This document shows positions 1 to 44,453 of a DNA stretch of 44,453 bases, in pieces (positions within the stretch are counted from its first letter, which is position 1; each line of letters opens with the position of its first letter). The stretch is from positions 1 to 44,453 of the IMG/VR virus record IMGVR_UViG_3300030099_006678; one strand, given 5' to 3'. Under the pieces are notes generated by a model. That model was not told where the DNA came from, searched no databases, and saw nothing but the letters and a program-made list of their open reading frames with translations. Source of the stretch: a virus. A program made the position numbers and the translations under genes.

Positions 1-205
1 TAGGCCGTATTCTACCAGGCCTTAAGGTCCATTGTCAACCCCCTAATCCTGTCAAATCAGTAATCCTTATCTGTCACAATTCCTCCGAGGGTTTATGAGA
101 ACTTATAGGTCCACAGTTCGACTCATATAAGGGGCCGCTATATGACGGGCGCTATAATACTTCACCTCTAAAGGTCTACAGTATTACACACAGGGCTATT
201 ACCCC
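1..205. other. Left edge with no convincing gene
   Basis: No start-to-stop gene can be supported here. One frame is open from base 3 to a TGA ending at base 98 (31 codons, entering from outside the window, no recognisable motif), so it may be the tail end of a gene cut by the window edge. An 11-codon ATG ORF follows at 95. A TATAAT string at 153-158 has no matching -35 box. The stretch looks richer in G and C than the structural genes downstream. Confidence 0.3.
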
Positions 206-328
206 ATGACCACGTATCACCAACTGCTACAGACCATAGACGCAGTAAAGAGCGCTAATCCACAGGCCAAGGTAACAGTCACTGTGCTCCCCTCTCAGGT
301 ATCACGTAAGCGCAAAGCACTGATCTGA
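206..328 (+). CDS. Small hypothetical protein (40 aa)
   Basis: A 40-codon ORF from ATG 206 to TGA 328, giving a peptide that starts MTTYHQLLQTIDAVKSA and ends in the basic tail SRKRKALI. It has no Cys, no membrane segment and no motif I recognise. The Shine-Dalgarno signal is poor. It is followed after 15 bases by another small ORF on the same strand, which fits the short-gene clusters common in T4-like phages. The reading frame looks protein-like (amphipathic N-terminal half, beta-rich KVTVTVLP middle), but at this length chance cannot be excluded. Confidence 0.35.
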   Translation: MTTYHQLLQTIDAVKSANPQAKVTVTVLPSQVSRKRKALI

Positions 329-343
329 TATACACAGTCCGCA

Positions 344-520
344 ATGACTCTAAACTACACACAACAGCTCACAGTTCCTAACAAAAACACCATGACAAAA
401 GAAGTGATGATTGGTATGCTTAAGCAAGGCGCCAATGGTAATGAGATCCTGCAGATCCTTGAGGTTCTTGCATCTAACTCAGACGCTCCTCAACCTACAC
501 TCCAGGAGCTCACATTCTGA
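344..520 (+). CDS. Small conserved phage protein (58 aa)
   Basis: ORF from ATG 344 to TGA 520. The core MTKEVMIGMLKQGANGNEIL followed by QILEVLAS is a helical stretch of a type I recall from small hypothetical proteins of marine cyanomyoviruses (recalled similarity, not searched). An in-frame ATG at 392 begins exactly at that core, so the real product could be 42 aa. Neither start has a clear ribosome binding site. Function is unknown. The larger ORF in another frame that overlaps this one from 411 is read as a shadow. Confidence 0.5.
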   Translation: MTLNYTQQLTVPNKNTMTKEVMIGMLKQGANGNEILQILEVLASNSDAPQPTLQELTF

Positions 521-539
521 GAAACATGAGTTAAACACT

Positions 540-570
540 AGGGCCACAGTTCTTGACAGTCTGTGGCCTT
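540..570 (+). terminator. Hairpin downstream of the small ORFs
   Basis: Bases 540-549 (agggccacag) pair with 561-570 (ctgtggcctt), giving a ten-pair stem with one G-T wobble and an 11-base loop. It lies 20 bases after the stop at 520, where a terminator would be expected. The following bases (atatggtag) are not a T-run, so it is a weak intrinsic terminator or another RNA structure. The rest of 571-764 contains no supported gene. It holds a 34-codon ORF of low plausibility at 573-677, a repeated GGCCTTATAT (565-574 and 697-706) and A-rich runs before the next gene. Confidence 0.4.
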
Positions 571-708
571 ATATGGTAGAATTGCTGTATATCGAAAGCG
601 ACTGTTATTTGGGGTCTTGGGTATTATTATGTTTCGAGCAAAGGGCCCCCCCTTGTTTTAAAAACCGGCTGCACTAACCTACAAAGGTCCCCAAACGGCC
701 TTATATTA

Positions 709-738
709 TTGCCAGATAAAAAAAAATTTCTATATAAA
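709..738 (+). promoter_or_regulatory. Possible sigma70-type promoter
   Basis: TTGCCA at 709-714 and TATAAA at 733-738 are separated by 18 bases, each one base off the sigma70 consensus, and lie just upstream of the gene at 765. A/T-rich sequence makes a chance match easy, so this is only a candidate. Confidence 0.3.
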
Positions 739-764
739 AAAATCCCCTGGGAGGTTCGGGCCCT

Positions 765-959
765 ATGAGTGTTTCAAAGGTATATCACATTTACTTAAAA
801 GGAGAAGTAATTCTTCATAGTTTGACAGAAGAAAACTTTGAGAGTAGCTGGAATACCTTACAGAATCTCGTTGGCCTGGTGAAGACTGACTATACGACTG
901 AAGATCTCTCATATGAGGTAGTGTTACCACTAGAGAAAAGAGAGGATATCAGTAACTAG
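765..959 (+). CDS. Small hypothetical protein (64 aa)
   Basis: ORF of 64 codons with a good ribosome binding site (GGGAGG, 749-754) ten bases before ATG 765. The protein starts MSVSKVYHIYLKGEVILHSL and continues TEENFESSW, with an acidic C-terminal half. This beta-beta-helix-looking pattern (short strands, then a T-E-E-x-F helix) is one I recall in small conserved proteins of cyanomyoviruses, but no function is known to me. It stands alone between a possible promoter at 709-738 and the strong promoter at 978-1006, so it may belong to an early set rather than to the structural operon. Confidence 0.7.
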   Translation: MSVSKVYHIYLKGEVILHSLTEENFESSWNTLQNLVGLVKTDYTTEDLSYEVVLPLEKREDISN

Positions 960-977
960 TCAGGTCTCACTTCTTCC

Positions 978-1006
978 TTGACACTCACTAAATATCCGAG
1001 TATAAT
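978..1006 (+). promoter_or_regulatory. Perfect sigma70 promoter (TTGACA-17-TATAAT)
   Basis: TTGACA at 978-983 and TATAAT at 1001-1006 both match the bacterial consensus exactly and are spaced by exactly 17 bases. The box lies in the gap between the genes ending at 959 and starting at 1034, oriented towards the latter. Host-type promoters of this kind are known to drive early genes in T4-like cyanophages, so the cassette from 1034 may be expressed early. Confidence 0.75.
988..995 (+). promoter_or_regulatory. Late-promoter-like box CTAAATAT
   Basis: CTAAATAT has the same form as the boxes ahead of the structural operons. It sits between the -35 and -10 elements of the sigma70 promoter, 38 bases before ATG 1034, so the same gap could serve early and late transcription. 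Confidence 0.4.
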
Positions 1007-1033
1007 GTGAAGTGAACGGAGTGATTCTATTTC

Positions 1034-1813
1034 ATGGCTAAAGGTTTTACAGTAAAGGCTTCGACACCCAAGAAAAAGGACAAGGGTCCTGAGTGGGACA
1101 TCGAGGCGATCAAAGAACGAATGAGGGGTAAGGCAATTGTCTTCTGTCTACCCGGTAGAGGGTGTTCATATGCATTCATGAAAAACTTTGTACAACTCTG
1201 TTTTGATCTTGTACAAAATCAGATGAGTATCCAGATCAGTCAGGATTACTCATCCATGGTGAACTTCGCACGATGTAAGTGTCTCGGCGCCAATGTCCTG
1301 AGAGGGCCGGACCAGATTCCGTGGGACGGTAAGCTGAATTATGATTATCAACTGTGGATTGACTCTGATATTATTTTTAACACTGAGAAGTTTTGGCAGT
1401 TATGTGATATGGCCTTGAGTGAGGATGGGACCGAGCGATCTATTGTGGCTGGATGGTATTCGACTGAAGACGGGCGGACAACCTCTGTAGCACATTGGCT
1501 TGAAGAAGATGACTTCAGGAACAATGGTGGTGTCATGAATCATGAAATGGTTGATGGTATCTCTAAGAGAAAGAAACCCTTCACTGTTGACTATACTGGG
1601 TTCGGTTGGGTCATGATCAAGCATGGTGTCTTTGAACACGAAAAGATGAAGTATCCTTGGTTCGCACCGAAGATGCAAGTGTTTGAATCTGGTGCGGTTC
1701 AGGATATGTGTGGTGAAGATGTGTCGTTCTGTCTTGATGCAATCGAAGCTGGATTTGAGATCTGGTGTGATCCACGGGTTCGTGTTGGTCATGAAAAGAC
1801 CCGTGTCATCTAG
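1034..1813 (+). CDS. GT-A fold glycosyltransferase-like protein (259 aa)
   Basis: The protein carries the landmarks of a metal-dependent GT-A glycosyltransferase. A first strand IVFCLPGRGCSY (residues 35-46) is followed by SMVNFAR (74-80), a strand ending in the DxD-type motif WIDSDIIF (D110, D112; sugar-nucleotide and Mn2+ binding), an aromatic GFGWVMIKHGVF segment, and a C-terminal GEDVSFCLDAIEAGF with an Glu-Asp pair in the place of the usual catalytic base, then VGHEK whose His may be the third metal ligand. Phage enzymes of this class modify DNA bases, virion proteins or host glycans; the substrate here cannot be told. It is the first gene after the strong promoter at 978-1006, and the next gene overlaps its end. 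ATG 1034 is preceded by ACGGAG at 1016-1021. Confidence 0.75.
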   Translation: MAKGFTVKASTPKKKDKGPEWDIEAIKERMRGKAIVFCLPGRGCSYAFMKNFVQLCFDLVQNQMSIQISQDYSSMVNFARCKCLGANVLRGPDQIPWDGKLNYDYQLWIDSDIIFNTEKFWQLCDMALSEDGTERSIVAGWYSTEDGRTTSVAHWLEEDDFRNNGGVMNHEMVDGISKRKKPFTVDYTGFGWVMIKHGVFEHEKMKYPWFAPKMQVFESGAVQDMCGEDVSFCLDAIEAGFEIWCDPRVRVGHEKTRVI

Positions 1814-1958
1814 AGAATATCACTGGGTATGTAATGAATGTGGTGGTCGAGGATGTAATGACTGCCACAATGGTTGGGGTTGTAATGGACCTAAATGTGA
1901 AAAATGTAAACGATTAGGAGAACCTGTAAATGGACAAAGGCCAACTAGTCCTCTTTGA
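1791..1958 (+). CDS. Mini zinc-finger protein, DnaJ-like CxxCxGxG (55 aa)
   Basis: A 55-codon ORF starting at ATG 1791, inside the end of the glycosyltransferase gene (23-base overlap), and running 29 bases into the next gene. The centre reads CNECGGRGCNDCHNGWGC, then CEKCKR. CxxCxGxGC followed by CxxC is the signature of the DnaJ-type zinc-binding module, here as a free-standing peptide. It may bind zinc and mediate protein or nucleic acid contacts; no J-domain is present. The frame is open further upstream to 1683, but that part overlaps conserved glycosyltransferase sequence and is not expected to be translated. The start is uncertain because no strong ribosome binding site precedes 1791. 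Confidence 0.65.
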   Translation: MKRPVSSREYHWVCNECGGRGCNDCHNGWGCNGPKCEKCKRLGEPVNGQRPTSPL

Positions 1959-2511
1959 TGGATTCTCTCAGTTCCCTGAGTTGATTCCAGGGAATGTTTA
2001 TTGTGTGGATGATATCCAAGATGATTGTATTCGTCTTTATGGATATCAACCCTGGTATGACACCTACCTTTTCTCACCTTATAATAAACGTGATTGTTTT
2101 CAACATTATGATAAGTCTGGTTGGAAGGATGAAACCACTTGGTATATCCCAGAGGTGGGTGAGGGATATCGTATTCGGTTAAGAAGACTGAATTGGATGC
2201 GTAATCCAGATAGGTTACAAGATATTCCTATTGATGATATCCAATGGTATCAAGCAGAGAAGTTTGGTTATAATGAAGTCATGGACCATATGAATTGTCC
2301 ATGTTGTAATGGAGATCGTGTTGTACTAGCCGATACTACATATCCTGGTATCTTATTAGAAGGTACTACTACGATCACAGGTAAGAAATATAGATCAATG
2401 GATGGTTCCCATAGAATCCAAAAGATGTTATACTATGGGAAGAAAACAGCTCCATGTTATGTGTTTCACATAGATGAAGTTTTAAACTACTTTGAACCTT
2501 ATAGGAGGTAA
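1930..2511 (+). CDS. ParB/sulfiredoxin-like fold protein (193 aa)
   Basis: ATG 1930 has a clear ribosome binding site (AGGAG, 1916-1920). The C-terminal third contains YRSMDGSHR (residues 154-162) followed by IQKMLYYG and a strand APCYVF. A D-G-x-H-R turn followed by a helix and a short strand is the core signature of the ParB N-terminal/sulfiredoxin fold, which binds or hydrolyses nucleotides. A metal-binding-looking NCPCCNGD lies at 122-129 and the N-terminal half is rich in Trp and Tyr. The gene overlaps the zinc-finger ORF upstream, and the next gene starts 2 bases after its stop, so it belongs to the same unit as the glycosyltransferase. Function is inferred from fold resemblance only; nuclease, CTPase or binding roles are all possible. 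Confidence 0.6.
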   Translation: MDKGQLVLFDGFSQFPELIPGNVYCVDDIQDDCIRLYGYQPWYDTYLFSPYNKRDCFQHYDKSGWKDETTWYIPEVGEGYRIRLRRLNWMRNPDRLQDIPIDDIQWYQAEKFGYNEVMDHMNCPCCNGDRVVLADTTYPGILLEGTTTITGKKYRSMDGSHRIQKMLYYGKKTAPCYVFHIDEVLNYFEPYRR

Positions 2512-2512
2512 G

Positions 2513-2659
2513 ATGGCCAAGGTAAAGAAATCCCTCTCAGGGGACACCATGATCGAATCTCAACCGAAGAAGACTCGGCAGGGAATGGGTAAGCACACTA
2601 AACTTGCGGCTACTTCAAGTAGACCCAAGAGAAAGCGTTATCGTGGTCAAGGTAGGTAA
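2513..2659 (+). CDS. Small basic protein (48 aa)
   Basis: ATG 2513 follows an excellent ribosome binding site (AGGAGG, 2503-2508) that lies inside the end of the preceding gene. The 48-residue product is very basic: MAKVKKSLSGDTMIESQPKK, then a KTRQGMGKHTK segment, and the tail RPKRKRYRGQGR. It probably binds nucleic acid or sits in the packaged genome, although nothing proves this. I recall short KTRQGxGxHTK / RGQG proteins in other marine T4-like phages, close to structural genes. The stop codon TAA (2657-2659) is part of the late-promoter-like box at 2656-2663. Confidence 0.75.
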   Translation: MAKVKKSLSGDTMIESQPKKTRQGMGKHTKLAATSSRPKRKRYRGQGR

Positions 2660-2663
2660 ATAA
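2656..2663 (+). promoter_or_regulatory. Late-promoter-like box GTAAATAA
   Basis: TAAATA at 2657-2662, 19 bases before ATG 2683. It overlaps the stop codon of the upstream gene, the same arrangement seen at 34391 and 42719. Confidence 0.5.
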
Positions 2664-2682
2664 CTGAAGATACAATATATCG

Positions 2683-3123
2683 ATGTTTTGTCGAATCCGT
2701 TTAAAGGACACAAACTATCAGGAGGTTTCTAATTACAAACTTCTTGATAGTTCCTTTTATGATGAGTGTTTTGAGATTTATCGCAAGTATTGTAAATATA
2801 AAGACTTTGATAGCGTCATACCAATCTTTCGTGAAGAGTTTGAACAGAATAACTCTGATATCGTCGGGTATTATGATGGTGATCGATTAGCAGCATTTTC
2901 ATTAGTTTATCGTTTTGACAGTGTAAATTCTGTCTTTGCCGATCAATTTGCATGGGATTATCAGACTCCTAAACTTTATTTGGGTAAGAAGTCTCTGAAG
3001 AATGAATGCGCAATATATAAAAAACTTGGATATGATTACTTTTATCTGGGTGAAGATTCTGATTATAAGTCAGAGTTAGATGGTTATGAAGTATCGCAAT
3101 TTTTTAAGACATGGCAAAATTAA
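2683..3123 (+). CDS. Conserved hypothetical, possible GNAT-like fold (146 aa)
   Basis: The product is acidic and rich in aromatic residues. The second half has a pattern like an acyltransferase of the GNAT superfamily: a strand DIVGYYDGDRLAAFSLVYRF, then an aromatic FAWDYQTP, a helix ECAIYKKLGYDYFYLGE, and a last strand. The GY-x-Y-x-YLGE segment with its preceding helix looks like the acyl-CoA or aminoacyl-binding region, but no clear pyrophosphate loop (Q/RxxGxG/A) is visible, so function is open. ATG 2683 is the only Met in the protein, which fixes the start unless a rare codon is used; the ribosome binding site is weak. Its end overlaps the next gene by 13 bases. Confidence 0.6.
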   Translation: MFCRIRLKDTNYQEVSNYKLLDSSFYDECFEIYRKYCKYKDFDSVIPIFREEFEQNNSDIVGYYDGDRLAAFSLVYRFDSVNSVFADQFAWDYQTPKLYLGKKSLKNECAIYKKLGYDYFYLGEDSDYKSELDGYEVSQFFKTWQN

Positions 3124-3866
3124 TCGCAAATCTACCCACCAAGAAAGTATATGTCAGAAGAGAGTATCTTCGTGACTTTAAGGACGGATTCGGTGAATTT
3201 GTAGAAGGTTTATGGGTATCGGCCAAATCTATCCAAGGTAGGGCATTTTATTTTGAAACTTATCTTCCAGAATACGGTGCAATGTTTGATAAGTTGCCCA
3301 TTAGTGCCTTTGTAAGTAAACCAGAAACTCCAGATCCTGATATGGATCTATTCAATCTTCAATTCTGGAATTGTATGGATTATGATTTCACCGTAATCGT
3401 CAAACAATTTGTAGCTCCAATGGAATGGGAGATTAGAACTCGGCATCATGGTAACATGAAAGGAACTTATATTTGTACTCTGGACAACTATCATGGTGAT
3501 TTTGACCAGATTGACGCGTCAACCAGTGAACTTCCTGATGAACATAAGTCATTTAATCTGATTGAACTCAAAAATGGTCAATTTGCATTGTATCCAAACA
3601 ATAGATGTCGTATCTACGACACCTCTATGACTCCTGAAGATCCCAAAATCCCTGACTTCAAGGTATCAACACGTATTTTCCAGACTGAGAATGATACTAA
3701 CTGGGGTAGATTGGGTGATTGTGACGATTATTTCTGGACAACACCCGATGAACGTGAAAATCCAGAGGTAGATGTCTATAATAACATTGATTATTACAAC
3801 GGCACCTCTGAGAATCCTATCGATACATATCACTCTCAAGATGGAAGATATGCTGATCCCCAATAA
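3111..3866 (+). CDS. Conserved hypothetical protein (251 aa)
   Basis: I do not recognise a named family. The protein starts MAKLIANLPTKKVYVRREYL and then has an alternating strand pattern (GLWVSAKSIQGRAFYFETYL), a middle section with WEIRTRHHGNMKGTY and FALYPNNRCRIYD, and an acidic Asn/Asp/Tyr-rich tail ending near 3866. There is no signal peptide or membrane helix. It overlaps the previous gene by 13 bases and the next by 26, so it is translated as part of a coupled run. Its place directly before gp25 suggests a virion-linked or late function, which is inference. The length and continuous open frame make it a certain gene. Confidence 0.75.
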   Translation: MAKLIANLPTKKVYVRREYLRDFKDGFGEFVEGLWVSAKSIQGRAFYFETYLPEYGAMFDKLPISAFVSKPETPDPDMDLFNLQFWNCMDYDFTVIVKQFVAPMEWEIRTRHHGNMKGTYICTLDNYHGDFDQIDASTSELPDEHKSFNLIELKNGQFALYPNNRCRIYDTSMTPEDPKIPDFKVSTRIFQTENDTNWGRLGDCDDYFWTTPDERENPEVDVYNNIDYYNGTSENPIDTYHSQDGRYADPQ

Positions 3867-4335
3867 AAAGAGACATATTCGCAAATGGATTCGTAATTTA
3901 TCAAAAATTAGGCCTGAATTAGGCAATTTTTCGATATGTCCCTTTGCTTCAACGGCAAAATTTGCAATTTTTGAAGAAAATTTGCACGATATTGTGCCTT
4001 CTAACGATTTTGATGTCATAATTTACATCGTTGAGGACCATCACGACTGTGATACACTCTATAAAGCCGTTGAAAATTACAATTTACAGTATAAAGAGTT
4101 CAAATTTCTTCCGGATCACCGAAATGAAGACACTTTTATCAATGGTGTCCAATCAAATAACGGAAAATATAACTTAGTTCTCGTTCAACCCAGAGAAGAT
4201 CTTACAGAAGCACGAAAAAAGTTGGCAAAAGCAAATTATTACGACTTCTGGGATGAGGATTATCTTAAAGATGTGCTTGAAGGAGACTACAATACCGTGA
4301 TTGATACAATAAATAATCAAAAAGGGCATGGATAA
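3841..4335 (+). CDS. Conserved hypothetical protein (164 aa)
   Basis: The frame opens at 3772, but the first 23 codons overlap conserved coding sequence of the preceding gene. ATG 3841 or ATG 3850 (MLIPNKKRHIRKW) is the better start; ATG 3850 has GGAAG just upstream. A basic helical N-terminus (KKRHIRKWIRNLSKI) is followed by LGNFSICPFASTAKFAIFE, then a strand DVIIYIVEDHHD and two helix-strand units, with YNLVLVQPREDL near the end. The N-x-x-I/L-C-P-F-A string faintly recalls the DUF1415 family, but that is a weak match. Function is unknown. The stop overlaps the next gene by 8 bases. Confidence 0.65.
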   Translation: MEDMLIPNKKRHIRKWIRNLSKIRPELGNFSICPFASTAKFAIFEENLHDIVPSNDFDVIIYIVEDHHDCDTLYKAVENYNLQYKEFKFLPDHRNEDTFINGVQSNNGKYNLVLVQPREDLTEARKKLAKANYYDFWDEDYLKDVLEGDYNTVIDTINNQKGHG

Positions 4336-4483
4336 CAAAAACTTCCTAAGAGAAATCAATAACGATCAGAAGACTCCTAAGAATCGTAAGAAGGTTCGTG
4401 AGGATGGATTCTATGAGGCTAGTGAGGCAGATTGGAAAGACTTCTGGGAGAACGAAGATACTACTGAAATGTTGACTGAATAA
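4328..4483 (+). CDS. Small charged protein (51 aa)
   Basis: ATG 4328 overlaps the end of the previous gene by 8 bases. The product starts MDNKNFLREINNDQKTPKNR, with a basic KNRKKVRED stretch, and then turns acidic and aromatic (ASEADWKDFWENED). Such a basic-then-acidic peptide may be a partner or chaperone of another phage protein, but no family is recognised. It is the last gene before the late box at 4499 and the baseplate operon. Confidence 0.65.
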   Translation: MDNKNFLREINNDQKTPKNRKKVREDGFYEASEADWKDFWENEDTTEMLTE

Positions 4484-4498
4484 TTTACAAAACTCCGT

Positions 4499-4506
4499 CT
4501 AAATAC
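4499..4506 (+). promoter_or_regulatory. Late-promoter-like box CTAAATAC
   Basis: Located in the only gap (4484-4531) before the baseplate operon, 25 bases upstream of the gp25 start codon. The form matches T4-type late promoters (TATAAATA) as they are known in cyanophages. Confidence 0.6.
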
Positions 4507-4531
4507 TTGAGAATTGTTGTATATTAATTAA

Positions 4532-4933
4532 GTGCCTGTCCAAAGAGTTAGTCGGGGTTTCAAAGACGTAAGTGCATCTTTTAAGATCAATCCTATCAAT
4601 TCTGATGTGATTATCTTAAAAAATGAGAATGCAATCTCGCGTTCTATTCGCAATCTTATCCTTACTATCCCTGGTGAGAAACCCTTTGCACCCACTGTTG
4701 GAAGTAACGTATCTAATTTGTTATTTGAAAATCTCGATGCATTGACCGCAAGTTCAATACAGTCTGAGATTGAATATACTGTTAATAACTTTGAACCTAG
4801 AGTTGATTTGACTGGTGTTAAAGTAACACCAAATTTTGATAATAATGCTTTTGATGTTGTTATCAATTATGACATTATCGGAATTGATGTTCTACCACAA
4901 CAATTAACCTTTGCATTACAGCCCACTAGGTAA
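4532..4933 (+). CDS. 25: Baseplate wedge subunit gp25 (133 aa)
   Basis: gp25 is the wedge protein that contacts the sheath and helps to start sheath assembly. It belongs to the gp25/IraD lysozyme-like family shared with type VI secretion TssE. The family pattern is clear: IPGEKPFAPTVGSNVSNLLF, then ENLDALTASSI, then NNFEPRVDLTGVKV, which parallels the T4 protein's R-x-G-S-R-P-F-x-P-x-F-G and Y-E-P-R-I motifs; length equals T4 gp25 (132 aa). The start is GTG 4532, and no other Met exists in the frame, so translation begins at a rare codon with little Shine-Dalgarno support. Its stop directly abuts the gp6 ATG. Confidence 0.93.
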   Translation: MPVQRVSRGFKDVSASFKINPINSDVIILKNENAISRSIRNLILTIPGEKPFAPTVGSNVSNLLFENLDALTASSIQSEIEYTVNNFEPRVDLTGVKVTPNFDNNAFDVVINYDIIGIDVLPQQLTFALQPTR

Positions 4934-7036
4934 ATGCCGTTAGTCAATTTTAGTAACTTAGATTTTGATCAGGTAAAGGAGTCCATCAAGGATTATCTTC
5001 GTGCAAATTCAAATTTCACGGATTATGATTTTGAAGGTTCAAACCTGACCACGATCATCGATACCTTAGCATATAACACGTATATAACCTCATATAATGC
5101 CAATATGGTATCTAATGAGGTATTCATCGATAGCGCCACGCTGAGGGAGAACGTGGTGTCTCTAGCACGCAATATTGGGTATGTCCCTAGATCAAGAAAA
5201 TCCTCTTGTGCCAGAGTTAGTTTTGATGTAGATGTTAGTAATACAACCGCAGTCACAGTAACACTCAAGGCTGGTGTAGTAGCCACCTCAAGATCAACCG
5301 GTGTTAGAAGAACTAAGAACTTTATATTCTCTATTCCTAATGATATCACTGCTCAAGTCAATTCTGACGGAAGAGCTAGATTTACTAATATCAAGATTTT
5401 TGAAGGAACATATGTAAACCAAACATTTACGGTCGATAGTAATAATCCCAATCAAAAGTTCATTCTACCAAACTCAGGTATTGATACTGATCTGATCTCT
5501 GTAATTGTAAGAGACACTGAAGGATCTACTGTATCAAGAAAGTTTGATATGTTTGAGAGTCTTTTTGATGTCACCAAAGATACAAGAGCATTTTTCCTAC
5601 AAGAGATTAGTCAAGAAAGATATGAACTCTTGTTCGGTGATGGAATTTTTGGTGTAAAACTTGAGAATAGTAACTTTGTTGAAGCAAGTTATATCACCTG
5701 TAATGGTTCAGAAGCTAATAATATTTCAAACTTTAACTTTATTGGTAACTTAGTAGATAATAACGGAGCATCAATTAGTTCTGGTGTATCAATTATTTCG
5801 ACTGAAGAGGCATCAGGTGGTGGTAAGGCTATTGAATCTGTTGAGTCAGTCAAGAAATATGCACCACAAATCTACGCATCACAGAATAGAGCAGTAACTG
5901 CATCAGACTATGAGGCACTAATTCCTAAAGTCTATCCTGAAGCCGAGTCAGTATCTGCCTTTGGTGGTGAAGATCTTACTCCTCCACAGTTCGGTAAGGT
6001 CTTTGTTAGTATCAAACCATTTAACGGTGTGTTTCTCTCCAGTGCCATTAAACAGAATCTACAACAGGAGATTAAAAAATTCTCAGTAGCCGGTATTAGA
6101 GCGGAGATTATCGACCTTAAGTATCTCTATGTTGAAGCTGACTGTGAGACTTATTACAACACAAACCAAGCACCATCACCTTCATTTGTTCAAAGTGTCG
6201 TTATAAAAAATATTACCAACTATGCCGACTCCTCAGATCTCAATCAGTTTGGAGCTAGATTTAAGTATTCTAAATTCCAAAAGATTGTAGACTCTAGTCA
6301 TGAATCTGTTTGTTCAAATATCACGACCATTCAGATGAGAAGAGATATGACAGCAAAACTTAATCAGTTTGCTGAGTATGAGTTATGTTTTGGTAATCAA
6401 TTCCATGTGAAGAATCATGGGCACTCCGCTGTATTCCAGGGCAATCTACTTGGATACAATATTAGGTCAACTGGTTTTACTGTAAGTGGTATCAGTGGAG
6501 TTGTTTATATGGGTGATAAACCAACTGGTAATCTTGAGAAAGGAACTGTATTTCTGTTTAAACTTAATTCACCGACAGAACCTATCATCGTCAAACAAAA
6601 TATCGGCACTATCGATTATAAGAAAGGTGAGATTAGACTAAATCCAATAAATGTTATTTCGACCGTTGTTAATAGAAATTCTCCAATTATCGAAGTTTCT
6701 GCAAATCCACTGTCAAATGATGTGATTGGTCTCCAAGATCTCTTCCTACAATTGGATGTAAATAATACAACAGTTGACGTAGTTGCTGATAACATTTCTT
6801 CAGGAAATGACATTTCAGGAACAAATTATATCGTATCTTCAAGTTACGGAGTTAACAAATTGGTAAGAGGCACACCTATTGTTACAGGCAGTGTAGATGC
6901 CGTTCAAACCACCTCTACTACCACATCTTCTACCACACCTGGTGTTACACCAAGTGCACCATCTACACCTGGTGGAACTCCATATAGCATGCCCTCATCA
7001 AGTCCATCCAGTAGTGGTGGCGGTTCCGGTTACTAA
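4934..7036 (+). CDS. 6: Baseplate wedge subunit gp6 (700 aa)
   Basis: gp6 forms the inner ring of the baseplate. The N-terminus (residues 9-85) shows the usual helix-rich entry: FTDYDFEGSNLTTIIDTLAY, NTYITSYNANMVSNEVFID, then LRENVVSLARNIGYVPRS. Around residues 305-362 lies the core of the Baseplate_J family (YAPQIYASQNRAVTASDYEA, ... KVYPEAESV, ... FGKVFVSIKP). Length is close to T4 gp6 (660 aa). The last ~45 residues are a Thr/Ser/Pro/Gly-rich low-complexity tail (TTSTTTSSTTPG ... SSSGGGSGY), which is not part of the T4 protein and may be a flexible linker. The ATG follows the gp25 stop without any gap, implying translational coupling. Confidence 0.93.
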   Translation: MPLVNFSNLDFDQVKESIKDYLRANSNFTDYDFEGSNLTTIIDTLAYNTYITSYNANMVSNEVFIDSATLRENVVSLARNIGYVPRSRKSSCARVSFDVDVSNTTAVTVTLKAGVVATSRSTGVRRTKNFIFSIPNDITAQVNSDGRARFTNIKIFEGTYVNQTFTVDSNNPNQKFILPNSGIDTDLISVIVRDTEGSTVSRKFDMFESLFDVTKDTRAFFLQEISQERYELLFGDGIFGVKLENSNFVEASYITCNGSEANNISNFNFIGNLVDNNGASISSGVSIISTEEASGGGKAIESVESVKKYAPQIYASQNRAVTASDYEALIPKVYPEAESVSAFGGEDLTPPQFGKVFVSIKPFNGVFLSSAIKQNLQQEIKKFSVAGIRAEIIDLKYLYVEADCETYYNTNQAPSPSFVQSVVIKNITNYADSSDLNQFGARFKYSKFQKIVDSSHESVCSNITTIQMRRDMTAKLNQFAEYELCFGNQFHVKNHGHSAVFQGNLLGYNIRSTGFTVSGISGVVYMGDKPTGNLEKGTVFLFKLNSPTEPIIVKQNIGTIDYKKGEIRLNPINVISTVVNRNSPIIEVSANPLSNDVIGLQDLFLQLDVNNTTVDVVADNISSGNDISGTNYIVSSSYGVNKLVRGTPIVTGSVDAVQTTSTTTSSTTPGVTPSAPSTPGGTPYSMPSSSPSSSGGGSGY

Positions 7037-7051
7037 TCCTATTAATAGAAA

Positions 7052-10000
7052 ATGACAGTAGATAGAGTAAAGTTTCAGGAAATTGTATCCAGTCAAGTTC
7101 CTAGGTATGTTAGAGAGGACTTTCCTCTTCTAACAAATTTTCTTGAGCAATACTACGTTTCTCAGGAGCACCAGAGTGGTCCTGTAGACATTATCAATAA
7201 TATCGATCAATATGTAAAAGTAGAGGAACTTTGTAACTTAGTAACTGAAACAACTCTCGATGAGGATCTGGATTTTGTTGAGAGAGATGTAACTGTAAAA
7301 TCCACCCTTGGATTTTCTGACACGAATGGTGTAATTAAAATTGACGATGAGATTATATTTTACGAGTCGAAGACTGATACCGTATTTCAGAACTGTAGAA
7401 GAGGATTCAGTGGTATTACAACATATATCACCACTGGTTCTCCCGATGAACTTACCTTCTCTCAGACAGAGATAGATGAGCACACTACTGGAACAAAGGT
7501 TGAAAATCTAAATGTTCTCTTCCTTCAACAATTTTTCACTAAACTCAAGACTCAAATAACTCCTGGATTCCAGGACAGAAGTTTTTCCAAGGGTCTTGAT
7601 GCAAGAAACTTTATTTTTAATTCTGATAGTTTCTATACTTCAAAGGGAACTGACCAATCTTATGAAATTTTGTTCAGAGCTCTGTATGGTGAAGATGTAG
7701 AAATCATCAAACCTTCACAGTTCCTTTTAACTCCTTCTAACGCTGACTACAAGGTAACTCAAGAATTTGTTGTTGAGAAGTTACAGGGCGATCCACTTAA
7801 ACTCAATAACCTTACCATTTTTCAAAAAGAAACTGGTGCCAGAGGTTCTGTTACTAATGTTCAACTGATTCCTTATGATAAGTATCAATATTATCAAATT
7901 AGCATTGATGGTGGATTTTCAAGAGACTCCGATGTAGCAGGTTCCATCTTTGGTGAGTTTAAACCCAACCCCCTCACCAAGCTTCTTGAACCTGTCAGTG
8001 TTGGTGCAACTGTAATTAACGTAGACTCTACTGTTGACTTCCCAGAATTCGGTAATATCGTCATCGTTGACTCAGATGGAAATGAAGTAAGTGTTGCTTA
8101 TACTGGAAAGACTGCTAATCAATTCTTCAATACAAACGTATCAAGTACATTTCCTAAGAAAGTAGATGTAAAATTCGATTCATATTCCTTCGCATATGTT
8201 GGTATTAATACATCTGAGGAAATAAGAGTCAGATTTACTTCCACCCTCAAAGATTTCAAAGAAGATCAAGCCACATATTTCTTTAGAAAAGATGACACGA
8301 TTCAGATCAAGTCATTAGGTCTTGAGTCGGAAGGCAAGAAATCTAATAATTGGTATACTAACGTTAAATCAAAATTCAAAATTGAAGAAACCACCGTACT
8401 TGATGCAAACAATTTTACCTATCAACATGAGTTTTTCAAAGACAGTTTACTAAAAGAAGGTTATTCTGTAAGATATGAAAATTTTGATAGCTCTGTTTCT
8501 ATTCTGGGTGAGGTAACAAGTTTAAATTCTGCAAACAATGTTACCGTTCAATATAATGAAGCAATTCCCCTGAGTGGTGTTTTCTTTATTGAAAATCAAT
8601 TACTAAAAGGGGATTCCGCAAGGTATCCATACCTTTCAAATTTTGTAGCCAATACTCAGAATATCTACGCCAAATTTAATGGTGATGTTCTTGTTGCTTC
8701 AAACTCTATCCCAAATTTTGATGGGGTTGCTACTAATTCATATGACAATAAGATCACATTCTCTGCTTCATTACTAAGCACAAATGTAATCACACTTCCC
8801 ACTAATCCCACAACTCTACCTGATCATGGTTTCTATACAGGAGACACGATTTATTTTGAGTCAAACGGTGATGGTTTCCAGGGAATAGGTTCAGCAAATT
8901 ACTTTGTAGGGAGAGTAGACGAGAGTAATATAAGACTTGCAAGAAGTAAAGCAGATTTGGCGAGAGGAACTTTCCTCACATTCAATGGATCTGTTGTAGA
9001 TGCATCAATAACTCTTCTTGAAAGTTACAAAAAGAATATTGAACCACAAGGTATCTTTAGACAGATAACCACACCTATAATTAGAAAAAAATCCTACGAT
9101 ACACAACCAGGACACACTGGTATCTTTATTAATGGTGTCGAACTATTAAACTATAAGTCATCTAACAATGTATACTTTGGTGATATTCAAAGGTTCACGA
9201 TGGTCGCTGGTGGCACCGATTATGATATTATAAATCCACCTATTTTAGAAGTTAAGGATGAAGTAGGAACTGGTGCAACAGGTATCACTAATGTTAAAGG
9301 TGCTCTAGAGAGACTTGAAGTAACTGAGACTGGAATGGGATATATTAAACCTCCCACCATCGGTATTTCTGGTGGAAATGGTTTTGGTGCTTCAGCTAAA
9401 GCCAATATGATCCAGATTAAACATGAAAATACATTTATCGCAAATTCACTTGATGCTGTAAAACTAGCCACAAATGAGATTGTATTTAAGACGGATCACA
9501 AATTTGTTAATGGTGAGGGTGTTATTTACGAACCCAGAGGTTCAAAAGTTGTCACTGGTCTGACAACAGGTGCCAAGTATTATATTAACGTCACTGGCCA
9601 AACCAGTGTTCAGTTCCATAATGCGAGGAATGAAGCATTTGCTGGTATCAACACCGTCAGTTTGACCGCATTCGGTAGTGGTAATCAATACTTTGTTTCC
9701 GAAGATCTAAAGCAAGTTGTTTCTTCCGTTGTTATCACAAATACCGGTGTAGGATATGAGAACAAGCAAAGAACAATTCCATCTGTAGGTGTCAACACAT
9801 CTACTGATAGAGTCGAGATTATCAATCATGGTTACAAGACTGGAGAAATTGTAAGATATAAGCAGGCAACACCTGCCATCTCAGGTTTATCAGAAAATAA
9901 AGATTACTTTGTCATAAAAGTAAATGAGGATGCCTTCAAACTGACAGAAGTTGGTACTGGTGGTGTTGATAGAGAATTTTTCCTTAAGAATAATATCTGT

Positions 10001-13000
10001 GTTGACTTTAGAAATGCAGGAAGAGGATCCTTTAATTATCCTCCAATTGTAATATCAATTCAAGGTGCAGCTGCAGTATTTGATGAAAGTTTTGTTGAAG
10101 ACTTCCAAGAACTTTTTATCATTGAGTCTCCAATCGAAGAAGATATTACAACACCATTTAAAGTTCTTGCTTGGACAGATACTGAAGCAGAGCTTACAGA
10201 TCCATACTTTGTTCTTGTCAGTGAACAATCTAACTGGTTGATCAGTGATGATCCATTCATTGGCAATATTTTACTTTACGGAGCAGAAGTTCAACCTATT
10301 TTCAGAGGTAGTATTGAGTCAATCGACCTAACTGCTGGTGGTGTTGGTTATGGATCTTCGGAAATTCTTGATTTCCAGAGACAGCCTGAAATAACCTTCA
10401 ATTCTGGTAAAGATGCAGTATTGACACCCATCATTAATAATGGTCAAATTTCTGAGGTCATCGTAAATCAGGGAGGAACTGATTTCAATGCACCACCTAC
10501 ACTTGAGGTTATTAGTGATACTGGTAGTTTTGCAGTTCTTATTGCACAAGTTGAAAATAACCAAATTTCTAACGTTATTGTGAGGAAGGGTGGTGCAGGT
10601 TACGAATCTGGTAAAGTAACAATCAATATTATTCCTGCAGGTAGAAATGCAAGAGCCATTGCAAATATTAAAACTTGGAATGTTAATCAATTTGAGAGAA
10701 AATTTGCAAATATTCTTGAAGATGACTGTCTGATCACAGAAAATATTAACGGAAAATCTCTACAATTCAGCTCTCTTTATGCTCAACGACCACTTAGAAG
10801 AAATACTAATACTTTAAGTGGTTTTGGAAAGAATAACGTCAAATATGGATTCTTTGATATTACATTAAATGTAAATGATGAGGAAATTGATAATGTTTTC
10901 CACTCACCAATCTTAGGTTGGGCATATGATGGAAACCCAATTTACGGACCATATGGATTTGGAAATATTGATGGCACCGGTTCTGTTCGTAGAATGGTTA
11001 GTGGTTATAAACTAGTTCCCACTGCTAGTAATAGACCAGACTACACCACATTTCCCAACGGATTCTTTGTCAATGATTATATTTTTACTGGTGATGGTGA
11101 TCTAGATGAATCAAACGGTAGATTCTGTGTCACACCTGATTTTCCCAATGGAGTTTATGCATATTTCTGTACCATTTCTGATAATATCGATACATCTGGC
11201 CCATTCAACAAATTCAGAAGACCAGTATTCCCTTATGTAATTGGTAATGAGTATCATTCTGTTCCCAATCCATTTAACTTTAAATCTATATCTAATCAAA
11301 ACGAATATGACGTAGTGAATGATGGTTGGTTTAGAAATACCAAATTTTATTATACAACTGGTGGAGATGCGGGTTACGATTACATTTACAACTCAGATCT
11401 GGAGAGAAATCAATCTCTTGATGTTACTGCCACAACGACAGGTTCTGTTGATGCACTGGAAATTCTTGATCCGGGAACTGACTATGCAGTAAATGATAAG
11501 GTTGTATTCAATTCAACAGGAACTTCTGGTAGAAATGTAAAATACAAAGTTTCTGAACTGAAGGGTAAGACTGTCAATAATGTATCTCTAGCAACCACTT
11601 TCATTGAAAATGTTGAATTCGGTAGTGGAAATAATCCCAATAACTTTATTGGATTTACTTCTGCGCCTCATAATTTCCTTCCTAGAGATACCGTTTTTAT
11701 TGATGACCTCTCAGAATACTATAAGGGATTTGATGGAGCATACACCATTGGAGTATCAAGTGAGAGATGGTATGTTTCAGTAGGTATTCAGACAGATGCA
11801 ATTACAGGTATTCAAACATACATTTACCTTAATGGTAGTTTGGACGAGCAGGTAATCAGAACAAACGATATTCTTAGAATTGAAAATGAAAAACTTCAAG
11901 TCCTCAATATTGATCAAGACTCTGGAAGAGTAAGAGTTTTGAGAGGAGTTGATGGAACTCTTGGAGTAGCACACTCTGCAGGCGTTGTCGTCAGAGATGA
12001 TCCTAGAAAGATTAGATTTACATCTACTGGTATTACCACCAATAGATCATTTAAGATCAATAAACAGTTCTACTTTAAACCTGATGAATCTGTAGGTGTC
12101 GGAACAGCTGATGTAGTAATGTTCTCAGGTATTACCACAGTCACATTCTCCAATCCTGGTGTTGGATTGACCACGTTAAATCTGGGTCAACAGCAGATAT
12201 TCATTCCAGATCATAAATTAGAACTTAATACTCCAATGAAGTATTTCCCCAATAGTGGAACTTCTATTGAAGTTTGGAGTGGAGTTGAAAATACACCAAA
12301 ATATAATCTTACTGAAACCAGAAATGTATTTGCTGTCCCACTATCAGATAATGTAATCGGAATTGCTACACAGAGAGTTGGTGTTAATTCCAATGGTGTA
12401 TTCGTAGGAATTGATTCAAATGCCGGTGGATTGTTGTATTTCAGTAATGTAACAGGTGTTGGAAGTTATCATAGTTTCAATACTAATATCAGTAGTGTAT
12501 TGAAGGGTCGGGTATCACAGAATATTGTTACTGTGTCCACTGCACAAACTCACGGAATGAGTCGTGGGGATAGGGTTACTGTTGACGTAAATCCAACCAC
12601 CACTACAACTATTAAAGTTCAATATGATGATTATAATAGAAGAATTGTATTTGATCCTGATGTAATAGATGCAACTGGTATTAATACAAACGCCAATACT
12701 TTCACTGTTCCTACAAATAAGTATTTTACAGGTGATAAGGTCATCTACACGTCAGATAATCCATCTGTCAACATGACATCATCTGATATGTACTTTGTGT
12801 ATAATCTAAAGAATGATGTTATTAAACTGGTAAGGAATAAGAACGAACTCAATAGTGAGAATCCTACATTTGTCAATGTAGGTAGTGCTAACACTGCCAC
12901 TTTGGCCCGTATTAACCCACAGGTCGAAATTCAGAAGAATCAAATTATCAAATTTGATTTATCAGACTCTTCTCTGGCATTTACAAATAGTGGTATTCAA

Positions 13001-16000
13001 ACATCCGCCTTTGATATGTTCCTGTATGCGGACCCACAAAAAATAAATGAGTTCTATACTACAAAATCTAAGTCACAATTTGAAGTCACTAAAAATGGTG
13101 TGATAGGTGTTGATACCACTGCTTCACTGACCCTTACAGTAAGTGATAATATTCCACATGTTCTATTTTATGGATTAGAACCAGATAACATTGATATTCT
13201 TCCAGGCGTAAAGAAAGAAATCTTTGAGGATAATACGGTTCCTGAAAATAATACTCTCAATTTGGTTAAAAATAAATTTGATGGTATTTTCAATGTTGTT
13301 GGTGTAACATCAACCACGTTTGATTATAATATTCCATTTGATTATGATACTATCGTTTCTTATGGGTCAACTAATTCCAGAATTACATATAATACAGCAT
13401 CTTTGACGGCAATAGGCCCAATCAATAAAGTATTCTCTGATAATAAAGGTGTTGCTTATAAAACACTTCCTGGATTTACGTCTGTCACCAGTGTAAAAGG
13501 AACTGGTGCTCTCCTAAAACCAACTAGCACCTCAATCGGTAGTATTATTTCTACTAAGATTAATAATATTGGTTTTGGTTATCCATCTGACAATACACTT
13601 AATGCTGTAGGCAATCTCCCTCTCGTATTGGAGCTTGACCCACTTGGCAGTTTTGAATTCATTGGAATTTCCTCTGGTGGTGTCAATTATAGTCAGGCAC
13701 CTGATCTTGTTGTTATTGATGGTTTTACTGACAAACAGATTACAGACTTAGATCTTACTTATGATTTGAACGATAATAACGTAACCATTAATAGAAACAC
13801 TAATTCACTTAATAATGTTTCTCCCGAGATTATTCCGATCAATAATACTAACGGATTTAGTATTAGTTCGGTTACTTATAATTCTACAACTAAAATCGTT
13901 CGTCTATTCTTCTCAAATATCTTTAGTGATGTTCAGGATTGGCCATTCAAGGTTGGTGAGAAAGTTCTTGTAGAAAATATTGCTGTTGGTTTTGGAACAG
14001 CAGGTAAGGGTTACAACTCTGAAGATTACGATTATACATTATTTGAGGTAACCAATCTTGATAGTAATCTAGGAGGTAGTGGTTCATTTATTGAATACGA
14101 TCTTACGAACCTTCTTGAAACTGGAGAATTCCCTGGAAATACAACAAATCTTGTTGCAGGTTCAGTAACTCCCAAGACATTCTTCCCAATTTTTGATACG
14201 AAGATTTCCACTAAGGACTTTGTTGCAGGTGAAGTAGTACAAAATCCAAGTGGTGTTGGTATTGTAGAGAGATATGATGGTGTAAGCGGATTCCTGCTTG
14301 TCACTTCTGAGGATGATTTTGAGGTTGGATCAATTATAAGATCTGAAACCACTGGTACTCAGGCTCGTATTAATTCTTTCATTGACTTTAACTCCACAAT
14401 CAAACTGGGTGTAGGTGCCACGTTTAATGCTGGGTGGCAAGATAATTCAGGAGTACTAAATGATAATCTTCAGGTTCTTCCCAATAATGAGTACTATCAA
14501 AACTTCTCTTATTCACTGAAATCGAGAGTAGACTTTGGTACATGGGATGATGCAGTCAGTTCTCTTAATCATACCGCAGGATTCCAAAAATTTGCTGATC
14601 ATTTGATTGACAATAATGCTGTTGGTATTGTAACAGCAGTTGGTTCTGAAATTGAAACTGTTATTGATCTTATTGGTGAAGAAAAACTTAATTGTTTCCC
14701 AGATTTTGATTTTGCCTCTGAGAGAACCATTGACATTGGTAATAATAAAGTTGTTTCGGATCGAGTAGTATTTGAAAACAAGATTCTTATTGATTATTTT
14801 GAATCTAGAGGAAACAGAGTATTGAGAATTGATGACTTTAGTTCTTCATTCAATAGCAATCCTAGATCCACTAATTTCTCAGTGGTCACTACTTACGATG
14901 ATTCTTTCACATACAATAAGATCTTTACCCTGGTACAAGATAAGGAACTTAGGAATAGAAAGCAATCCGCTATTGTTTCCGTCCTTCAAGATAAGAACGA
15001 CGGATATGTAAGTCAATACTCCACACTTGATACTGCCACACCTCTTGGATTCTTTGGTCACACAAGTATCGGAACAAGTGAGTGGGGTCTTACATTTACA
15101 CCAAATCTCTTTGAATTCAACAACTATGATGTTACCACTTTCCAATTCAGTGGACTTGACAATGTAACTGGAATTGGATCTACAGCAATTGGTAATTTGG
15201 TATCTATTGCTTCATCATCTGTATCTGTACCTGTCGCTACGGAAACAACACTTCTTACAATTCCAACATCTGAAAGATCGGCAAAACTTCTGGTTCAACT
15301 TCAAGACAGTCAGAACAATTACTTCATGTCTGAGTTCAGTCTTCTGCATGATGGTACAAACGTAGAGATGCTGCAGTATGGTGATATAACAAATAATTCT
15401 GGAATGACCGGTCAAGACGCATTTGGAACATATAAGGCAGAAATCTCTGGATCTGATCTGGTCTTTAGTATTGTTCCCACAGTAGGAACAGCGGTCACTG
15501 CCAACGTATCTGCTGTCCTTACAAATGCTGGTACGTCTGGTGTTGGAACCGTCAGTATGGAGGTTACCAACCTGTCATCATACTATAAGTCTATAGCTTC
15601 TTCAGGATCACCCACTGCTAATTTGATTGCCACTTATGATAATCCATTCGCATCTGAATACTTTGTTGTAACTGTTCACGACACAACAAATAATGAGTAT
15701 GAGATGTTTGAATGTAATGTCCTAGATTCCGACAATTTCATGATTGTCAAGTATGGCGACGTTAAAACTAACGTGGGTCTTGGAACAGTTGGTGTTACTA
15801 AAACTAGTAATACAACTAATCTTGTATACACTCCAAATGCAAGTATCAATGTTGAAGTAAGAGCATTTGGTATTGGACTCAAGAACTTTAATAATATTGT
15901 TGGTATTAATTCAATCTCAACTCTTAATAACAACATTCTATGGTCTAAGTTTGGTGGATACACCGGAACTGAAAATGACAAGAAGAGAGCATTTAAACTG

Positions 16001-19000
16001 ACACACGACAGTAATCCAATTTTCCAAAAACAATTCCTTGGAAATAGTGCATCTGTTGTTAACGTATCAAATAACAGTATTATTATTCCAAATCACTTCT
16101 TTAATACTGGTGAAAAATTAATTTACAGTTACGAAAATTCTGCATCATCTACTGCTAATGCTGTTGGAATTGCTACTACCTCAATCTCTGGTATTTCGAC
16201 TGATAAGTTACCCACGACATTATTTGCAGTTAAGTTGAGTGATGTTAGTATTGGATTAGCAACAGATGCAGCTGCTGCGCTGGCAGCCACACCAACAACA
16301 TTGGATATCACCTCTGTTGGTATTGGAACAAACCACAAATTAACTTCAACCAATCAAAATGCAAGAGCATTGGTTGCAATTGATAACATGATTCAGGCAC
16401 CAGTGACGGAAGTTGATGTATCAACTACTCTTTCACAAGAGGTTATATTTGATGTTGATTTCATTGTTAGTGGTATATCCTCATTTAGAGCTAATGATCT
16501 GATTAAGATCAACGATGAAATGATGCTAATTCAGGACATCGGTGTTGGTGCAACCAACAGATTAAGAGTATTGAGAGCTCAAATGGGTACAGGTATTGGT
16601 ACTCATGCAAACGGTACAGCCGTGGAGCTCATGGGTGGTAACTACAATATTGTTGATAACACTATTAACTTTATAGAAGCTCCATTTGGTGCGATTCCTA
16701 TCGGTACCACCACTGACGGTCCAAGTAATGTAGACTTCTCAGGGATTACAACATTCTCCACTTTCCAAGGAAGAACATTTATGAGAAGTGGAATTGTTGA
16801 TGGATCTGAAGATACTTATGCTACAAACCTTACATTTGACAATATTCAATCTCAGTTTAATGGCCAAAAGAAAACTTATAGGTTAACCCAGAATGGAGTT
16901 AACATTACAGGGTTCTCTACAAACAATGCTATTGTTCTGAATTCTAATATTCTTCAAGAGCCACAGGGTGGTCAGATTAATGTTGGTGATTTTAATATCA
17001 CAGAACCATCATCGGGTATCTCAAGTATTACCTATCTTGGTGATAGTGTTTCATCTGGTGACGATCCCAATAAGGCAACTATTCCCAGAGGCGGTATCAT
17101 TGTATCTGTGGCCTCTACTCCTGGATTCGGATATCAACCATTAGTCTCGGCTGGTGCAACTGTTAATGTGTCTGCTGCTGGAACAATCTTATCCACTGTT
17201 ATCAACAATCCTGGTTCTGGTTACAGGGTCGGTGTTCAAACAGTGAATGTTGGATATGCAGTATCCGCAACAGGAATTACTACTGTTGTTAATATCGGAA
17301 CAGCCACCGTTCAAAATGGTGAGATTGTTGCAATCACTACTAGCTTCATTGGTGCAAATCTTGATGATTTACATCCACCTCTAGTTGTTATTGATGCACC
17401 ACTTCCATATCAGAACATTCCTCTAGTTTATTCTGATGGTATTGTCGGAACAGGAACTGGAGCAAAAGTTGATGTAACTGTTGGTCAGGGGTCAAGTATT
17501 ATTTCCTTTGATATTGTTAACAAGGGATTTGGATACAAAGAGGGTGAAATAGTCAGACCTGCTATTGGTGGGACAACTGGTATTCAGACTACTGCCACCT
17601 ATGATGAATTCCAACTCACCATCGAAGATGTTTTCCGTGACAGCTTCAATGGATTTACAATTGGAGAACTTGATGTATTTGATGATCTTGCCCCACAATT
17701 TGATGGATTTAAAAAATCGTTTGATCTCACTATATCAGACAAACAGTTCTCTATTGAAGTTGCTGAAGGATCAAACATTAACATTGCACAGTGTTTGATT
17801 GTAACAATCAATGATATCCTTCAGGTTCCTAATCAGTCATATAAGTTTAACGGTGGTGCGGTAATTGAGTTTACTGAAGCACCCAAGAAGGGTGACAAGT
17901 CCAAGATTATTTTCTATAAGGGAACAGCAGGTGTAGATGTTGTCTTGGTGGATATTACTGAGACAATTAAAGTCGGTGATACCGTACAACTGAAGAACAA
18001 CCCTGGTGCAGGTCAAGGATTTGGTTTATTCCAAGATACCAGAACTGTAACAGGTATTACTACCCTTGATACAGTTAGAACGTTTGCATATGACGGTCCT
18101 GGTATTACGACTAATCAAACTTTGGTAAGACCAGTCACCTGGTGTAAACAGGTTAATGATATTATCATTAATGGTCAATTTATTACTAAGGATAGAGAAG
18201 ATCAAGAACCATCTATCTTCCCTGCAGCATATCTAACAAGTTATGTTGGTGTCACAAGCACCTATGCATACACAGATACTACAAGACCACTGTTCAGTGG
18301 TAGAAATGAAACTAACCTTGTTGACTATCAAGATCGTATTACACTAATCGATCAAAGAGAGTTCACAACAGCTCTTGGTGTTGCAACTGTAGGTTTTGGA
18401 ACAACCGTTACTTCAGTTACAATTACAAATGTTGGATCTGGTTATTCAACCTTTACTCCAACAGTGTCCTTCTCATTGCCTGATGATATCAATGGTGTTA
18501 GAGCAACAGGCACTGCAAATGTAACTGGAAGTGGTGTCACATCAATTACAATCACTAATCCTGGAAGTGGATACACAAATACAAATCCACCAACTGTTTT
18601 GGTTGAAGTTCCAACACTTAGAAGTGAAACAATTGGAGTTTCTACTTATAAGGGTGATTTCGGTCAGATAGTTGGTTATGCACAATCCACGGGTGGTCTT
18701 GGTACTTTAGAACTCTTTATTCCTGAAACATCAGATCTCAGAAAAGAATCTGTGATGGGTGTTGGAGCTGCAATCACTGTGAGTACATTGACTATTGGTG
18801 ATATCTTTGTTGTCAATAATTCTAATACAATATCCACTACAACTATGGATGGTGTATATGAAGTTTCTCAAGCATTTGATGTAGTAAAAGATCTGACATC
18901 TGTTGGAATTGGAACAACAACTATTAGAAGAGTTGAAGTTGCGACTACTGGTTTTGGTACCGTAGATGGTGTGTTCCATAATGATTACTTCTGGGGAGAA

Positions 19001-19141
19001 TACTCATTCGGTAAAATTGAATTCCTCAATAGAGCATCTAGTACTGCTCTTGAATTTACACCAAATCCCTACTCTGGACTCTCTACCTCAGTCTTAGTTC
19101 AAAGATTGAGACCATTGAAGTTTAATGGTTACACCAATTAA
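7052..19141 (+). CDS. 7: Giant baseplate wedge protein gp7 (4029 aa) with YHYH domain
   Basis: One uninterrupted 12-kb frame. The first ~230 residues hold the gp7 landmark: FPLLTNFLEQYY near the start and FYTSKGTDQSYEILFRALYG (residues 194-213) followed by EDVEII, which parallels the FYSTKGIEASYKFLFKVLYN/EEVEIE of T4 gp7 as I remember it. In T4 (1032 aa) this lies in the last third; here it is at the N-terminus with about 3800 residues after it. Visible modules: a YHYH-type domain (about residues 1240-1400; H1284, GWAYDGNPIYGPYGF, later GVYAYFCT); three D/E-E-x-M/I modules (nt 7328-7500, 11868-11990, 16498-16630); and many VxNxGxGYxxxPxV beta repeats. It starts 15 bases after gp6. In T4, gp7 nucleates wedge assembly with gp10, gp8, gp6, gp53 and gp25; the extra mass probably forms peripheral baseplate arms. 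Confidence 0.85.
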   Translation: MTVDRVKFQEIVSSQVPRYVREDFPLLTNFLEQYYVSQEHQSGPVDIINNIDQYVKVEELCNLVTETTLDEDLDFVERDVTVKSTLGFSDTNGVIKIDDEIIFYESKTDTVFQNCRRGFSGITTYITTGSPDELTFSQTEIDEHTTGTKVENLNVLFLQQFFTKLKTQITPGFQDRSFSKGLDARNFIFNSDSFYTSKGTDQSYEILFRALYGEDVEIIKPSQFLLTPSNADYKVTQEFVVEKLQGDPLKLNNLTIFQKETGARGSVTNVQLIPYDKYQYYQISIDGGFSRDSDVAGSIFGEFKPNPLTKLLEPVSVGATVINVDSTVDFPEFGNIVIVDSDGNEVSVAYTGKTANQFFNTNVSSTFPKKVDVKFDSYSFAYVGINTSEEIRVRFTSTLKDFKEDQATYFFRKDDTIQIKSLGLESEGKKSNNWYTNVKSKFKIEETTVLDANNFTYQHEFFKDSLLKEGYSVRYENFDSSVSILGEVTSLNSANNVTVQYNEAIPLSGVFFIENQLLKGDSARYPYLSNFVANTQNIYAKFNGDVLVASNSIPNFDGVATNSYDNKITFSASLLSTNVITLPTNPTTLPDHGFYTGDTIYFESNGDGFQGIGSANYFVGRVDESNIRLARSKADLARGTFLTFNGSVVDASITLLESYKKNIEPQGIFRQITTPIIRKKSYDTQPGHTGIFINGVELLNYKSSNNVYFGDIQRFTMVAGGTDYDIINPPILEVKDEVGTGATGITNVKGALERLEVTETGMGYIKPPTIGISGGNGFGASAKANMIQIKHENTFIANSLDAVKLATNEIVFKTDHKFVNGEGVIYEPRGSKVVTGLTTGAKYYINVTGQTSVQFHNARNEAFAGINTVSLTAFGSGNQYFVSEDLKQVVSSVVITNTGVGYENKQRTIPSVGVNTSTDRVEIINHGYKTGEIVRYKQATPAISGLSENKDYFVIKVNEDAFKLTEVGTGGVDREFFLKNNICVDFRNAGRGSFNYPPIVISIQGAAAVFDESFVEDFQELFIIESPIEEDITTPFKVLAWTDTEAELTDPYFVLVSEQSNWLISDDPFIGNILLYGAEVQPIFRGSIESIDLTAGGVGYGSSEILDFQRQPEITFNSGKDAVLTPIINNGQISEVIVNQGGTDFNAPPTLEVISDTGSFAVLIAQVENNQISNVIVRKGGAGYESGKVTINIIPAGRNARAIANIKTWNVNQFERKFANILEDDCLITENINGKSLQFSSLYAQRPLRRNTNTLSGFGKNNVKYGFFDITLNVNDEEIDNVFHSPILGWAYDGNPIYGPYGFGNIDGTGSVRRMVSGYKLVPTASNRPDYTTFPNGFFVNDYIFTGDGDLDESNGRFCVTPDFPNGVYAYFCTISDNIDTSGPFNKFRRPVFPYVIGNEYHSVPNPFNFKSISNQNEYDVVNDGWFRNTKFYYTTGGDAGYDYIYNSDLERNQSLDVTATTTGSVDALEILDPGTDYAVNDKVVFNSTGTSGRNVKYKVSELKGKTVNNVSLATTFIENVEFGSGNNPNNFIGFTSAPHNFLPRDTVFIDDLSEYYKGFDGAYTIGVSSERWYVSVGIQTDAITGIQTYIYLNGSLDEQVIRTNDILRIENEKLQVLNIDQDSGRVRVLRGVDGTLGVAHSAGVVVRDDPRKIRFTSTGITTNRSFKINKQFYFKPDESVGVGTADVVMFSGITTVTFSNPGVGLTTLNLGQQQIFIPDHKLELNTPMKYFPNSGTSIEVWSGVENTPKYNLTETRNVFAVPLSDNVIGIATQRVGVNSNGVFVGIDSNAGGLLYFSNVTGVGSYHSFNTNISSVLKGRVSQNIVTVSTAQTHGMSRGDRVTVDVNPTTTTTIKVQYDDYNRRIVFDPDVIDATGINTNANTFTVPTNKYFTGDKVIYTSDNPSVNMTSSDMYFVYNLKNDVIKLVRNKNELNSENPTFVNVGSANTATLARINPQVEIQKNQIIKFDLSDSSLAFTNSGIQTSAFDMFLYADPQKINEFYTTKSKSQFEVTKNGVIGVDTTASLTLTVSDNIPHVLFYGLEPDNIDILPGVKKEIFEDNTVPENNTLNLVKNKFDGIFNVVGVTSTTFDYNIPFDYDTIVSYGSTNSRITYNTASLTAIGPINKVFSDNKGVAYKTLPGFTSVTSVKGTGALLKPTSTSIGSIISTKINNIGFGYPSDNTLNAVGNLPLVLELDPLGSFEFIGISSGGVNYSQAPDLVVIDGFTDKQITDLDLTYDLNDNNVTINRNTNSLNNVSPEIIPINNTNGFSISSVTYNSTTKIVRLFFSNIFSDVQDWPFKVGEKVLVENIAVGFGTAGKGYNSEDYDYTLFEVTNLDSNLGGSGSFIEYDLTNLLETGEFPGNTTNLVAGSVTPKTFFPIFDTKISTKDFVAGEVVQNPSGVGIVERYDGVSGFLLVTSEDDFEVGSIIRSETTGTQARINSFIDFNSTIKLGVGATFNAGWQDNSGVLNDNLQVLPNNEYYQNFSYSLKSRVDFGTWDDAVSSLNHTAGFQKFADHLIDNNAVGIVTAVGSEIETVIDLIGEEKLNCFPDFDFASERTIDIGNNKVVSDRVVFENKILIDYFESRGNRVLRIDDFSSSFNSNPRSTNFSVVTTYDDSFTYNKIFTLVQDKELRNRKQSAIVSVLQDKNDGYVSQYSTLDTATPLGFFGHTSIGTSEWGLTFTPNLFEFNNYDVTTFQFSGLDNVTGIGSTAIGNLVSIASSSVSVPVATETTLLTIPTSERSAKLLVQLQDSQNNYFMSEFSLLHDGTNVEMLQYGDITNNSGMTGQDAFGTYKAEISGSDLVFSIVPTVGTAVTANVSAVLTNAGTSGVGTVSMEVTNLSSYYKSIASSGSPTANLIATYDNPFASEYFVVTVHDTTNNEYEMFECNVLDSDNFMIVKYGDVKTNVGLGTVGVTKTSNTTNLVYTPNASINVEVRAFGIGLKNFNNIVGINSISTLNNNILWSKFGGYTGTENDKKRAFKLTHDSNPIFQKQFLGNSASVVNVSNNSIIIPNHFFNTGEKLIYSYENSASSTANAVGIATTSISGISTDKLPTTLFAVKLSDVSIGLATDAAAALAATPTTLDITSVGIGTNHKLTSTNQNARALVAIDNMIQAPVTEVDVSTTLSQEVIFDVDFIVSGISSFRANDLIKINDEMMLIQDIGVGATNRLRVLRAQMGTGIGTHANGTAVELMGGNYNIVDNTINFIEAPFGAIPIGTTTDGPSNVDFSGITTFSTFQGRTFMRSGIVDGSEDTYATNLTFDNIQSQFNGQKKTYRLTQNGVNITGFSTNNAIVLNSNILQEPQGGQINVGDFNITEPSSGISSITYLGDSVSSGDDPNKATIPRGGIIVSVASTPGFGYQPLVSAGATVNVSAAGTILSTVINNPGSGYRVGVQTVNVGYAVSATGITTVVNIGTATVQNGEIVAITTSFIGANLDDLHPPLVVIDAPLPYQNIPLVYSDGIVGTGTGAKVDVTVGQGSSIISFDIVNKGFGYKEGEIVRPAIGGTTGIQTTATYDEFQLTIEDVFRDSFNGFTIGELDVFDDLAPQFDGFKKSFDLTISDKQFSIEVAEGSNINIAQCLIVTINDILQVPNQSYKFNGGAVIEFTEAPKKGDKSKIIFYKGTAGVDVVLVDITETIKVGDTVQLKNNPGAGQGFGLFQDTRTVTGITTLDTVRTFAYDGPGITTNQTLVRPVTWCKQVNDIIINGQFITKDREDQEPSIFPAAYLTSYVGVTSTYAYTDTTRPLFSGRNETNLVDYQDRITLIDQREFTTALGVATVGFGTTVTSVTITNVGSGYSTFTPTVSFSLPDDINGVRATGTANVTGSGVTSITITNPGSGYTNTNPPTVLVEVPTLRSETIGVSTYKGDFGQIVGYAQSTGGLGTLELFIPETSDLRKESVMGVGAAITVSTLTIGDIFVVNNSNTISTTTMDGVYEVSQAFDVVKDLTSVGIGTTTIRRVEVATTGFGTVDGVFHNDYFWGEYSFGKIEFLNRASSTALEFTPNPYSGLSTSVLVQRLRPLKFNGYTN

Positions 19142-19142
19142 A

Positions 19143-19150
19143 ATAAATAA
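19143..19150 (+). promoter_or_regulatory. Late-promoter-like box ATAAATAA
   Basis: Lies in the 32-base gap after the gp7 stop, 23 bases before ATG 19174. The leader that follows (AAGGACCCCTATAG, then ATGGC) closely resembles the leader before gp13 (TAGGACCACTATAA, then ATGGC). Confidence 0.55.
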
Positions 19151-19173
19151 AACATAGAAAAGGACCCCTATAG

Positions 19174-20727
19174 ATGGCATTCCAAGGAATTAACACTGGC
19201 TCTGCACCAAATGATGGCACTGGTGATACCCTCCTGGCCGGTGGTATAAAAGTTAATAGTAATTTTACTGAATTATACAGTCTCCTTGGTAATGGATCTA
19301 CTCTAGCTGTGGGTGTTGTCACTAATACCGGTGATGCATCAGGTGTAACCGGTATCACCACTCTGATTCAAGCCGGTAGTAACATTTCAGTAACAACAAA
19401 TTCTGGAATTTCTACTATTGCGTATACAGGTATTGCTAATACTGCAAATATCAATGCTAATACAGTTAATGTAAGCGGTATTGTCACTGCAACTAGTTTC
19501 AACGGTTCTGGTGCCTCACTGACTGGTGTTTTAACAGCATTGAATCTCGATGGTGCTGATGGTTCTGGTCTTGTCGGTGTTGTAACAACTCTTACTGGAG
19601 CTGATGGTTCTGGTCTTGTCGGTGTTGTAACGACTCTGACAGGTGCAGACGCATCAGGTGTAACTGGTATTACTACACTGATTTCTGCTGGTAGTAATAT
19701 TACAGTGGAGACCACTGCTGGTATAACCACTATCGCATCAACGGCTAGTGGTGTTTCAACCGCCAATGTTAGCACAAATACATTAGTTGTTGCTGGTGTC
19801 TCCACATTTGCTGGTAATGTAGAAGTAACTGCTCAACAGATAATTATTAATAATAGTAATTCACAACTTCGATTTGAAAATGGATCTGGAGGATTTGTAG
19901 GAAGTCTGATCAGGTCTGGTACTGCTGATTTAGTTATAGGTTCAGCTGATGACTTAAAACTTAGATCTGGACTTAATGATGATGTAAAAATATCTGATGG
20001 TAGTTTTGATTATCCTAGAGCAATTTTTAAACGTAATGAGGTAGAACTCTACTACAACAATTCTAAGAAATTTGAAACCACTGGTGTCGGTGTAACTGTC
20101 TTTGGAATCATACAAACTCAGCAGTTAAATGTTTCCGGTGTTTCAACATTCCAAGGAAGAATGATTGGTACTGACACCAATAATGTCATCCCATTCTATT
20201 ACAATAATTATAGCGACTTCCCATCATCTAGTACATACCACGGTGCTGTTGCTCATGCACATAATACCGGCAAATTGTATTTCGCCCATGTTGGTTGGAA
20301 GGAGTTAGTCAATAAAGAATCAGATGGAACTGTTGGTACAGGAACTGAAACATATAATGTTGGTCTTATCACTGCTATTGGAAATAATCTAGTTACTTCT
20401 CAATGGACACTAGGTGCAAGTGGTTCTAGTCACTACACATTCACTGGTCCAGGAAATCTGAATGGTACATCTGACCCAGTAATTTATCTTGCAAGAGGTC
20501 AAACCTATCAGTTTGTTAATAACTCAGGTGGTTCCCATCCGTTTGAAATCAGAGAATCAAATGGTGGTTCAGCATATAGTACTGGTGTAACCAATAATGC
20601 AGCCGCTAGTGGTGTTATTAAATTTGAAGTTCCCTTTGATGCACCAAATACACTTTACTACCAATGCACAAACCATGCCGGTATGGGTGGAACTGTGGTG
20701 GTATATCCTAACAAGTTTACAGTCTAA
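19174..20727 (+). CDS. Tail-fibre-like virion protein with C-terminal cupredoxin domain (517 aa)
   Basis: The N-terminus (MAFQGINTGSAPNDGTGDTL, then VNSNFTELYSLLG) is typical of marine phage fibre proteins. A Ser/Thr/Val-rich beta-repeat shaft follows (residues ~30-240), including a 45-base tandem repeat, and then a NVIPFYYNNYSDFPSSSTYH region with GKLYFAHVGWKEL, known from phage tail proteins. The last ~105 residues look like a small blue-copper fold: SHYTFTGPG, VIYLARGQTYQFVNNSGGSH and YYQCTNHAGMGGTVVVYP. The ligands H455, C498, H501 and M504 have the Cys-x2-His-x2-Met spacing of amicyanin. Placed between gp7 and gp8 with its own late box, it is probably a baseplate-attached fibre or spike. 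Copper binding is inferred. Confidence 0.8.
   Translation: MAFQGINTGSAPNDGTGDTLLAGGIKVNSNFTELYSLLGNGSTLAVGVVTNTGDASGVTGITTLIQAGSNISVTTNSGISTIAYTGIANTANINANTVNVSGIVTATSFNGSGASLTGVLTALNLDGADGSGLVGVVTTLTGADGSGLVGVVTTLTGADASGVTGITTLISAGSNITVETTAGITTIASTASGVSTANVSTNTLVVAGVSTFAGNVEVTAQQIIINNSNSQLRFENGSGGFVGSLIRSGTADLVIGSADDLKLRSGLNDDVKISDGSFDYPRAIFKRNEVELYYNNSKKFETTGVGVTVFGIIQTQQLNVSGVSTFQGRMIGTDTNNVIPFYYNNYSDFPSSSTYHGAVAHAHNTGKLYFAHVGWKELVNKESDGTVGTGTETYNVGLITAIGNNLVTSQWTLGASGSSHYTFTGPGNLNGTSDPVIYLARGQTYQFVNNSGGSHPFEIRESNGGSAYSTGVTNNAAASGVIKFEVPFDAPNTLYYQCTNHAGMGGTVVVYPNKFTV
19555..19644 (+). repeat. 45-base in-frame tandem repeat in the fibre gene
   Basis: Two copies start at 19555 and 19600; their first 32 bases (gctgatggttctggtcttgt...) are identical, and a diverged third copy follows from about 19645. 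Each copy encodes a 15-residue unit of the form ADGSGLVGVVTTLTG. The period and composition suit a beta-helical or triple-stranded fibre shaft that can grow or shrink by slippage. Confidence 0.8.
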
Positions 20728-20735
20728 TATAACGT

Positions 20736-20743
20736 CTAAATAA
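20736..20743 (+). promoter_or_regulatory. Late-promoter-like box CTAAATAA
   Basis: In the 35-base gap between the fibre gene and gp8, 19 bases before ATG 20763. The gp8 start itself has no clear Shine-Dalgarno sequence. Confidence 0.55.
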
Positions 20744-20762
20744 GAAAAAAGTCCTCTAAACA

Positions 20763-22322
20763 ATGGCTGCGATAATTACTGATCAACTTCGTATTTTGAA
20801 TGCAAAGAATTTTGTAGATTCAGTACAGAATTCTTCTAATTCATATTACGCATGGATTGGTCTTCCAGATGCTCCCGAGTTCCAGAGTGACTGGAATTCT
20901 AATCCTCCTGCACCTAAGGATTGCTTAGATGATTCCAATTATTATTGGGATACTATGTTGGCCCTGAAAAAGATCAACTCTGGGGATGTAAGTCAGGTTG
21001 TTAAGAAGATTACCTGGCAGTCAGGTACCACATATGATATGTGGAGAAACGATATTGATAGAAATAATCCATCGCAACCATCTGGAGCACTGGATATTTA
21101 CGATTCTAACTTCTATGTAATGAATAGTGAGTTTAAGGTTTATATCTGTTTGTTCAATAATGCAAATCCAGAGAATAGTTTTAGAGGCGGACCTTCTCTG
21201 GATGAACCAAATTTCACTGATTTGGAGCCCAGAGAGGCTGGAAGTAGTGGTGATGGTTACATTTGGAAGTATCTTTACACAATTAAACCCAATCAAATCA
21301 TTAAATTTGACTCTACAAACTTTATTCCAGTTCCTAACGATTGGGAAACTGACTCATCTTATACTTCTGTAAGAGAAAATGCAGGTAAAAGTGGTCAAAT
21401 TAAGATTGTGACCATCAGAAATCGTGGTGTTGGTATTGGAACAGCCAATATTACCTACACTAGAGTGCCAATTAGAGGTGATGGAAGGGGCGGAGAGGCC
21501 ACTGTTGTCGTTAATAATGACTCAAAAATTGAATCTGTAACCATTTCTAACGGAGGAAACGGATATTCTTTCGGAACATTGGATTTGGTAGAGGGTGGAG
21601 TTCCTACTGGAACGGTAGATCCTATCTTTAACGTCATTATTCCTCCTCCTGGAGGTCATGGAGCCGATATTTACCGTGAATTGGGTGCAAATAATGTCCT
21701 CTCTTATGCAAGATTTGAAAATGACACCCAAAATCCCGATTTTATCACTGGAAATCAGTTTGCACAGGTCGGAATTGTCAAAAATCCCAAAAATTTCAAT
21801 TCAACGATCAACCTGACTACCGATAAAGCTAGTGCTGTCTACGCTTTGAAGCTTGTTGGAACCGGATTTAGTGAAGCTGTCTTTACTGCAGATACTACTT
21901 TTACTCAAACTGTTGGTTTGGGTTCTACGGCCATCGGTAAAGTTGTGTCCTACGATCAACAAACTGGTGTTTTAAAATACTGGCAAGATAGACGGACTGC
22001 TGGTTTCAACACAGATGGCACTCAAAACTCAAATCCAAAATTTGGTTTTGAACAAATTAGATTTACTGCTTCACCAGTGACAGGTGGTAGTGTTCAAATT
22101 AATCCAACCACAGGAAATACTCTAAACATTGATCAGTCGTTCTCAGGTGTATCTACTACGATAAATAATCGTACATACTTCTTGGGTCAGGAATTCACGA
22201 GTGGAGTTTCCAATCCAGAGTCTCAAAAATACTCTGGTGACATCATTTATGTTGATAACAGACCTTCTGTTACTAGATCATCTTCACAGAAAGAAGACGT
22301 AAAAGTTATCTTGCAATTCTAA
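20763..22322 (+). CDS. 8: Baseplate wedge subunit gp8 (519 aa)
   Basis: gp8 bridges gp6, gp7 and gp10 in the T4 wedge. The first ~210 residues match the pattern of the cyanophage version: NSSNSYYAWIGLPDAPEFQS, YYWDTMLALKKINSGDVSQV, YDMWRNDIDRNNPS, FYVMNSEFKVYICLFNN and GDGYIWKYLYTIKPNQIIKF. The protein is much longer than T4 gp8 (334 aa); the extension around residues 215-290 is made of the Gly-rich beta repeats also found in gp7 and gp14 (RNRGVGIG, then SNGGNGYSFG). The next gene starts 6 bases after the stop, so both are cotranscribed from the box at 20736. Confidence 0.88.
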   Translation: MAAIITDQLRILNAKNFVDSVQNSSNSYYAWIGLPDAPEFQSDWNSNPPAPKDCLDDSNYYWDTMLALKKINSGDVSQVVKKITWQSGTTYDMWRNDIDRNNPSQPSGALDIYDSNFYVMNSEFKVYICLFNNANPENSFRGGPSLDEPNFTDLEPREAGSSGDGYIWKYLYTIKPNQIIKFDSTNFIPVPNDWETDSSYTSVRENAGKSGQIKIVTIRNRGVGIGTANITYTRVPIRGDGRGGEATVVVNNDSKIESVTISNGGNGYSFGTLDLVEGGVPTGTVDPIFNVIIPPPGGHGADIYRELGANNVLSYARFENDTQNPDFITGNQFAQVGIVKNPKNFNSTINLTTDKASAVYALKLVGTGFSEAVFTADTTFTQTVGLGSTAIGKVVSYDQQTGVLKYWQDRRTAGFNTDGTQNSNPKFGFEQIRFTASPVTGGSVQINPTTGNTLNIDQSFSGVSTTINNRTYFLGQEFTSGVSNPESQKYSGDIIYVDNRPSVTRSSSQKEDVKVILQF

Positions 22323-22328
22323 AGAGAT

Positions 22329-25300
22329 ATGCCACAGGAAACTAATCTCAATGTCGCTCCATATTTTGACGACTTTGATCCATCCTCAAATTATTACAAG
22401 ATTTTGTTCAAACCGGGGTTCCCGGTTCAGTCTAGAGAACTAACTGGTCTGCAGTCTATTCTTCAGAATCAAGTTGAGGAGATGGGAAATCATTTCTTCA
22501 AAGAGGGTGCAAAGGTTATTCCTGGAGATCTTACATATGTTAAAGATTTCTTCGGTATTCAGATTGAACCCGAGTTTCTTGGCATTCCTGTTGGAATCTA
22601 TCTCGATCAATTAGTAGGAACTAAAATTACTGGTGCCACATCCGGTATTACAGCAAAGGTAGTCACTTATATAACCGATGGTGATTCTGAAAGAGATACT
22701 TTTACACTATATGTAAACTATGAGAATTCACCATCTTCTGATGAAGAGACACAAACCTTCCAAGATGGTGAGATTCTGACGACAAGTACAAATATTACTT
22801 ATGCATCAACATTTATTTCTGTTGGAGAGGGATTTGCAACCACTATACCTCAAGATGCAGCAATCGTTGGTTCTTCCTTCAACATATCACAAGGTGTTTA
22901 TTTCCTGAGAGGATACTTTGTAAACGTTAACTCTCAAACACTGATACTTGATCAATATAGTAATACACCATCATATAGAGTTGGTCTTGATGTCATTGAG
23001 GAAATTGTTTCTTCTGATGTCGATCCATCACTTAATGATAATGCAAACGGATTTAGCAACTTCACTGCACCTGGTGCTGATAGGCTTAAAATATCAACAA
23101 CTCTGTCTAAAAAACCCTTAGGTAGATATGACGAGACCAATTTTGTTCAACTTTCGGAGGTAAAAGATGGAGTTCTTCGTCTTATTAACAAAAATACTGA
23201 TTATAACTTCATTGGGGACGAATTTGCGAGAAGAACCTTTGATGAGTCCGGTAACTATTATATCAAGGAATTTGTAACTTCGGTTAAGAACAGTCTTAAC
23301 AACAATGAAGGAAATAGAGGTATCTATAATTCAAATCAAACAACACAGGGAGGAAGTGTTCCCAGTGATGATCTTGGAATCTATAAGATCTCACCAGGAA
23401 AGGCATATTGTAGAGGATATGAGGTAGAGACAATCTCCCCTACCCTTATTGACTTCAATAAGCCTAGATCAACCAAGAAAGTCGAAGATCAAGCTGTCAA
23501 TTTTGGTTTTGGACCCACTCTTAACCTGAATAGAGTAACTGGATCAGCAACCATTGGTATCAACACCTCTCTTACTGTTAGTTTGAGAGATCAAAGGATT
23601 GGTGTTAATTCTCTTACTGCTCCTGGACAAGAAATTGGTGTTGCTAGAATTTATGATTTTGCCCTAGAAACTGGTTCTTACGATACAGCATTCCCGAATC
23701 TCAATAATTGGGATTTGTCATTGTTTGATGTTCAATTATTCTCAACCATCACTATTAATGAAGCTGTCACTCTAAACACCTCTACACATATTGAAGGTGA
23801 ATCTAGTGGTGCAAAAGGTTTTCTTAATGCTAATGTAGCAAGCTCAACTTCAATTGTAGCCACAAATGTTCAAGGTGAGTTTCTTAAAGGAGAAAGACTA
23901 CTCTTCAATGGTGTCCTCGACAATGCAAGATTTATTGTCAAGGATGTAAATCATAAATTGTCTGATGTTAAATCAGTCTTTAGTATTGTAGGAACAGCCG
24001 CAACCTTTACTGCAGACACTATCCAATCAAAAGTTCGTAATTTTGGTTCGGCAAATGTATCTGCTTCAGGTGGTGGTGAATCACTAATTTCGATTCCAGC
24101 TGATCCCGGATTCTCATTCGTGGGTATTGCTTCTATTGGTAATATTGTCAGATATTCTAAACCTGGATTTGATATTGCTACTTTGAACAGAGTTATTGGT
24201 GTTGCTAAAACAAACATTACTGTAGAGGCTGTTGCCACTGTAAATGGTGTTTGTGACGGAACGATCCCGGCAGCAGTCACTGAAGTTCAAAACTTTGAAC
24301 TACTTTCCACAAAGGGAACTGGAAGTGTTGCAGGTTCTGGTAACCAAGCAAATAATAGAGCACTGTATAGCACACTACCCAAGGCAAATGTATCATCAGT
24401 AAATCTTGTTGATTCTGAGATTGTAATTAGAAGACAATATACTACATCAATCAATAACAATTCAACACCTGTTATTAATACTGAAGACAAAGAAGTATTC
24501 CTTCCCTTTGATGAGGAGAGATACATTCTTATCAGATCTGATGGTGGAACTGAAGTATTAACCGAAGATAAGTTTGAATTTACCAATGGTTCTAAATCAC
24601 TTAAGATTAATGGACTTGGCTCTAATGATCCAAATACCAAGTTGATTACAACCATTAGAAAAACTGATGTTAAGTCGAAAACAAAGATTAGAAATATTGC
24701 TCAAGATTTGATTATTAATAAATCTAATACTACAGCATCTGGTATTGGTTCAACTTCTCTTGGAGATGGTTTGACCACAGGTAATTGGCCATATGGTACT
24801 AGAGTTCAGGATAGGGAGATTTCTCTGAATACCGTTGATGTATATAAAATCCACGGTATCTTCCAATCAGAAGATGAAAGTGATCCTGTATCTCCTAACA
24901 TGACACTTTCACAGTTGGATGGTGTTACTGGAACAACTAATGATCTTATTGTTGGTGAGATTATTACAGGTCAAACGAGTGGTGCAAAAGCCATCTACCT
25001 ACAGAAGTTGGATGACACCGCGATCTTCTTTACTTATTTGAATGAGACTGTATTTGCTAATGCAGAGGTTGTGAAATTTGAGTCTTCAACTGTTAATGCT
25101 GTCACATCTAGTGTCAGCCTTGGTTCCAAAGAAATTACAGAAGACTTCCAATTCTTCAATGGTCAAAGAGGAACCTTCTACGATTATTCAAGAATTATTA
25201 GAAACGCAGAAGCACAAATTCCTAATAGGAAAATTCGTGTCTATTATGCATCATCTTCGTATGATGCAGGTGATGAAGGTGATATCACAACGATCAACTC

Positions 25301-28300
25301 TTATGTCGGTTACAACTATAGCACAGAAATTTCTGGTGTAGATAATGTAAGAAACTCTGACATTATTGATGTAAGACCTAGATTGACAGATTATGTTGTA
25401 ACAGAGGGTGGAAGATCTCCCTTTGAATTTGGTGGAAGAAACTTTGTTGATGGAACATCAAATGGTAATAAACAATCTGCCAGACATATTATTGCATCTG
25501 ATGAGTCTCTAACTGTAGATTACAATTACTATCTCCCAAGAGCTGATAGAATTTACATTGATAAAGACGGAACACTGGGATATGTGGCCGGAACTCCTGA
25601 TGACTTCCCACTTCTTCCCGATAGTCTTAGTAATGTAATGAACATTGCTAATGTATATCTCCCAGCATATCTGTATGATGTGGGTGATGCTCAAGTTAAA
25701 TTTATTGAACATAAGAGATATCAAATGAGTGATATCTCTAAATTGGAACAGAGAATCAAGAATCTTGAGTATTACACTTCACTTAGTCAACTGGAAACTA
25801 ATACTCTTAATCTGTTTGTTGAGGATGCAAACGGTCAAAATAGATTCAAGTCTGGTATCTTTGTCGATAACTTCACATCCCTGGAACCACAGGATAGTTC
25901 TATCGGTATCAGAAACTCCATCGATATAGAGAATGGAGTCCTTAGACCATCTCACTACACCACTGCTCTTAACCTTCAACTTGGAACAACTGCTATTGCT
26001 GGTATTGGAACCACGTCAAATGCAAACCAGGATGCAGACTTTGCAGACATTGTAGGTGCCAATGTTAAGAAGAGTGATAGAGTTATCACACTTGATTATG
26101 AAGATGAAAATTGGTTGGAACAACCTTTTGCTACAAGAGTAGAAAATGTTACTCCATTCCTTGTACAGTTCTGGCAAGGTGATATTGAACTCATTCCAGA
26201 AGTAGATGTATGGATTGATGTCAATAGACTTGAGGTAAATGAAGTGATGATGGAGGGTTCCTTCCAAGGCATTGCTGAGGCATTGGGTGCTGAGGTATCC
26301 ACTGCAGCTGATGGTTCTAGAACAGGTGTATCTCCTGTAACCTGGAATTCTTGGCAAACAGTTGGTGTTGATGTAAATACGTCACTTTCAAATAAGGTAT
26401 CCAGTAGCTCTGTTAGTTCCACTAATACTAATCAGTCGAGTTCTAATCAGAATATTGGAACTGGTACGCTGTCAACCACGGTCACAACAAAGAATACGAC
26501 CAAGACTGTAACAACCAACAACGCGATTACAGCTACCACTTCTGTCAATCTTTCTCAGACTAGATCTGGAAGACAGTTCTTTGTTAACGAAAGAATTGAT
26601 ACTGAGTCTCTTGGTGATAGAGTTGTAAGAAGAGAGATTGTTCACTTTATGAGGTCTCGTAACATTAGTGTTATTGGAACGAGATTCAAGCCATTTACAA
26701 GAGTCTATTCCTTCTTTGATGATGTGGATGTCAATAATTTCATGACTCCAAAGCTCATCGAAATTGAGATGATTAACGGAACCTTCGTTGTTGGTGAAAC
26801 TGTTAAAGGTAGAATGGATGACGGTGGATCTCAGGTAACCACTGGTGCTACTGTTGCTTCAATTGACTTCAGAGTAGCTGTACATAATCACAAGTATGGT
26901 CCTTATAATGCACCCACTGACTTCTTTGATAGTAATCCTTACAATAGAGATGTAGTATTCCCCAACATCTATTCATCTGCTTCTAGTGTACTGAATATTG
27001 ATACCTTCAGTCTTCAATCTCAGGACTTCCCACAGTTCACTGGATTTATTGCCAAGTCTATGATCCTCACTGGTCAAACCAGTGGTGCTCAGGCCAAAGT
27101 TACAAATGTCAGAATGATAACTGACAGAGTTGGAACACTTATCGCTTCCTACTTTGTTCCTAATGGTAACAATCCTTCTAACCCATCATTTGAAACTGGA
27201 AGATCAAACTTCCGACTTACAAGTAGTAAGATCAATAGTAGAATTGAAGGTATTGTATCTACTGCAGGTGAGTCTATCTTCTATTCTGAGGGTAGTGTTG
27301 ATGTCACTCAAGAAACAACATTGTCTCTGAGAAATGCAACTGTAAGAAGAGAGGACTTTACACAGTCTAGAATTATTGGTGGTACGGGTGTTTCCAATAC
27401 TATTAATGTTCAGTCTACGGACACTCAAACCTCTACTGATGTTGGAGTAAGTCAGAACTTCAAGGCTTTCCCACCCCCACCTCCACCACCAAGAGTTGAC
27501 CCTCTTGCTCAGACATTCTTTGTAGATGACTTGAGTGGTGTTTTTGTTACTAAAATTGATCTATTCTTCCAATCTAAGGACGAGAATGTTCCCGTTCTAT
27601 TTGAACTTAGAGACACCAAGCTTGGAACACCAACAGAAAGGGTTCTTCCATTCTCTGCAGTCTCTATCGATCCCAAGGATGTTAATTTAAGTGAGGATGG
27701 CACTGTTCCCACAACTGTCACTCTTAAGGCACCTGTATATCTCAATCCACAGAAAGAATATGCAATGGTTCTTCTGTCACACTCTACAGAGTATCGAGTT
27801 TGGATTAGTAGACTTGGTGAGCCAGATGTTACATCTACAAATCAAGAGGCTGGACAAATTCTTGTTACCGAACAACCTCTACTTGGTTCACTGTTTAAGT
27901 CACAGAACGCTTCTGTATGGACACCATCTCAATATGAAGATCTTAAGTTTACAATGTATGTTGCAAACTTTAAGTCACAGGGCACTGTATCTATGTTTAA
28001 CCCTGAACTACCCTCTGATCTTTCTCAAATTGACCCCAACGGTCTTACCATTGAGTCCAGACAAATCAGACTTGGACTGAACAAGTTGGTAAGTGACGGA
28101 GGGCTTGTCAAAGGGAGAACTGTCAAACAGTTGAGTATTGGTTCTCAAGGAACTCTAGTTGCATTTGCAGGATCTGCCACATCAGATTTGACAATCACTA
28201 ATGCTGGTGTTGGTTATACACCGTCTTCACTAGGATTCACCTACACTGGTGTCGCTCTGACTGCTATTACTGGTAAGGGTGTTAATGCCACTGTTGACAT

Positions 28301-29978
28301 TACGATTAATGGTGGGGTTGCTATTGCAGCCACAATTAATGCAGGGGGTTCTGGTTATGTCGTTGGGGATGTTCTGACACCTGTCGGACCCGGATCCCTC
28401 AACCTTGGAAGTGGTATTCAACTTTCTGTAGATCAGACTCTTGGTAATAATACCCTTGTTCTTGACAATGTTCAAGGTAACTTTACTACAAACGCATCTT
28501 ACCCATTATACTACGAGAATGCTGTTGGATTTACAACAGAACTCAATGGTGTTGGTGGTGCTGTTCTCCCAATTGCACCTATTAGAATCAATCATGAAGG
28601 ATCTTATATCCGAGTCTTCCAAAGAAACCACGGTCTCAATTCCAATGTAAACAGAGTTACACTCAGTGATATCAGATCTGATCATCCACCTCGGACTCTG
28701 GCAGTAGCATATCCCTTCAGTTCATCTACTTTTATAACTCTAGATAAGTCTGCTAATGCTAATGGTTACAATACATTTGAAAACATAGGGGTAGCTGGAA
28801 CTAATCCTGGATATGTCAGAATTGGTGAAGAGATTATTAGTTACACTGGTACTAATGGCAGAACTCTAACAGGTATCACAAGAGGTGTTGACAACACCAC
28901 TGTCACAAGACATAATGCTGGTGAACTGGTTTACAAGTATGAACTTGACGGTGTATCTCTAAGAAGAATCAACACTGAACATCAACTTGCAAATGTCAAC
29001 GCAAGTGAATTGGACGAAGCTCCCATCGGACTTGATTATTATTATGTCAAGGTTCAGATGAATGCAAACGGTGTCAATAGGGCACCTGCAAATGCTGAGG
29101 GATTCCCACCACTTTATTTCAGAGAGAGTAAACTTGGCGGTGGTCCTTTTGTCAAGGGATCTTACAATCTCCCATTTAATTTGATCACACCCAAGGTCAC
29201 AACAATTACTCCACTTGGAACTAACCTGATTACTCAAGCTAGAACAATCTCTGCTGCTAGTGTATCTGGAAATCAAGAATCTTATCTTGATAAAGGATTT
29301 AAACAAGTAACTCTCTTTGATAAGAATTACTTTGATGATTTGATGATGGTTGCATCACCTCAAAATGAAGCACTTCAACTTAACGCTGATCTCTTCCCTG
29401 GTAAGAAGTCATTCTCAATGAACTTCACTCTGTTGACCAACAACTCTCGTATCAGTCCAGTTATTGACCTTGACAATGCATCAGTAGTGTTCACCAGTAA
29501 TAGAGTCAACAGACCTGTCACTGATTATGCAGGGGACTTTAAGGTTAATGGAGTATCAGATGATCCCAATAGATTCGTCTATGTGAGTAAGAATGTAGAA
29601 CTTGAGAATCCTGCCACCTCACTTCAGGTGTTACTTGATGGTTATGTCTCCAACTTTGGTGACATCAGAGTATTCTACGCACTGAATCAGACTGGTCCTG
29701 TTCAAGAGTGTATCTTTGTTCCCTTCCCCGGATTCAAGAATAAGGATATTAATGGTTCCATTCTTAATATTGCAAATAATAATGGAACACCCGATAAGAA
29801 AGTTCCCAAGGTTGATTCTTACAGCCCAGAACCACTTATCAATGAATACAGAGAGTATAAGTTTAGCGTTGATGACATCAATCCATTTACATCCTTCAGG
29901 ATTAAAATCATTGGTACATCAACTAACCAAGCTAATGCACCCTTTATCAGAAGTCTGAGAGCTCTGTCGTTTGCGTGA
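22329..29978 (+). CDS. Giant DUF4815 baseplate/tail structural protein (2549 aa)
   Basis: The N-terminus has the DUF4815 signature: YFDDFDPSSNYYKILFKPGF, PVQSRELTGLQSILQNQVE, then MGNHFFKEGAKVIPGD. Further along are a short coiled coil (SKLEQRIKNLEYYTSLSQ, nt ~25735-25800), a Ser/Thr/Asn-rich linker (nt ~26385-26570), a seven-proline run (nt ~27472) followed by RVDPLAQTFFVDDLSG, one VxNxGxGY block (nt 28185-28390), and a D/E-E module (nt 28810-28942). The gene fills the slot between gp8 and gp13 where T4 has gp9, gp10, gp11 and gp12, so it may carry the function of the peripheral baseplate pins and fibre attachment; this is inference from position. No frameshift is seen in 7.6 kb. Its stop overlaps the next ATG (TGATG). 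Confidence 0.85.
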   Translation: MPQETNLNVAPYFDDFDPSSNYYKILFKPGFPVQSRELTGLQSILQNQVEEMGNHFFKEGAKVIPGDLTYVKDFFGIQIEPEFLGIPVGIYLDQLVGTKITGATSGITAKVVTYITDGDSERDTFTLYVNYENSPSSDEETQTFQDGEILTTSTNITYASTFISVGEGFATTIPQDAAIVGSSFNISQGVYFLRGYFVNVNSQTLILDQYSNTPSYRVGLDVIEEIVSSDVDPSLNDNANGFSNFTAPGADRLKISTTLSKKPLGRYDETNFVQLSEVKDGVLRLINKNTDYNFIGDEFARRTFDESGNYYIKEFVTSVKNSLNNNEGNRGIYNSNQTTQGGSVPSDDLGIYKISPGKAYCRGYEVETISPTLIDFNKPRSTKKVEDQAVNFGFGPTLNLNRVTGSATIGINTSLTVSLRDQRIGVNSLTAPGQEIGVARIYDFALETGSYDTAFPNLNNWDLSLFDVQLFSTITINEAVTLNTSTHIEGESSGAKGFLNANVASSTSIVATNVQGEFLKGERLLFNGVLDNARFIVKDVNHKLSDVKSVFSIVGTAATFTADTIQSKVRNFGSANVSASGGGESLISIPADPGFSFVGIASIGNIVRYSKPGFDIATLNRVIGVAKTNITVEAVATVNGVCDGTIPAAVTEVQNFELLSTKGTGSVAGSGNQANNRALYSTLPKANVSSVNLVDSEIVIRRQYTTSINNNSTPVINTEDKEVFLPFDEERYILIRSDGGTEVLTEDKFEFTNGSKSLKINGLGSNDPNTKLITTIRKTDVKSKTKIRNIAQDLIINKSNTTASGIGSTSLGDGLTTGNWPYGTRVQDREISLNTVDVYKIHGIFQSEDESDPVSPNMTLSQLDGVTGTTNDLIVGEIITGQTSGAKAIYLQKLDDTAIFFTYLNETVFANAEVVKFESSTVNAVTSSVSLGSKEITEDFQFFNGQRGTFYDYSRIIRNAEAQIPNRKIRVYYASSSYDAGDEGDITTINSYVGYNYSTEISGVDNVRNSDIIDVRPRLTDYVVTEGGRSPFEFGGRNFVDGTSNGNKQSARHIIASDESLTVDYNYYLPRADRIYIDKDGTLGYVAGTPDDFPLLPDSLSNVMNIANVYLPAYLYDVGDAQVKFIEHKRYQMSDISKLEQRIKNLEYYTSLSQLETNTLNLFVEDANGQNRFKSGIFVDNFTSLEPQDSSIGIRNSIDIENGVLRPSHYTTALNLQLGTTAIAGIGTTSNANQDADFADIVGANVKKSDRVITLDYEDENWLEQPFATRVENVTPFLVQFWQGDIELIPEVDVWIDVNRLEVNEVMMEGSFQGIAEALGAEVSTAADGSRTGVSPVTWNSWQTVGVDVNTSLSNKVSSSSVSSTNTNQSSSNQNIGTGTLSTTVTTKNTTKTVTTNNAITATTSVNLSQTRSGRQFFVNERIDTESLGDRVVRREIVHFMRSRNISVIGTRFKPFTRVYSFFDDVDVNNFMTPKLIEIEMINGTFVVGETVKGRMDDGGSQVTTGATVASIDFRVAVHNHKYGPYNAPTDFFDSNPYNRDVVFPNIYSSASSVLNIDTFSLQSQDFPQFTGFIAKSMILTGQTSGAQAKVTNVRMITDRVGTLIASYFVPNGNNPSNPSFETGRSNFRLTSSKINSRIEGIVSTAGESIFYSEGSVDVTQETTLSLRNATVRREDFTQSRIIGGTGVSNTINVQSTDTQTSTDVGVSQNFKAFPPPPPPPRVDPLAQTFFVDDLSGVFVTKIDLFFQSKDENVPVLFELRDTKLGTPTERVLPFSAVSIDPKDVNLSEDGTVPTTVTLKAPVYLNPQKEYAMVLLSHSTEYRVWISRLGEPDVTSTNQEAGQILVTEQPLLGSLFKSQNASVWTPSQYEDLKFTMYVANFKSQGTVSMFNPELPSDLSQIDPNGLTIESRQIRLGLNKLVSDGGLVKGRTVKQLSIGSQGTLVAFAGSATSDLTITNAGVGYTPSSLGFTYTGVALTAITGKGVNATVDITINGGVAIAATINAGGSGYVVGDVLTPVGPGSLNLGSGIQLSVDQTLGNNTLVLDNVQGNFTTNASYPLYYENAVGFTTELNGVGGAVLPIAPIRINHEGSYIRVFQRNHGLNSNVNRVTLSDIRSDHPPRTLAVAYPFSSSTFITLDKSANANGYNTFENIGVAGTNPGYVRIGEEIISYTGTNGRTLTGITRGVDNTTVTRHNAGELVYKYELDGVSLRRINTEHQLANVNASELDEAPIGLDYYYVKVQMNANGVNRAPANAEGFPPLYFRESKLGGGPFVKGSYNLPFNLITPKVTTITPLGTNLITQARTISAASVSGNQESYLDKGFKQVTLFDKNYFDDLMMVASPQNEALQLNADLFPGKKSFSMNFTLLTNNSRISPVIDLDNASVVFTSNRVNRPVTDYAGDFKVNGVSDDPNRFVYVSKNVELENPATSLQVLLDGYVSNFGDIRVFYALNQTGPVQECIFVPFPGFKNKDINGSILNIANNNGTPDKKVPKVDSYSPEPLINEYREYKFSVDDINPFTSFRIKIIGTSTNQANAPFIRSLRALSFA

Positions 29979-30211
29979 TGAATAACCTTATCCCAGTCGA
30001 AGGAATGGATGGCTATTTTAGAGACATCCATTCTGGTGCAATTGTGAACAAGAACAATCTTGAGTATAACACTTACGTCAGGAATAGACAAAAACTCAAA
30101 GAGGACAAACTTAAATTTGACAGTCTTCAAGATGAAGTAGTTAACATCAAGAGTGATGTGAATGAGATTAAAAATATGCTGAATTCTATCACTGAGTTAT
30201 TAAATAAATAG
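29978..30211 (+). CDS. Small coiled-coil protein (77 aa)
   Basis: ATG 29978 shares its A with the TGA stop of the giant gene (TGATG), indicating coupled translation; a GTG three bases upstream would add one residue and is less likely. The N-terminus MNNLIPVEGMDGYFRDIHSG, then AIVNKNN, is a pattern I recall as strongly conserved in cyanomyoviruses at this position. The C-terminal half is a predicted coiled coil (heptads in LKFDSLQDEVVNIKSDVNEI, then KNMLNSITELL). Probably a minor baseplate or neck component or assembly factor; function unknown. Its last codons contain the late box used for gp13. Confidence 0.85.
   Translation: MNNLIPVEGMDGYFRDIHSGAIVNKNNLEYNTYVRNRQKLKEDKLKFDSLQDEVVNIKSDVNEIKNMLNSITELLNK
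30201..30208 (+). promoter_or_regulatory. Late-promoter-like box TAAATAAA
   Basis: TAAATA at 30201-30206 within TAAATAAATA, overlapping the end of the preceding gene (stop TAG 30209-30211) and 26 bases before the gp13 ATG. Confidence 0.55.
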
Positions 30212-30234
30212 ACATATAGATAGGACCACTATAA

Positions 30235-31101
30235 ATGGCTCAGCCTAGTACTAGACAAGAACTCATTGATTATTGTTTGAGGCAGTTAGGTGCTCCTGTT
30301 TTGGAGATCAATGTTGCTGAAGAGCAAGTTCAAGATCTAGTAGATGATGCGATTCAATACTTTCATGAGAGACACTTTGACGGTGTAACACAGGTATATC
30401 TGAAATATGAGGTTACTCAAGCAGATATTGATAGAGGTAGAGCCAGACCATCAGGTGCACCTCCAAATGATAGTGGTTCAGTTGGTATAGCTACAACCAC
30501 TGCGACTGCCACCATTGGAGGAACAGCCACTACATTCACATTTAATGAGAACAGTAACTTTATACAAGTTCCGCCAAGTGTTATTGGAATAAACAAAGTA
30601 TATCAGTTTGACGACTCACAATCGATGAGTATGTCAAATATGTTTAGTTTCAAATATCAGATGTTCTTAAATGACATTTACTATTTTGGAGCTACCAATT
30701 TACTGTCATACTCTATGGCAATGTCGTATCTGGAGACGATGAATTTCCTCCTGAATACACATAAACAAATTAGATTCAATCAGAGACAAGATAGAATGTA
30801 TCTAGATATTGATTGGAATAATTTAAGAGCGGGAGAGTTCTTGATTATTGATTGTTTCAGAACATTGGATCCCAATGATTCTCCAAGAGTCTTTAATGAT
30901 TCATTCCTGAAACCATACCTTACCGCATTAATTAAGAGGCAATGGGGTCAGAACTTGATTAAGTTCCAGGGTGTTAAACTTCCTGGTGGTATTGAGTTTA
31001 ATGGAAGACAATTATACGATGATGCCCAAACAGAAATCGATAGAATCAGAGAGAGCATGTTGAGTACATATGAGATTCCACCCCTTGACCTTATCGGGTG
31101 A
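30235..31101 (+). CDS. 13: Neck protein gp13 (288 aa)
   Basis: gp13 and gp14 form the neck that closes the filled head and joins it to the tail. The N-terminus STRQELIDYCLRQLGAPVLE, then AEEQVQDLVDDAIQYFHERH, is the typical gp13 start (helical, with the DDAI-x-Y/F-F-x-E-x-H motif). The C-terminal part LRAGEFLIIDCFRTLDP and PYLTALIKRQWGQNLIKFQG is also characteristic. Length is close to T4 gp13 (309 aa). A Thr/Ala/Gly-rich loop (TTTATATIGGTATT, residues ~84-100) is the only odd part. The AGGA of its leader (30222-30225) serves as ribosome binding site. gp14 follows after 6 bases. Confidence 0.93.
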   Translation: MAQPSTRQELIDYCLRQLGAPVLEINVAEEQVQDLVDDAIQYFHERHFDGVTQVYLKYEVTQADIDRGRARPSGAPPNDSGSVGIATTTATATIGGTATTFTFNENSNFIQVPPSVIGINKVYQFDDSQSMSMSNMFSFKYQMFLNDIYYFGATNLLSYSMAMSYLETMNFLLNTHKQIRFNQRQDRMYLDIDWNNLRAGEFLIIDCFRTLDPNDSPRVFNDSFLKPYLTALIKRQWGQNLIKFQGVKLPGGIEFNGRQLYDDAQTEIDRIRESMLSTYEIPPLDLIG

Positions 31102-31107
31102 TGATAT

Positions 31108-32577
31108 ATGTTAAATCCATTCTTTCTTAACGGCACATCATCTGAACAGAACCTGATTCAGAGTCTCGTCAACGAACAACTAAAGATGTATGGTGTGGAG
31201 GTTTTTTATCTCCCTAGACTTTACGCGACTACAAAAACCATCATCAGAGAAGTAATCGAATCTGAATTCAAGAACGCATATCCTCTTGAAGCATATGTTG
31301 ATAGTTACGAGGGATATGGTGGTCAGGGAACCATTTTATCAAAGTTTGGTATCGAGAATAGAGATGACCTGACACTCGTCATCTCAAGAGAAAGATTTGA
31401 AAACTATATTACACCACTAACAAAACAGATCTCAAATATTCAATTGGCTACTAGACCGAAGGAAGGGGATTTGATTTACTTCCCTCTAGGTGACAGACTA
31501 TTTGAGATCAAGTTTGTAGAACATGAACAACCTTTCTATCAACTCAAGAAGAATTATGTTTATGAACTGAAGTGTGAACTCTACAGATATGAGGATGAGG
31601 TTATCGATACTGGAATCGAGACCATTGATGATGAGATTGCACAGATTGGATATATTCAAACACTTAATCTGATTGGTGCTGGAAGAACAGCAACTGCGAC
31701 AGCTGGTTTCTGTGCGTCAGGTGCAGTCAATAAAATTTTCATATCCAATATGGGTAGAAACTTTAGATCTACTCCCACTGTTGGATTCTCCTCTGCACCA
31801 GCTGGTGAAACTACTGCAGCTGGTATAGCATCAGTTTCATATTCATATCCTGGGTGTAAGGGAACAAGTGGTGTAGTCCCTGCAATTCTATTAACTAACA
31901 CTGGATGTGGATACACAGAACCACCAATGATTACTGTAAATGGTGGTGGTGGAACAGGATTTGCAGCAACTACTGGAATTTCTACTAATGGATCAGTTCA
32001 GTCTATTACTGTCACAGATGGTGGTGCTGGTTACACTTCTGCTCCTAAGGTCGCAATAGGAAGTGAACGTGCTAGTGTTGGGTTTGATAGCACAACTGCT
32101 CATTTTGATTCTACATCCTTTACCTTCGACAATGGTGCTCAAAGTCTAGAAGAATTTGCTGTTGGTATAGCAACTATCAACTCTTCAGGAATAGTGACAG
32201 CCATTTATATTGTCAATGGTGGTAGTGGTTATGACTTTACTCCCGTTGTGTTTATCGATCCACCTAAATCAATATCTGACGGTGTAAATGTTGGTGGTGA
32301 GTTTGTATTTAATGAAGTGGTCACCGGATCAACTAGTGGAACTACAGCACGAGTTAAGGAATGGAATACGGTAACGGATACAATGGAGGTTGGTGTTATA
32401 GATGGAACATTTATTAAGGGAGAGTTCTTGACTGGATCAACCTCAGGTGCAAAGTATGTAATTGGTAGTGCAAATGAGGATGATTTGGTCACACCCTTTG
32501 CTGATAATGATACAATTGAGATAGCGGCAGATAAGATTATCGACTTCTCATCCAGTAATCCATTTGGAATGCCCTGA
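31108..32577 (+). CDS. 14: Neck protein gp14 with beta-repeat extension (489 aa)
   Basis: The first ~175 residues match gp14: EQNLIQSLVNEQLKMYGVEV, FYLPRLYATTKTIIREVIES, YGGQGTILSKFGIENRDDL and FPLGDRLFEIKFVEHEQPFY. T4 gp14 has 256 residues; here residues ~190-410 are an extra block of Gly-rich beta repeats (LTNTGCGYTEPPMITV, TDGGAGYTSAPKVAIG, VNGGSGYDFTPVVFID), followed by two TGSTSG units (nt ~32325-32460) of the type also seen in gp7 and the DUF4815 protein. The extra domains would decorate the neck. The last residues (IDFSSSNPFGMP) return to a gp14-like end. Confidence 0.9.
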   Translation: MLNPFFLNGTSSEQNLIQSLVNEQLKMYGVEVFYLPRLYATTKTIIREVIESEFKNAYPLEAYVDSYEGYGGQGTILSKFGIENRDDLTLVISRERFENYITPLTKQISNIQLATRPKEGDLIYFPLGDRLFEIKFVEHEQPFYQLKKNYVYELKCELYRYEDEVIDTGIETIDDEIAQIGYIQTLNLIGAGRTATATAGFCASGAVNKIFISNMGRNFRSTPTVGFSSAPAGETTAAGIASVSYSYPGCKGTSGVVPAILLTNTGCGYTEPPMITVNGGGGTGFAATTGISTNGSVQSITVTDGGAGYTSAPKVAIGSERASVGFDSTTAHFDSTSFTFDNGAQSLEEFAVGIATINSSGIVTAIYIVNGGSGYDFTPVVFIDPPKSISDGVNVGGEFVFNEVVTGSTSGTTARVKEWNTVTDTMEVGVIDGTFIKGEFLTGSTSGAKYVIGSANEDDLVTPFADNDTIEIAADKIIDFSSSNPFGMP

Positions 32578-32587
32578 TTTAAAACTG

Positions 32588-32595
32588 TTAAATAG
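32588..32595 (+). promoter_or_regulatory. Late-promoter-like box TTAAATAG
   Basis: In the 38-base gap after gp14, 20 bases before ATG 32616. gp15 has no good ribosome binding site nearby (AGAGGTG at 32594-32600 is rather far). Confidence 0.5.
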
Positions 32596-32615
32596 AGGTG
32601 TAACAGTGTAAAATA

Positions 32616-33614
32616 ATGTTTGAGTATTTTTACAACGAGATTTTTAGATCCGTAATCATTGGTTTCGGTTCCCTTTTTAATGGAATTCAAATCAAGAAGA
32701 AAGATGAGGGTGGTGATGATTTTAGTGTCATCAAAGTTCCTCTTGCTTATGGACCTACACAAAAATTTCTTGCAAGGTTGCAACAAAACCCTGATTTGAA
32801 TCATCCTACTCAAATGACCCTTCCTCGGATGTCATTTGAATTTACAAATCTTGCGTATGATCCAACCAGGAAGTCAACCAAGACTCAAAGTATGGTCATC
32901 ACTAACGTAAATGGTGAAGAGGAGAGAAAAACATTTTTACCTGTTCCATATAATATGACTATTGTCCTTTCAGTTTATACAAAACTGAATGACGACATGC
33001 TACAAATTACAGAACAGATTGTTCCCTATTTTCAACCAGGATATACCATTCCAATTAAATTTTTAGGGGACTATGAGGAAGTTGTCAATACTCCCGTTGT
33101 TCTTGAAAACATTGATATGACTGATGAATATGAGGGTAACTTCGATACAAGAAGAGCACTCATCTATACATTCACATTTACAGCAAAAACAATGCTGTTC
33201 GGACCACTCACCGATGTAAGCAAGGATATCGTCAAGAAGGTTACTATTGGTTATGTTGCTGGATCCAGGTCGAACAAATACGAAAGAGATATCACATATC
33301 AGGCCACACCCAGAGCGATTAAGGACTATGATGGTGTAGTTGCTACTCTTCTTGCAGAGAATGTAGACATGGTTGAAACCGTCATTGATGTTGAGGACGG
33401 AACTCAGATTCCAGAAGGATCTTATATCTATATCGATCAAGAGGAGATGTATGTTGAAACTGTCACCGGTAACAAGATCCTCGTAAGAAGGGCACAGGAT
33501 AAATCCCCGATTCAAAATCATGTATTAGGATCTAAAGTCTTTACAATCAATCAGGCAGATAATGTTAAGATTGAGGTAGGTGATGACTTTGGATTTGACG
33601 GGAACGTGTTCTGA
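32616..33614 (+). CDS. 15: Tail terminator/sheath stabiliser gp15 with C-terminal extension (332 aa)
   Basis: gp15 caps the tail tube and sheath and connects the tail to the neck. The N-terminal 235 residues follow the family: MFEYFYNEIFRSVIIGFGSL, ... PRMSFEFTNLAYDPTRK, FLPVPYNMTIVLSVYTKLND, QIVPYFQPGYTIPIKF, then YTFTFTAKTMLFGP. T4 gp15 has 272 residues. The extra C-terminal part (from nt ~33350) contains DVEDGTQIPEGSYIYIDQEE, then MYVETVTGNKILVRRAQ, and a His about ten residues later, the same small module that occurs in gp7 and the DUF4815 protein. gp16 follows with a GAGGT ribosome binding site. Confidence 0.9.
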   Translation: MFEYFYNEIFRSVIIGFGSLFNGIQIKKKDEGGDDFSVIKVPLAYGPTQKFLARLQQNPDLNHPTQMTLPRMSFEFTNLAYDPTRKSTKTQSMVITNVNGEEERKTFLPVPYNMTIVLSVYTKLNDDMLQITEQIVPYFQPGYTIPIKFLGDYEEVVNTPVVLENIDMTDEYEGNFDTRRALIYTFTFTAKTMLFGPLTDVSKDIVKKVTIGYVAGSRSNKYERDITYQATPRAIKDYDGVVATLLAENVDMVETVIDVEDGTQIPEGSYIYIDQEEMYVETVTGNKILVRRAQDKSPIQNHVLGSKVFTINQADNVKIEVGDDFGFDGNVF

Positions 33615-33623
33615 GGTTAAATT

Positions 33624-34052
33624 ATGGATAAGTATGAAAAACTCAACGAAACATTTGATGTGACACCCGTTGAAATTGAAAAGGTAAAATCCAATGATAT
33701 CGATGCGAAATTGGCCAAGTTTGAAAACTCCAAGGAAGATATCCGTAAAGACTATGAATACACCAGGGGTAATCTATATTCAATCATTGAAAAAGGACAA
33801 GAGGCAATCAACGGTATCCTAGAACTTGCTCAAGAAAGTGAGATGCCTCGTGCTTATGAGGTTGCTGGTCAGTTAATTAAGAGTGTGTCTGATGCCACGG
33901 ACAAACTCATGGATCTACAGAAGAAGTTGAAAGATGTTAATAAGGAAGAGGAGAAGGGACCATCCTCAGTTACCAATAATGCACTGTTTGTAGGATCCAC
34001 AGCAGACCTACAAAAAATGCTTAAAAAGGTAAACAAAGATCTAAATACTTAA
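33624..34052 (+). CDS. 16: Small terminase subunit gp16 (142 aa)
   Basis: gp16 recognises the DNA to be packaged and stimulates the gp17 motor. The protein is helical and highly charged: VTPVEIEKVKSNDIDAKLAK, RKDYEYTRGNLYSIIEKGQE, AINGILELAQESEMPRAYEV, AGQLIKSVSDATDKLMDLQK, then LFVGSTADLQKMLK near the end. The DY-x-x-x-R-x-N-L-x-x-x-I-E-x-G and PRAYEV-x-x-x-L motifs are those of T4-type gp16 (T4: 164 aa). Unlike in T4, gp17 does not follow directly; two genes (1.87 kb) lie in between. Confidence 0.9.
   Translation: MDKYEKLNETFDVTPVEIEKVKSNDIDAKLAKFENSKEDIRKDYEYTRGNLYSIIEKGQEAINGILELAQESEMPRAYEVAGQLIKSVSDATDKLMDLQKKLKDVNKEEEKGPSSVTNNALFVGSTADLQKMLKKVNKDLNT
34041..34048 (+). promoter_or_regulatory. 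Late-promoter-like box CTAAATAC
   Basis: Located in the last codons of gp16, 13 bases before ATG 34062, the shortest spacing in the window. It could separate the inserted genes from gp16 transcriptionally. Confidence 0.4.
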
Positions 34053-34061
34053 AAAGAGAAA

Positions 34062-34394
34062 ATGGTAGCTCAATCAGTAAATATTCAAATTGATAAGGGA
34101 ACTGATTTTTCTCATAACTTTGAGATGAAAAATCCTGACCAGTCTGTATTCAATCTGACAGGATACTCTGCTGTTGCTAAGATAAGAAAGTTTCCTGAGG
34201 CAACTAAACAACATAGTTTTACTGTTGGTATCACATCAGCAACAGGAATTATTGGATTGTCGATGACAGTTGGTGTAACCACACAACTGACTAACGGAAG
34301 GAACTTCTACGATATTATCATCACATCCGGTGTAGGCACTGTTACCAAAGCATTTGAAGGTAGTGTAATAGTCAATCCATCCGCTTCTGTCTAA
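34062..34394 (+). CDS. Small beta-sandwich structural protein (110 aa)
   Basis: An all-beta-looking protein: VNIQIDKGTDFSHNFEMKN, then FNLTGYSAVAKIRKFPEA, KQHSFTVGI, a Thr/Gly-rich hairpin region and FYDIIITSGVGTVTKAFEGS with VIVNP at the end. The pattern (I-x-I-x-x-G-x-D-F ... L-T-G-Y ... A-K-I-R ... G-x-V-x-V/I-x-P) is that of the Ig-like N-terminal domains of phage baseplate/upper-fibre proteins (BppU type), and small proteins like it occur in marine T4-like phages. Probably a virion component. Its stop TAA (34392-34394) lies inside the late box at 34391-34398. Confidence 0.75.
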   Translation: MVAQSVNIQIDKGTDFSHNFEMKNPDQSVFNLTGYSAVAKIRKFPEATKQHSFTVGITSATGIIGLSMTVGVTTQLTNGRNFYDIIITSGVGTVTKAFEGSVIVNPSASV

Positions 34395-34398
34395 ATAT
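34391..34398 (+). promoter_or_regulatory. Late-promoter-like box CTAAATAT overlapping a stop codon
   Basis: Bases 34392-34394 are at the same time the TAA stop of the upstream gene and the start of TAAATA. The box is 21 bases before the GTG start at 34420. Confidence 0.55.
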
Positions 34399-34419
34399 AA
34401 CATAAGAGCTCTTTTTATC

Positions 34420-35895
34420 GTGGAAGAAAATTTAAGAGAGGGATCCCTTCATAAGTGGTTTAAGGGATCTAAATCTAAAGATGGTAAAGGTGGTTGGGTT
34501 AATGTTGTAACGGGTGGAACCTGTGCAAGTGATGAACCTGGAGAGGGAACACCAAAATGTGTTTCTTCAGCGAAAAGAGCGAGTATGAGTAAGTCCGAGA
34601 GACTTTCTGCTGCTAGAAGAAAGAAGAGAAAAGATCCCCGACAACAACAAAAGTCTGGTGCTGCAAAACCAACATACGTTGCAACCGACAAACCCAAAAA
34701 GAAGAACGAGGAATTCAACATGGAAATACAAGAGTCAGACAAGAAAGGTAAAGGCAGTGGATCAAAAGATGCTTGTTACCATAAGGTCAAGTCTCGTTAT
34801 TCTGTGTGGCCTTCTGCTTATGCTTCGGGTGCTCTGGTAAAATGCCGTAAGGTTGGTGCTGCCAACTGGGGTAACTCAACTAAGAAAGAAGAGTATATGG
34901 CCCTTCCTGAGTTTTCTGATATCCAGATCAAGGCAATGAGAGCCGCTGGTATTGAAGTTGATGTAATTGACGAGAAGTGCTGGAAGGGATATGAGAAGAA
35001 AGGTATGAAGACTATGTTTGGTAAGAGATATCCAAACTGTGTCAAGAAAGAAGAAGTTGAGGTAAGTGAGGAGAAGAAAAATAAGGGTGTGAAGGGAATT
35101 GCGAAAGAGTTGGATGCTGCTGTGAAGATGCACACAAGTCAAGCAAAGAGACTTAGAGCTGCTGGTGTATCTGAAGGAAAGGCCGATGGTGATCCATGTT
35201 GGGACACTCATAAGCAAGTTGGCATGAAGAAGAAAGGTGGAAGAATGGTTCCCAACTGTGTTCCCAAAAACGAAGAGGTAGAGGTATCAGAAAGACAAAG
35301 AGTTATTGAAGCTCTGAGAAATGAGAGTGTTGAGTTGGAGGATGTAGACGGAAAAAAGTTCGCTGAGGTGATCGATGTAGTCACCAATGAAGATCTTGGA
35401 ATTACAATGTCTGAGGCTGCAAGAATTCCTCAGCAGTATGGAAACATCTATCTGGTAGGATTCAACTGGAAGTCCAGATATATGATGATGAGACTGTTCT
35501 TCCCCGAAGTCAAGAAGCCTTCAAGAAAGGATGTACAAGAGGCACTTGATAAAATCTATCCAGGATGTGTAGTACAAAGATTTGACATTGTTCCTTACAA
35601 GCCCGGTGAACCCATGTTGAATATGGGTGTAAAAGAGGAGACTGAACAACTTGATGAGAAGTCTGCTGCATGGCAGAGAAAGGAAGGTAAAAGTAAAACT
35701 GGTGGTCTAAATGAAAAGGGACGCAAATCTTACGAACGCGAGAATCCTGGTTCTGATCTCAAGGCTCCTCAACCTGAAGGCGGTCCTAGAAAACGATCCT
35801 TCTGTGCAAGAATGGGTGGAGTCAAGGGACCAATGAAGAAGCCTGATGGGTCACCTACCCGTAAGGCTTTGGCTCTAAGAAAGTGGAAATGTTGA
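34420..35895 (+). CDS. Modular Cys-pair protein inside the terminase operon (491 aa)
   Basis: A very basic, low-aromatic protein built of short modules, each with two Cys. C35/C47: GGWVNVVTGGTCASDE, then PKCVSS, DUF5872-like. C119/C142: KDACYHKVKSRYSVWPSAYA, then SGALVKCRKVGAANWG. C187/C207: CWKGYEKKGMKTMFGKRYPN, then CV. C260/C280: CWDTHKQVGMKKKGGRMVPN, then CVP. The last two are copies 73 residues apart, both followed by EEVEVSE. Residues ~330-400 form a folded domain (YLVGFNWKSRYMMMRLFFP), and the C-terminus (from GGLNEKGRKSYEREN, with KRSFCARMGG and LRKWKC) resembles DUF6321. These modules occur in many marine phages without known function. Translation starts at GTG 34420. DNA binding, zinc binding or disulfides are possible. 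It lies between gp16 and gp17. Confidence 0.75.
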   Translation: MEENLREGSLHKWFKGSKSKDGKGGWVNVVTGGTCASDEPGEGTPKCVSSAKRASMSKSERLSAARRKKRKDPRQQQKSGAAKPTYVATDKPKKKNEEFNMEIQESDKKGKGSGSKDACYHKVKSRYSVWPSAYASGALVKCRKVGAANWGNSTKKEEYMALPEFSDIQIKAMRAAGIEVDVIDEKCWKGYEKKGMKTMFGKRYPNCVKKEEVEVSEEKKNKGVKGIAKELDAAVKMHTSQAKRLRAAGVSEGKADGDPCWDTHKQVGMKKKGGRMVPNCVPKNEEVEVSERQRVIEALRNESVELEDVDGKKFAEVIDVVTNEDLGITMSEAARIPQQYGNIYLVGFNWKSRYMMMRLFFPEVKKPSRKDVQEALDKIYPGCVVQRFDIVPYKPGEPMLNMGVKEETEQLDEKSAAWQRKEGKSKTGGLNEKGRKSYERENPGSDLKAPQPEGGPRKRSFCARMGGVKGPMKKPDGSPTRKALALRKWKC

Positions 35896-35919
35896 TTGAG
35901 ATAAGTCCTTAATATTCAT

Positions 35920-37584
35920 ATGGCAAATGATGTTTACTTGGGTAATCCCCTTCTTAAGAAGGCGAATACCGCTATTGAATTTACTGAAGAACAAATTCAG
36001 GAGTATCTAAAGTGTAGGGAAGACCCTATCTATTTTGCTCGTAATTATGTTCAGATCGTTACTCTGGATCATGGTCTTCAGCCTTTTACGACTTACGATT
36101 TCCAAGAGAAATTGATTGACAGGTTTCATAACAACAGATTTAACATCTGTAAGATGCCACGTCAGACTGGTAAATCGACTACCTGTGTCTCGTATCTTTT
36201 ACACTATGCTATCTTCAATGATAGTGTTAATATTGGTATCCTGGCAAATAAAGCTACAACGGCTAGAGAACTTTTAGCTAGACTGGCAACAGCATATGAG
36301 AACTTACCCAAGTGGATGCAACAGGGTGTTCTTGTATGGAACAAAGGTAACATTGAATTAGAAAATGGATCAAAGATTCTGGCTGCTTCTACGTCTGCAA
36401 GTGCTGTCCGAGGCATGTCGTTTAACATTCTCTTCCTCGACGAATTTGCCTTCGTTCCAAACCATATTGCAGATGCCTTCTTTGCCTCTGTTTATCCTAC
36501 TATTACTTCCGGTCAAAGCACAAAGGTAATCATCGTCTCTACCCCACACGGTATGAATCACTTCTACCGTATGTGGCATGATGCTGAGAAAGGTAAGAAT
36601 GAATATGTTCCCACAGATGTTCACTGGTCAGAGGTCCCTGGTAGGGATGAAATCTGGAAAGAACAGACTATTGCAAACACATCTGAACAACAGTTCAAGA
36701 TTGAGTTTGAATGTGAGTTCCTTGGTTCTGTCGATACATTGATTGCACCTAGTAAATTAAAGTCTATGGTGTACGATAGTCCACTCCAAAAGAATGCTGG
36801 ATTGGATATTTATGAACAACCCATAAAAGACCACGACTATGTGTGTACGGTTGACGTGGCACGTGGTGTGGGTAATGACTATTCAGCATTCATCATTGCC
36901 GATATTACATCGTTTCCCCATAAGATTGTAGCCAAGTATCGGAACAATGAAATTAAACCAATGTTGTTCCCTAATGTCATCTGGGAGGTAGTCAAACAAT
37001 ACAACAATGCATTTGTTTTATGTGAGGTCAATGATATAGGAGATCAAGTTGCTTCTATCCTACAGTATGACCTTGAGTATCAGAATTTACTGATGTGTTC
37101 CATGAGAGGTAGAGCAGGTCAGGTTGTAGGACAAGGGTTCTCTGGAAATAAGACACAGTTAGGTGTCAAGATGTCAAAGACTGTCAAGAAGGTGGGATCA
37201 CTGAACCTTAAGACTATGATTGAGGGAGACAAGGTTACCTTTAATGACTATGAAATTATTTCAGAACTGACTACCTTTATTCAAAAGAATAATTCGTTTG
37301 AGGCAGAAGAGGGATGTAATGATGACCTGGCTATGTGTCTGGTCATCTACGCATGGTTGGTTGCACAGGATTACTTTAAAGAACTGACAGATCAGGATGT
37401 TCGGAAGAGATTATATGAAGAACAGAAAAACCAGATTGAACAGGACATGGCACCTTTTGGTTTCATGAATGATGGTTTAGATGAAGGGACTTTTGTTGAC
37501 TCTGAGGGTGATCGATGGACCACTGCTAGTCCTTATGATGAGTATGGAAGTAATGCTGGTGGATGGGAGCTCTGGAACTATTAA
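35920..37584 (+). CDS. 17: Large terminase subunit gp17 (554 aa)
   Basis: The packaging ATPase and headful nuclease. The ATPase domain has Walker A RQTGKST (81-87), Walker B ILFLDE (170-175; D174, E175) and coupling motif STPHG (207-211). The RNase H-like nuclease domain has its acidic triad at VDVARG (D312), LCEVND (E369) and GCNDDLAM (D468/D469), matching D401, E458 and D542 of T4 gp17. Length is slightly below T4 (610 aa), mainly at the N-terminus. No intron interrupts the gene, unlike in some related phages. No late box is seen in the 24-base gap upstream, so it is probably read from the promoter at 34391. The next gene overlaps by one base (TAATG). Confidence 0.97.
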   Translation: MANDVYLGNPLLKKANTAIEFTEEQIQEYLKCREDPIYFARNYVQIVTLDHGLQPFTTYDFQEKLIDRFHNNRFNICKMPRQTGKSTTCVSYLLHYAIFNDSVNIGILANKATTARELLARLATAYENLPKWMQQGVLVWNKGNIELENGSKILAASTSASAVRGMSFNILFLDEFAFVPNHIADAFFASVYPTITSGQSTKVIIVSTPHGMNHFYRMWHDAEKGKNEYVPTDVHWSEVPGRDEIWKEQTIANTSEQQFKIEFECEFLGSVDTLIAPSKLKSMVYDSPLQKNAGLDIYEQPIKDHDYVCTVDVARGVGNDYSAFIIADITSFPHKIVAKYRNNEIKPMLFPNVIWEVVKQYNNAFVLCEVNDIGDQVASILQYDLEYQNLLMCSMRGRAGQVVGQGFSGNKTQLGVKMSKTVKKVGSLNLKTMIEGDKVTFNDYEIISELTTFIQKNNSFEAEEGCNDDLAMCLVIYAWLVAQDYFKELTDQDVRKRLYEEQKNQIEQDMAPFGFMNDGLDEGTFVDSEGDRWTTASPYDEYGSNAGGWELWNY

Positions 37585-37814
37585 TGAATCTTGATGAACA
37601 GATTGAATTAAATCATCTATTACTTACTGATAGAAAATGTAAGAGTTGTGGTGAAGTCAAGAACCTCGTAGATGGATTTTATAGAACAAGAAAGGATAGA
37701 GGACCAGTGCCATCATCATACTCTTATGTGTGTAAGGAGTGTTTTATAGAATATGTGAGAGATAAAAAGAAGGACAAGTGCCCAAGGTCTCGGTGGGAAT
37801 ATCCAGACTGGTAG
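37584..37814 (+). CDS. Small zinc-binding-type protein (76 aa)
   Basis: ATG 37584 shares its A with the gp17 stop TAA (TAATG), a coupled start; an in-frame ATG at 37563 lies inside gp17 and is less likely. The protein contains KCKSCGEVKNLVDGFY and SYVCKECFIEYVRD, i.e. two CxxC pairs 27-30 residues apart, a layout known from small HNH-like or zinc-ribbon proteins (the FY-x-x-R-K motif after the first pair is typical). There is no intact HNH catalytic motif, so a zinc-stabilised binding role is more likely than nuclease activity. I recall similar CK-x-C-G proteins downstream of gp17 in other cyanophages. Confidence 0.8.
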   Translation: MNLDEQIELNHLLLTDRKCKSCGEVKNLVDGFYRTRKDRGPVPSSYSYVCKECFIEYVRDKKKDKCPRSRWEYPDW

Positions 37815-37816
37815 TT

Positions 37817-37838
37817 TTCGTCTTGTTTTCGTCTTCAA
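37817..37838 (+). repeat. Tandem 11-base repeat upstream of the sheath promoter
   Basis: TTTTCGTCTTG (37817-37827) is followed directly by TTTTCGTCTTC (37828-37838), ten of eleven bases identical. It lies between the stop at 37814 and the late box at 37854, where no gene is present. It may be a protein-binding or transcript-end element. Confidence 0.6.
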
Positions 37839-37853
37839 AAAGGTCAAATTTCT

Positions 37854-37861
37854 AAATAATA
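37854..37861 (+). promoter_or_regulatory. Late-promoter-like box CTAAATAA for the tail genes
   Basis: In the 80-base gap before the sheath gene, the longest leader of the tail block; 33 bases before ATG 37895, with an AGGAGAGAG ribosome binding site (37881-37889). Confidence 0.6.
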
Positions 37862-37894
37862 TTAGTTAAATTGAGACCATAGGAGAGAGAAAAC

Positions 37895-40321
37895 ATGGCT
37901 ACTCCTCAATTATCTCCAGGAGTATTAGTCAGGGAAGTTGACTTAACTGTTGGAAGAGCTGAGAACGTTCTTGACAACATTGGTGCAATCGCTGGTCCAT
38001 TCCCAATCGGACCCGTAAATGAGCCAATTACGATTGAGACCCAACAACAATTCCTGGATACTTTTGGTCAGCCAATTGGAACTGACAGACAGTACGAATA
38101 CTGGATGACTGGAAATTCTTTCCTCTCATATGGTGGAATCCTTAAGGTTGTTAGAGTCGGTGGTAATAACCTTAATAATGCAAACGCTGCTGTTGGTGGT
38201 GCATCTACAACTGTTGTAATTGAAAATCAAGATGATTTTGATCTCAACCACACCACTGATACTTCCTACTACTGGGCAGCAAGAAACCCTGGTGAGTGGG
38301 GAACCGATCTGAAAGTCTGTACTATTGACAACAAGTCGGACCAGGTTGTTAGTATTGCTTCTACTAATCCCGGAGCATTGAATCTGGTTGTTGGAACTGC
38401 TGTTACCACAACAAGAAACTCTGTTAACATCCCTGGAAATGGTGCTGTTAATACTTTTACAGGTGCTCTTAGAGGTATCATTACTGGTGTTACCACTGAT
38501 GCACAGAATGGTAACAGTTCTGTTGAAGTTAGAGTTCTTAGTAGAGTAAATCCCGAAGTTCAGGATCTCCTGAATATTGGTGTAACGACCATCTCTTCTG
38601 CAGCTGCTGCGGATGCAACCACAATTAATGTGAACAGCACTTCTGGTATTACTACTGGAACCGTTTTCCTGTCTCCCGGCAACGGTGGTATCAAGATTGC
38701 TAGTTTTGTAGCTAATACTTCAGTTACTTTGGAAACTGGAATCGGTAATTCACTTCCCACAGTTGGTGCAGGTATTACCTATCAGACCATTGTATCAACT
38801 GCTGGAACAGCAACAGCTATAAACTATCAGCGATTCAATGACGCTGCTTCATTCAAAGAGGCTGATGTTCTTACTCTTGCAGATGCATCACAGACATATA
38901 GTGCAACTGTAACTGCTGGAGCTGTCAAAGACTGGTATGACGAGCAGACTTTGAGTCTTGAAAACTCGACTATCTTCTGGAGAAGTATTGCTCCAAGACC
39001 TGTTGATAACCAATACGTCACTCAAAGAAACGGCAGTAATGACGCACTACACGTTGTTGTAGTTGATGACACAGGTTCGGTCACCGGTGTTCAGGGAAAT
39101 ATCCTTGAATCATTCCTTTCCTTGTCTAAGGCATCTGATGGTGAGGCTGATGCAGATAACCCAACTAAGACCTTCTATAAGGACTTTATTGCACTGAACT
39201 CCAAGTTTATCTTCGCTGGTTACAATCCTTCTCAGAAGGAAGATACCTTCCATAACACACTCCCAGTTGCATCAGGTTTCTCTTCTGGTAATACACCAAA
39301 TAGTGTGGCCGAGGGTCTTTGGGGTCAAGTTGCATTGAACAATAACTTTGCTTCACTTGGATCTGTATCTTACGCACTTAAGGGTGGTGCAGATTATCAG
39401 GCAAATGGTGGTATGTCTGCTGACCTATCTAACCTTGTCACTGGTTACGGTCTGTTTGATAATAAAGATGAGATCGACGTTGATTTCCTCTTGATGGGTC
39501 CTGGTTTGGAAGTTGAGAGTCAGTCTCAGGCTAAGGCCAACTATCTTATCTCTATCGCAAATGCGAGAAAGGATTGTATCGCAACCATCTCTCCTCATAG
39601 AGCTAACGTAGTTAATGTTGCTAATTCTGGAACTCAGACCACAAACGTTCTTCAATTCTACGCACCCATTTCGTCGTCCTCATTTGCTGTACTTGATACT
39701 GGTTACAAGTACATGTTTGATAGATTCAATAACGTGTTTAGATTCGTACCCACGAACGGTGATGTAGCCGGTCTGATGGTAAGAACTGCTATTGAAGCAT
39801 TCCCATGGTTCTCTCCCGCAGGAACACAAAGAGGTATCTTGAATAACGCTATTAAGATGGCATACAACCCATCTAAGGCTCAAAGAGATCAACTTTATGG
39901 AAACAGAATCAACTCTATCATCACTCAAAGGGGTGCTGGTATTGTTCTCTTCGGTGACAAAACTGCTTTGTCATTCTCATCTGCATTCGATAGAATCAAC
40001 GTAAGAAGACTATTCCTGACGGTTGAGCAATCACTTCAGAATGCTGCTAACTCTCAACTATTTGAACTCAATGATTCAAATACAAGAGCGAACTTTGTCA
40101 ATATCGTCGAACCCTTCCTGAGGGATGTACAAGCTAAGAGAGGTATTTTTGACTTCCTCGTAGTTTGTGACGAGACAAATAACACTCCTGATGTTGTTGA
40201 CAACAATGAGTTTAGAGCTGACATTTTCCTTAAGCCAACCAAGTCTATCAACTTCATCACCCTGACGTTTGTTGCCACCAGAACTGGTGTTGACTTCCAG
40301 GAAGTTGTTGGAACTGTTTGA
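37895..40321 (+). CDS. 18: Tail sheath protein gp18 (808 aa)
   Basis: The contractile sheath subunit. The start PQLSPGVLVREVDLTVGRAE, then IGAIAGPFPIGPVNEPITIE, and FGQP..YEYWMTGNSFLSYGG is the sheath N-terminal domain; NPGEWGTDLKV (131-141) is the usual N-P-G-x-W-G motif. The C-terminal domain has YNPSKAQRDQLYGNRINSI, ITQRGAGIVLFGDKTAL, then INVRRLFLTVEQSLQNAA and FEPNxxxTRxxF-like ELNDSNTRANFVNIVEPFLR. It is ~150 residues longer than T4 gp18 (659 aa); the excess sits mostly at residues ~150-310, a Ser/Thr/Gly-rich beta region that would project from the tail surface. Confidence 0.96.
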   Translation: MATPQLSPGVLVREVDLTVGRAENVLDNIGAIAGPFPIGPVNEPITIETQQQFLDTFGQPIGTDRQYEYWMTGNSFLSYGGILKVVRVGGNNLNNANAAVGGASTTVVIENQDDFDLNHTTDTSYYWAARNPGEWGTDLKVCTIDNKSDQVVSIASTNPGALNLVVGTAVTTTRNSVNIPGNGAVNTFTGALRGIITGVTTDAQNGNSSVEVRVLSRVNPEVQDLLNIGVTTISSAAAADATTINVNSTSGITTGTVFLSPGNGGIKIASFVANTSVTLETGIGNSLPTVGAGITYQTIVSTAGTATAINYQRFNDAASFKEADVLTLADASQTYSATVTAGAVKDWYDEQTLSLENSTIFWRSIAPRPVDNQYVTQRNGSNDALHVVVVDDTGSVTGVQGNILESFLSLSKASDGEADADNPTKTFYKDFIALNSKFIFAGYNPSQKEDTFHNTLPVASGFSSGNTPNSVAEGLWGQVALNNNFASLGSVSYALKGGADYQANGGMSADLSNLVTGYGLFDNKDEIDVDFLLMGPGLEVESQSQAKANYLISIANARKDCIATISPHRANVVNVANSGTQTTNVLQFYAPISSSSFAVLDTGYKYMFDRFNNVFRFVPTNGDVAGLMVRTAIEAFPWFSPAGTQRGILNNAIKMAYNPSKAQRDQLYGNRINSIITQRGAGIVLFGDKTALSFSSAFDRINVRRLFLTVEQSLQNAANSQLFELNDSNTRANFVNIVEPFLRDVQAKRGIFDFLVVCDETNNTPDVVDNNEFRADIFLKPTKSINFITLTFVATRTGVDFQEVVGTV

Positions 40322-40326
40322 TTTTA

Positions 40327-40334
40327 TTAAATAA
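40327..40334 (+). promoter_or_regulatory. Late-promoter-like box TTAAATAA
   Basis: Between gp18 and gp19, 17 bases before ATG 40352, followed by a strong ribosome binding site (TAGGAGG, 40338-40344). Confidence 0.55.
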
Positions 40335-40351
40335 CTTAGGAGGCTTAACCA

Positions 40352-40984
40352 ATGGCAGAAACAAGAACCCTTTCACAATTTAAATCGAGACTAGCGGGCG
40401 GAGGGGCCCGCCCAAATCTATTTGAAGTCTCGATTCCATCTTTCCCTACTTCAATTACAGATGCATGGGGAAGTGGAGATCAGTCTGAAAACGGAACGTT
40501 TAAGTTCCTTTGTAAGGCTGCAGTTCTCCCAGCATCTAACACACCTTCATTCCAGGTTCCTTTTAGAGGAAGAAATCTGAAGGTTGCTGGTGATAGAACC
40601 TTCGATCCTTGGACTGTTACCGTCATCAATGATGAGGACTTCCAACTCAGAACAGCATTTGAAAGATGGGCAAACGTAATCAGTAAGCTCGATGATGCTA
40701 CTGGTGTTACCAATCCTGCATCTTATATGTGTGATGCATATGTTCAACAGCTTGGTAGAGGTTCTGAGAAGTTTGCAACTACAAACGAAGGTGGTGAGTC
40801 TGCAATTCTTAGAACTTATAAATTCATTGACATCTTCCCAACCACGGTTAGTGAGATTCAGTTGAGCTATGATAGTGGAGATACCTTGGAAGAATTTGAT
40901 GTCACCTTCGACATTCAGTTCTACACCATCGGTAATTCTACACAATCTACTGGAGCTAATTCTGGTGAGGTTCTGGTTGAGTGA
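40352..40984 (+). CDS. 19: Tail tube protein gp19 (210 aa)
   Basis: The inner tube subunit through which DNA passes. The N-terminus TLSQFKSRLAGGGARPNLFE, then VSIPSFP, and the later LCKAAVLPASNTPSFQVPFR, RNLKVAGDRTFDPWTVTVIN, DEDFQLRTAFERWANVIS and FIDIFPTTVSEIQLSYDSGD are standard for the family. It is longer than T4 gp19 (163 aa). Odd: the codons for the GGGARP stretch form an extremely G+C-rich hairpin at 40396-40413 that stands out in this AT-rich genome. Confidence 0.96.
   Translation: MAETRTLSQFKSRLAGGGARPNLFEVSIPSFPTSITDAWGSGDQSENGTFKFLCKAAVLPASNTPSFQVPFRGRNLKVAGDRTFDPWTVTVINDEDFQLRTAFERWANVISKLDDATGVTNPASYMCDAYVQQLGRGSEKFATTNEGGESAILRTYKFIDIFPTTVSEIQLSYDSGDTLEEFDVTFDIQFYTIGNSTQSTGANSGEVLVE
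40396..40413 (+). other. G+C-rich hairpin within the start of gp19
   Basis: GGGCGG (40396-40401) pairs with CCGCCC (40408-40413) over a six-base loop, AGGGGC. A competing pairing GCGGGC/GCCCGC (40394-40399 with 40406-40411) is also possible. The 18 bases are all G or C except one A, and lie 45-60 bases after the start codon, where a stable RNA structure could slow ribosomes. Confidence 0.7.
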
Positions 40985-40991
40985 TAAATAA
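40984..40991 (+). promoter_or_regulatory. Late-promoter-like box ATAAATAA for the portal gene
   Basis: TAAATA at 40985-40990 directly follows the gp19 stop (TGA, 40982-40984), 27 bases before the gp20 ATG. Its last bases overlap the hairpin at 40990-41011. Confidence 0.55.
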
Positions 40992-41011
40992 CTAGACAAG
41001 CAAGTCTAGTT
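40990..41011 (+). terminator. Perfect 8-bp hairpin between gp19 and gp20
   Basis: AACTAGAC (40990-40997) and GTCTAGTT (41004-41011) are perfect inverted repeats around the loop AAGCAA. No T-run follows, so it is a poor intrinsic terminator. Initiation at the late box would begin about inside the left arm, so only read-through transcripts from gp19 would form the whole stem. Confidence 0.6.
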
Positions 41012-41018
41012 AATCATA

Positions 41019-42722
41019 ATGACCAGATTATTTGGTTTTTCAATTGAAGATAACGAGAAGAATCCACCTGGTGTTGTTTCTCCGATTCCTCCTACTAATC
41101 AGGATGGATCTGAGGCCTTCGCCAGTAGTGGATTTTTTGGTAGTTACAATTTAGATATTGAAGGTCTCTATCGAAATGAGACTGATCTGATTAGAAGATA
41201 TAGGACAATGGCACTCTACCCTGAGTGTGATAGTGCGATCGAAGATATTGTTAACGAAGCAATTGTGTCAGATACTAACGATTCACCTGTAGATATTGAG
41301 TTATCCAATCTCAATGCAAGTGATAATATTAAAAAAATTGTAAGACAAGAGTTTAGATACATCCTTGAACTTTTAGATTTTGATAAGAAGGCACACGAAA
41401 TTTTCCGAAACTGGTATATTGATGGAAGACTTTATTATAATAAAGTTATCGATGTAAAAAATCCTCAAGAAGGTATTCAAGAACTAAGATATATTGATGC
41501 ATCTAAGTGTAGATACGTAAGAAAAATCAAGAAACAAGATAAAACTGTAGGTAATGTAAGGGATGACTTTGGTAAAACTGCCAATCCTACTTCATATAAC
41601 TTTCCTGAAATTGAAGAATTTTTTATGTATACACCAGACATGGGAACTTCCCGTGGTGGATACAGTGGTAATCCTGCAAAAGGTATTAAACTTACACGCG
41701 ATTCTGTCACCTATTGCACCTCTGGATTGGTAGATAGAAATAAAGGACTTACATTGTCCTGGATGCACAAGGCAATCAAACCTCTCAATCAGTTGATGAT
41801 GATTGAGGATTCTTTGGTTATCTACAGATTGTCAAGAGCACCAGAACGTAGAATCTTCTATATTGATGTTGGTAATCTTCCTAAGGTAAAGGCAGAACAA
41901 TACCTGCGTGATGTCATGATGCGTTATAGAAACAAGATGGTCTATGACGCAAACACTGGTGAGATGAGAGATGATAAGAAGTTTATGTCCATGATGGAAG
42001 ACTTCTGGCTCCCTCGTCGTGAAGGTGGTCGTGGCACTGAGATTACTACACTTCCCGGTGGTCAGAACCTTGGTGAAATTACTGACATCAATTACTTCCA
42101 GAGAAAACTCTACAAAGCTTTGAATGTTCCTGAAACCAGAATTGGTGGAGAGGAAGGTTTCTCACTGGGTCGTTCTTCTGAAATCTTGAGAGACGAAATT
42201 AAGTTCTCCAAGTTTGTAGGAAGAATGAGAAAGAGATTCTCTGTAATGTTTAACGACATGTTGAAGACACAACTTCTTCTTAAAAATGTTGTTACTCCTG
42301 AAGACTGGGAATACATGGCAGATCATATTCAATATGATTTCCAGTATGATAATCACTTTGCAGAACTCAAAGAGGCAGAACTTACTACTGAGAGACTGAA
42401 CCTTGCTGGTCTTGCAGAGCCATATGTCGGTAAGTATTACTCACAAGACTATGTAAGAAGACACATCTTACGTCAGACTGATGAGGAAATTCTAGAACAG
42501 GATGAACTGATTGAAAAAGAGATTGAGAATGGTGTAATTCCTGATCCCAATGCAATGGTTGATCCTGGAACAGGTGCGGCTCTCCCTGCTGGAGAACCTG
42601 CACCTGTTCCCGGAGATACCTCCGGTGGTTTACTAGGAGCTACACCTCAAGACGCTGAAGTTGATGAGACTAAATTTGAAACTCCACCTGCATCTAAAAA
42701 ACCGATTGGTGGTGAAATCTAA
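41019..42722 (+). CDS. 20: Portal vertex protein gp20 (567 aa)
   Basis: The dodecameric portal through which DNA enters and leaves the head. Family hallmarks: LIRRYRTMALYPECDSAIED, then IVNEAIVSD; ILELLDFDKKAHEIFRNWYI, DGRLYYNKVID; RYIDASKCRYVRKI; SRAPERRIFYIDVGNLPKVK, AEQYLRDVMMRYRNKMVYDA; FWLPRREGGRGTEITTLPGG, QNLGEITDINYFQRKLYKAL. Length is near T4 gp20 (524 aa). The C-terminal ~60 residues are Pro/Gly/acidic and probably disordered. The stop TAA (42720-42722) is embedded in the next late box. Confidence 0.97.
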   Translation: MTRLFGFSIEDNEKNPPGVVSPIPPTNQDGSEAFASSGFFGSYNLDIEGLYRNETDLIRRYRTMALYPECDSAIEDIVNEAIVSDTNDSPVDIELSNLNASDNIKKIVRQEFRYILELLDFDKKAHEIFRNWYIDGRLYYNKVIDVKNPQEGIQELRYIDASKCRYVRKIKKQDKTVGNVRDDFGKTANPTSYNFPEIEEFFMYTPDMGTSRGGYSGNPAKGIKLTRDSVTYCTSGLVDRNKGLTLSWMHKAIKPLNQLMMIEDSLVIYRLSRAPERRIFYIDVGNLPKVKAEQYLRDVMMRYRNKMVYDANTGEMRDDKKFMSMMEDFWLPRREGGRGTEITTLPGGQNLGEITDINYFQRKLYKALNVPETRIGGEEGFSLGRSSEILRDEIKFSKFVGRMRKRFSVMFNDMLKTQLLLKNVVTPEDWEYMADHIQYDFQYDNHFAELKEAELTTERLNLAGLAEPYVGKYYSQDYVRRHILRQTDEEILEQDELIEKEIENGVIPDPNAMVDPGTGAALPAGEPAPVPGDTSGGLLGATPQDAEVDETKFETPPASKKPIGGEI

Positions 42723-42726
42723 ATAC
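42719..42726 (+). promoter_or_regulatory. Late-promoter-like box CTAAATAC overlapping the gp20 stop
   Basis: TAAATA begins with the gp20 stop codon (42720-42722), 23 bases before ATG 42750. It would drive the prohead core gene and the accessory island. Confidence 0.55.
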
Positions 42727-42749
42727 CCTTTGTAGAACTAACTATTTTT

Positions 42750-42986
42750 ATGGAAGAACTTATGGATTTGCTCGTCAAAGACGATGCAAACGCTTCACAA
42801 ATCAGTGACAAAATTAAAGACATTCTTTTTGCAAAGAGCGCTCAAGAGATTGAAACTATCAGACCTAATGTAGCCGCATCGGTATTCGATGATCCTACTA
42901 CAGAAACTGATGAAGTTGTTAACGAACTTGAGGTTGAGCCCGAAGAGGATGAAGAGGAAGAAACTCAAACAGAGGATCAAGACTAA
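42750..42986 (+). CDS. 67: Prohead core protein gp67-like (78 aa)
   Basis: In T4, gene 67 lies directly after the portal gene and encodes a small acidic core protein that is processed during head maturation. This 78-residue protein has the same position, a similar N-terminus (MEELMDLLVKDDANASQISD against MEGLIEAIKSND of T4, from memory), a helical middle (IKDILFAKSAQEIETIRPNV) and a highly acidic tail (EVEPEEDEEEETQTEDQD). A second ATG at 42762 has a better ribosome binding site (GGAAG), but the T4-like alignment favours 42750. It overlaps the next gene by one base (TAATG). Confidence 0.8.
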   Translation: MEELMDLLVKDDANASQISDKIKDILFAKSAQEIETIRPNVAASVFDDPTTETDEVVNELEVEPEEDEEEETQTEDQD

Positions 42987-43267
42987 TGGCACTAGCATCC
43001 ACAGACGTTACTACAAGTGAATATATCAAGATTGGTGATAATGTAACCACTATTACCTTTCAATGCCAGAGTAATAATCCACTTGTAATTGGAATTACTT
43101 CAACAAATTCTGCGCCGACAGCAACAGATGTTGGATTAGTTTATAAGACATTTGAGGGAGAAATGAAGAAAACAGTGACTGATTTAAGTCATGTTGGTAG
43201 TGCAGCATACGTATGGGCAAGAGCTCTTACAGGGGAAACAGCAACGGTAGTATTTGAAGGTGAGTAA
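42986..43267 (+). CDS. Small putative virion protein (93 aa)
   Basis: Coupled start: ATG 42986 shares its A with the gp67 stop. The protein is beta-rich and without charge clusters: MALASTDVTTSEYIKIGDNV, TTITFQCQSNNPLVIGI, DVGLVYKTFEGEM, then AAYVWARALTGETATVVFEG. A small single-domain beta protein in this position is probably a virion decoration or fibre-base protein; I recall similar short sequences (VTTSEYIKIGD-like starts are unsure) only vaguely, so no family is assigned. Its stop is overlapped by the next gene, making gp67, this gene and the lectin gene one coupled run. Confidence 0.65.
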   Translation: MALASTDVTTSEYIKIGDNVTTITFQCQSNNPLVIGITSTNSAPTATDVGLVYKTFEGEMKKTVTDLSHVGSAAYVWARALTGETATVVFEGE

Positions 43268-44040
43268 TGGCACATCCATTTTTAGGACTGGGATTTAACT
43301 CTTGGTCACAGAAATTTAGTCGCCCTAGCTCTGGTTTTAATATTCCTATAATTACTGACGGACTTTTTATGTACTTAGATGCTGGTGCTTATTCTGGTAG
43401 TGGCACAACTTGGAGTGATTTAGTTGGAAGTAATGATGCAATTCTTGTCAATGGACCTACATTTGTACCTAGTGATGGCACTACTGAAACAGGAGATGGA
43501 TATTTTAATTTTGATGGAAGTGATGACAGAGCCGATTTAGACAACTTAGTTATTCCTGCACAATATTCTATTCATATTGTTGTTTTTAAAGATGGCAATA
43601 CTACAAAAATTGCATTTATTGATCAGGGGTCAATAGGGCGAACACAACCTGTTAGGTTTTACGTTGGCGACTCCGGTGCTGGATCGGGTGCAGCTGGTAA
43701 AATTAAAATTCAGCACGGTCGTTTATTTGCCCAAGGTGGAGCGATAGGAACCACACAAATGCAGAAGGATAGATGGTATATTCTAACCGCAACTTATGAT
43801 GGAAGTGATCTTAAACTATATGAAAATGGAGTGCTGACGGCTGAAACCACATCAGGAACATACCCTGCGCACTCTGTCCACACGGGAGCAAGTATAGCGG
43901 ATCATCATCCAGATTTTGGTTCTAGTATGAAAAATTTTCCTGGAAATTTTGCGCAAGTAGGAGTTTATAATAGAGCACTTTCACAATCAGAAGTTACACA
44001 AAACTTTAACGCAATTTCATCTAAATTTAGACTTTCATAA
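43267..44040 (+). CDS. LamG/concanavalin A-like lectin domain protein (257 aa)
   Basis: Start ATG 43267 is coupled to the preceding stop. After a ~30-residue N-terminal segment, the protein is a single LamG-type jelly roll: LFMYLDAGAYSGSGTTWSDL, then VGSNDAILVNGPTF, YFNFDGSDDRADLD, IPAQYSIHIVVFKDG, RWYILTATYDGSDLKLYENG and FAQVGVYNRALSQSEVTQNF. The Y-D-G-S-x-x-K-L-Y-x-N-G and Y-N-R-A-L-S-x-x-E motifs are characteristic of LamG/ConA-like domains that bind glycans. It probably sits on the capsid or fibres and contacts host or environmental polysaccharides. No signal peptide is present. It is not part of the T4 core set; its place after gp67 marks an accessory island. Confidence 0.85.
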   Translation: MAHPFLGLGFNSWSQKFSRPSSGFNIPIITDGLFMYLDAGAYSGSGTTWSDLVGSNDAILVNGPTFVPSDGTTETGDGYFNFDGSDDRADLDNLVIPAQYSIHIVVFKDGNTTKIAFIDQGSIGRTQPVRFYVGDSGAGSGAAGKIKIQHGRLFAQGGAIGTTQMQKDRWYILTATYDGSDLKLYENGVLTAETTSGTYPAHSVHTGASIADHHPDFGSSMKNFPGNFAQVGVYNRALSQSEVTQNFNAISSKFRLS

Positions 44041-44042
44041 TA

Positions 44043-44294
44043 ATGAAAAAAATGGCAAGAACTTATTTAATTATACCCACTTCAGAATTATCAAAAGTAG
44101 ATTTCTCTCAAGTTTGTGAGACTTCCTCTGAAACAGTTAGAAAGTCTGTTGATGAGACAAAAACTTTGGTGAAATGGGATGGTAGTGAACCATCATTTGT
44201 TTCTAGTATTACAGGAAAAGAAGGACCTTATACTAAACAAGAAATTCATACAATCCTTGCTACCAATGTTTGGACTTCTTCTGGAGAGGAGTAA
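44043..44294 (+). CDS. Conserved small marine-phage protein (83 aa)
   Basis: ATG 44043, or ATG 44052 giving MARTYLIIPTSELSKVDFSQ. The pattern continues VCETSSETVRKSVDETKTLV, with KWDG and, near the end, YTKQEIHTILATNVWTS. I recall this short protein (xRTYxxIxxSxxxxVDFxQVxETSxET, then a TKTxVKW strand and a final x-ATxxWTS) as a frequent companion of fibre and lectin genes in cyanomyoviruses. Function is unknown; the helix-strand-helix layout and the position suggest a fibre-assembly helper or minor structural protein. Confidence 0.75.
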   Translation: MKKMARTYLIIPTSELSKVDFSQVCETSSETVRKSVDETKTLVKWDGSEPSFVSSITGKEGPYTKQEIHTILATNVWTSSGEE

Positions 44295-44302
44295 CAATAA
44301 TA

Positions 44303-44310
44303 ATAAATAA
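44303..44310 (+). promoter_or_regulatory. Late-promoter-like box ATAAATAA
   Basis: TAAATA at 44304-44309, 20 bases before ATG 44331. A second TAAATA at 44325-44330 touches the start codon and cannot serve this gene. Confidence 0.5.
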
Positions 44311-44330
44311 GTATTATAGAATATTAAATA

Positions 44331-44453
44331 ATGAGCGCTACCAGACCTGTTGGTATTAACAGCACGTTAAGCACCAGCACATCCTCTGCTCAGACATCTG
44401 CAATTTCGCAACAGTCTGATACTCTTAGGGTGGTTGCTGAAAGTGTTGGTGTG
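44331..44453 (+). CDS. Start of a putative virion structural protein (truncated by window end)
   Basis: Only the first 41 codons are visible: MSATRPVGINSTLSTSTSSA, then QTSAISQQSDTLRVVAE and SVGV, with no stop before the edge. The Ser/Thr/Gln-rich start with SQQSDTxRVVxxSxGV resembles what I recall of small head-associated structural proteins in cyanomyoviruses, located upstream of the prohead protease gene. Product and length cannot be determined here. It has its own late box 20 bases upstream. Confidence 0.65.
   Translation, partial: MSATRPVGINSTLSTSTSSAQTSAISQQSDTLRVVAESVGV

Follow-up and report, generated by a model that had tools for sequence, protein, structure and literature searches.

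In phage T4, gp9 is the connector that joins the long tail fibre to the baseplate. Gp9-type connectors of the Kyanoviridae (PHROG 677, 'baseplate wedge tail fiber protein connector') are recorded as gp9 connector, minor tail protein or hypothetical protein, with no copper site mentioned in these records; many isolate members, among them those from P-SSM7, S-RIM8, ACG-2014a and ACG-2014d, have the same C-terminal domain as the protein analysed here. Metal on phage tails as such is known: iron held by HxH motifs has been proposed or shown for the fibres of T4 (gp37) and of Alteromonas phage R22Y, and in the 'Ferrojan horse' idea tail-borne iron is proposed as bait in attachment (PMC11705849). 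These HxH fibres hold octahedral Fe within the fibre trimer, whereas the domain considered here is predicted to form a globular 2His-Cys-Met site in a single chain. Copper proteins are also known from cyanophages, which carry the plastocyanin gene petE as a metabolic gene (PMC5083919). Our search of the open literature found no description of such a domain under cupredoxin, plastocyanin or copper on phage tails. Cupredoxin folds, gp9 and tail-borne metals are each known; their combination, its breadth and the all-or-none ligand pattern reported below are not described in the open papers searched.

The gp9-type protein and its gene neighbourhood

The window, i.e. the whole stretch of 44 453 nt that was analysed, is a T4-like structural module that includes a 4029-aa baseplate protein, a gp9-type protein and gp8. 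The terminase is 89.9% identical to those of Synechococcus phages RN05-S and S-B43 and 89.7% identical to that of RB11-B; thus the source phage is most likely a T4-like Synechococcus cyanomyovirus. The module further includes gp25/gp6-like baseplate genes, neck proteins, gp17, gp18, gp19 and gp20; the identities of gp6, gp8, gp9 and the terminase were tested by search, and several of the other names are our reading of the ORFs. The gp9-type gene lies between the gene of the 4029-aa protein and gp8 (PF09215 match), which starts directly after it at 20763, and RB11-B has the same arrangement. We also noted that the 4029-aa protein (7052-19141) contains a YHYH domain (PF14240, E 3e-24; residues 1256-1377, window 10817-11182, + strand) in which the expected name-giving YHYH stretch seems to be YAYF. 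The gp9-type gene and the features of its first part are:

19174..20727, + strand: gp9-type baseplate wedge tail fiber connector, 517 aa (phrog_677, E 8e-55)
19183..19407, + strand: T4 gp9/10-like N-terminal baseplate anchor, residues 4-78 (Pfam PF07880, 30.8 bits, E 3.7e-7; cut-off 25 bits)
19551..19637, + strand: 45-bp tandem repeat of the stem, unit coding GADGSGLVGVVTTLT (TRF, 95% matches)

The ORF is as given in a preliminary description of this DNA, where its product was called a virion fibre-like protein; the match to the PHROG 677 tail profile, the gp9/10-like N-terminal region and the position beside gp8 support its assignment as a gp9-type connector. The part shown to be in common with T4 gp9 is the N-terminal PF07880 region. 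The copy number of the 45-bp repeat varies among related phages, and in the S-B43 record gp9 is broken into two ORFs within the repeat array.

The cupredoxin-like domain and its predicted ligands

The C-terminal part of the protein contains the following features:

20395..20709, + strand: cupredoxin-like C-terminal tip domain, residues 408-512 (domain HMM, PF00127, AF2 pLDDT 93, Foldseek)
20536..20538, + strand: His455, predicted N ligand, in an HPF motif (invariant in 25 of 25 Cys-bearing divergent representatives)
20665..20667, + strand: Cys498, predicted thiolate ligand and sole Cys of the protein (sequence and conservation)
20674..20676, + strand: His501, predicted N ligand (conservation in divergent representatives)
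20683..20685, + strand: Met504, predicted axial ligand (conservation; also kept in two of three ligand-less lineages)

The Copper-bind model PF00127 scores 24.0 bits (E 5e-5) on the domain alone and 21.1 bits on the whole 517-aa protein, the gathering cut-off being 21.2 bits, and is matched by 10 of 40 relatives at E 0.01. In a profile comparison (hhalign) with the cellular plastocyanin family, represented by 13 PF00127 proteins of which 12 are cyanobacterial, the domain matches with 93.6% probability (E 2e-7) and with the four ligands in register. The AlphaFold2 model, built with 40 relatives in the alignment, reaches pLDDT 93.1 and pTM 0.86; its strands 94-99 and 106-112 (local numbering) flank C99, H102 and M105, H56 (= H455) precedes strand 58-61, C498 ends a strand, and H501 and M504 lie in the loop preceding the last strand. 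The best 50 fold matches in the PDB are without exception copper proteins or multicopper oxidases of cupredoxin fold (nitrite reductases, rusticyanin, plastocyanins, amicyanin, auracyanin, AcoP, multicopper oxidases); match quality is moderate (TM about 0.5, rmsd 5-7), which means likeness at the level of the fold and not close superposition. The model thus has a Greek-key beta-sandwich with an early His, while Cys, His and Met belong to the loop that links the final pair of strands. Judged from profiles and model, the domain is homologous to cupredoxins at the fold level. The preliminary description had proposed a cupredoxin fold with a complete type-1 copper ligand set on this tail protein; sequence, profile, predicted fold and conservation all agree with it, and H455, C498, H501 and M504 are found where it placed them. 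Its extent of about 105 C-terminal residues needs a small correction, as the domain is present but slightly wider, at about residues 408-512.

Compared with the plastocyanin/azurin family (PF00127), the phage domain has the same fold and the same four ligands in register; it differs in its low score, in HP for HN, in extra N-terminal strands with the signature HYTFTGPG, and in being part of a virion protein. Its ligand loop, C-x2-H-x2-M, is two residues shorter than the C-x2-H-x4-M of cellular plastocyanins, and has the spacing of amicyanin and of the nitrite-reductase cupredoxin domain (CTPHPFM loop), as seen in nitrite-reductase chain 2vmj. The label 'amicyanin-type' given previously therefore fits the short loop but not the family, since the amicyanin model TIGR02657 yields 17 bits on the domain alone, under its curated cut-off of 110.2.

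Our first search for relatives had the ligand loop (YYQCTNHA) among its seed patterns. As such a seed could bias the result, the search was repeated with residues 400-454 only, a query containing none of the four ligands. This ligand-blind search still returned H, C, H and M in every copy long enough to read through the domain, so that the ligand set is, by sequence, far above chance expectation. Pooling the copies of at least 70 aa gave 198, which reduce to 29 representatives under 60% identity; all 25 Cys-bearing representatives have the four ligands. The only fully invariant columns among these 25 are H455, C498, H501, M504, Y496 and F447 (next column 96%). The invariant set includes remote copies found in P-SSM7, S-ShM2 and ACG-2014d, in the protein encoded downstream of gp9; as an HMM may more readily recover remote copies in which the motif is intact, the ligand-blind search is the firmer evidence. 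In P-SSM7 the protein after gp9 (T4-GC 399) has two remote domain copies, of which one has the full ligand set and the other lacks every ligand.

Two His, a Cys and a Met are thus present and conserved, as expected of a type-1 site, and the topology of the model, the fold matches and the profile alignment agrees with a site in which the four side chains would converge. On balance we favour the reading that the gp9-type C-terminus is an exchangeable cupredoxin-fold tip in which H455, C498, H501 and M504 most likely form a type-1-like site for a single metal ion, probably copper; homology and predicted fold, co-conserved ligands, module swapping and the virion-protein context all support it. It seems unlikely that the domain instead holds another soft or borderline metal (Zn, Fe or only Cu(I)) in a purely structural role, without a blue-copper site. 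The ligand set is coherent, which would suit such a site too, His clusters hold structural Fe in other phage fibres (HxH of T4 gp37; PMC11705849), and the His is followed here by Pro, where Asn is nearly invariant in the plastocyanin alignment. However, two His with Cys and Met in cupredoxin strand order are the signature of type-1 copper, and the nearest folds are all Cu proteins.

Lineages without the ligands

Three lineages lack the site, having FA[TVI]M, gap-A-F-M or GGTL in its place (GGTL in a single copy, from P-SSM7). In each of the three both His and the Cys are gone jointly, and no partial ligand set was found among the complete copies of the pool (198 copies of at least 70 aa). Free substitution of the Cys and the two His in homologues would have spoken against the site and was looked for; they are lost together and never singly, a result that favours a metal site rather than refuting one. 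When the ligand columns are left out, the resulting tree (a quick one, from 99 columns) requires three changes of state, three being forced by starred branches; owing to long branches, it is uncertain where in this tree the GGTL copy belongs. The large FA[TVI]M lineage has relatives, at about 50% identity, that carry the full ligand set. The all-or-none pattern is, at the sequence level, the best evidence supporting a genuine metal site.

The same lineages bear on the possibility that no metal is bound at all, the fold descending from that of a copper protein while packing alone maintains the four residues, or an inter-subunit disulfide or thiol contact maintains the Cys. The family tolerates loss of His, Cys and His, so that the module can serve without the site, which also counts against the metal-binding tip; Met504 stays in two of the three lineages where the other ligands are gone, and may therefore have an additional packing role; and the single Cys per chain could pair inside a fibre trimer. 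Yet a disulfide or packing would not couple the Cys to His501 and to His455, from which 43 residues of sequence separate it; among complete copies the Cys never occurs without both His, or the reverse; and the ligand columns stay fixed while remote copies diverge widely. We consider the absence of any metal quite unlikely, and a disulfide-only role of Cys498 is disfavoured by its joint loss with both His.

An AF2 model of a ligand-less lineage (15 sequences) has a pLDDT of 65 and weak fold matches, with plastocyanin first, and owing to this low confidence and the weak matches adds little; in profile comparison with plastocyanins this lineage gave no match (3% probability). In S-B05, a ligand-less copy (F-A-V-M) lies inside a separate tail fibre (record 76401-78743), gp9 being without the domain.

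Distribution, exchange and possible roles of the domain

The preliminary description considered a copper module on a phage tail unusual. In fact, it is common among marine T4-like cyanophages: a tblastn search with the domain retrieved 353 isolate records at E<=1e-3, almost all cyanophages (named Synechococcus, Prochlorococcus, 'Cyanophage' or marine virus, plus 2 Pelagibacter phages), and at E<=1 adds 4 Methylophilales phages. One or two copies per record were present in 18 records checked. Its place in the IMG/VR relatives varies: gp9-like proteins have it at the C-terminus, large fibre proteins internally, and some other proteins at the N-terminus. It also lies inside long fibres, subtilisin-like virion proteins and fibre-region proteins of podoviruses (P-GSP1, P-SCSP2), and among the structure matches from viruses are proximal tail fibres, S8/S53 peptidase proteins and S74 proteins. 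Such domains are present in most related marine viruses, whose tails may therefore, as far as sequences tell, hold metal ions.

Four phages with the common host Synechococcus MW02 illustrate how the domain is exchanged. The gp8 DNA of RB11-B, RN05-S, S-B05 and S-B43 is 99.5% identical, and 293-298 of the first 300 residues of gp9 are identical between RB11-B and the other three; only the RB11-B gp9 ends in the cupredoxin domain, the others in a short unrelated tail. Since near-identical stems carry different C-termini, the domain behaves like a swappable module, an exchangeable tip. The RB11-B domain is 73% identical to that of the window, and the two gp9 proteins agree at 136 of 487 aligned positions, i.e. 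the domain is far more alike than the stem. As RN05-S, S-B05 and S-B43 infect MW02 although their gp9 has no such domain, the domain on gp9 is not required for infecting this strain.

If the metal-binding tip is real, one metal ion, probably Cu, would sit in the site and lock the compact C-terminal beta-sandwich together with its ligand loop; the locked domain might then offer, outside the cell, a robust attachment surface for the host cell or for another fibre part. Electron transfer would not be needed. The C-terminal location would place the domain at the fibre tip; that it is internal in many relatives counts against this. Its modularity hints at a role in adhesion.

A type-1 copper site is redox-capable by chemistry, and redox sensing had been suggested previously; we found no support for redox or copper sensing, and nothing points to an electron partner. 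A redox sensor, or tip copper that docks on a host copper-uptake or copper-binding protein as a copper version of the Ferrojan horse, is in our view improbable: bait metal on tails has already been proposed for iron (PMC11705849), but there is no known partner, a docking surface was not found here, the same host strain is also infected by phages whose gp9 has no such domain, and Pelagibacter and Methylophilales phages also have relatives, which implies no photosynthetic partner. We are equally doubtful of the wider notion that marine cyanophages bear copper-loaded tail tips and use that copper in attachment, e.g. by docking on host-surface copper-handling proteins. If it were true, each particle would carry about 18 copper ions, given the T4 stoichiometry (about 18 gp9 per particle, extrapolated from T4 gp9), and the phage pool would also be a marine copper ligand. 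A captured plastocyanin fused to a tail protein and still serving host photosynthetic electron transport is scarcely credible and was rejected on family scores and gene context: petE is a known cyanophage metabolic gene (PMC5083919), but the plastocyanin model TIGR02656 yields 19.6 bits on the domain alone, under its curated cut-off of 87.85, the loop is shorter, the domain is part of a virion structural protein encoded among other structural genes, and phages of non-cyanobacterial hosts have relatives too.

The metal-binding tip would be a widespread, so far unnamed and probably metal-binding module on virions of abundant marine phages, with a bearing on phages as part of the marine copper ligand pool. 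The metal dependence of cyanophage attachment becomes directly testable with natural controls, namely the ligand-less lineages and the phages of a single host strain whose near-isogenic gp9 stems either carry the domain or lack it. As a caution, Copper-bind matches in viral contigs need not mean auxiliary metabolic genes.

Cellular genomes are almost without the domain, and a host-chromosomal origin was rejected on this ground: among 84 980 prokaryote genomes scanned there were 7 matches, of which four lie on phage-like contigs, one in a Prochlorococcus single-cell genome and the other two on a single Bacteroidetes MAG, and a 292-genome sample of the phylum of the Prochlorococcus cell gave 6 mostly weak matches. 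The two proteins of the Bacteroidetes MAG (RYN_284) are large and collagen-like; their copies of the domain are 43-50% identical to that of the phage and have the complete ligand set. Structure matches of the domain model in BFVD include three Marseillevirus- or Pithovirus-like 'beta-sandwich proteins' (A0A481YWX9, A0A481Z6J5 and A0A481Z7Q7).

Follow-up and report, generated by a model that had tools for sequence, protein, structure and literature searches.

The closest described counterparts of the locus analysed here are the internal proteins of phage T4 (IPI, IPII and IPIII), each encoded by a gene of its own. IPII and IPIII start with MKTYQEFIAE|A (the bar follows the Glu of the signal), and for IPIII ten residues suffice for entry into the T4 core, positions 4 and 7 serving targeting and positions 8 and 10 processing (PMC9026906). 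IPI, an anti-restriction protein (PMC3012670), starts with MKTFKEF and lacks the Glu at position 10. The prohead protease gp21 cuts after L/I-X-E, also in gp22, gp67 and gp68, single precursors with several such sites that are cut into several fragments (PMC9026906); these are scaffolds, whose fragments largely leave the head. In the giant phage SPN3US, head proteins are cut several times after Glu by gp245 and become ejected cargo; cutting there trims long N-terminal propeptides off a single mature protein, and the accessible parts of that account describe no string of mature beads (PMC10052503). Polyvalent proteins of phages and plasmids join many domains per chain in shuffled architectures and are predicted to be packaged and injected; their domains are large and enzymatic, with processing proposed to be carried out by a peptidase domain of their own (PMC5512222).

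The window (the whole stretch of DNA analysed, a virus record of 44,453 bases with the T4 neck-sheath-portal order) contains an intact ORF of 491 aa (34420-35895, + strand, GTG start), a member of the T4-GC 119 family, whose reading frame stays open for 16 codons further upstream of the GTG. It stands in the order gp14, gp15, gp16 (33624-34052, PF11053; phrog_445, E 1e-55), a 110-aa ORF (34062-34394), the 491-aa target, gp17 (35920-37584), gp18, gp19 and gp20. We consider it probable (roughly 0.7) that the product of the target is a polyprotein whose mini-proteins are released by gp21 in the prohead, reside inside the head and travel with the DNA; we infer cutting, retention, ejection and the roles of the beads from the module structure, the motif at the module borders, the absence of this motif from small-phage relatives, the two genomic settings, the neighbours with targeting peptides and the presence of relatives in virions. 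The precursor would be built into the prohead core, where the T4-type protease gp21 would cut after hydrophobic-x-Glu at the module borders and release some five to eight beads, small and for the most part basic. These would remain associated with the packaged DNA and reach the cyanobacterial host together with it, and one gene could thus do the job of IPI-III, supplying factors that associate with DNA and proteins for early counter-defence or take-over.

All segments of the chain lie on the + strand. A short N-terminal stretch without a canonical targeting peptide (residues 1-7, 34420-34440) ends Leu-Arg-Glu, with a putative cut after Glu7. It is followed by the basic module 1 (residues 8-105, 34441-34734; Cys35/Cys47; phrog_12753), which ends at the putative site Ile-Gln-Glu105, and by module 2 (residues 106-164, 34735-34911; Cys119/Cys142), which ends at the putative site Leu-Pro-Glu164. 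An acidic linker (residues 165-185, 34912-34974; putative site Ile-Asp-Glu185) leads to module 3a (residues 186-217, 34975-35070; Cys187/Cys207), a predicted beta-hairpin that ends at the putative site Val-Ser-Glu217; a helical, basic linker or bead (residues 218-252, 35071-35175; putative site Val-Ser-Glu252) separates it from its duplicate, module 3b (residues 253-291, 35176-35292; Cys260/Cys280; putative site Val-Ser-Glu291). The chain continues with an acidic, disordered linker (residues 292-332, 35293-35415; putative site Met-Ser-Glu332), module 4 (residues 333-413, 35416-35658; beta-beta-alpha-beta fold, related to phrog_1742; putative site Leu-Asp-Glu413) and module 5 (residues 414-491, 35659-35892), a Pfam match to DUF6321.

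A preliminary description of the sequence had recognised the four Cys pairs, at exactly these residues, and the duplication of the last two Cys modules, which are 73 residues apart and identical at 18 of 34 positions (E 1e-10 in that single comparison). The copies do share an ending, as it had proposed, in a form slightly different from the one quoted: the first copy reads NCVKKEEVEVSE, one residue shorter than NCVPKNEEVEVSE. The DUF6321-like end was equally well founded (PF19846, residues 423-489, E 1e-22, 81 bits against a cut-off of 28.5), and this is the only domain over its cut-off in the window protein across the Pfam, defence-system and NCBI family libraries, the latter two giving no match at all. 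A DUF5872-like start was not recovered, as no Pfam family is hit within residues 1-107 even with E relaxed to 10; the sole DUF5872 signal (PF19197, positions 12-39) falls on module 2 and is weak (E 0.056; 14.5 bits, cut-off 27.5). DUF5872 has also been listed in an algal virus genome (PMC12085832). The modules had further been called basic, which holds for the first three Cys modules and the end (modules 1, 2, 3a and 5, pI 9.3-10.4) and fails for the fourth Cys module (3b, pI 6.8 with its acidic tail); module 4 has a pI of 8.8. In an alignment of 36 of the 81 family proteins each Cys module has two conserved Cys (C47, C119 and C142 are invariant; conservation of C35, C187 and C207 is 90% or more), and a His conserved to at least 90% (His121) occurs in module 2 only, where a zinc-binding domain would call for four conserved Cys or His ligands per module. 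The pairs most likely staple the tiny folds by disulfides.

The AlphaFold model of the full chain (mean pLDDT 54, pTM 0.24) consists of small folded units, among them two hairpins (191-209, 264-282) and one beta-beta-alpha-beta unit (342-391), joined by spacers with pLDDT below 50, in line with the bead-string architecture suggested beforehand. The preliminary description had missed module 4, a fifth folded unit without a Cys pair (about residues 337-402), which reaches a mean pLDDT of about 81 when folded alone and is the sole part of the full model to find matches in a fold search. Its rows (T7 Gp2 and RNA-polymerase epsilon-like, ribosomal LX-like) score Z up to 5.3 and are tied with an aminopeptidase; the match to T7 Gp2 (4lk0_M; Z 5.3, rmsd 2.4, 49 aligned residues) is tied with unrelated rows, all below Z 8, and the modelled likeness to T7 Gp2 and RNA-polymerase epsilon may serve as a weak lead. 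In the viral library module 4 has ten matches with E up to 1e-3, including named cyanophage proteins and, among them, an S-SCSM1 virion protein. Against PHROG the whole chain matches 16 families within E 1, all annotated as 'unknown function' and touching different parts of the chain, which points to a mosaic. Solved structures gave no sequence match to the target protein, and weak matches to Herpes UL47 (E 0.15 and 0.0099) were below cut-off and were ascribed to composition.

Relatives are widespread: 554 of 50,697 phage records match the target, mostly from Synechococcus and Prochlorococcus phages, and 21 of the 554 cover at least 80% of its length. Among them modules are gained, lost, duplicated, swapped and relocated, and extra ones are inserted. 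DUF192 was matched in 2 of 28 relatives and DUF3008 in 1 of 28; the small DUF3008 protein 93 of S-SCSM1 has a counterpart module in locus L077. Random genomic contexts, which the preliminary description had named as evidence against its proposal, were not seen, as all of the best 80 loci (taken from the viral contigs of a longer list) fall in one of two settings. Seventy-seven of these adjoin gp16 and/or gp17 (35 with gp16 upstream and gp17 downstream, 23 with gp17 only and 19 with gp16 only, contig ends limiting this count) and three lie 0.9-1.5 kb after NMNAT; in P-SSM4 the T4-GC 119 gene belongs to the NMNAT group, and a second chain, with modules 2 and 3, lies nearby. In podophages DUF6321 is flanked by the scaffold and capsid genes (HTVC304P) or by those for capsid and tail tube (P-SCSP1u). 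Module 2 was also observed as short stand-alone ORFs (about 49-78 aa) in marine MAG contigs of unrelated phyla (L108-L119; bins assigned to Euryarchaeota, Marinimicrobia, Rickettsiales and others), probably mis-binned viral DNA.

The module borders bear a signal that had been overlooked. In 191 of 231 distinct border contexts of relatives the motif [ILVMF]xE ends at most eight residues ahead of the module core, as against a mean of 48 and a maximum of 68 when the 25 residues upstream of the core were permuted with their composition kept (1000 rounds); as the sequences are related, such counts do not represent independent events. The motif is missing from 18 of the 19 contexts of M6, the N-terminal module, because almost nothing lies upstream of it, and without M6 the motif is found in 190 of 212. 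In the 129 contexts with at least three differing positions, a residue of the set I, V, L, M and F occupies P3 in 112 (87%), P2 and P4 are hydrophobic in 9% and 23%, P2 as well as P4 and beyond are variable, and G, A, K or S predominates at P1'; P1 was set as the last Glu and is 100% Glu by construction, whereas the construction does not account for the presence of a Glu in the short search space of all 355 junctions. For comparison, a hydrophobic P3 precedes 59 of the 202 Glu residues of six structural proteins of the window. In 11 isolate proteins that had not been used to find the rule the motif marks 26 of 32 borders (shuffles: mean 8.8, maximum 17 of 32; 5000 rounds), and four of the six misses are the border before module 5. 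The motif is absent before the core from all six stand-alone DUF6321 proteins that were compared from small phages (P-GSP1, P-SCSP1u, KBS-P-1A, HTVC304P, MEP402 and Vibrio 234P7a; four of these genomes are listed as Autographiviridae). Autographiviridae are not known to have a T4-type prohead protease. The borders thus present hydrophobic-x-Glu at the processing position, as expected of gp21 substrates; the window ends before the position of the gp21 gene, which is carried by S-SM2 and S-SCSM1, both with a homologue of the target. Overlap of the sites with disordered stretches was considered as additional support and dropped as non-discriminating, because most Glu residues sit in such stretches.

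The weakest joint of the polyprotein model is the missing N-terminal targeting peptide of the window protein. Its N-terminus (VEENLRE) is not a peptide of about ten residues with aromatic positions 4 and 7, hydrophobic position 8 and Glu10, many relatives begin with just MQE or MINE, and no N-terminal targeting peptide turned up when the window was scanned for them; the same scan of S-SCSM1 returned two close copies and five looser or spurious matches. We therefore do not file the protein as a member of the T4 internal proteins, as the N-terminal peptide was looked for and is not there. It resembles them in the small, basic predicted products, the hydrophobic-x-Glu signal, the T4-type phage and the neighbouring and related genes that begin with near copies of MKTYQEFIAE, and differs from them in its several beads per chain, its in-chain sites and its Cys-paired modules. 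Neither does it qualify as a polyvalent protein, since several disparate enzymatic domains were not found in its chain, which has tiny beads without enzymatic domains and borders of the prohead-protease type.

Such peptides are, in turn, frequent around the module genes. Directly after the module gene, 12 of 13 places examined hold an ORF, and all 12 ORFs have a targeting-type N-terminus (some after a few extra residues). Thus, S-SCSM1_30, which adjoins the module gene, starts with MKTFKQFMSE|S, and SSZBM1_192, a DUF6321 protein in the same slot, with MKTFKQYITE|A. The peptide also occurs inside a chain: SSZBM1_194 of S-SZBM1 (L104:1493-3616; 707 aa) contains ITYREFIAE|G, with the Glu at residue 548, and the bead that begins 19 residues further on (from residue 567) matches SAM lyase (PF23780, 33.0 bits, cut-off 28). 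This bead, which is not present in the window protein, recalls the anti-restriction IPI, SAM lyases being phage counter-defence enzymes (PMC7877911). The border TYSQFAQE|CWKTH of locus L067 resembles a remnant of a targeting peptide. NMNAT, beside which the second setting lies, has a targeting-type N-terminus in S-SM1, P-SSM4, S-RIM2, S-SCSM1, S-CREM2 and loci L049 and L059, has one that is a residue shorter in Melnitz, and has none in HTVC008M.

NMNAT has repeatedly been found in cyanophage virions (PMC3037559, PMC9602691, PMC10665884, PMC9146016), and relatives of the target accompany it. In S-CREM2 virions (mass spectrometry, Table 3) gp137 was detected by 4 unique peptides (4.1%) and gp160 by 7 (13.1%), next to gp136 (8), gp155 (5) and the NMNAT gp154 (3) (PMC10665884); from their sequences gp137 comprises modules 4 and 5 and gp160 modules 1, 3 and 2, which together make up all five module types, and gp136 and gp154 start with MQTFSMFFSE|D and MKNFSSFLTE|A. 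The full-length relative SSCSM1_29 is labelled virion protein in the S-SCSM1 record, as are the site-rich chains 89 and 92, NMNAT 91 and the small DUF3008 protein 93; S-SCSM1_30, with its targeting peptide, does not have this label. Forty-eight coding genes of S-SCSM1 are so labelled, and 45 proteins are said to have been detected by mass spectrometry (PMC9602691); the labels appear to derive from such data, because they include the translational repressor, NMNAT and other non-structural genes. In S-SZBM1 the proteins 191, 192 and 194 are all absent from the 30 virion proteins of Table 1 (PMC9146016), and the homologues in the Syn9 and S-SM1 records have no structural label; the S-SM1 record leaves its NMNAT, which was detected by mass spectrometry, unlabelled too.

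Detection in virions is not proof of retention in the head, because gp21 and the scaffold turn up in cyanophage virion proteomes as well. The main rival to a cargo polyprotein is a cleavable prohead-core scaffold in the manner of T4 gp67, gp68 and gp22, most of whose fragments would exit the head and so free space for the DNA. The protease motif would be identical, the beads are small, and the T4 core proteins are likewise cut into several fragments (PMC9026906). We nevertheless hold a scaffold to be unlikely, as the target has folded, basic, Cys-paired and strongly conserved modules between its sites, unlike the acidic scaffold-like neighbour at 42750-42986, and as these modules are also encoded by a separate gene equipped with a targeting peptide, by small phages without one and by short MAG ORFs, one relative having an enzyme-like (SAM lyase-like) bead. 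An intact multi-domain virion protein of the head interior or tail, with acidic spacers and borders that reflect mere linker composition, would agree with the Glu-rich linkers and with the structural or virion labels in the RN05-S and S-SCSM1 records. Composition alone, however, yields 48 motifs in shuffled linkers where 191 are observed, the constraint lies at P3 (and P1) and not at P2 or P4, the sites are missing from the small-phage versions and some border peptides match the known targeting and cutting signal, so that an uncut protein appears improbable to much the same degree, or slightly more so.

The preliminary description had argued from the position between terminase subunits for a role in packaging or in delivery with the DNA. 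A terminase accessory that acts in DNA packaging would fit the many loci in which the family directly precedes gp17, yet this neighbourhood carries no weight, because the gap between gp16 and gp17 has been described as a variable hot spot (PMC3037559), which in relatives holds tail-fibre-like genes too, and because the family has a second locus beside NMNAT. A Pfam profile search found no terminase-like domain in the target protein, relatives were found by mass spectrometry in finished virions, and we regard an accessory of this kind as very improbable. The packaging half of the proposal is thus left without its positional argument, and delivery is favoured by the protease-type junctions, the neighbours with targeting peptides and the virion data.

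Beyond the single gene, and more tentatively (we would put it a little below even odds), marine T4-like phages may shuffle their head cargo, with small effector genes, each bringing its own targeting and cutting signal, fusing into polyproteins at the gp16-gp17 and NMNAT loci. Recombination at the signals would build new sets, and one precursor could deliver many mini-effectors at infection, some of them anti-restriction proteins (as the SAM-lyase-like bead suggests). Cargo shuffled in this way would amount to genuine polyprotein processing in a phage with double-stranded DNA. Should the polyprotein reading hold, abundant ocean cyanophages would package a modular assortment of small proteins derived from a single precursor. 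It would also account for a large group of virion genes of 'unknown function' (the 554 matching records), provide a sequence rule for phage cargo (a targeting decapeptide plus hydrophobic-x-Glu borders) and make the first minutes of host take-over in cyanobacteria testable. The literature searched, which comprised few subscription papers, yielded no published description of a cyanophage head-cargo polyprotein and, with the same scope, none of DUF6321; for cyanophages and capsid targeting it yielded a T4 review only.

Several other ORFs of the window deserve mention. After gp20 lies an acidic, scaffold-like ORF of 78 aa (42750-42986), which by eye resembles SSM2_115 of S-SM2 and is possibly a gp67-like core protein. 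Further downstream of the portal gene, an ORF with a Laminin-G/concanavalin-like lectin domain (43267-44040, 46.5 bits) takes a position where S-SM2 has prohead-core genes. The baseplate and fibre region includes two very long ORFs (7052-19141 and 22329-29978; 4029 and 2549 aa) and a gp9/10-like baseplate protein (19174-20727), whose C-terminal end comes near the plastocyanin/azurin copper-binding family (21.1 bits, cut-off 21.2). The neck protein gp14 (31108-32577) has a repeat-like C-terminal extension (residues about 188-320) that also matches baseplate and fibre PHROGs. An 83-aa ORF with two CxxC pairs (37563-37814) overlaps the end of gp17, and the gene in its place is named endonuclease (VII) in S-SCSM1 and RN05-S.
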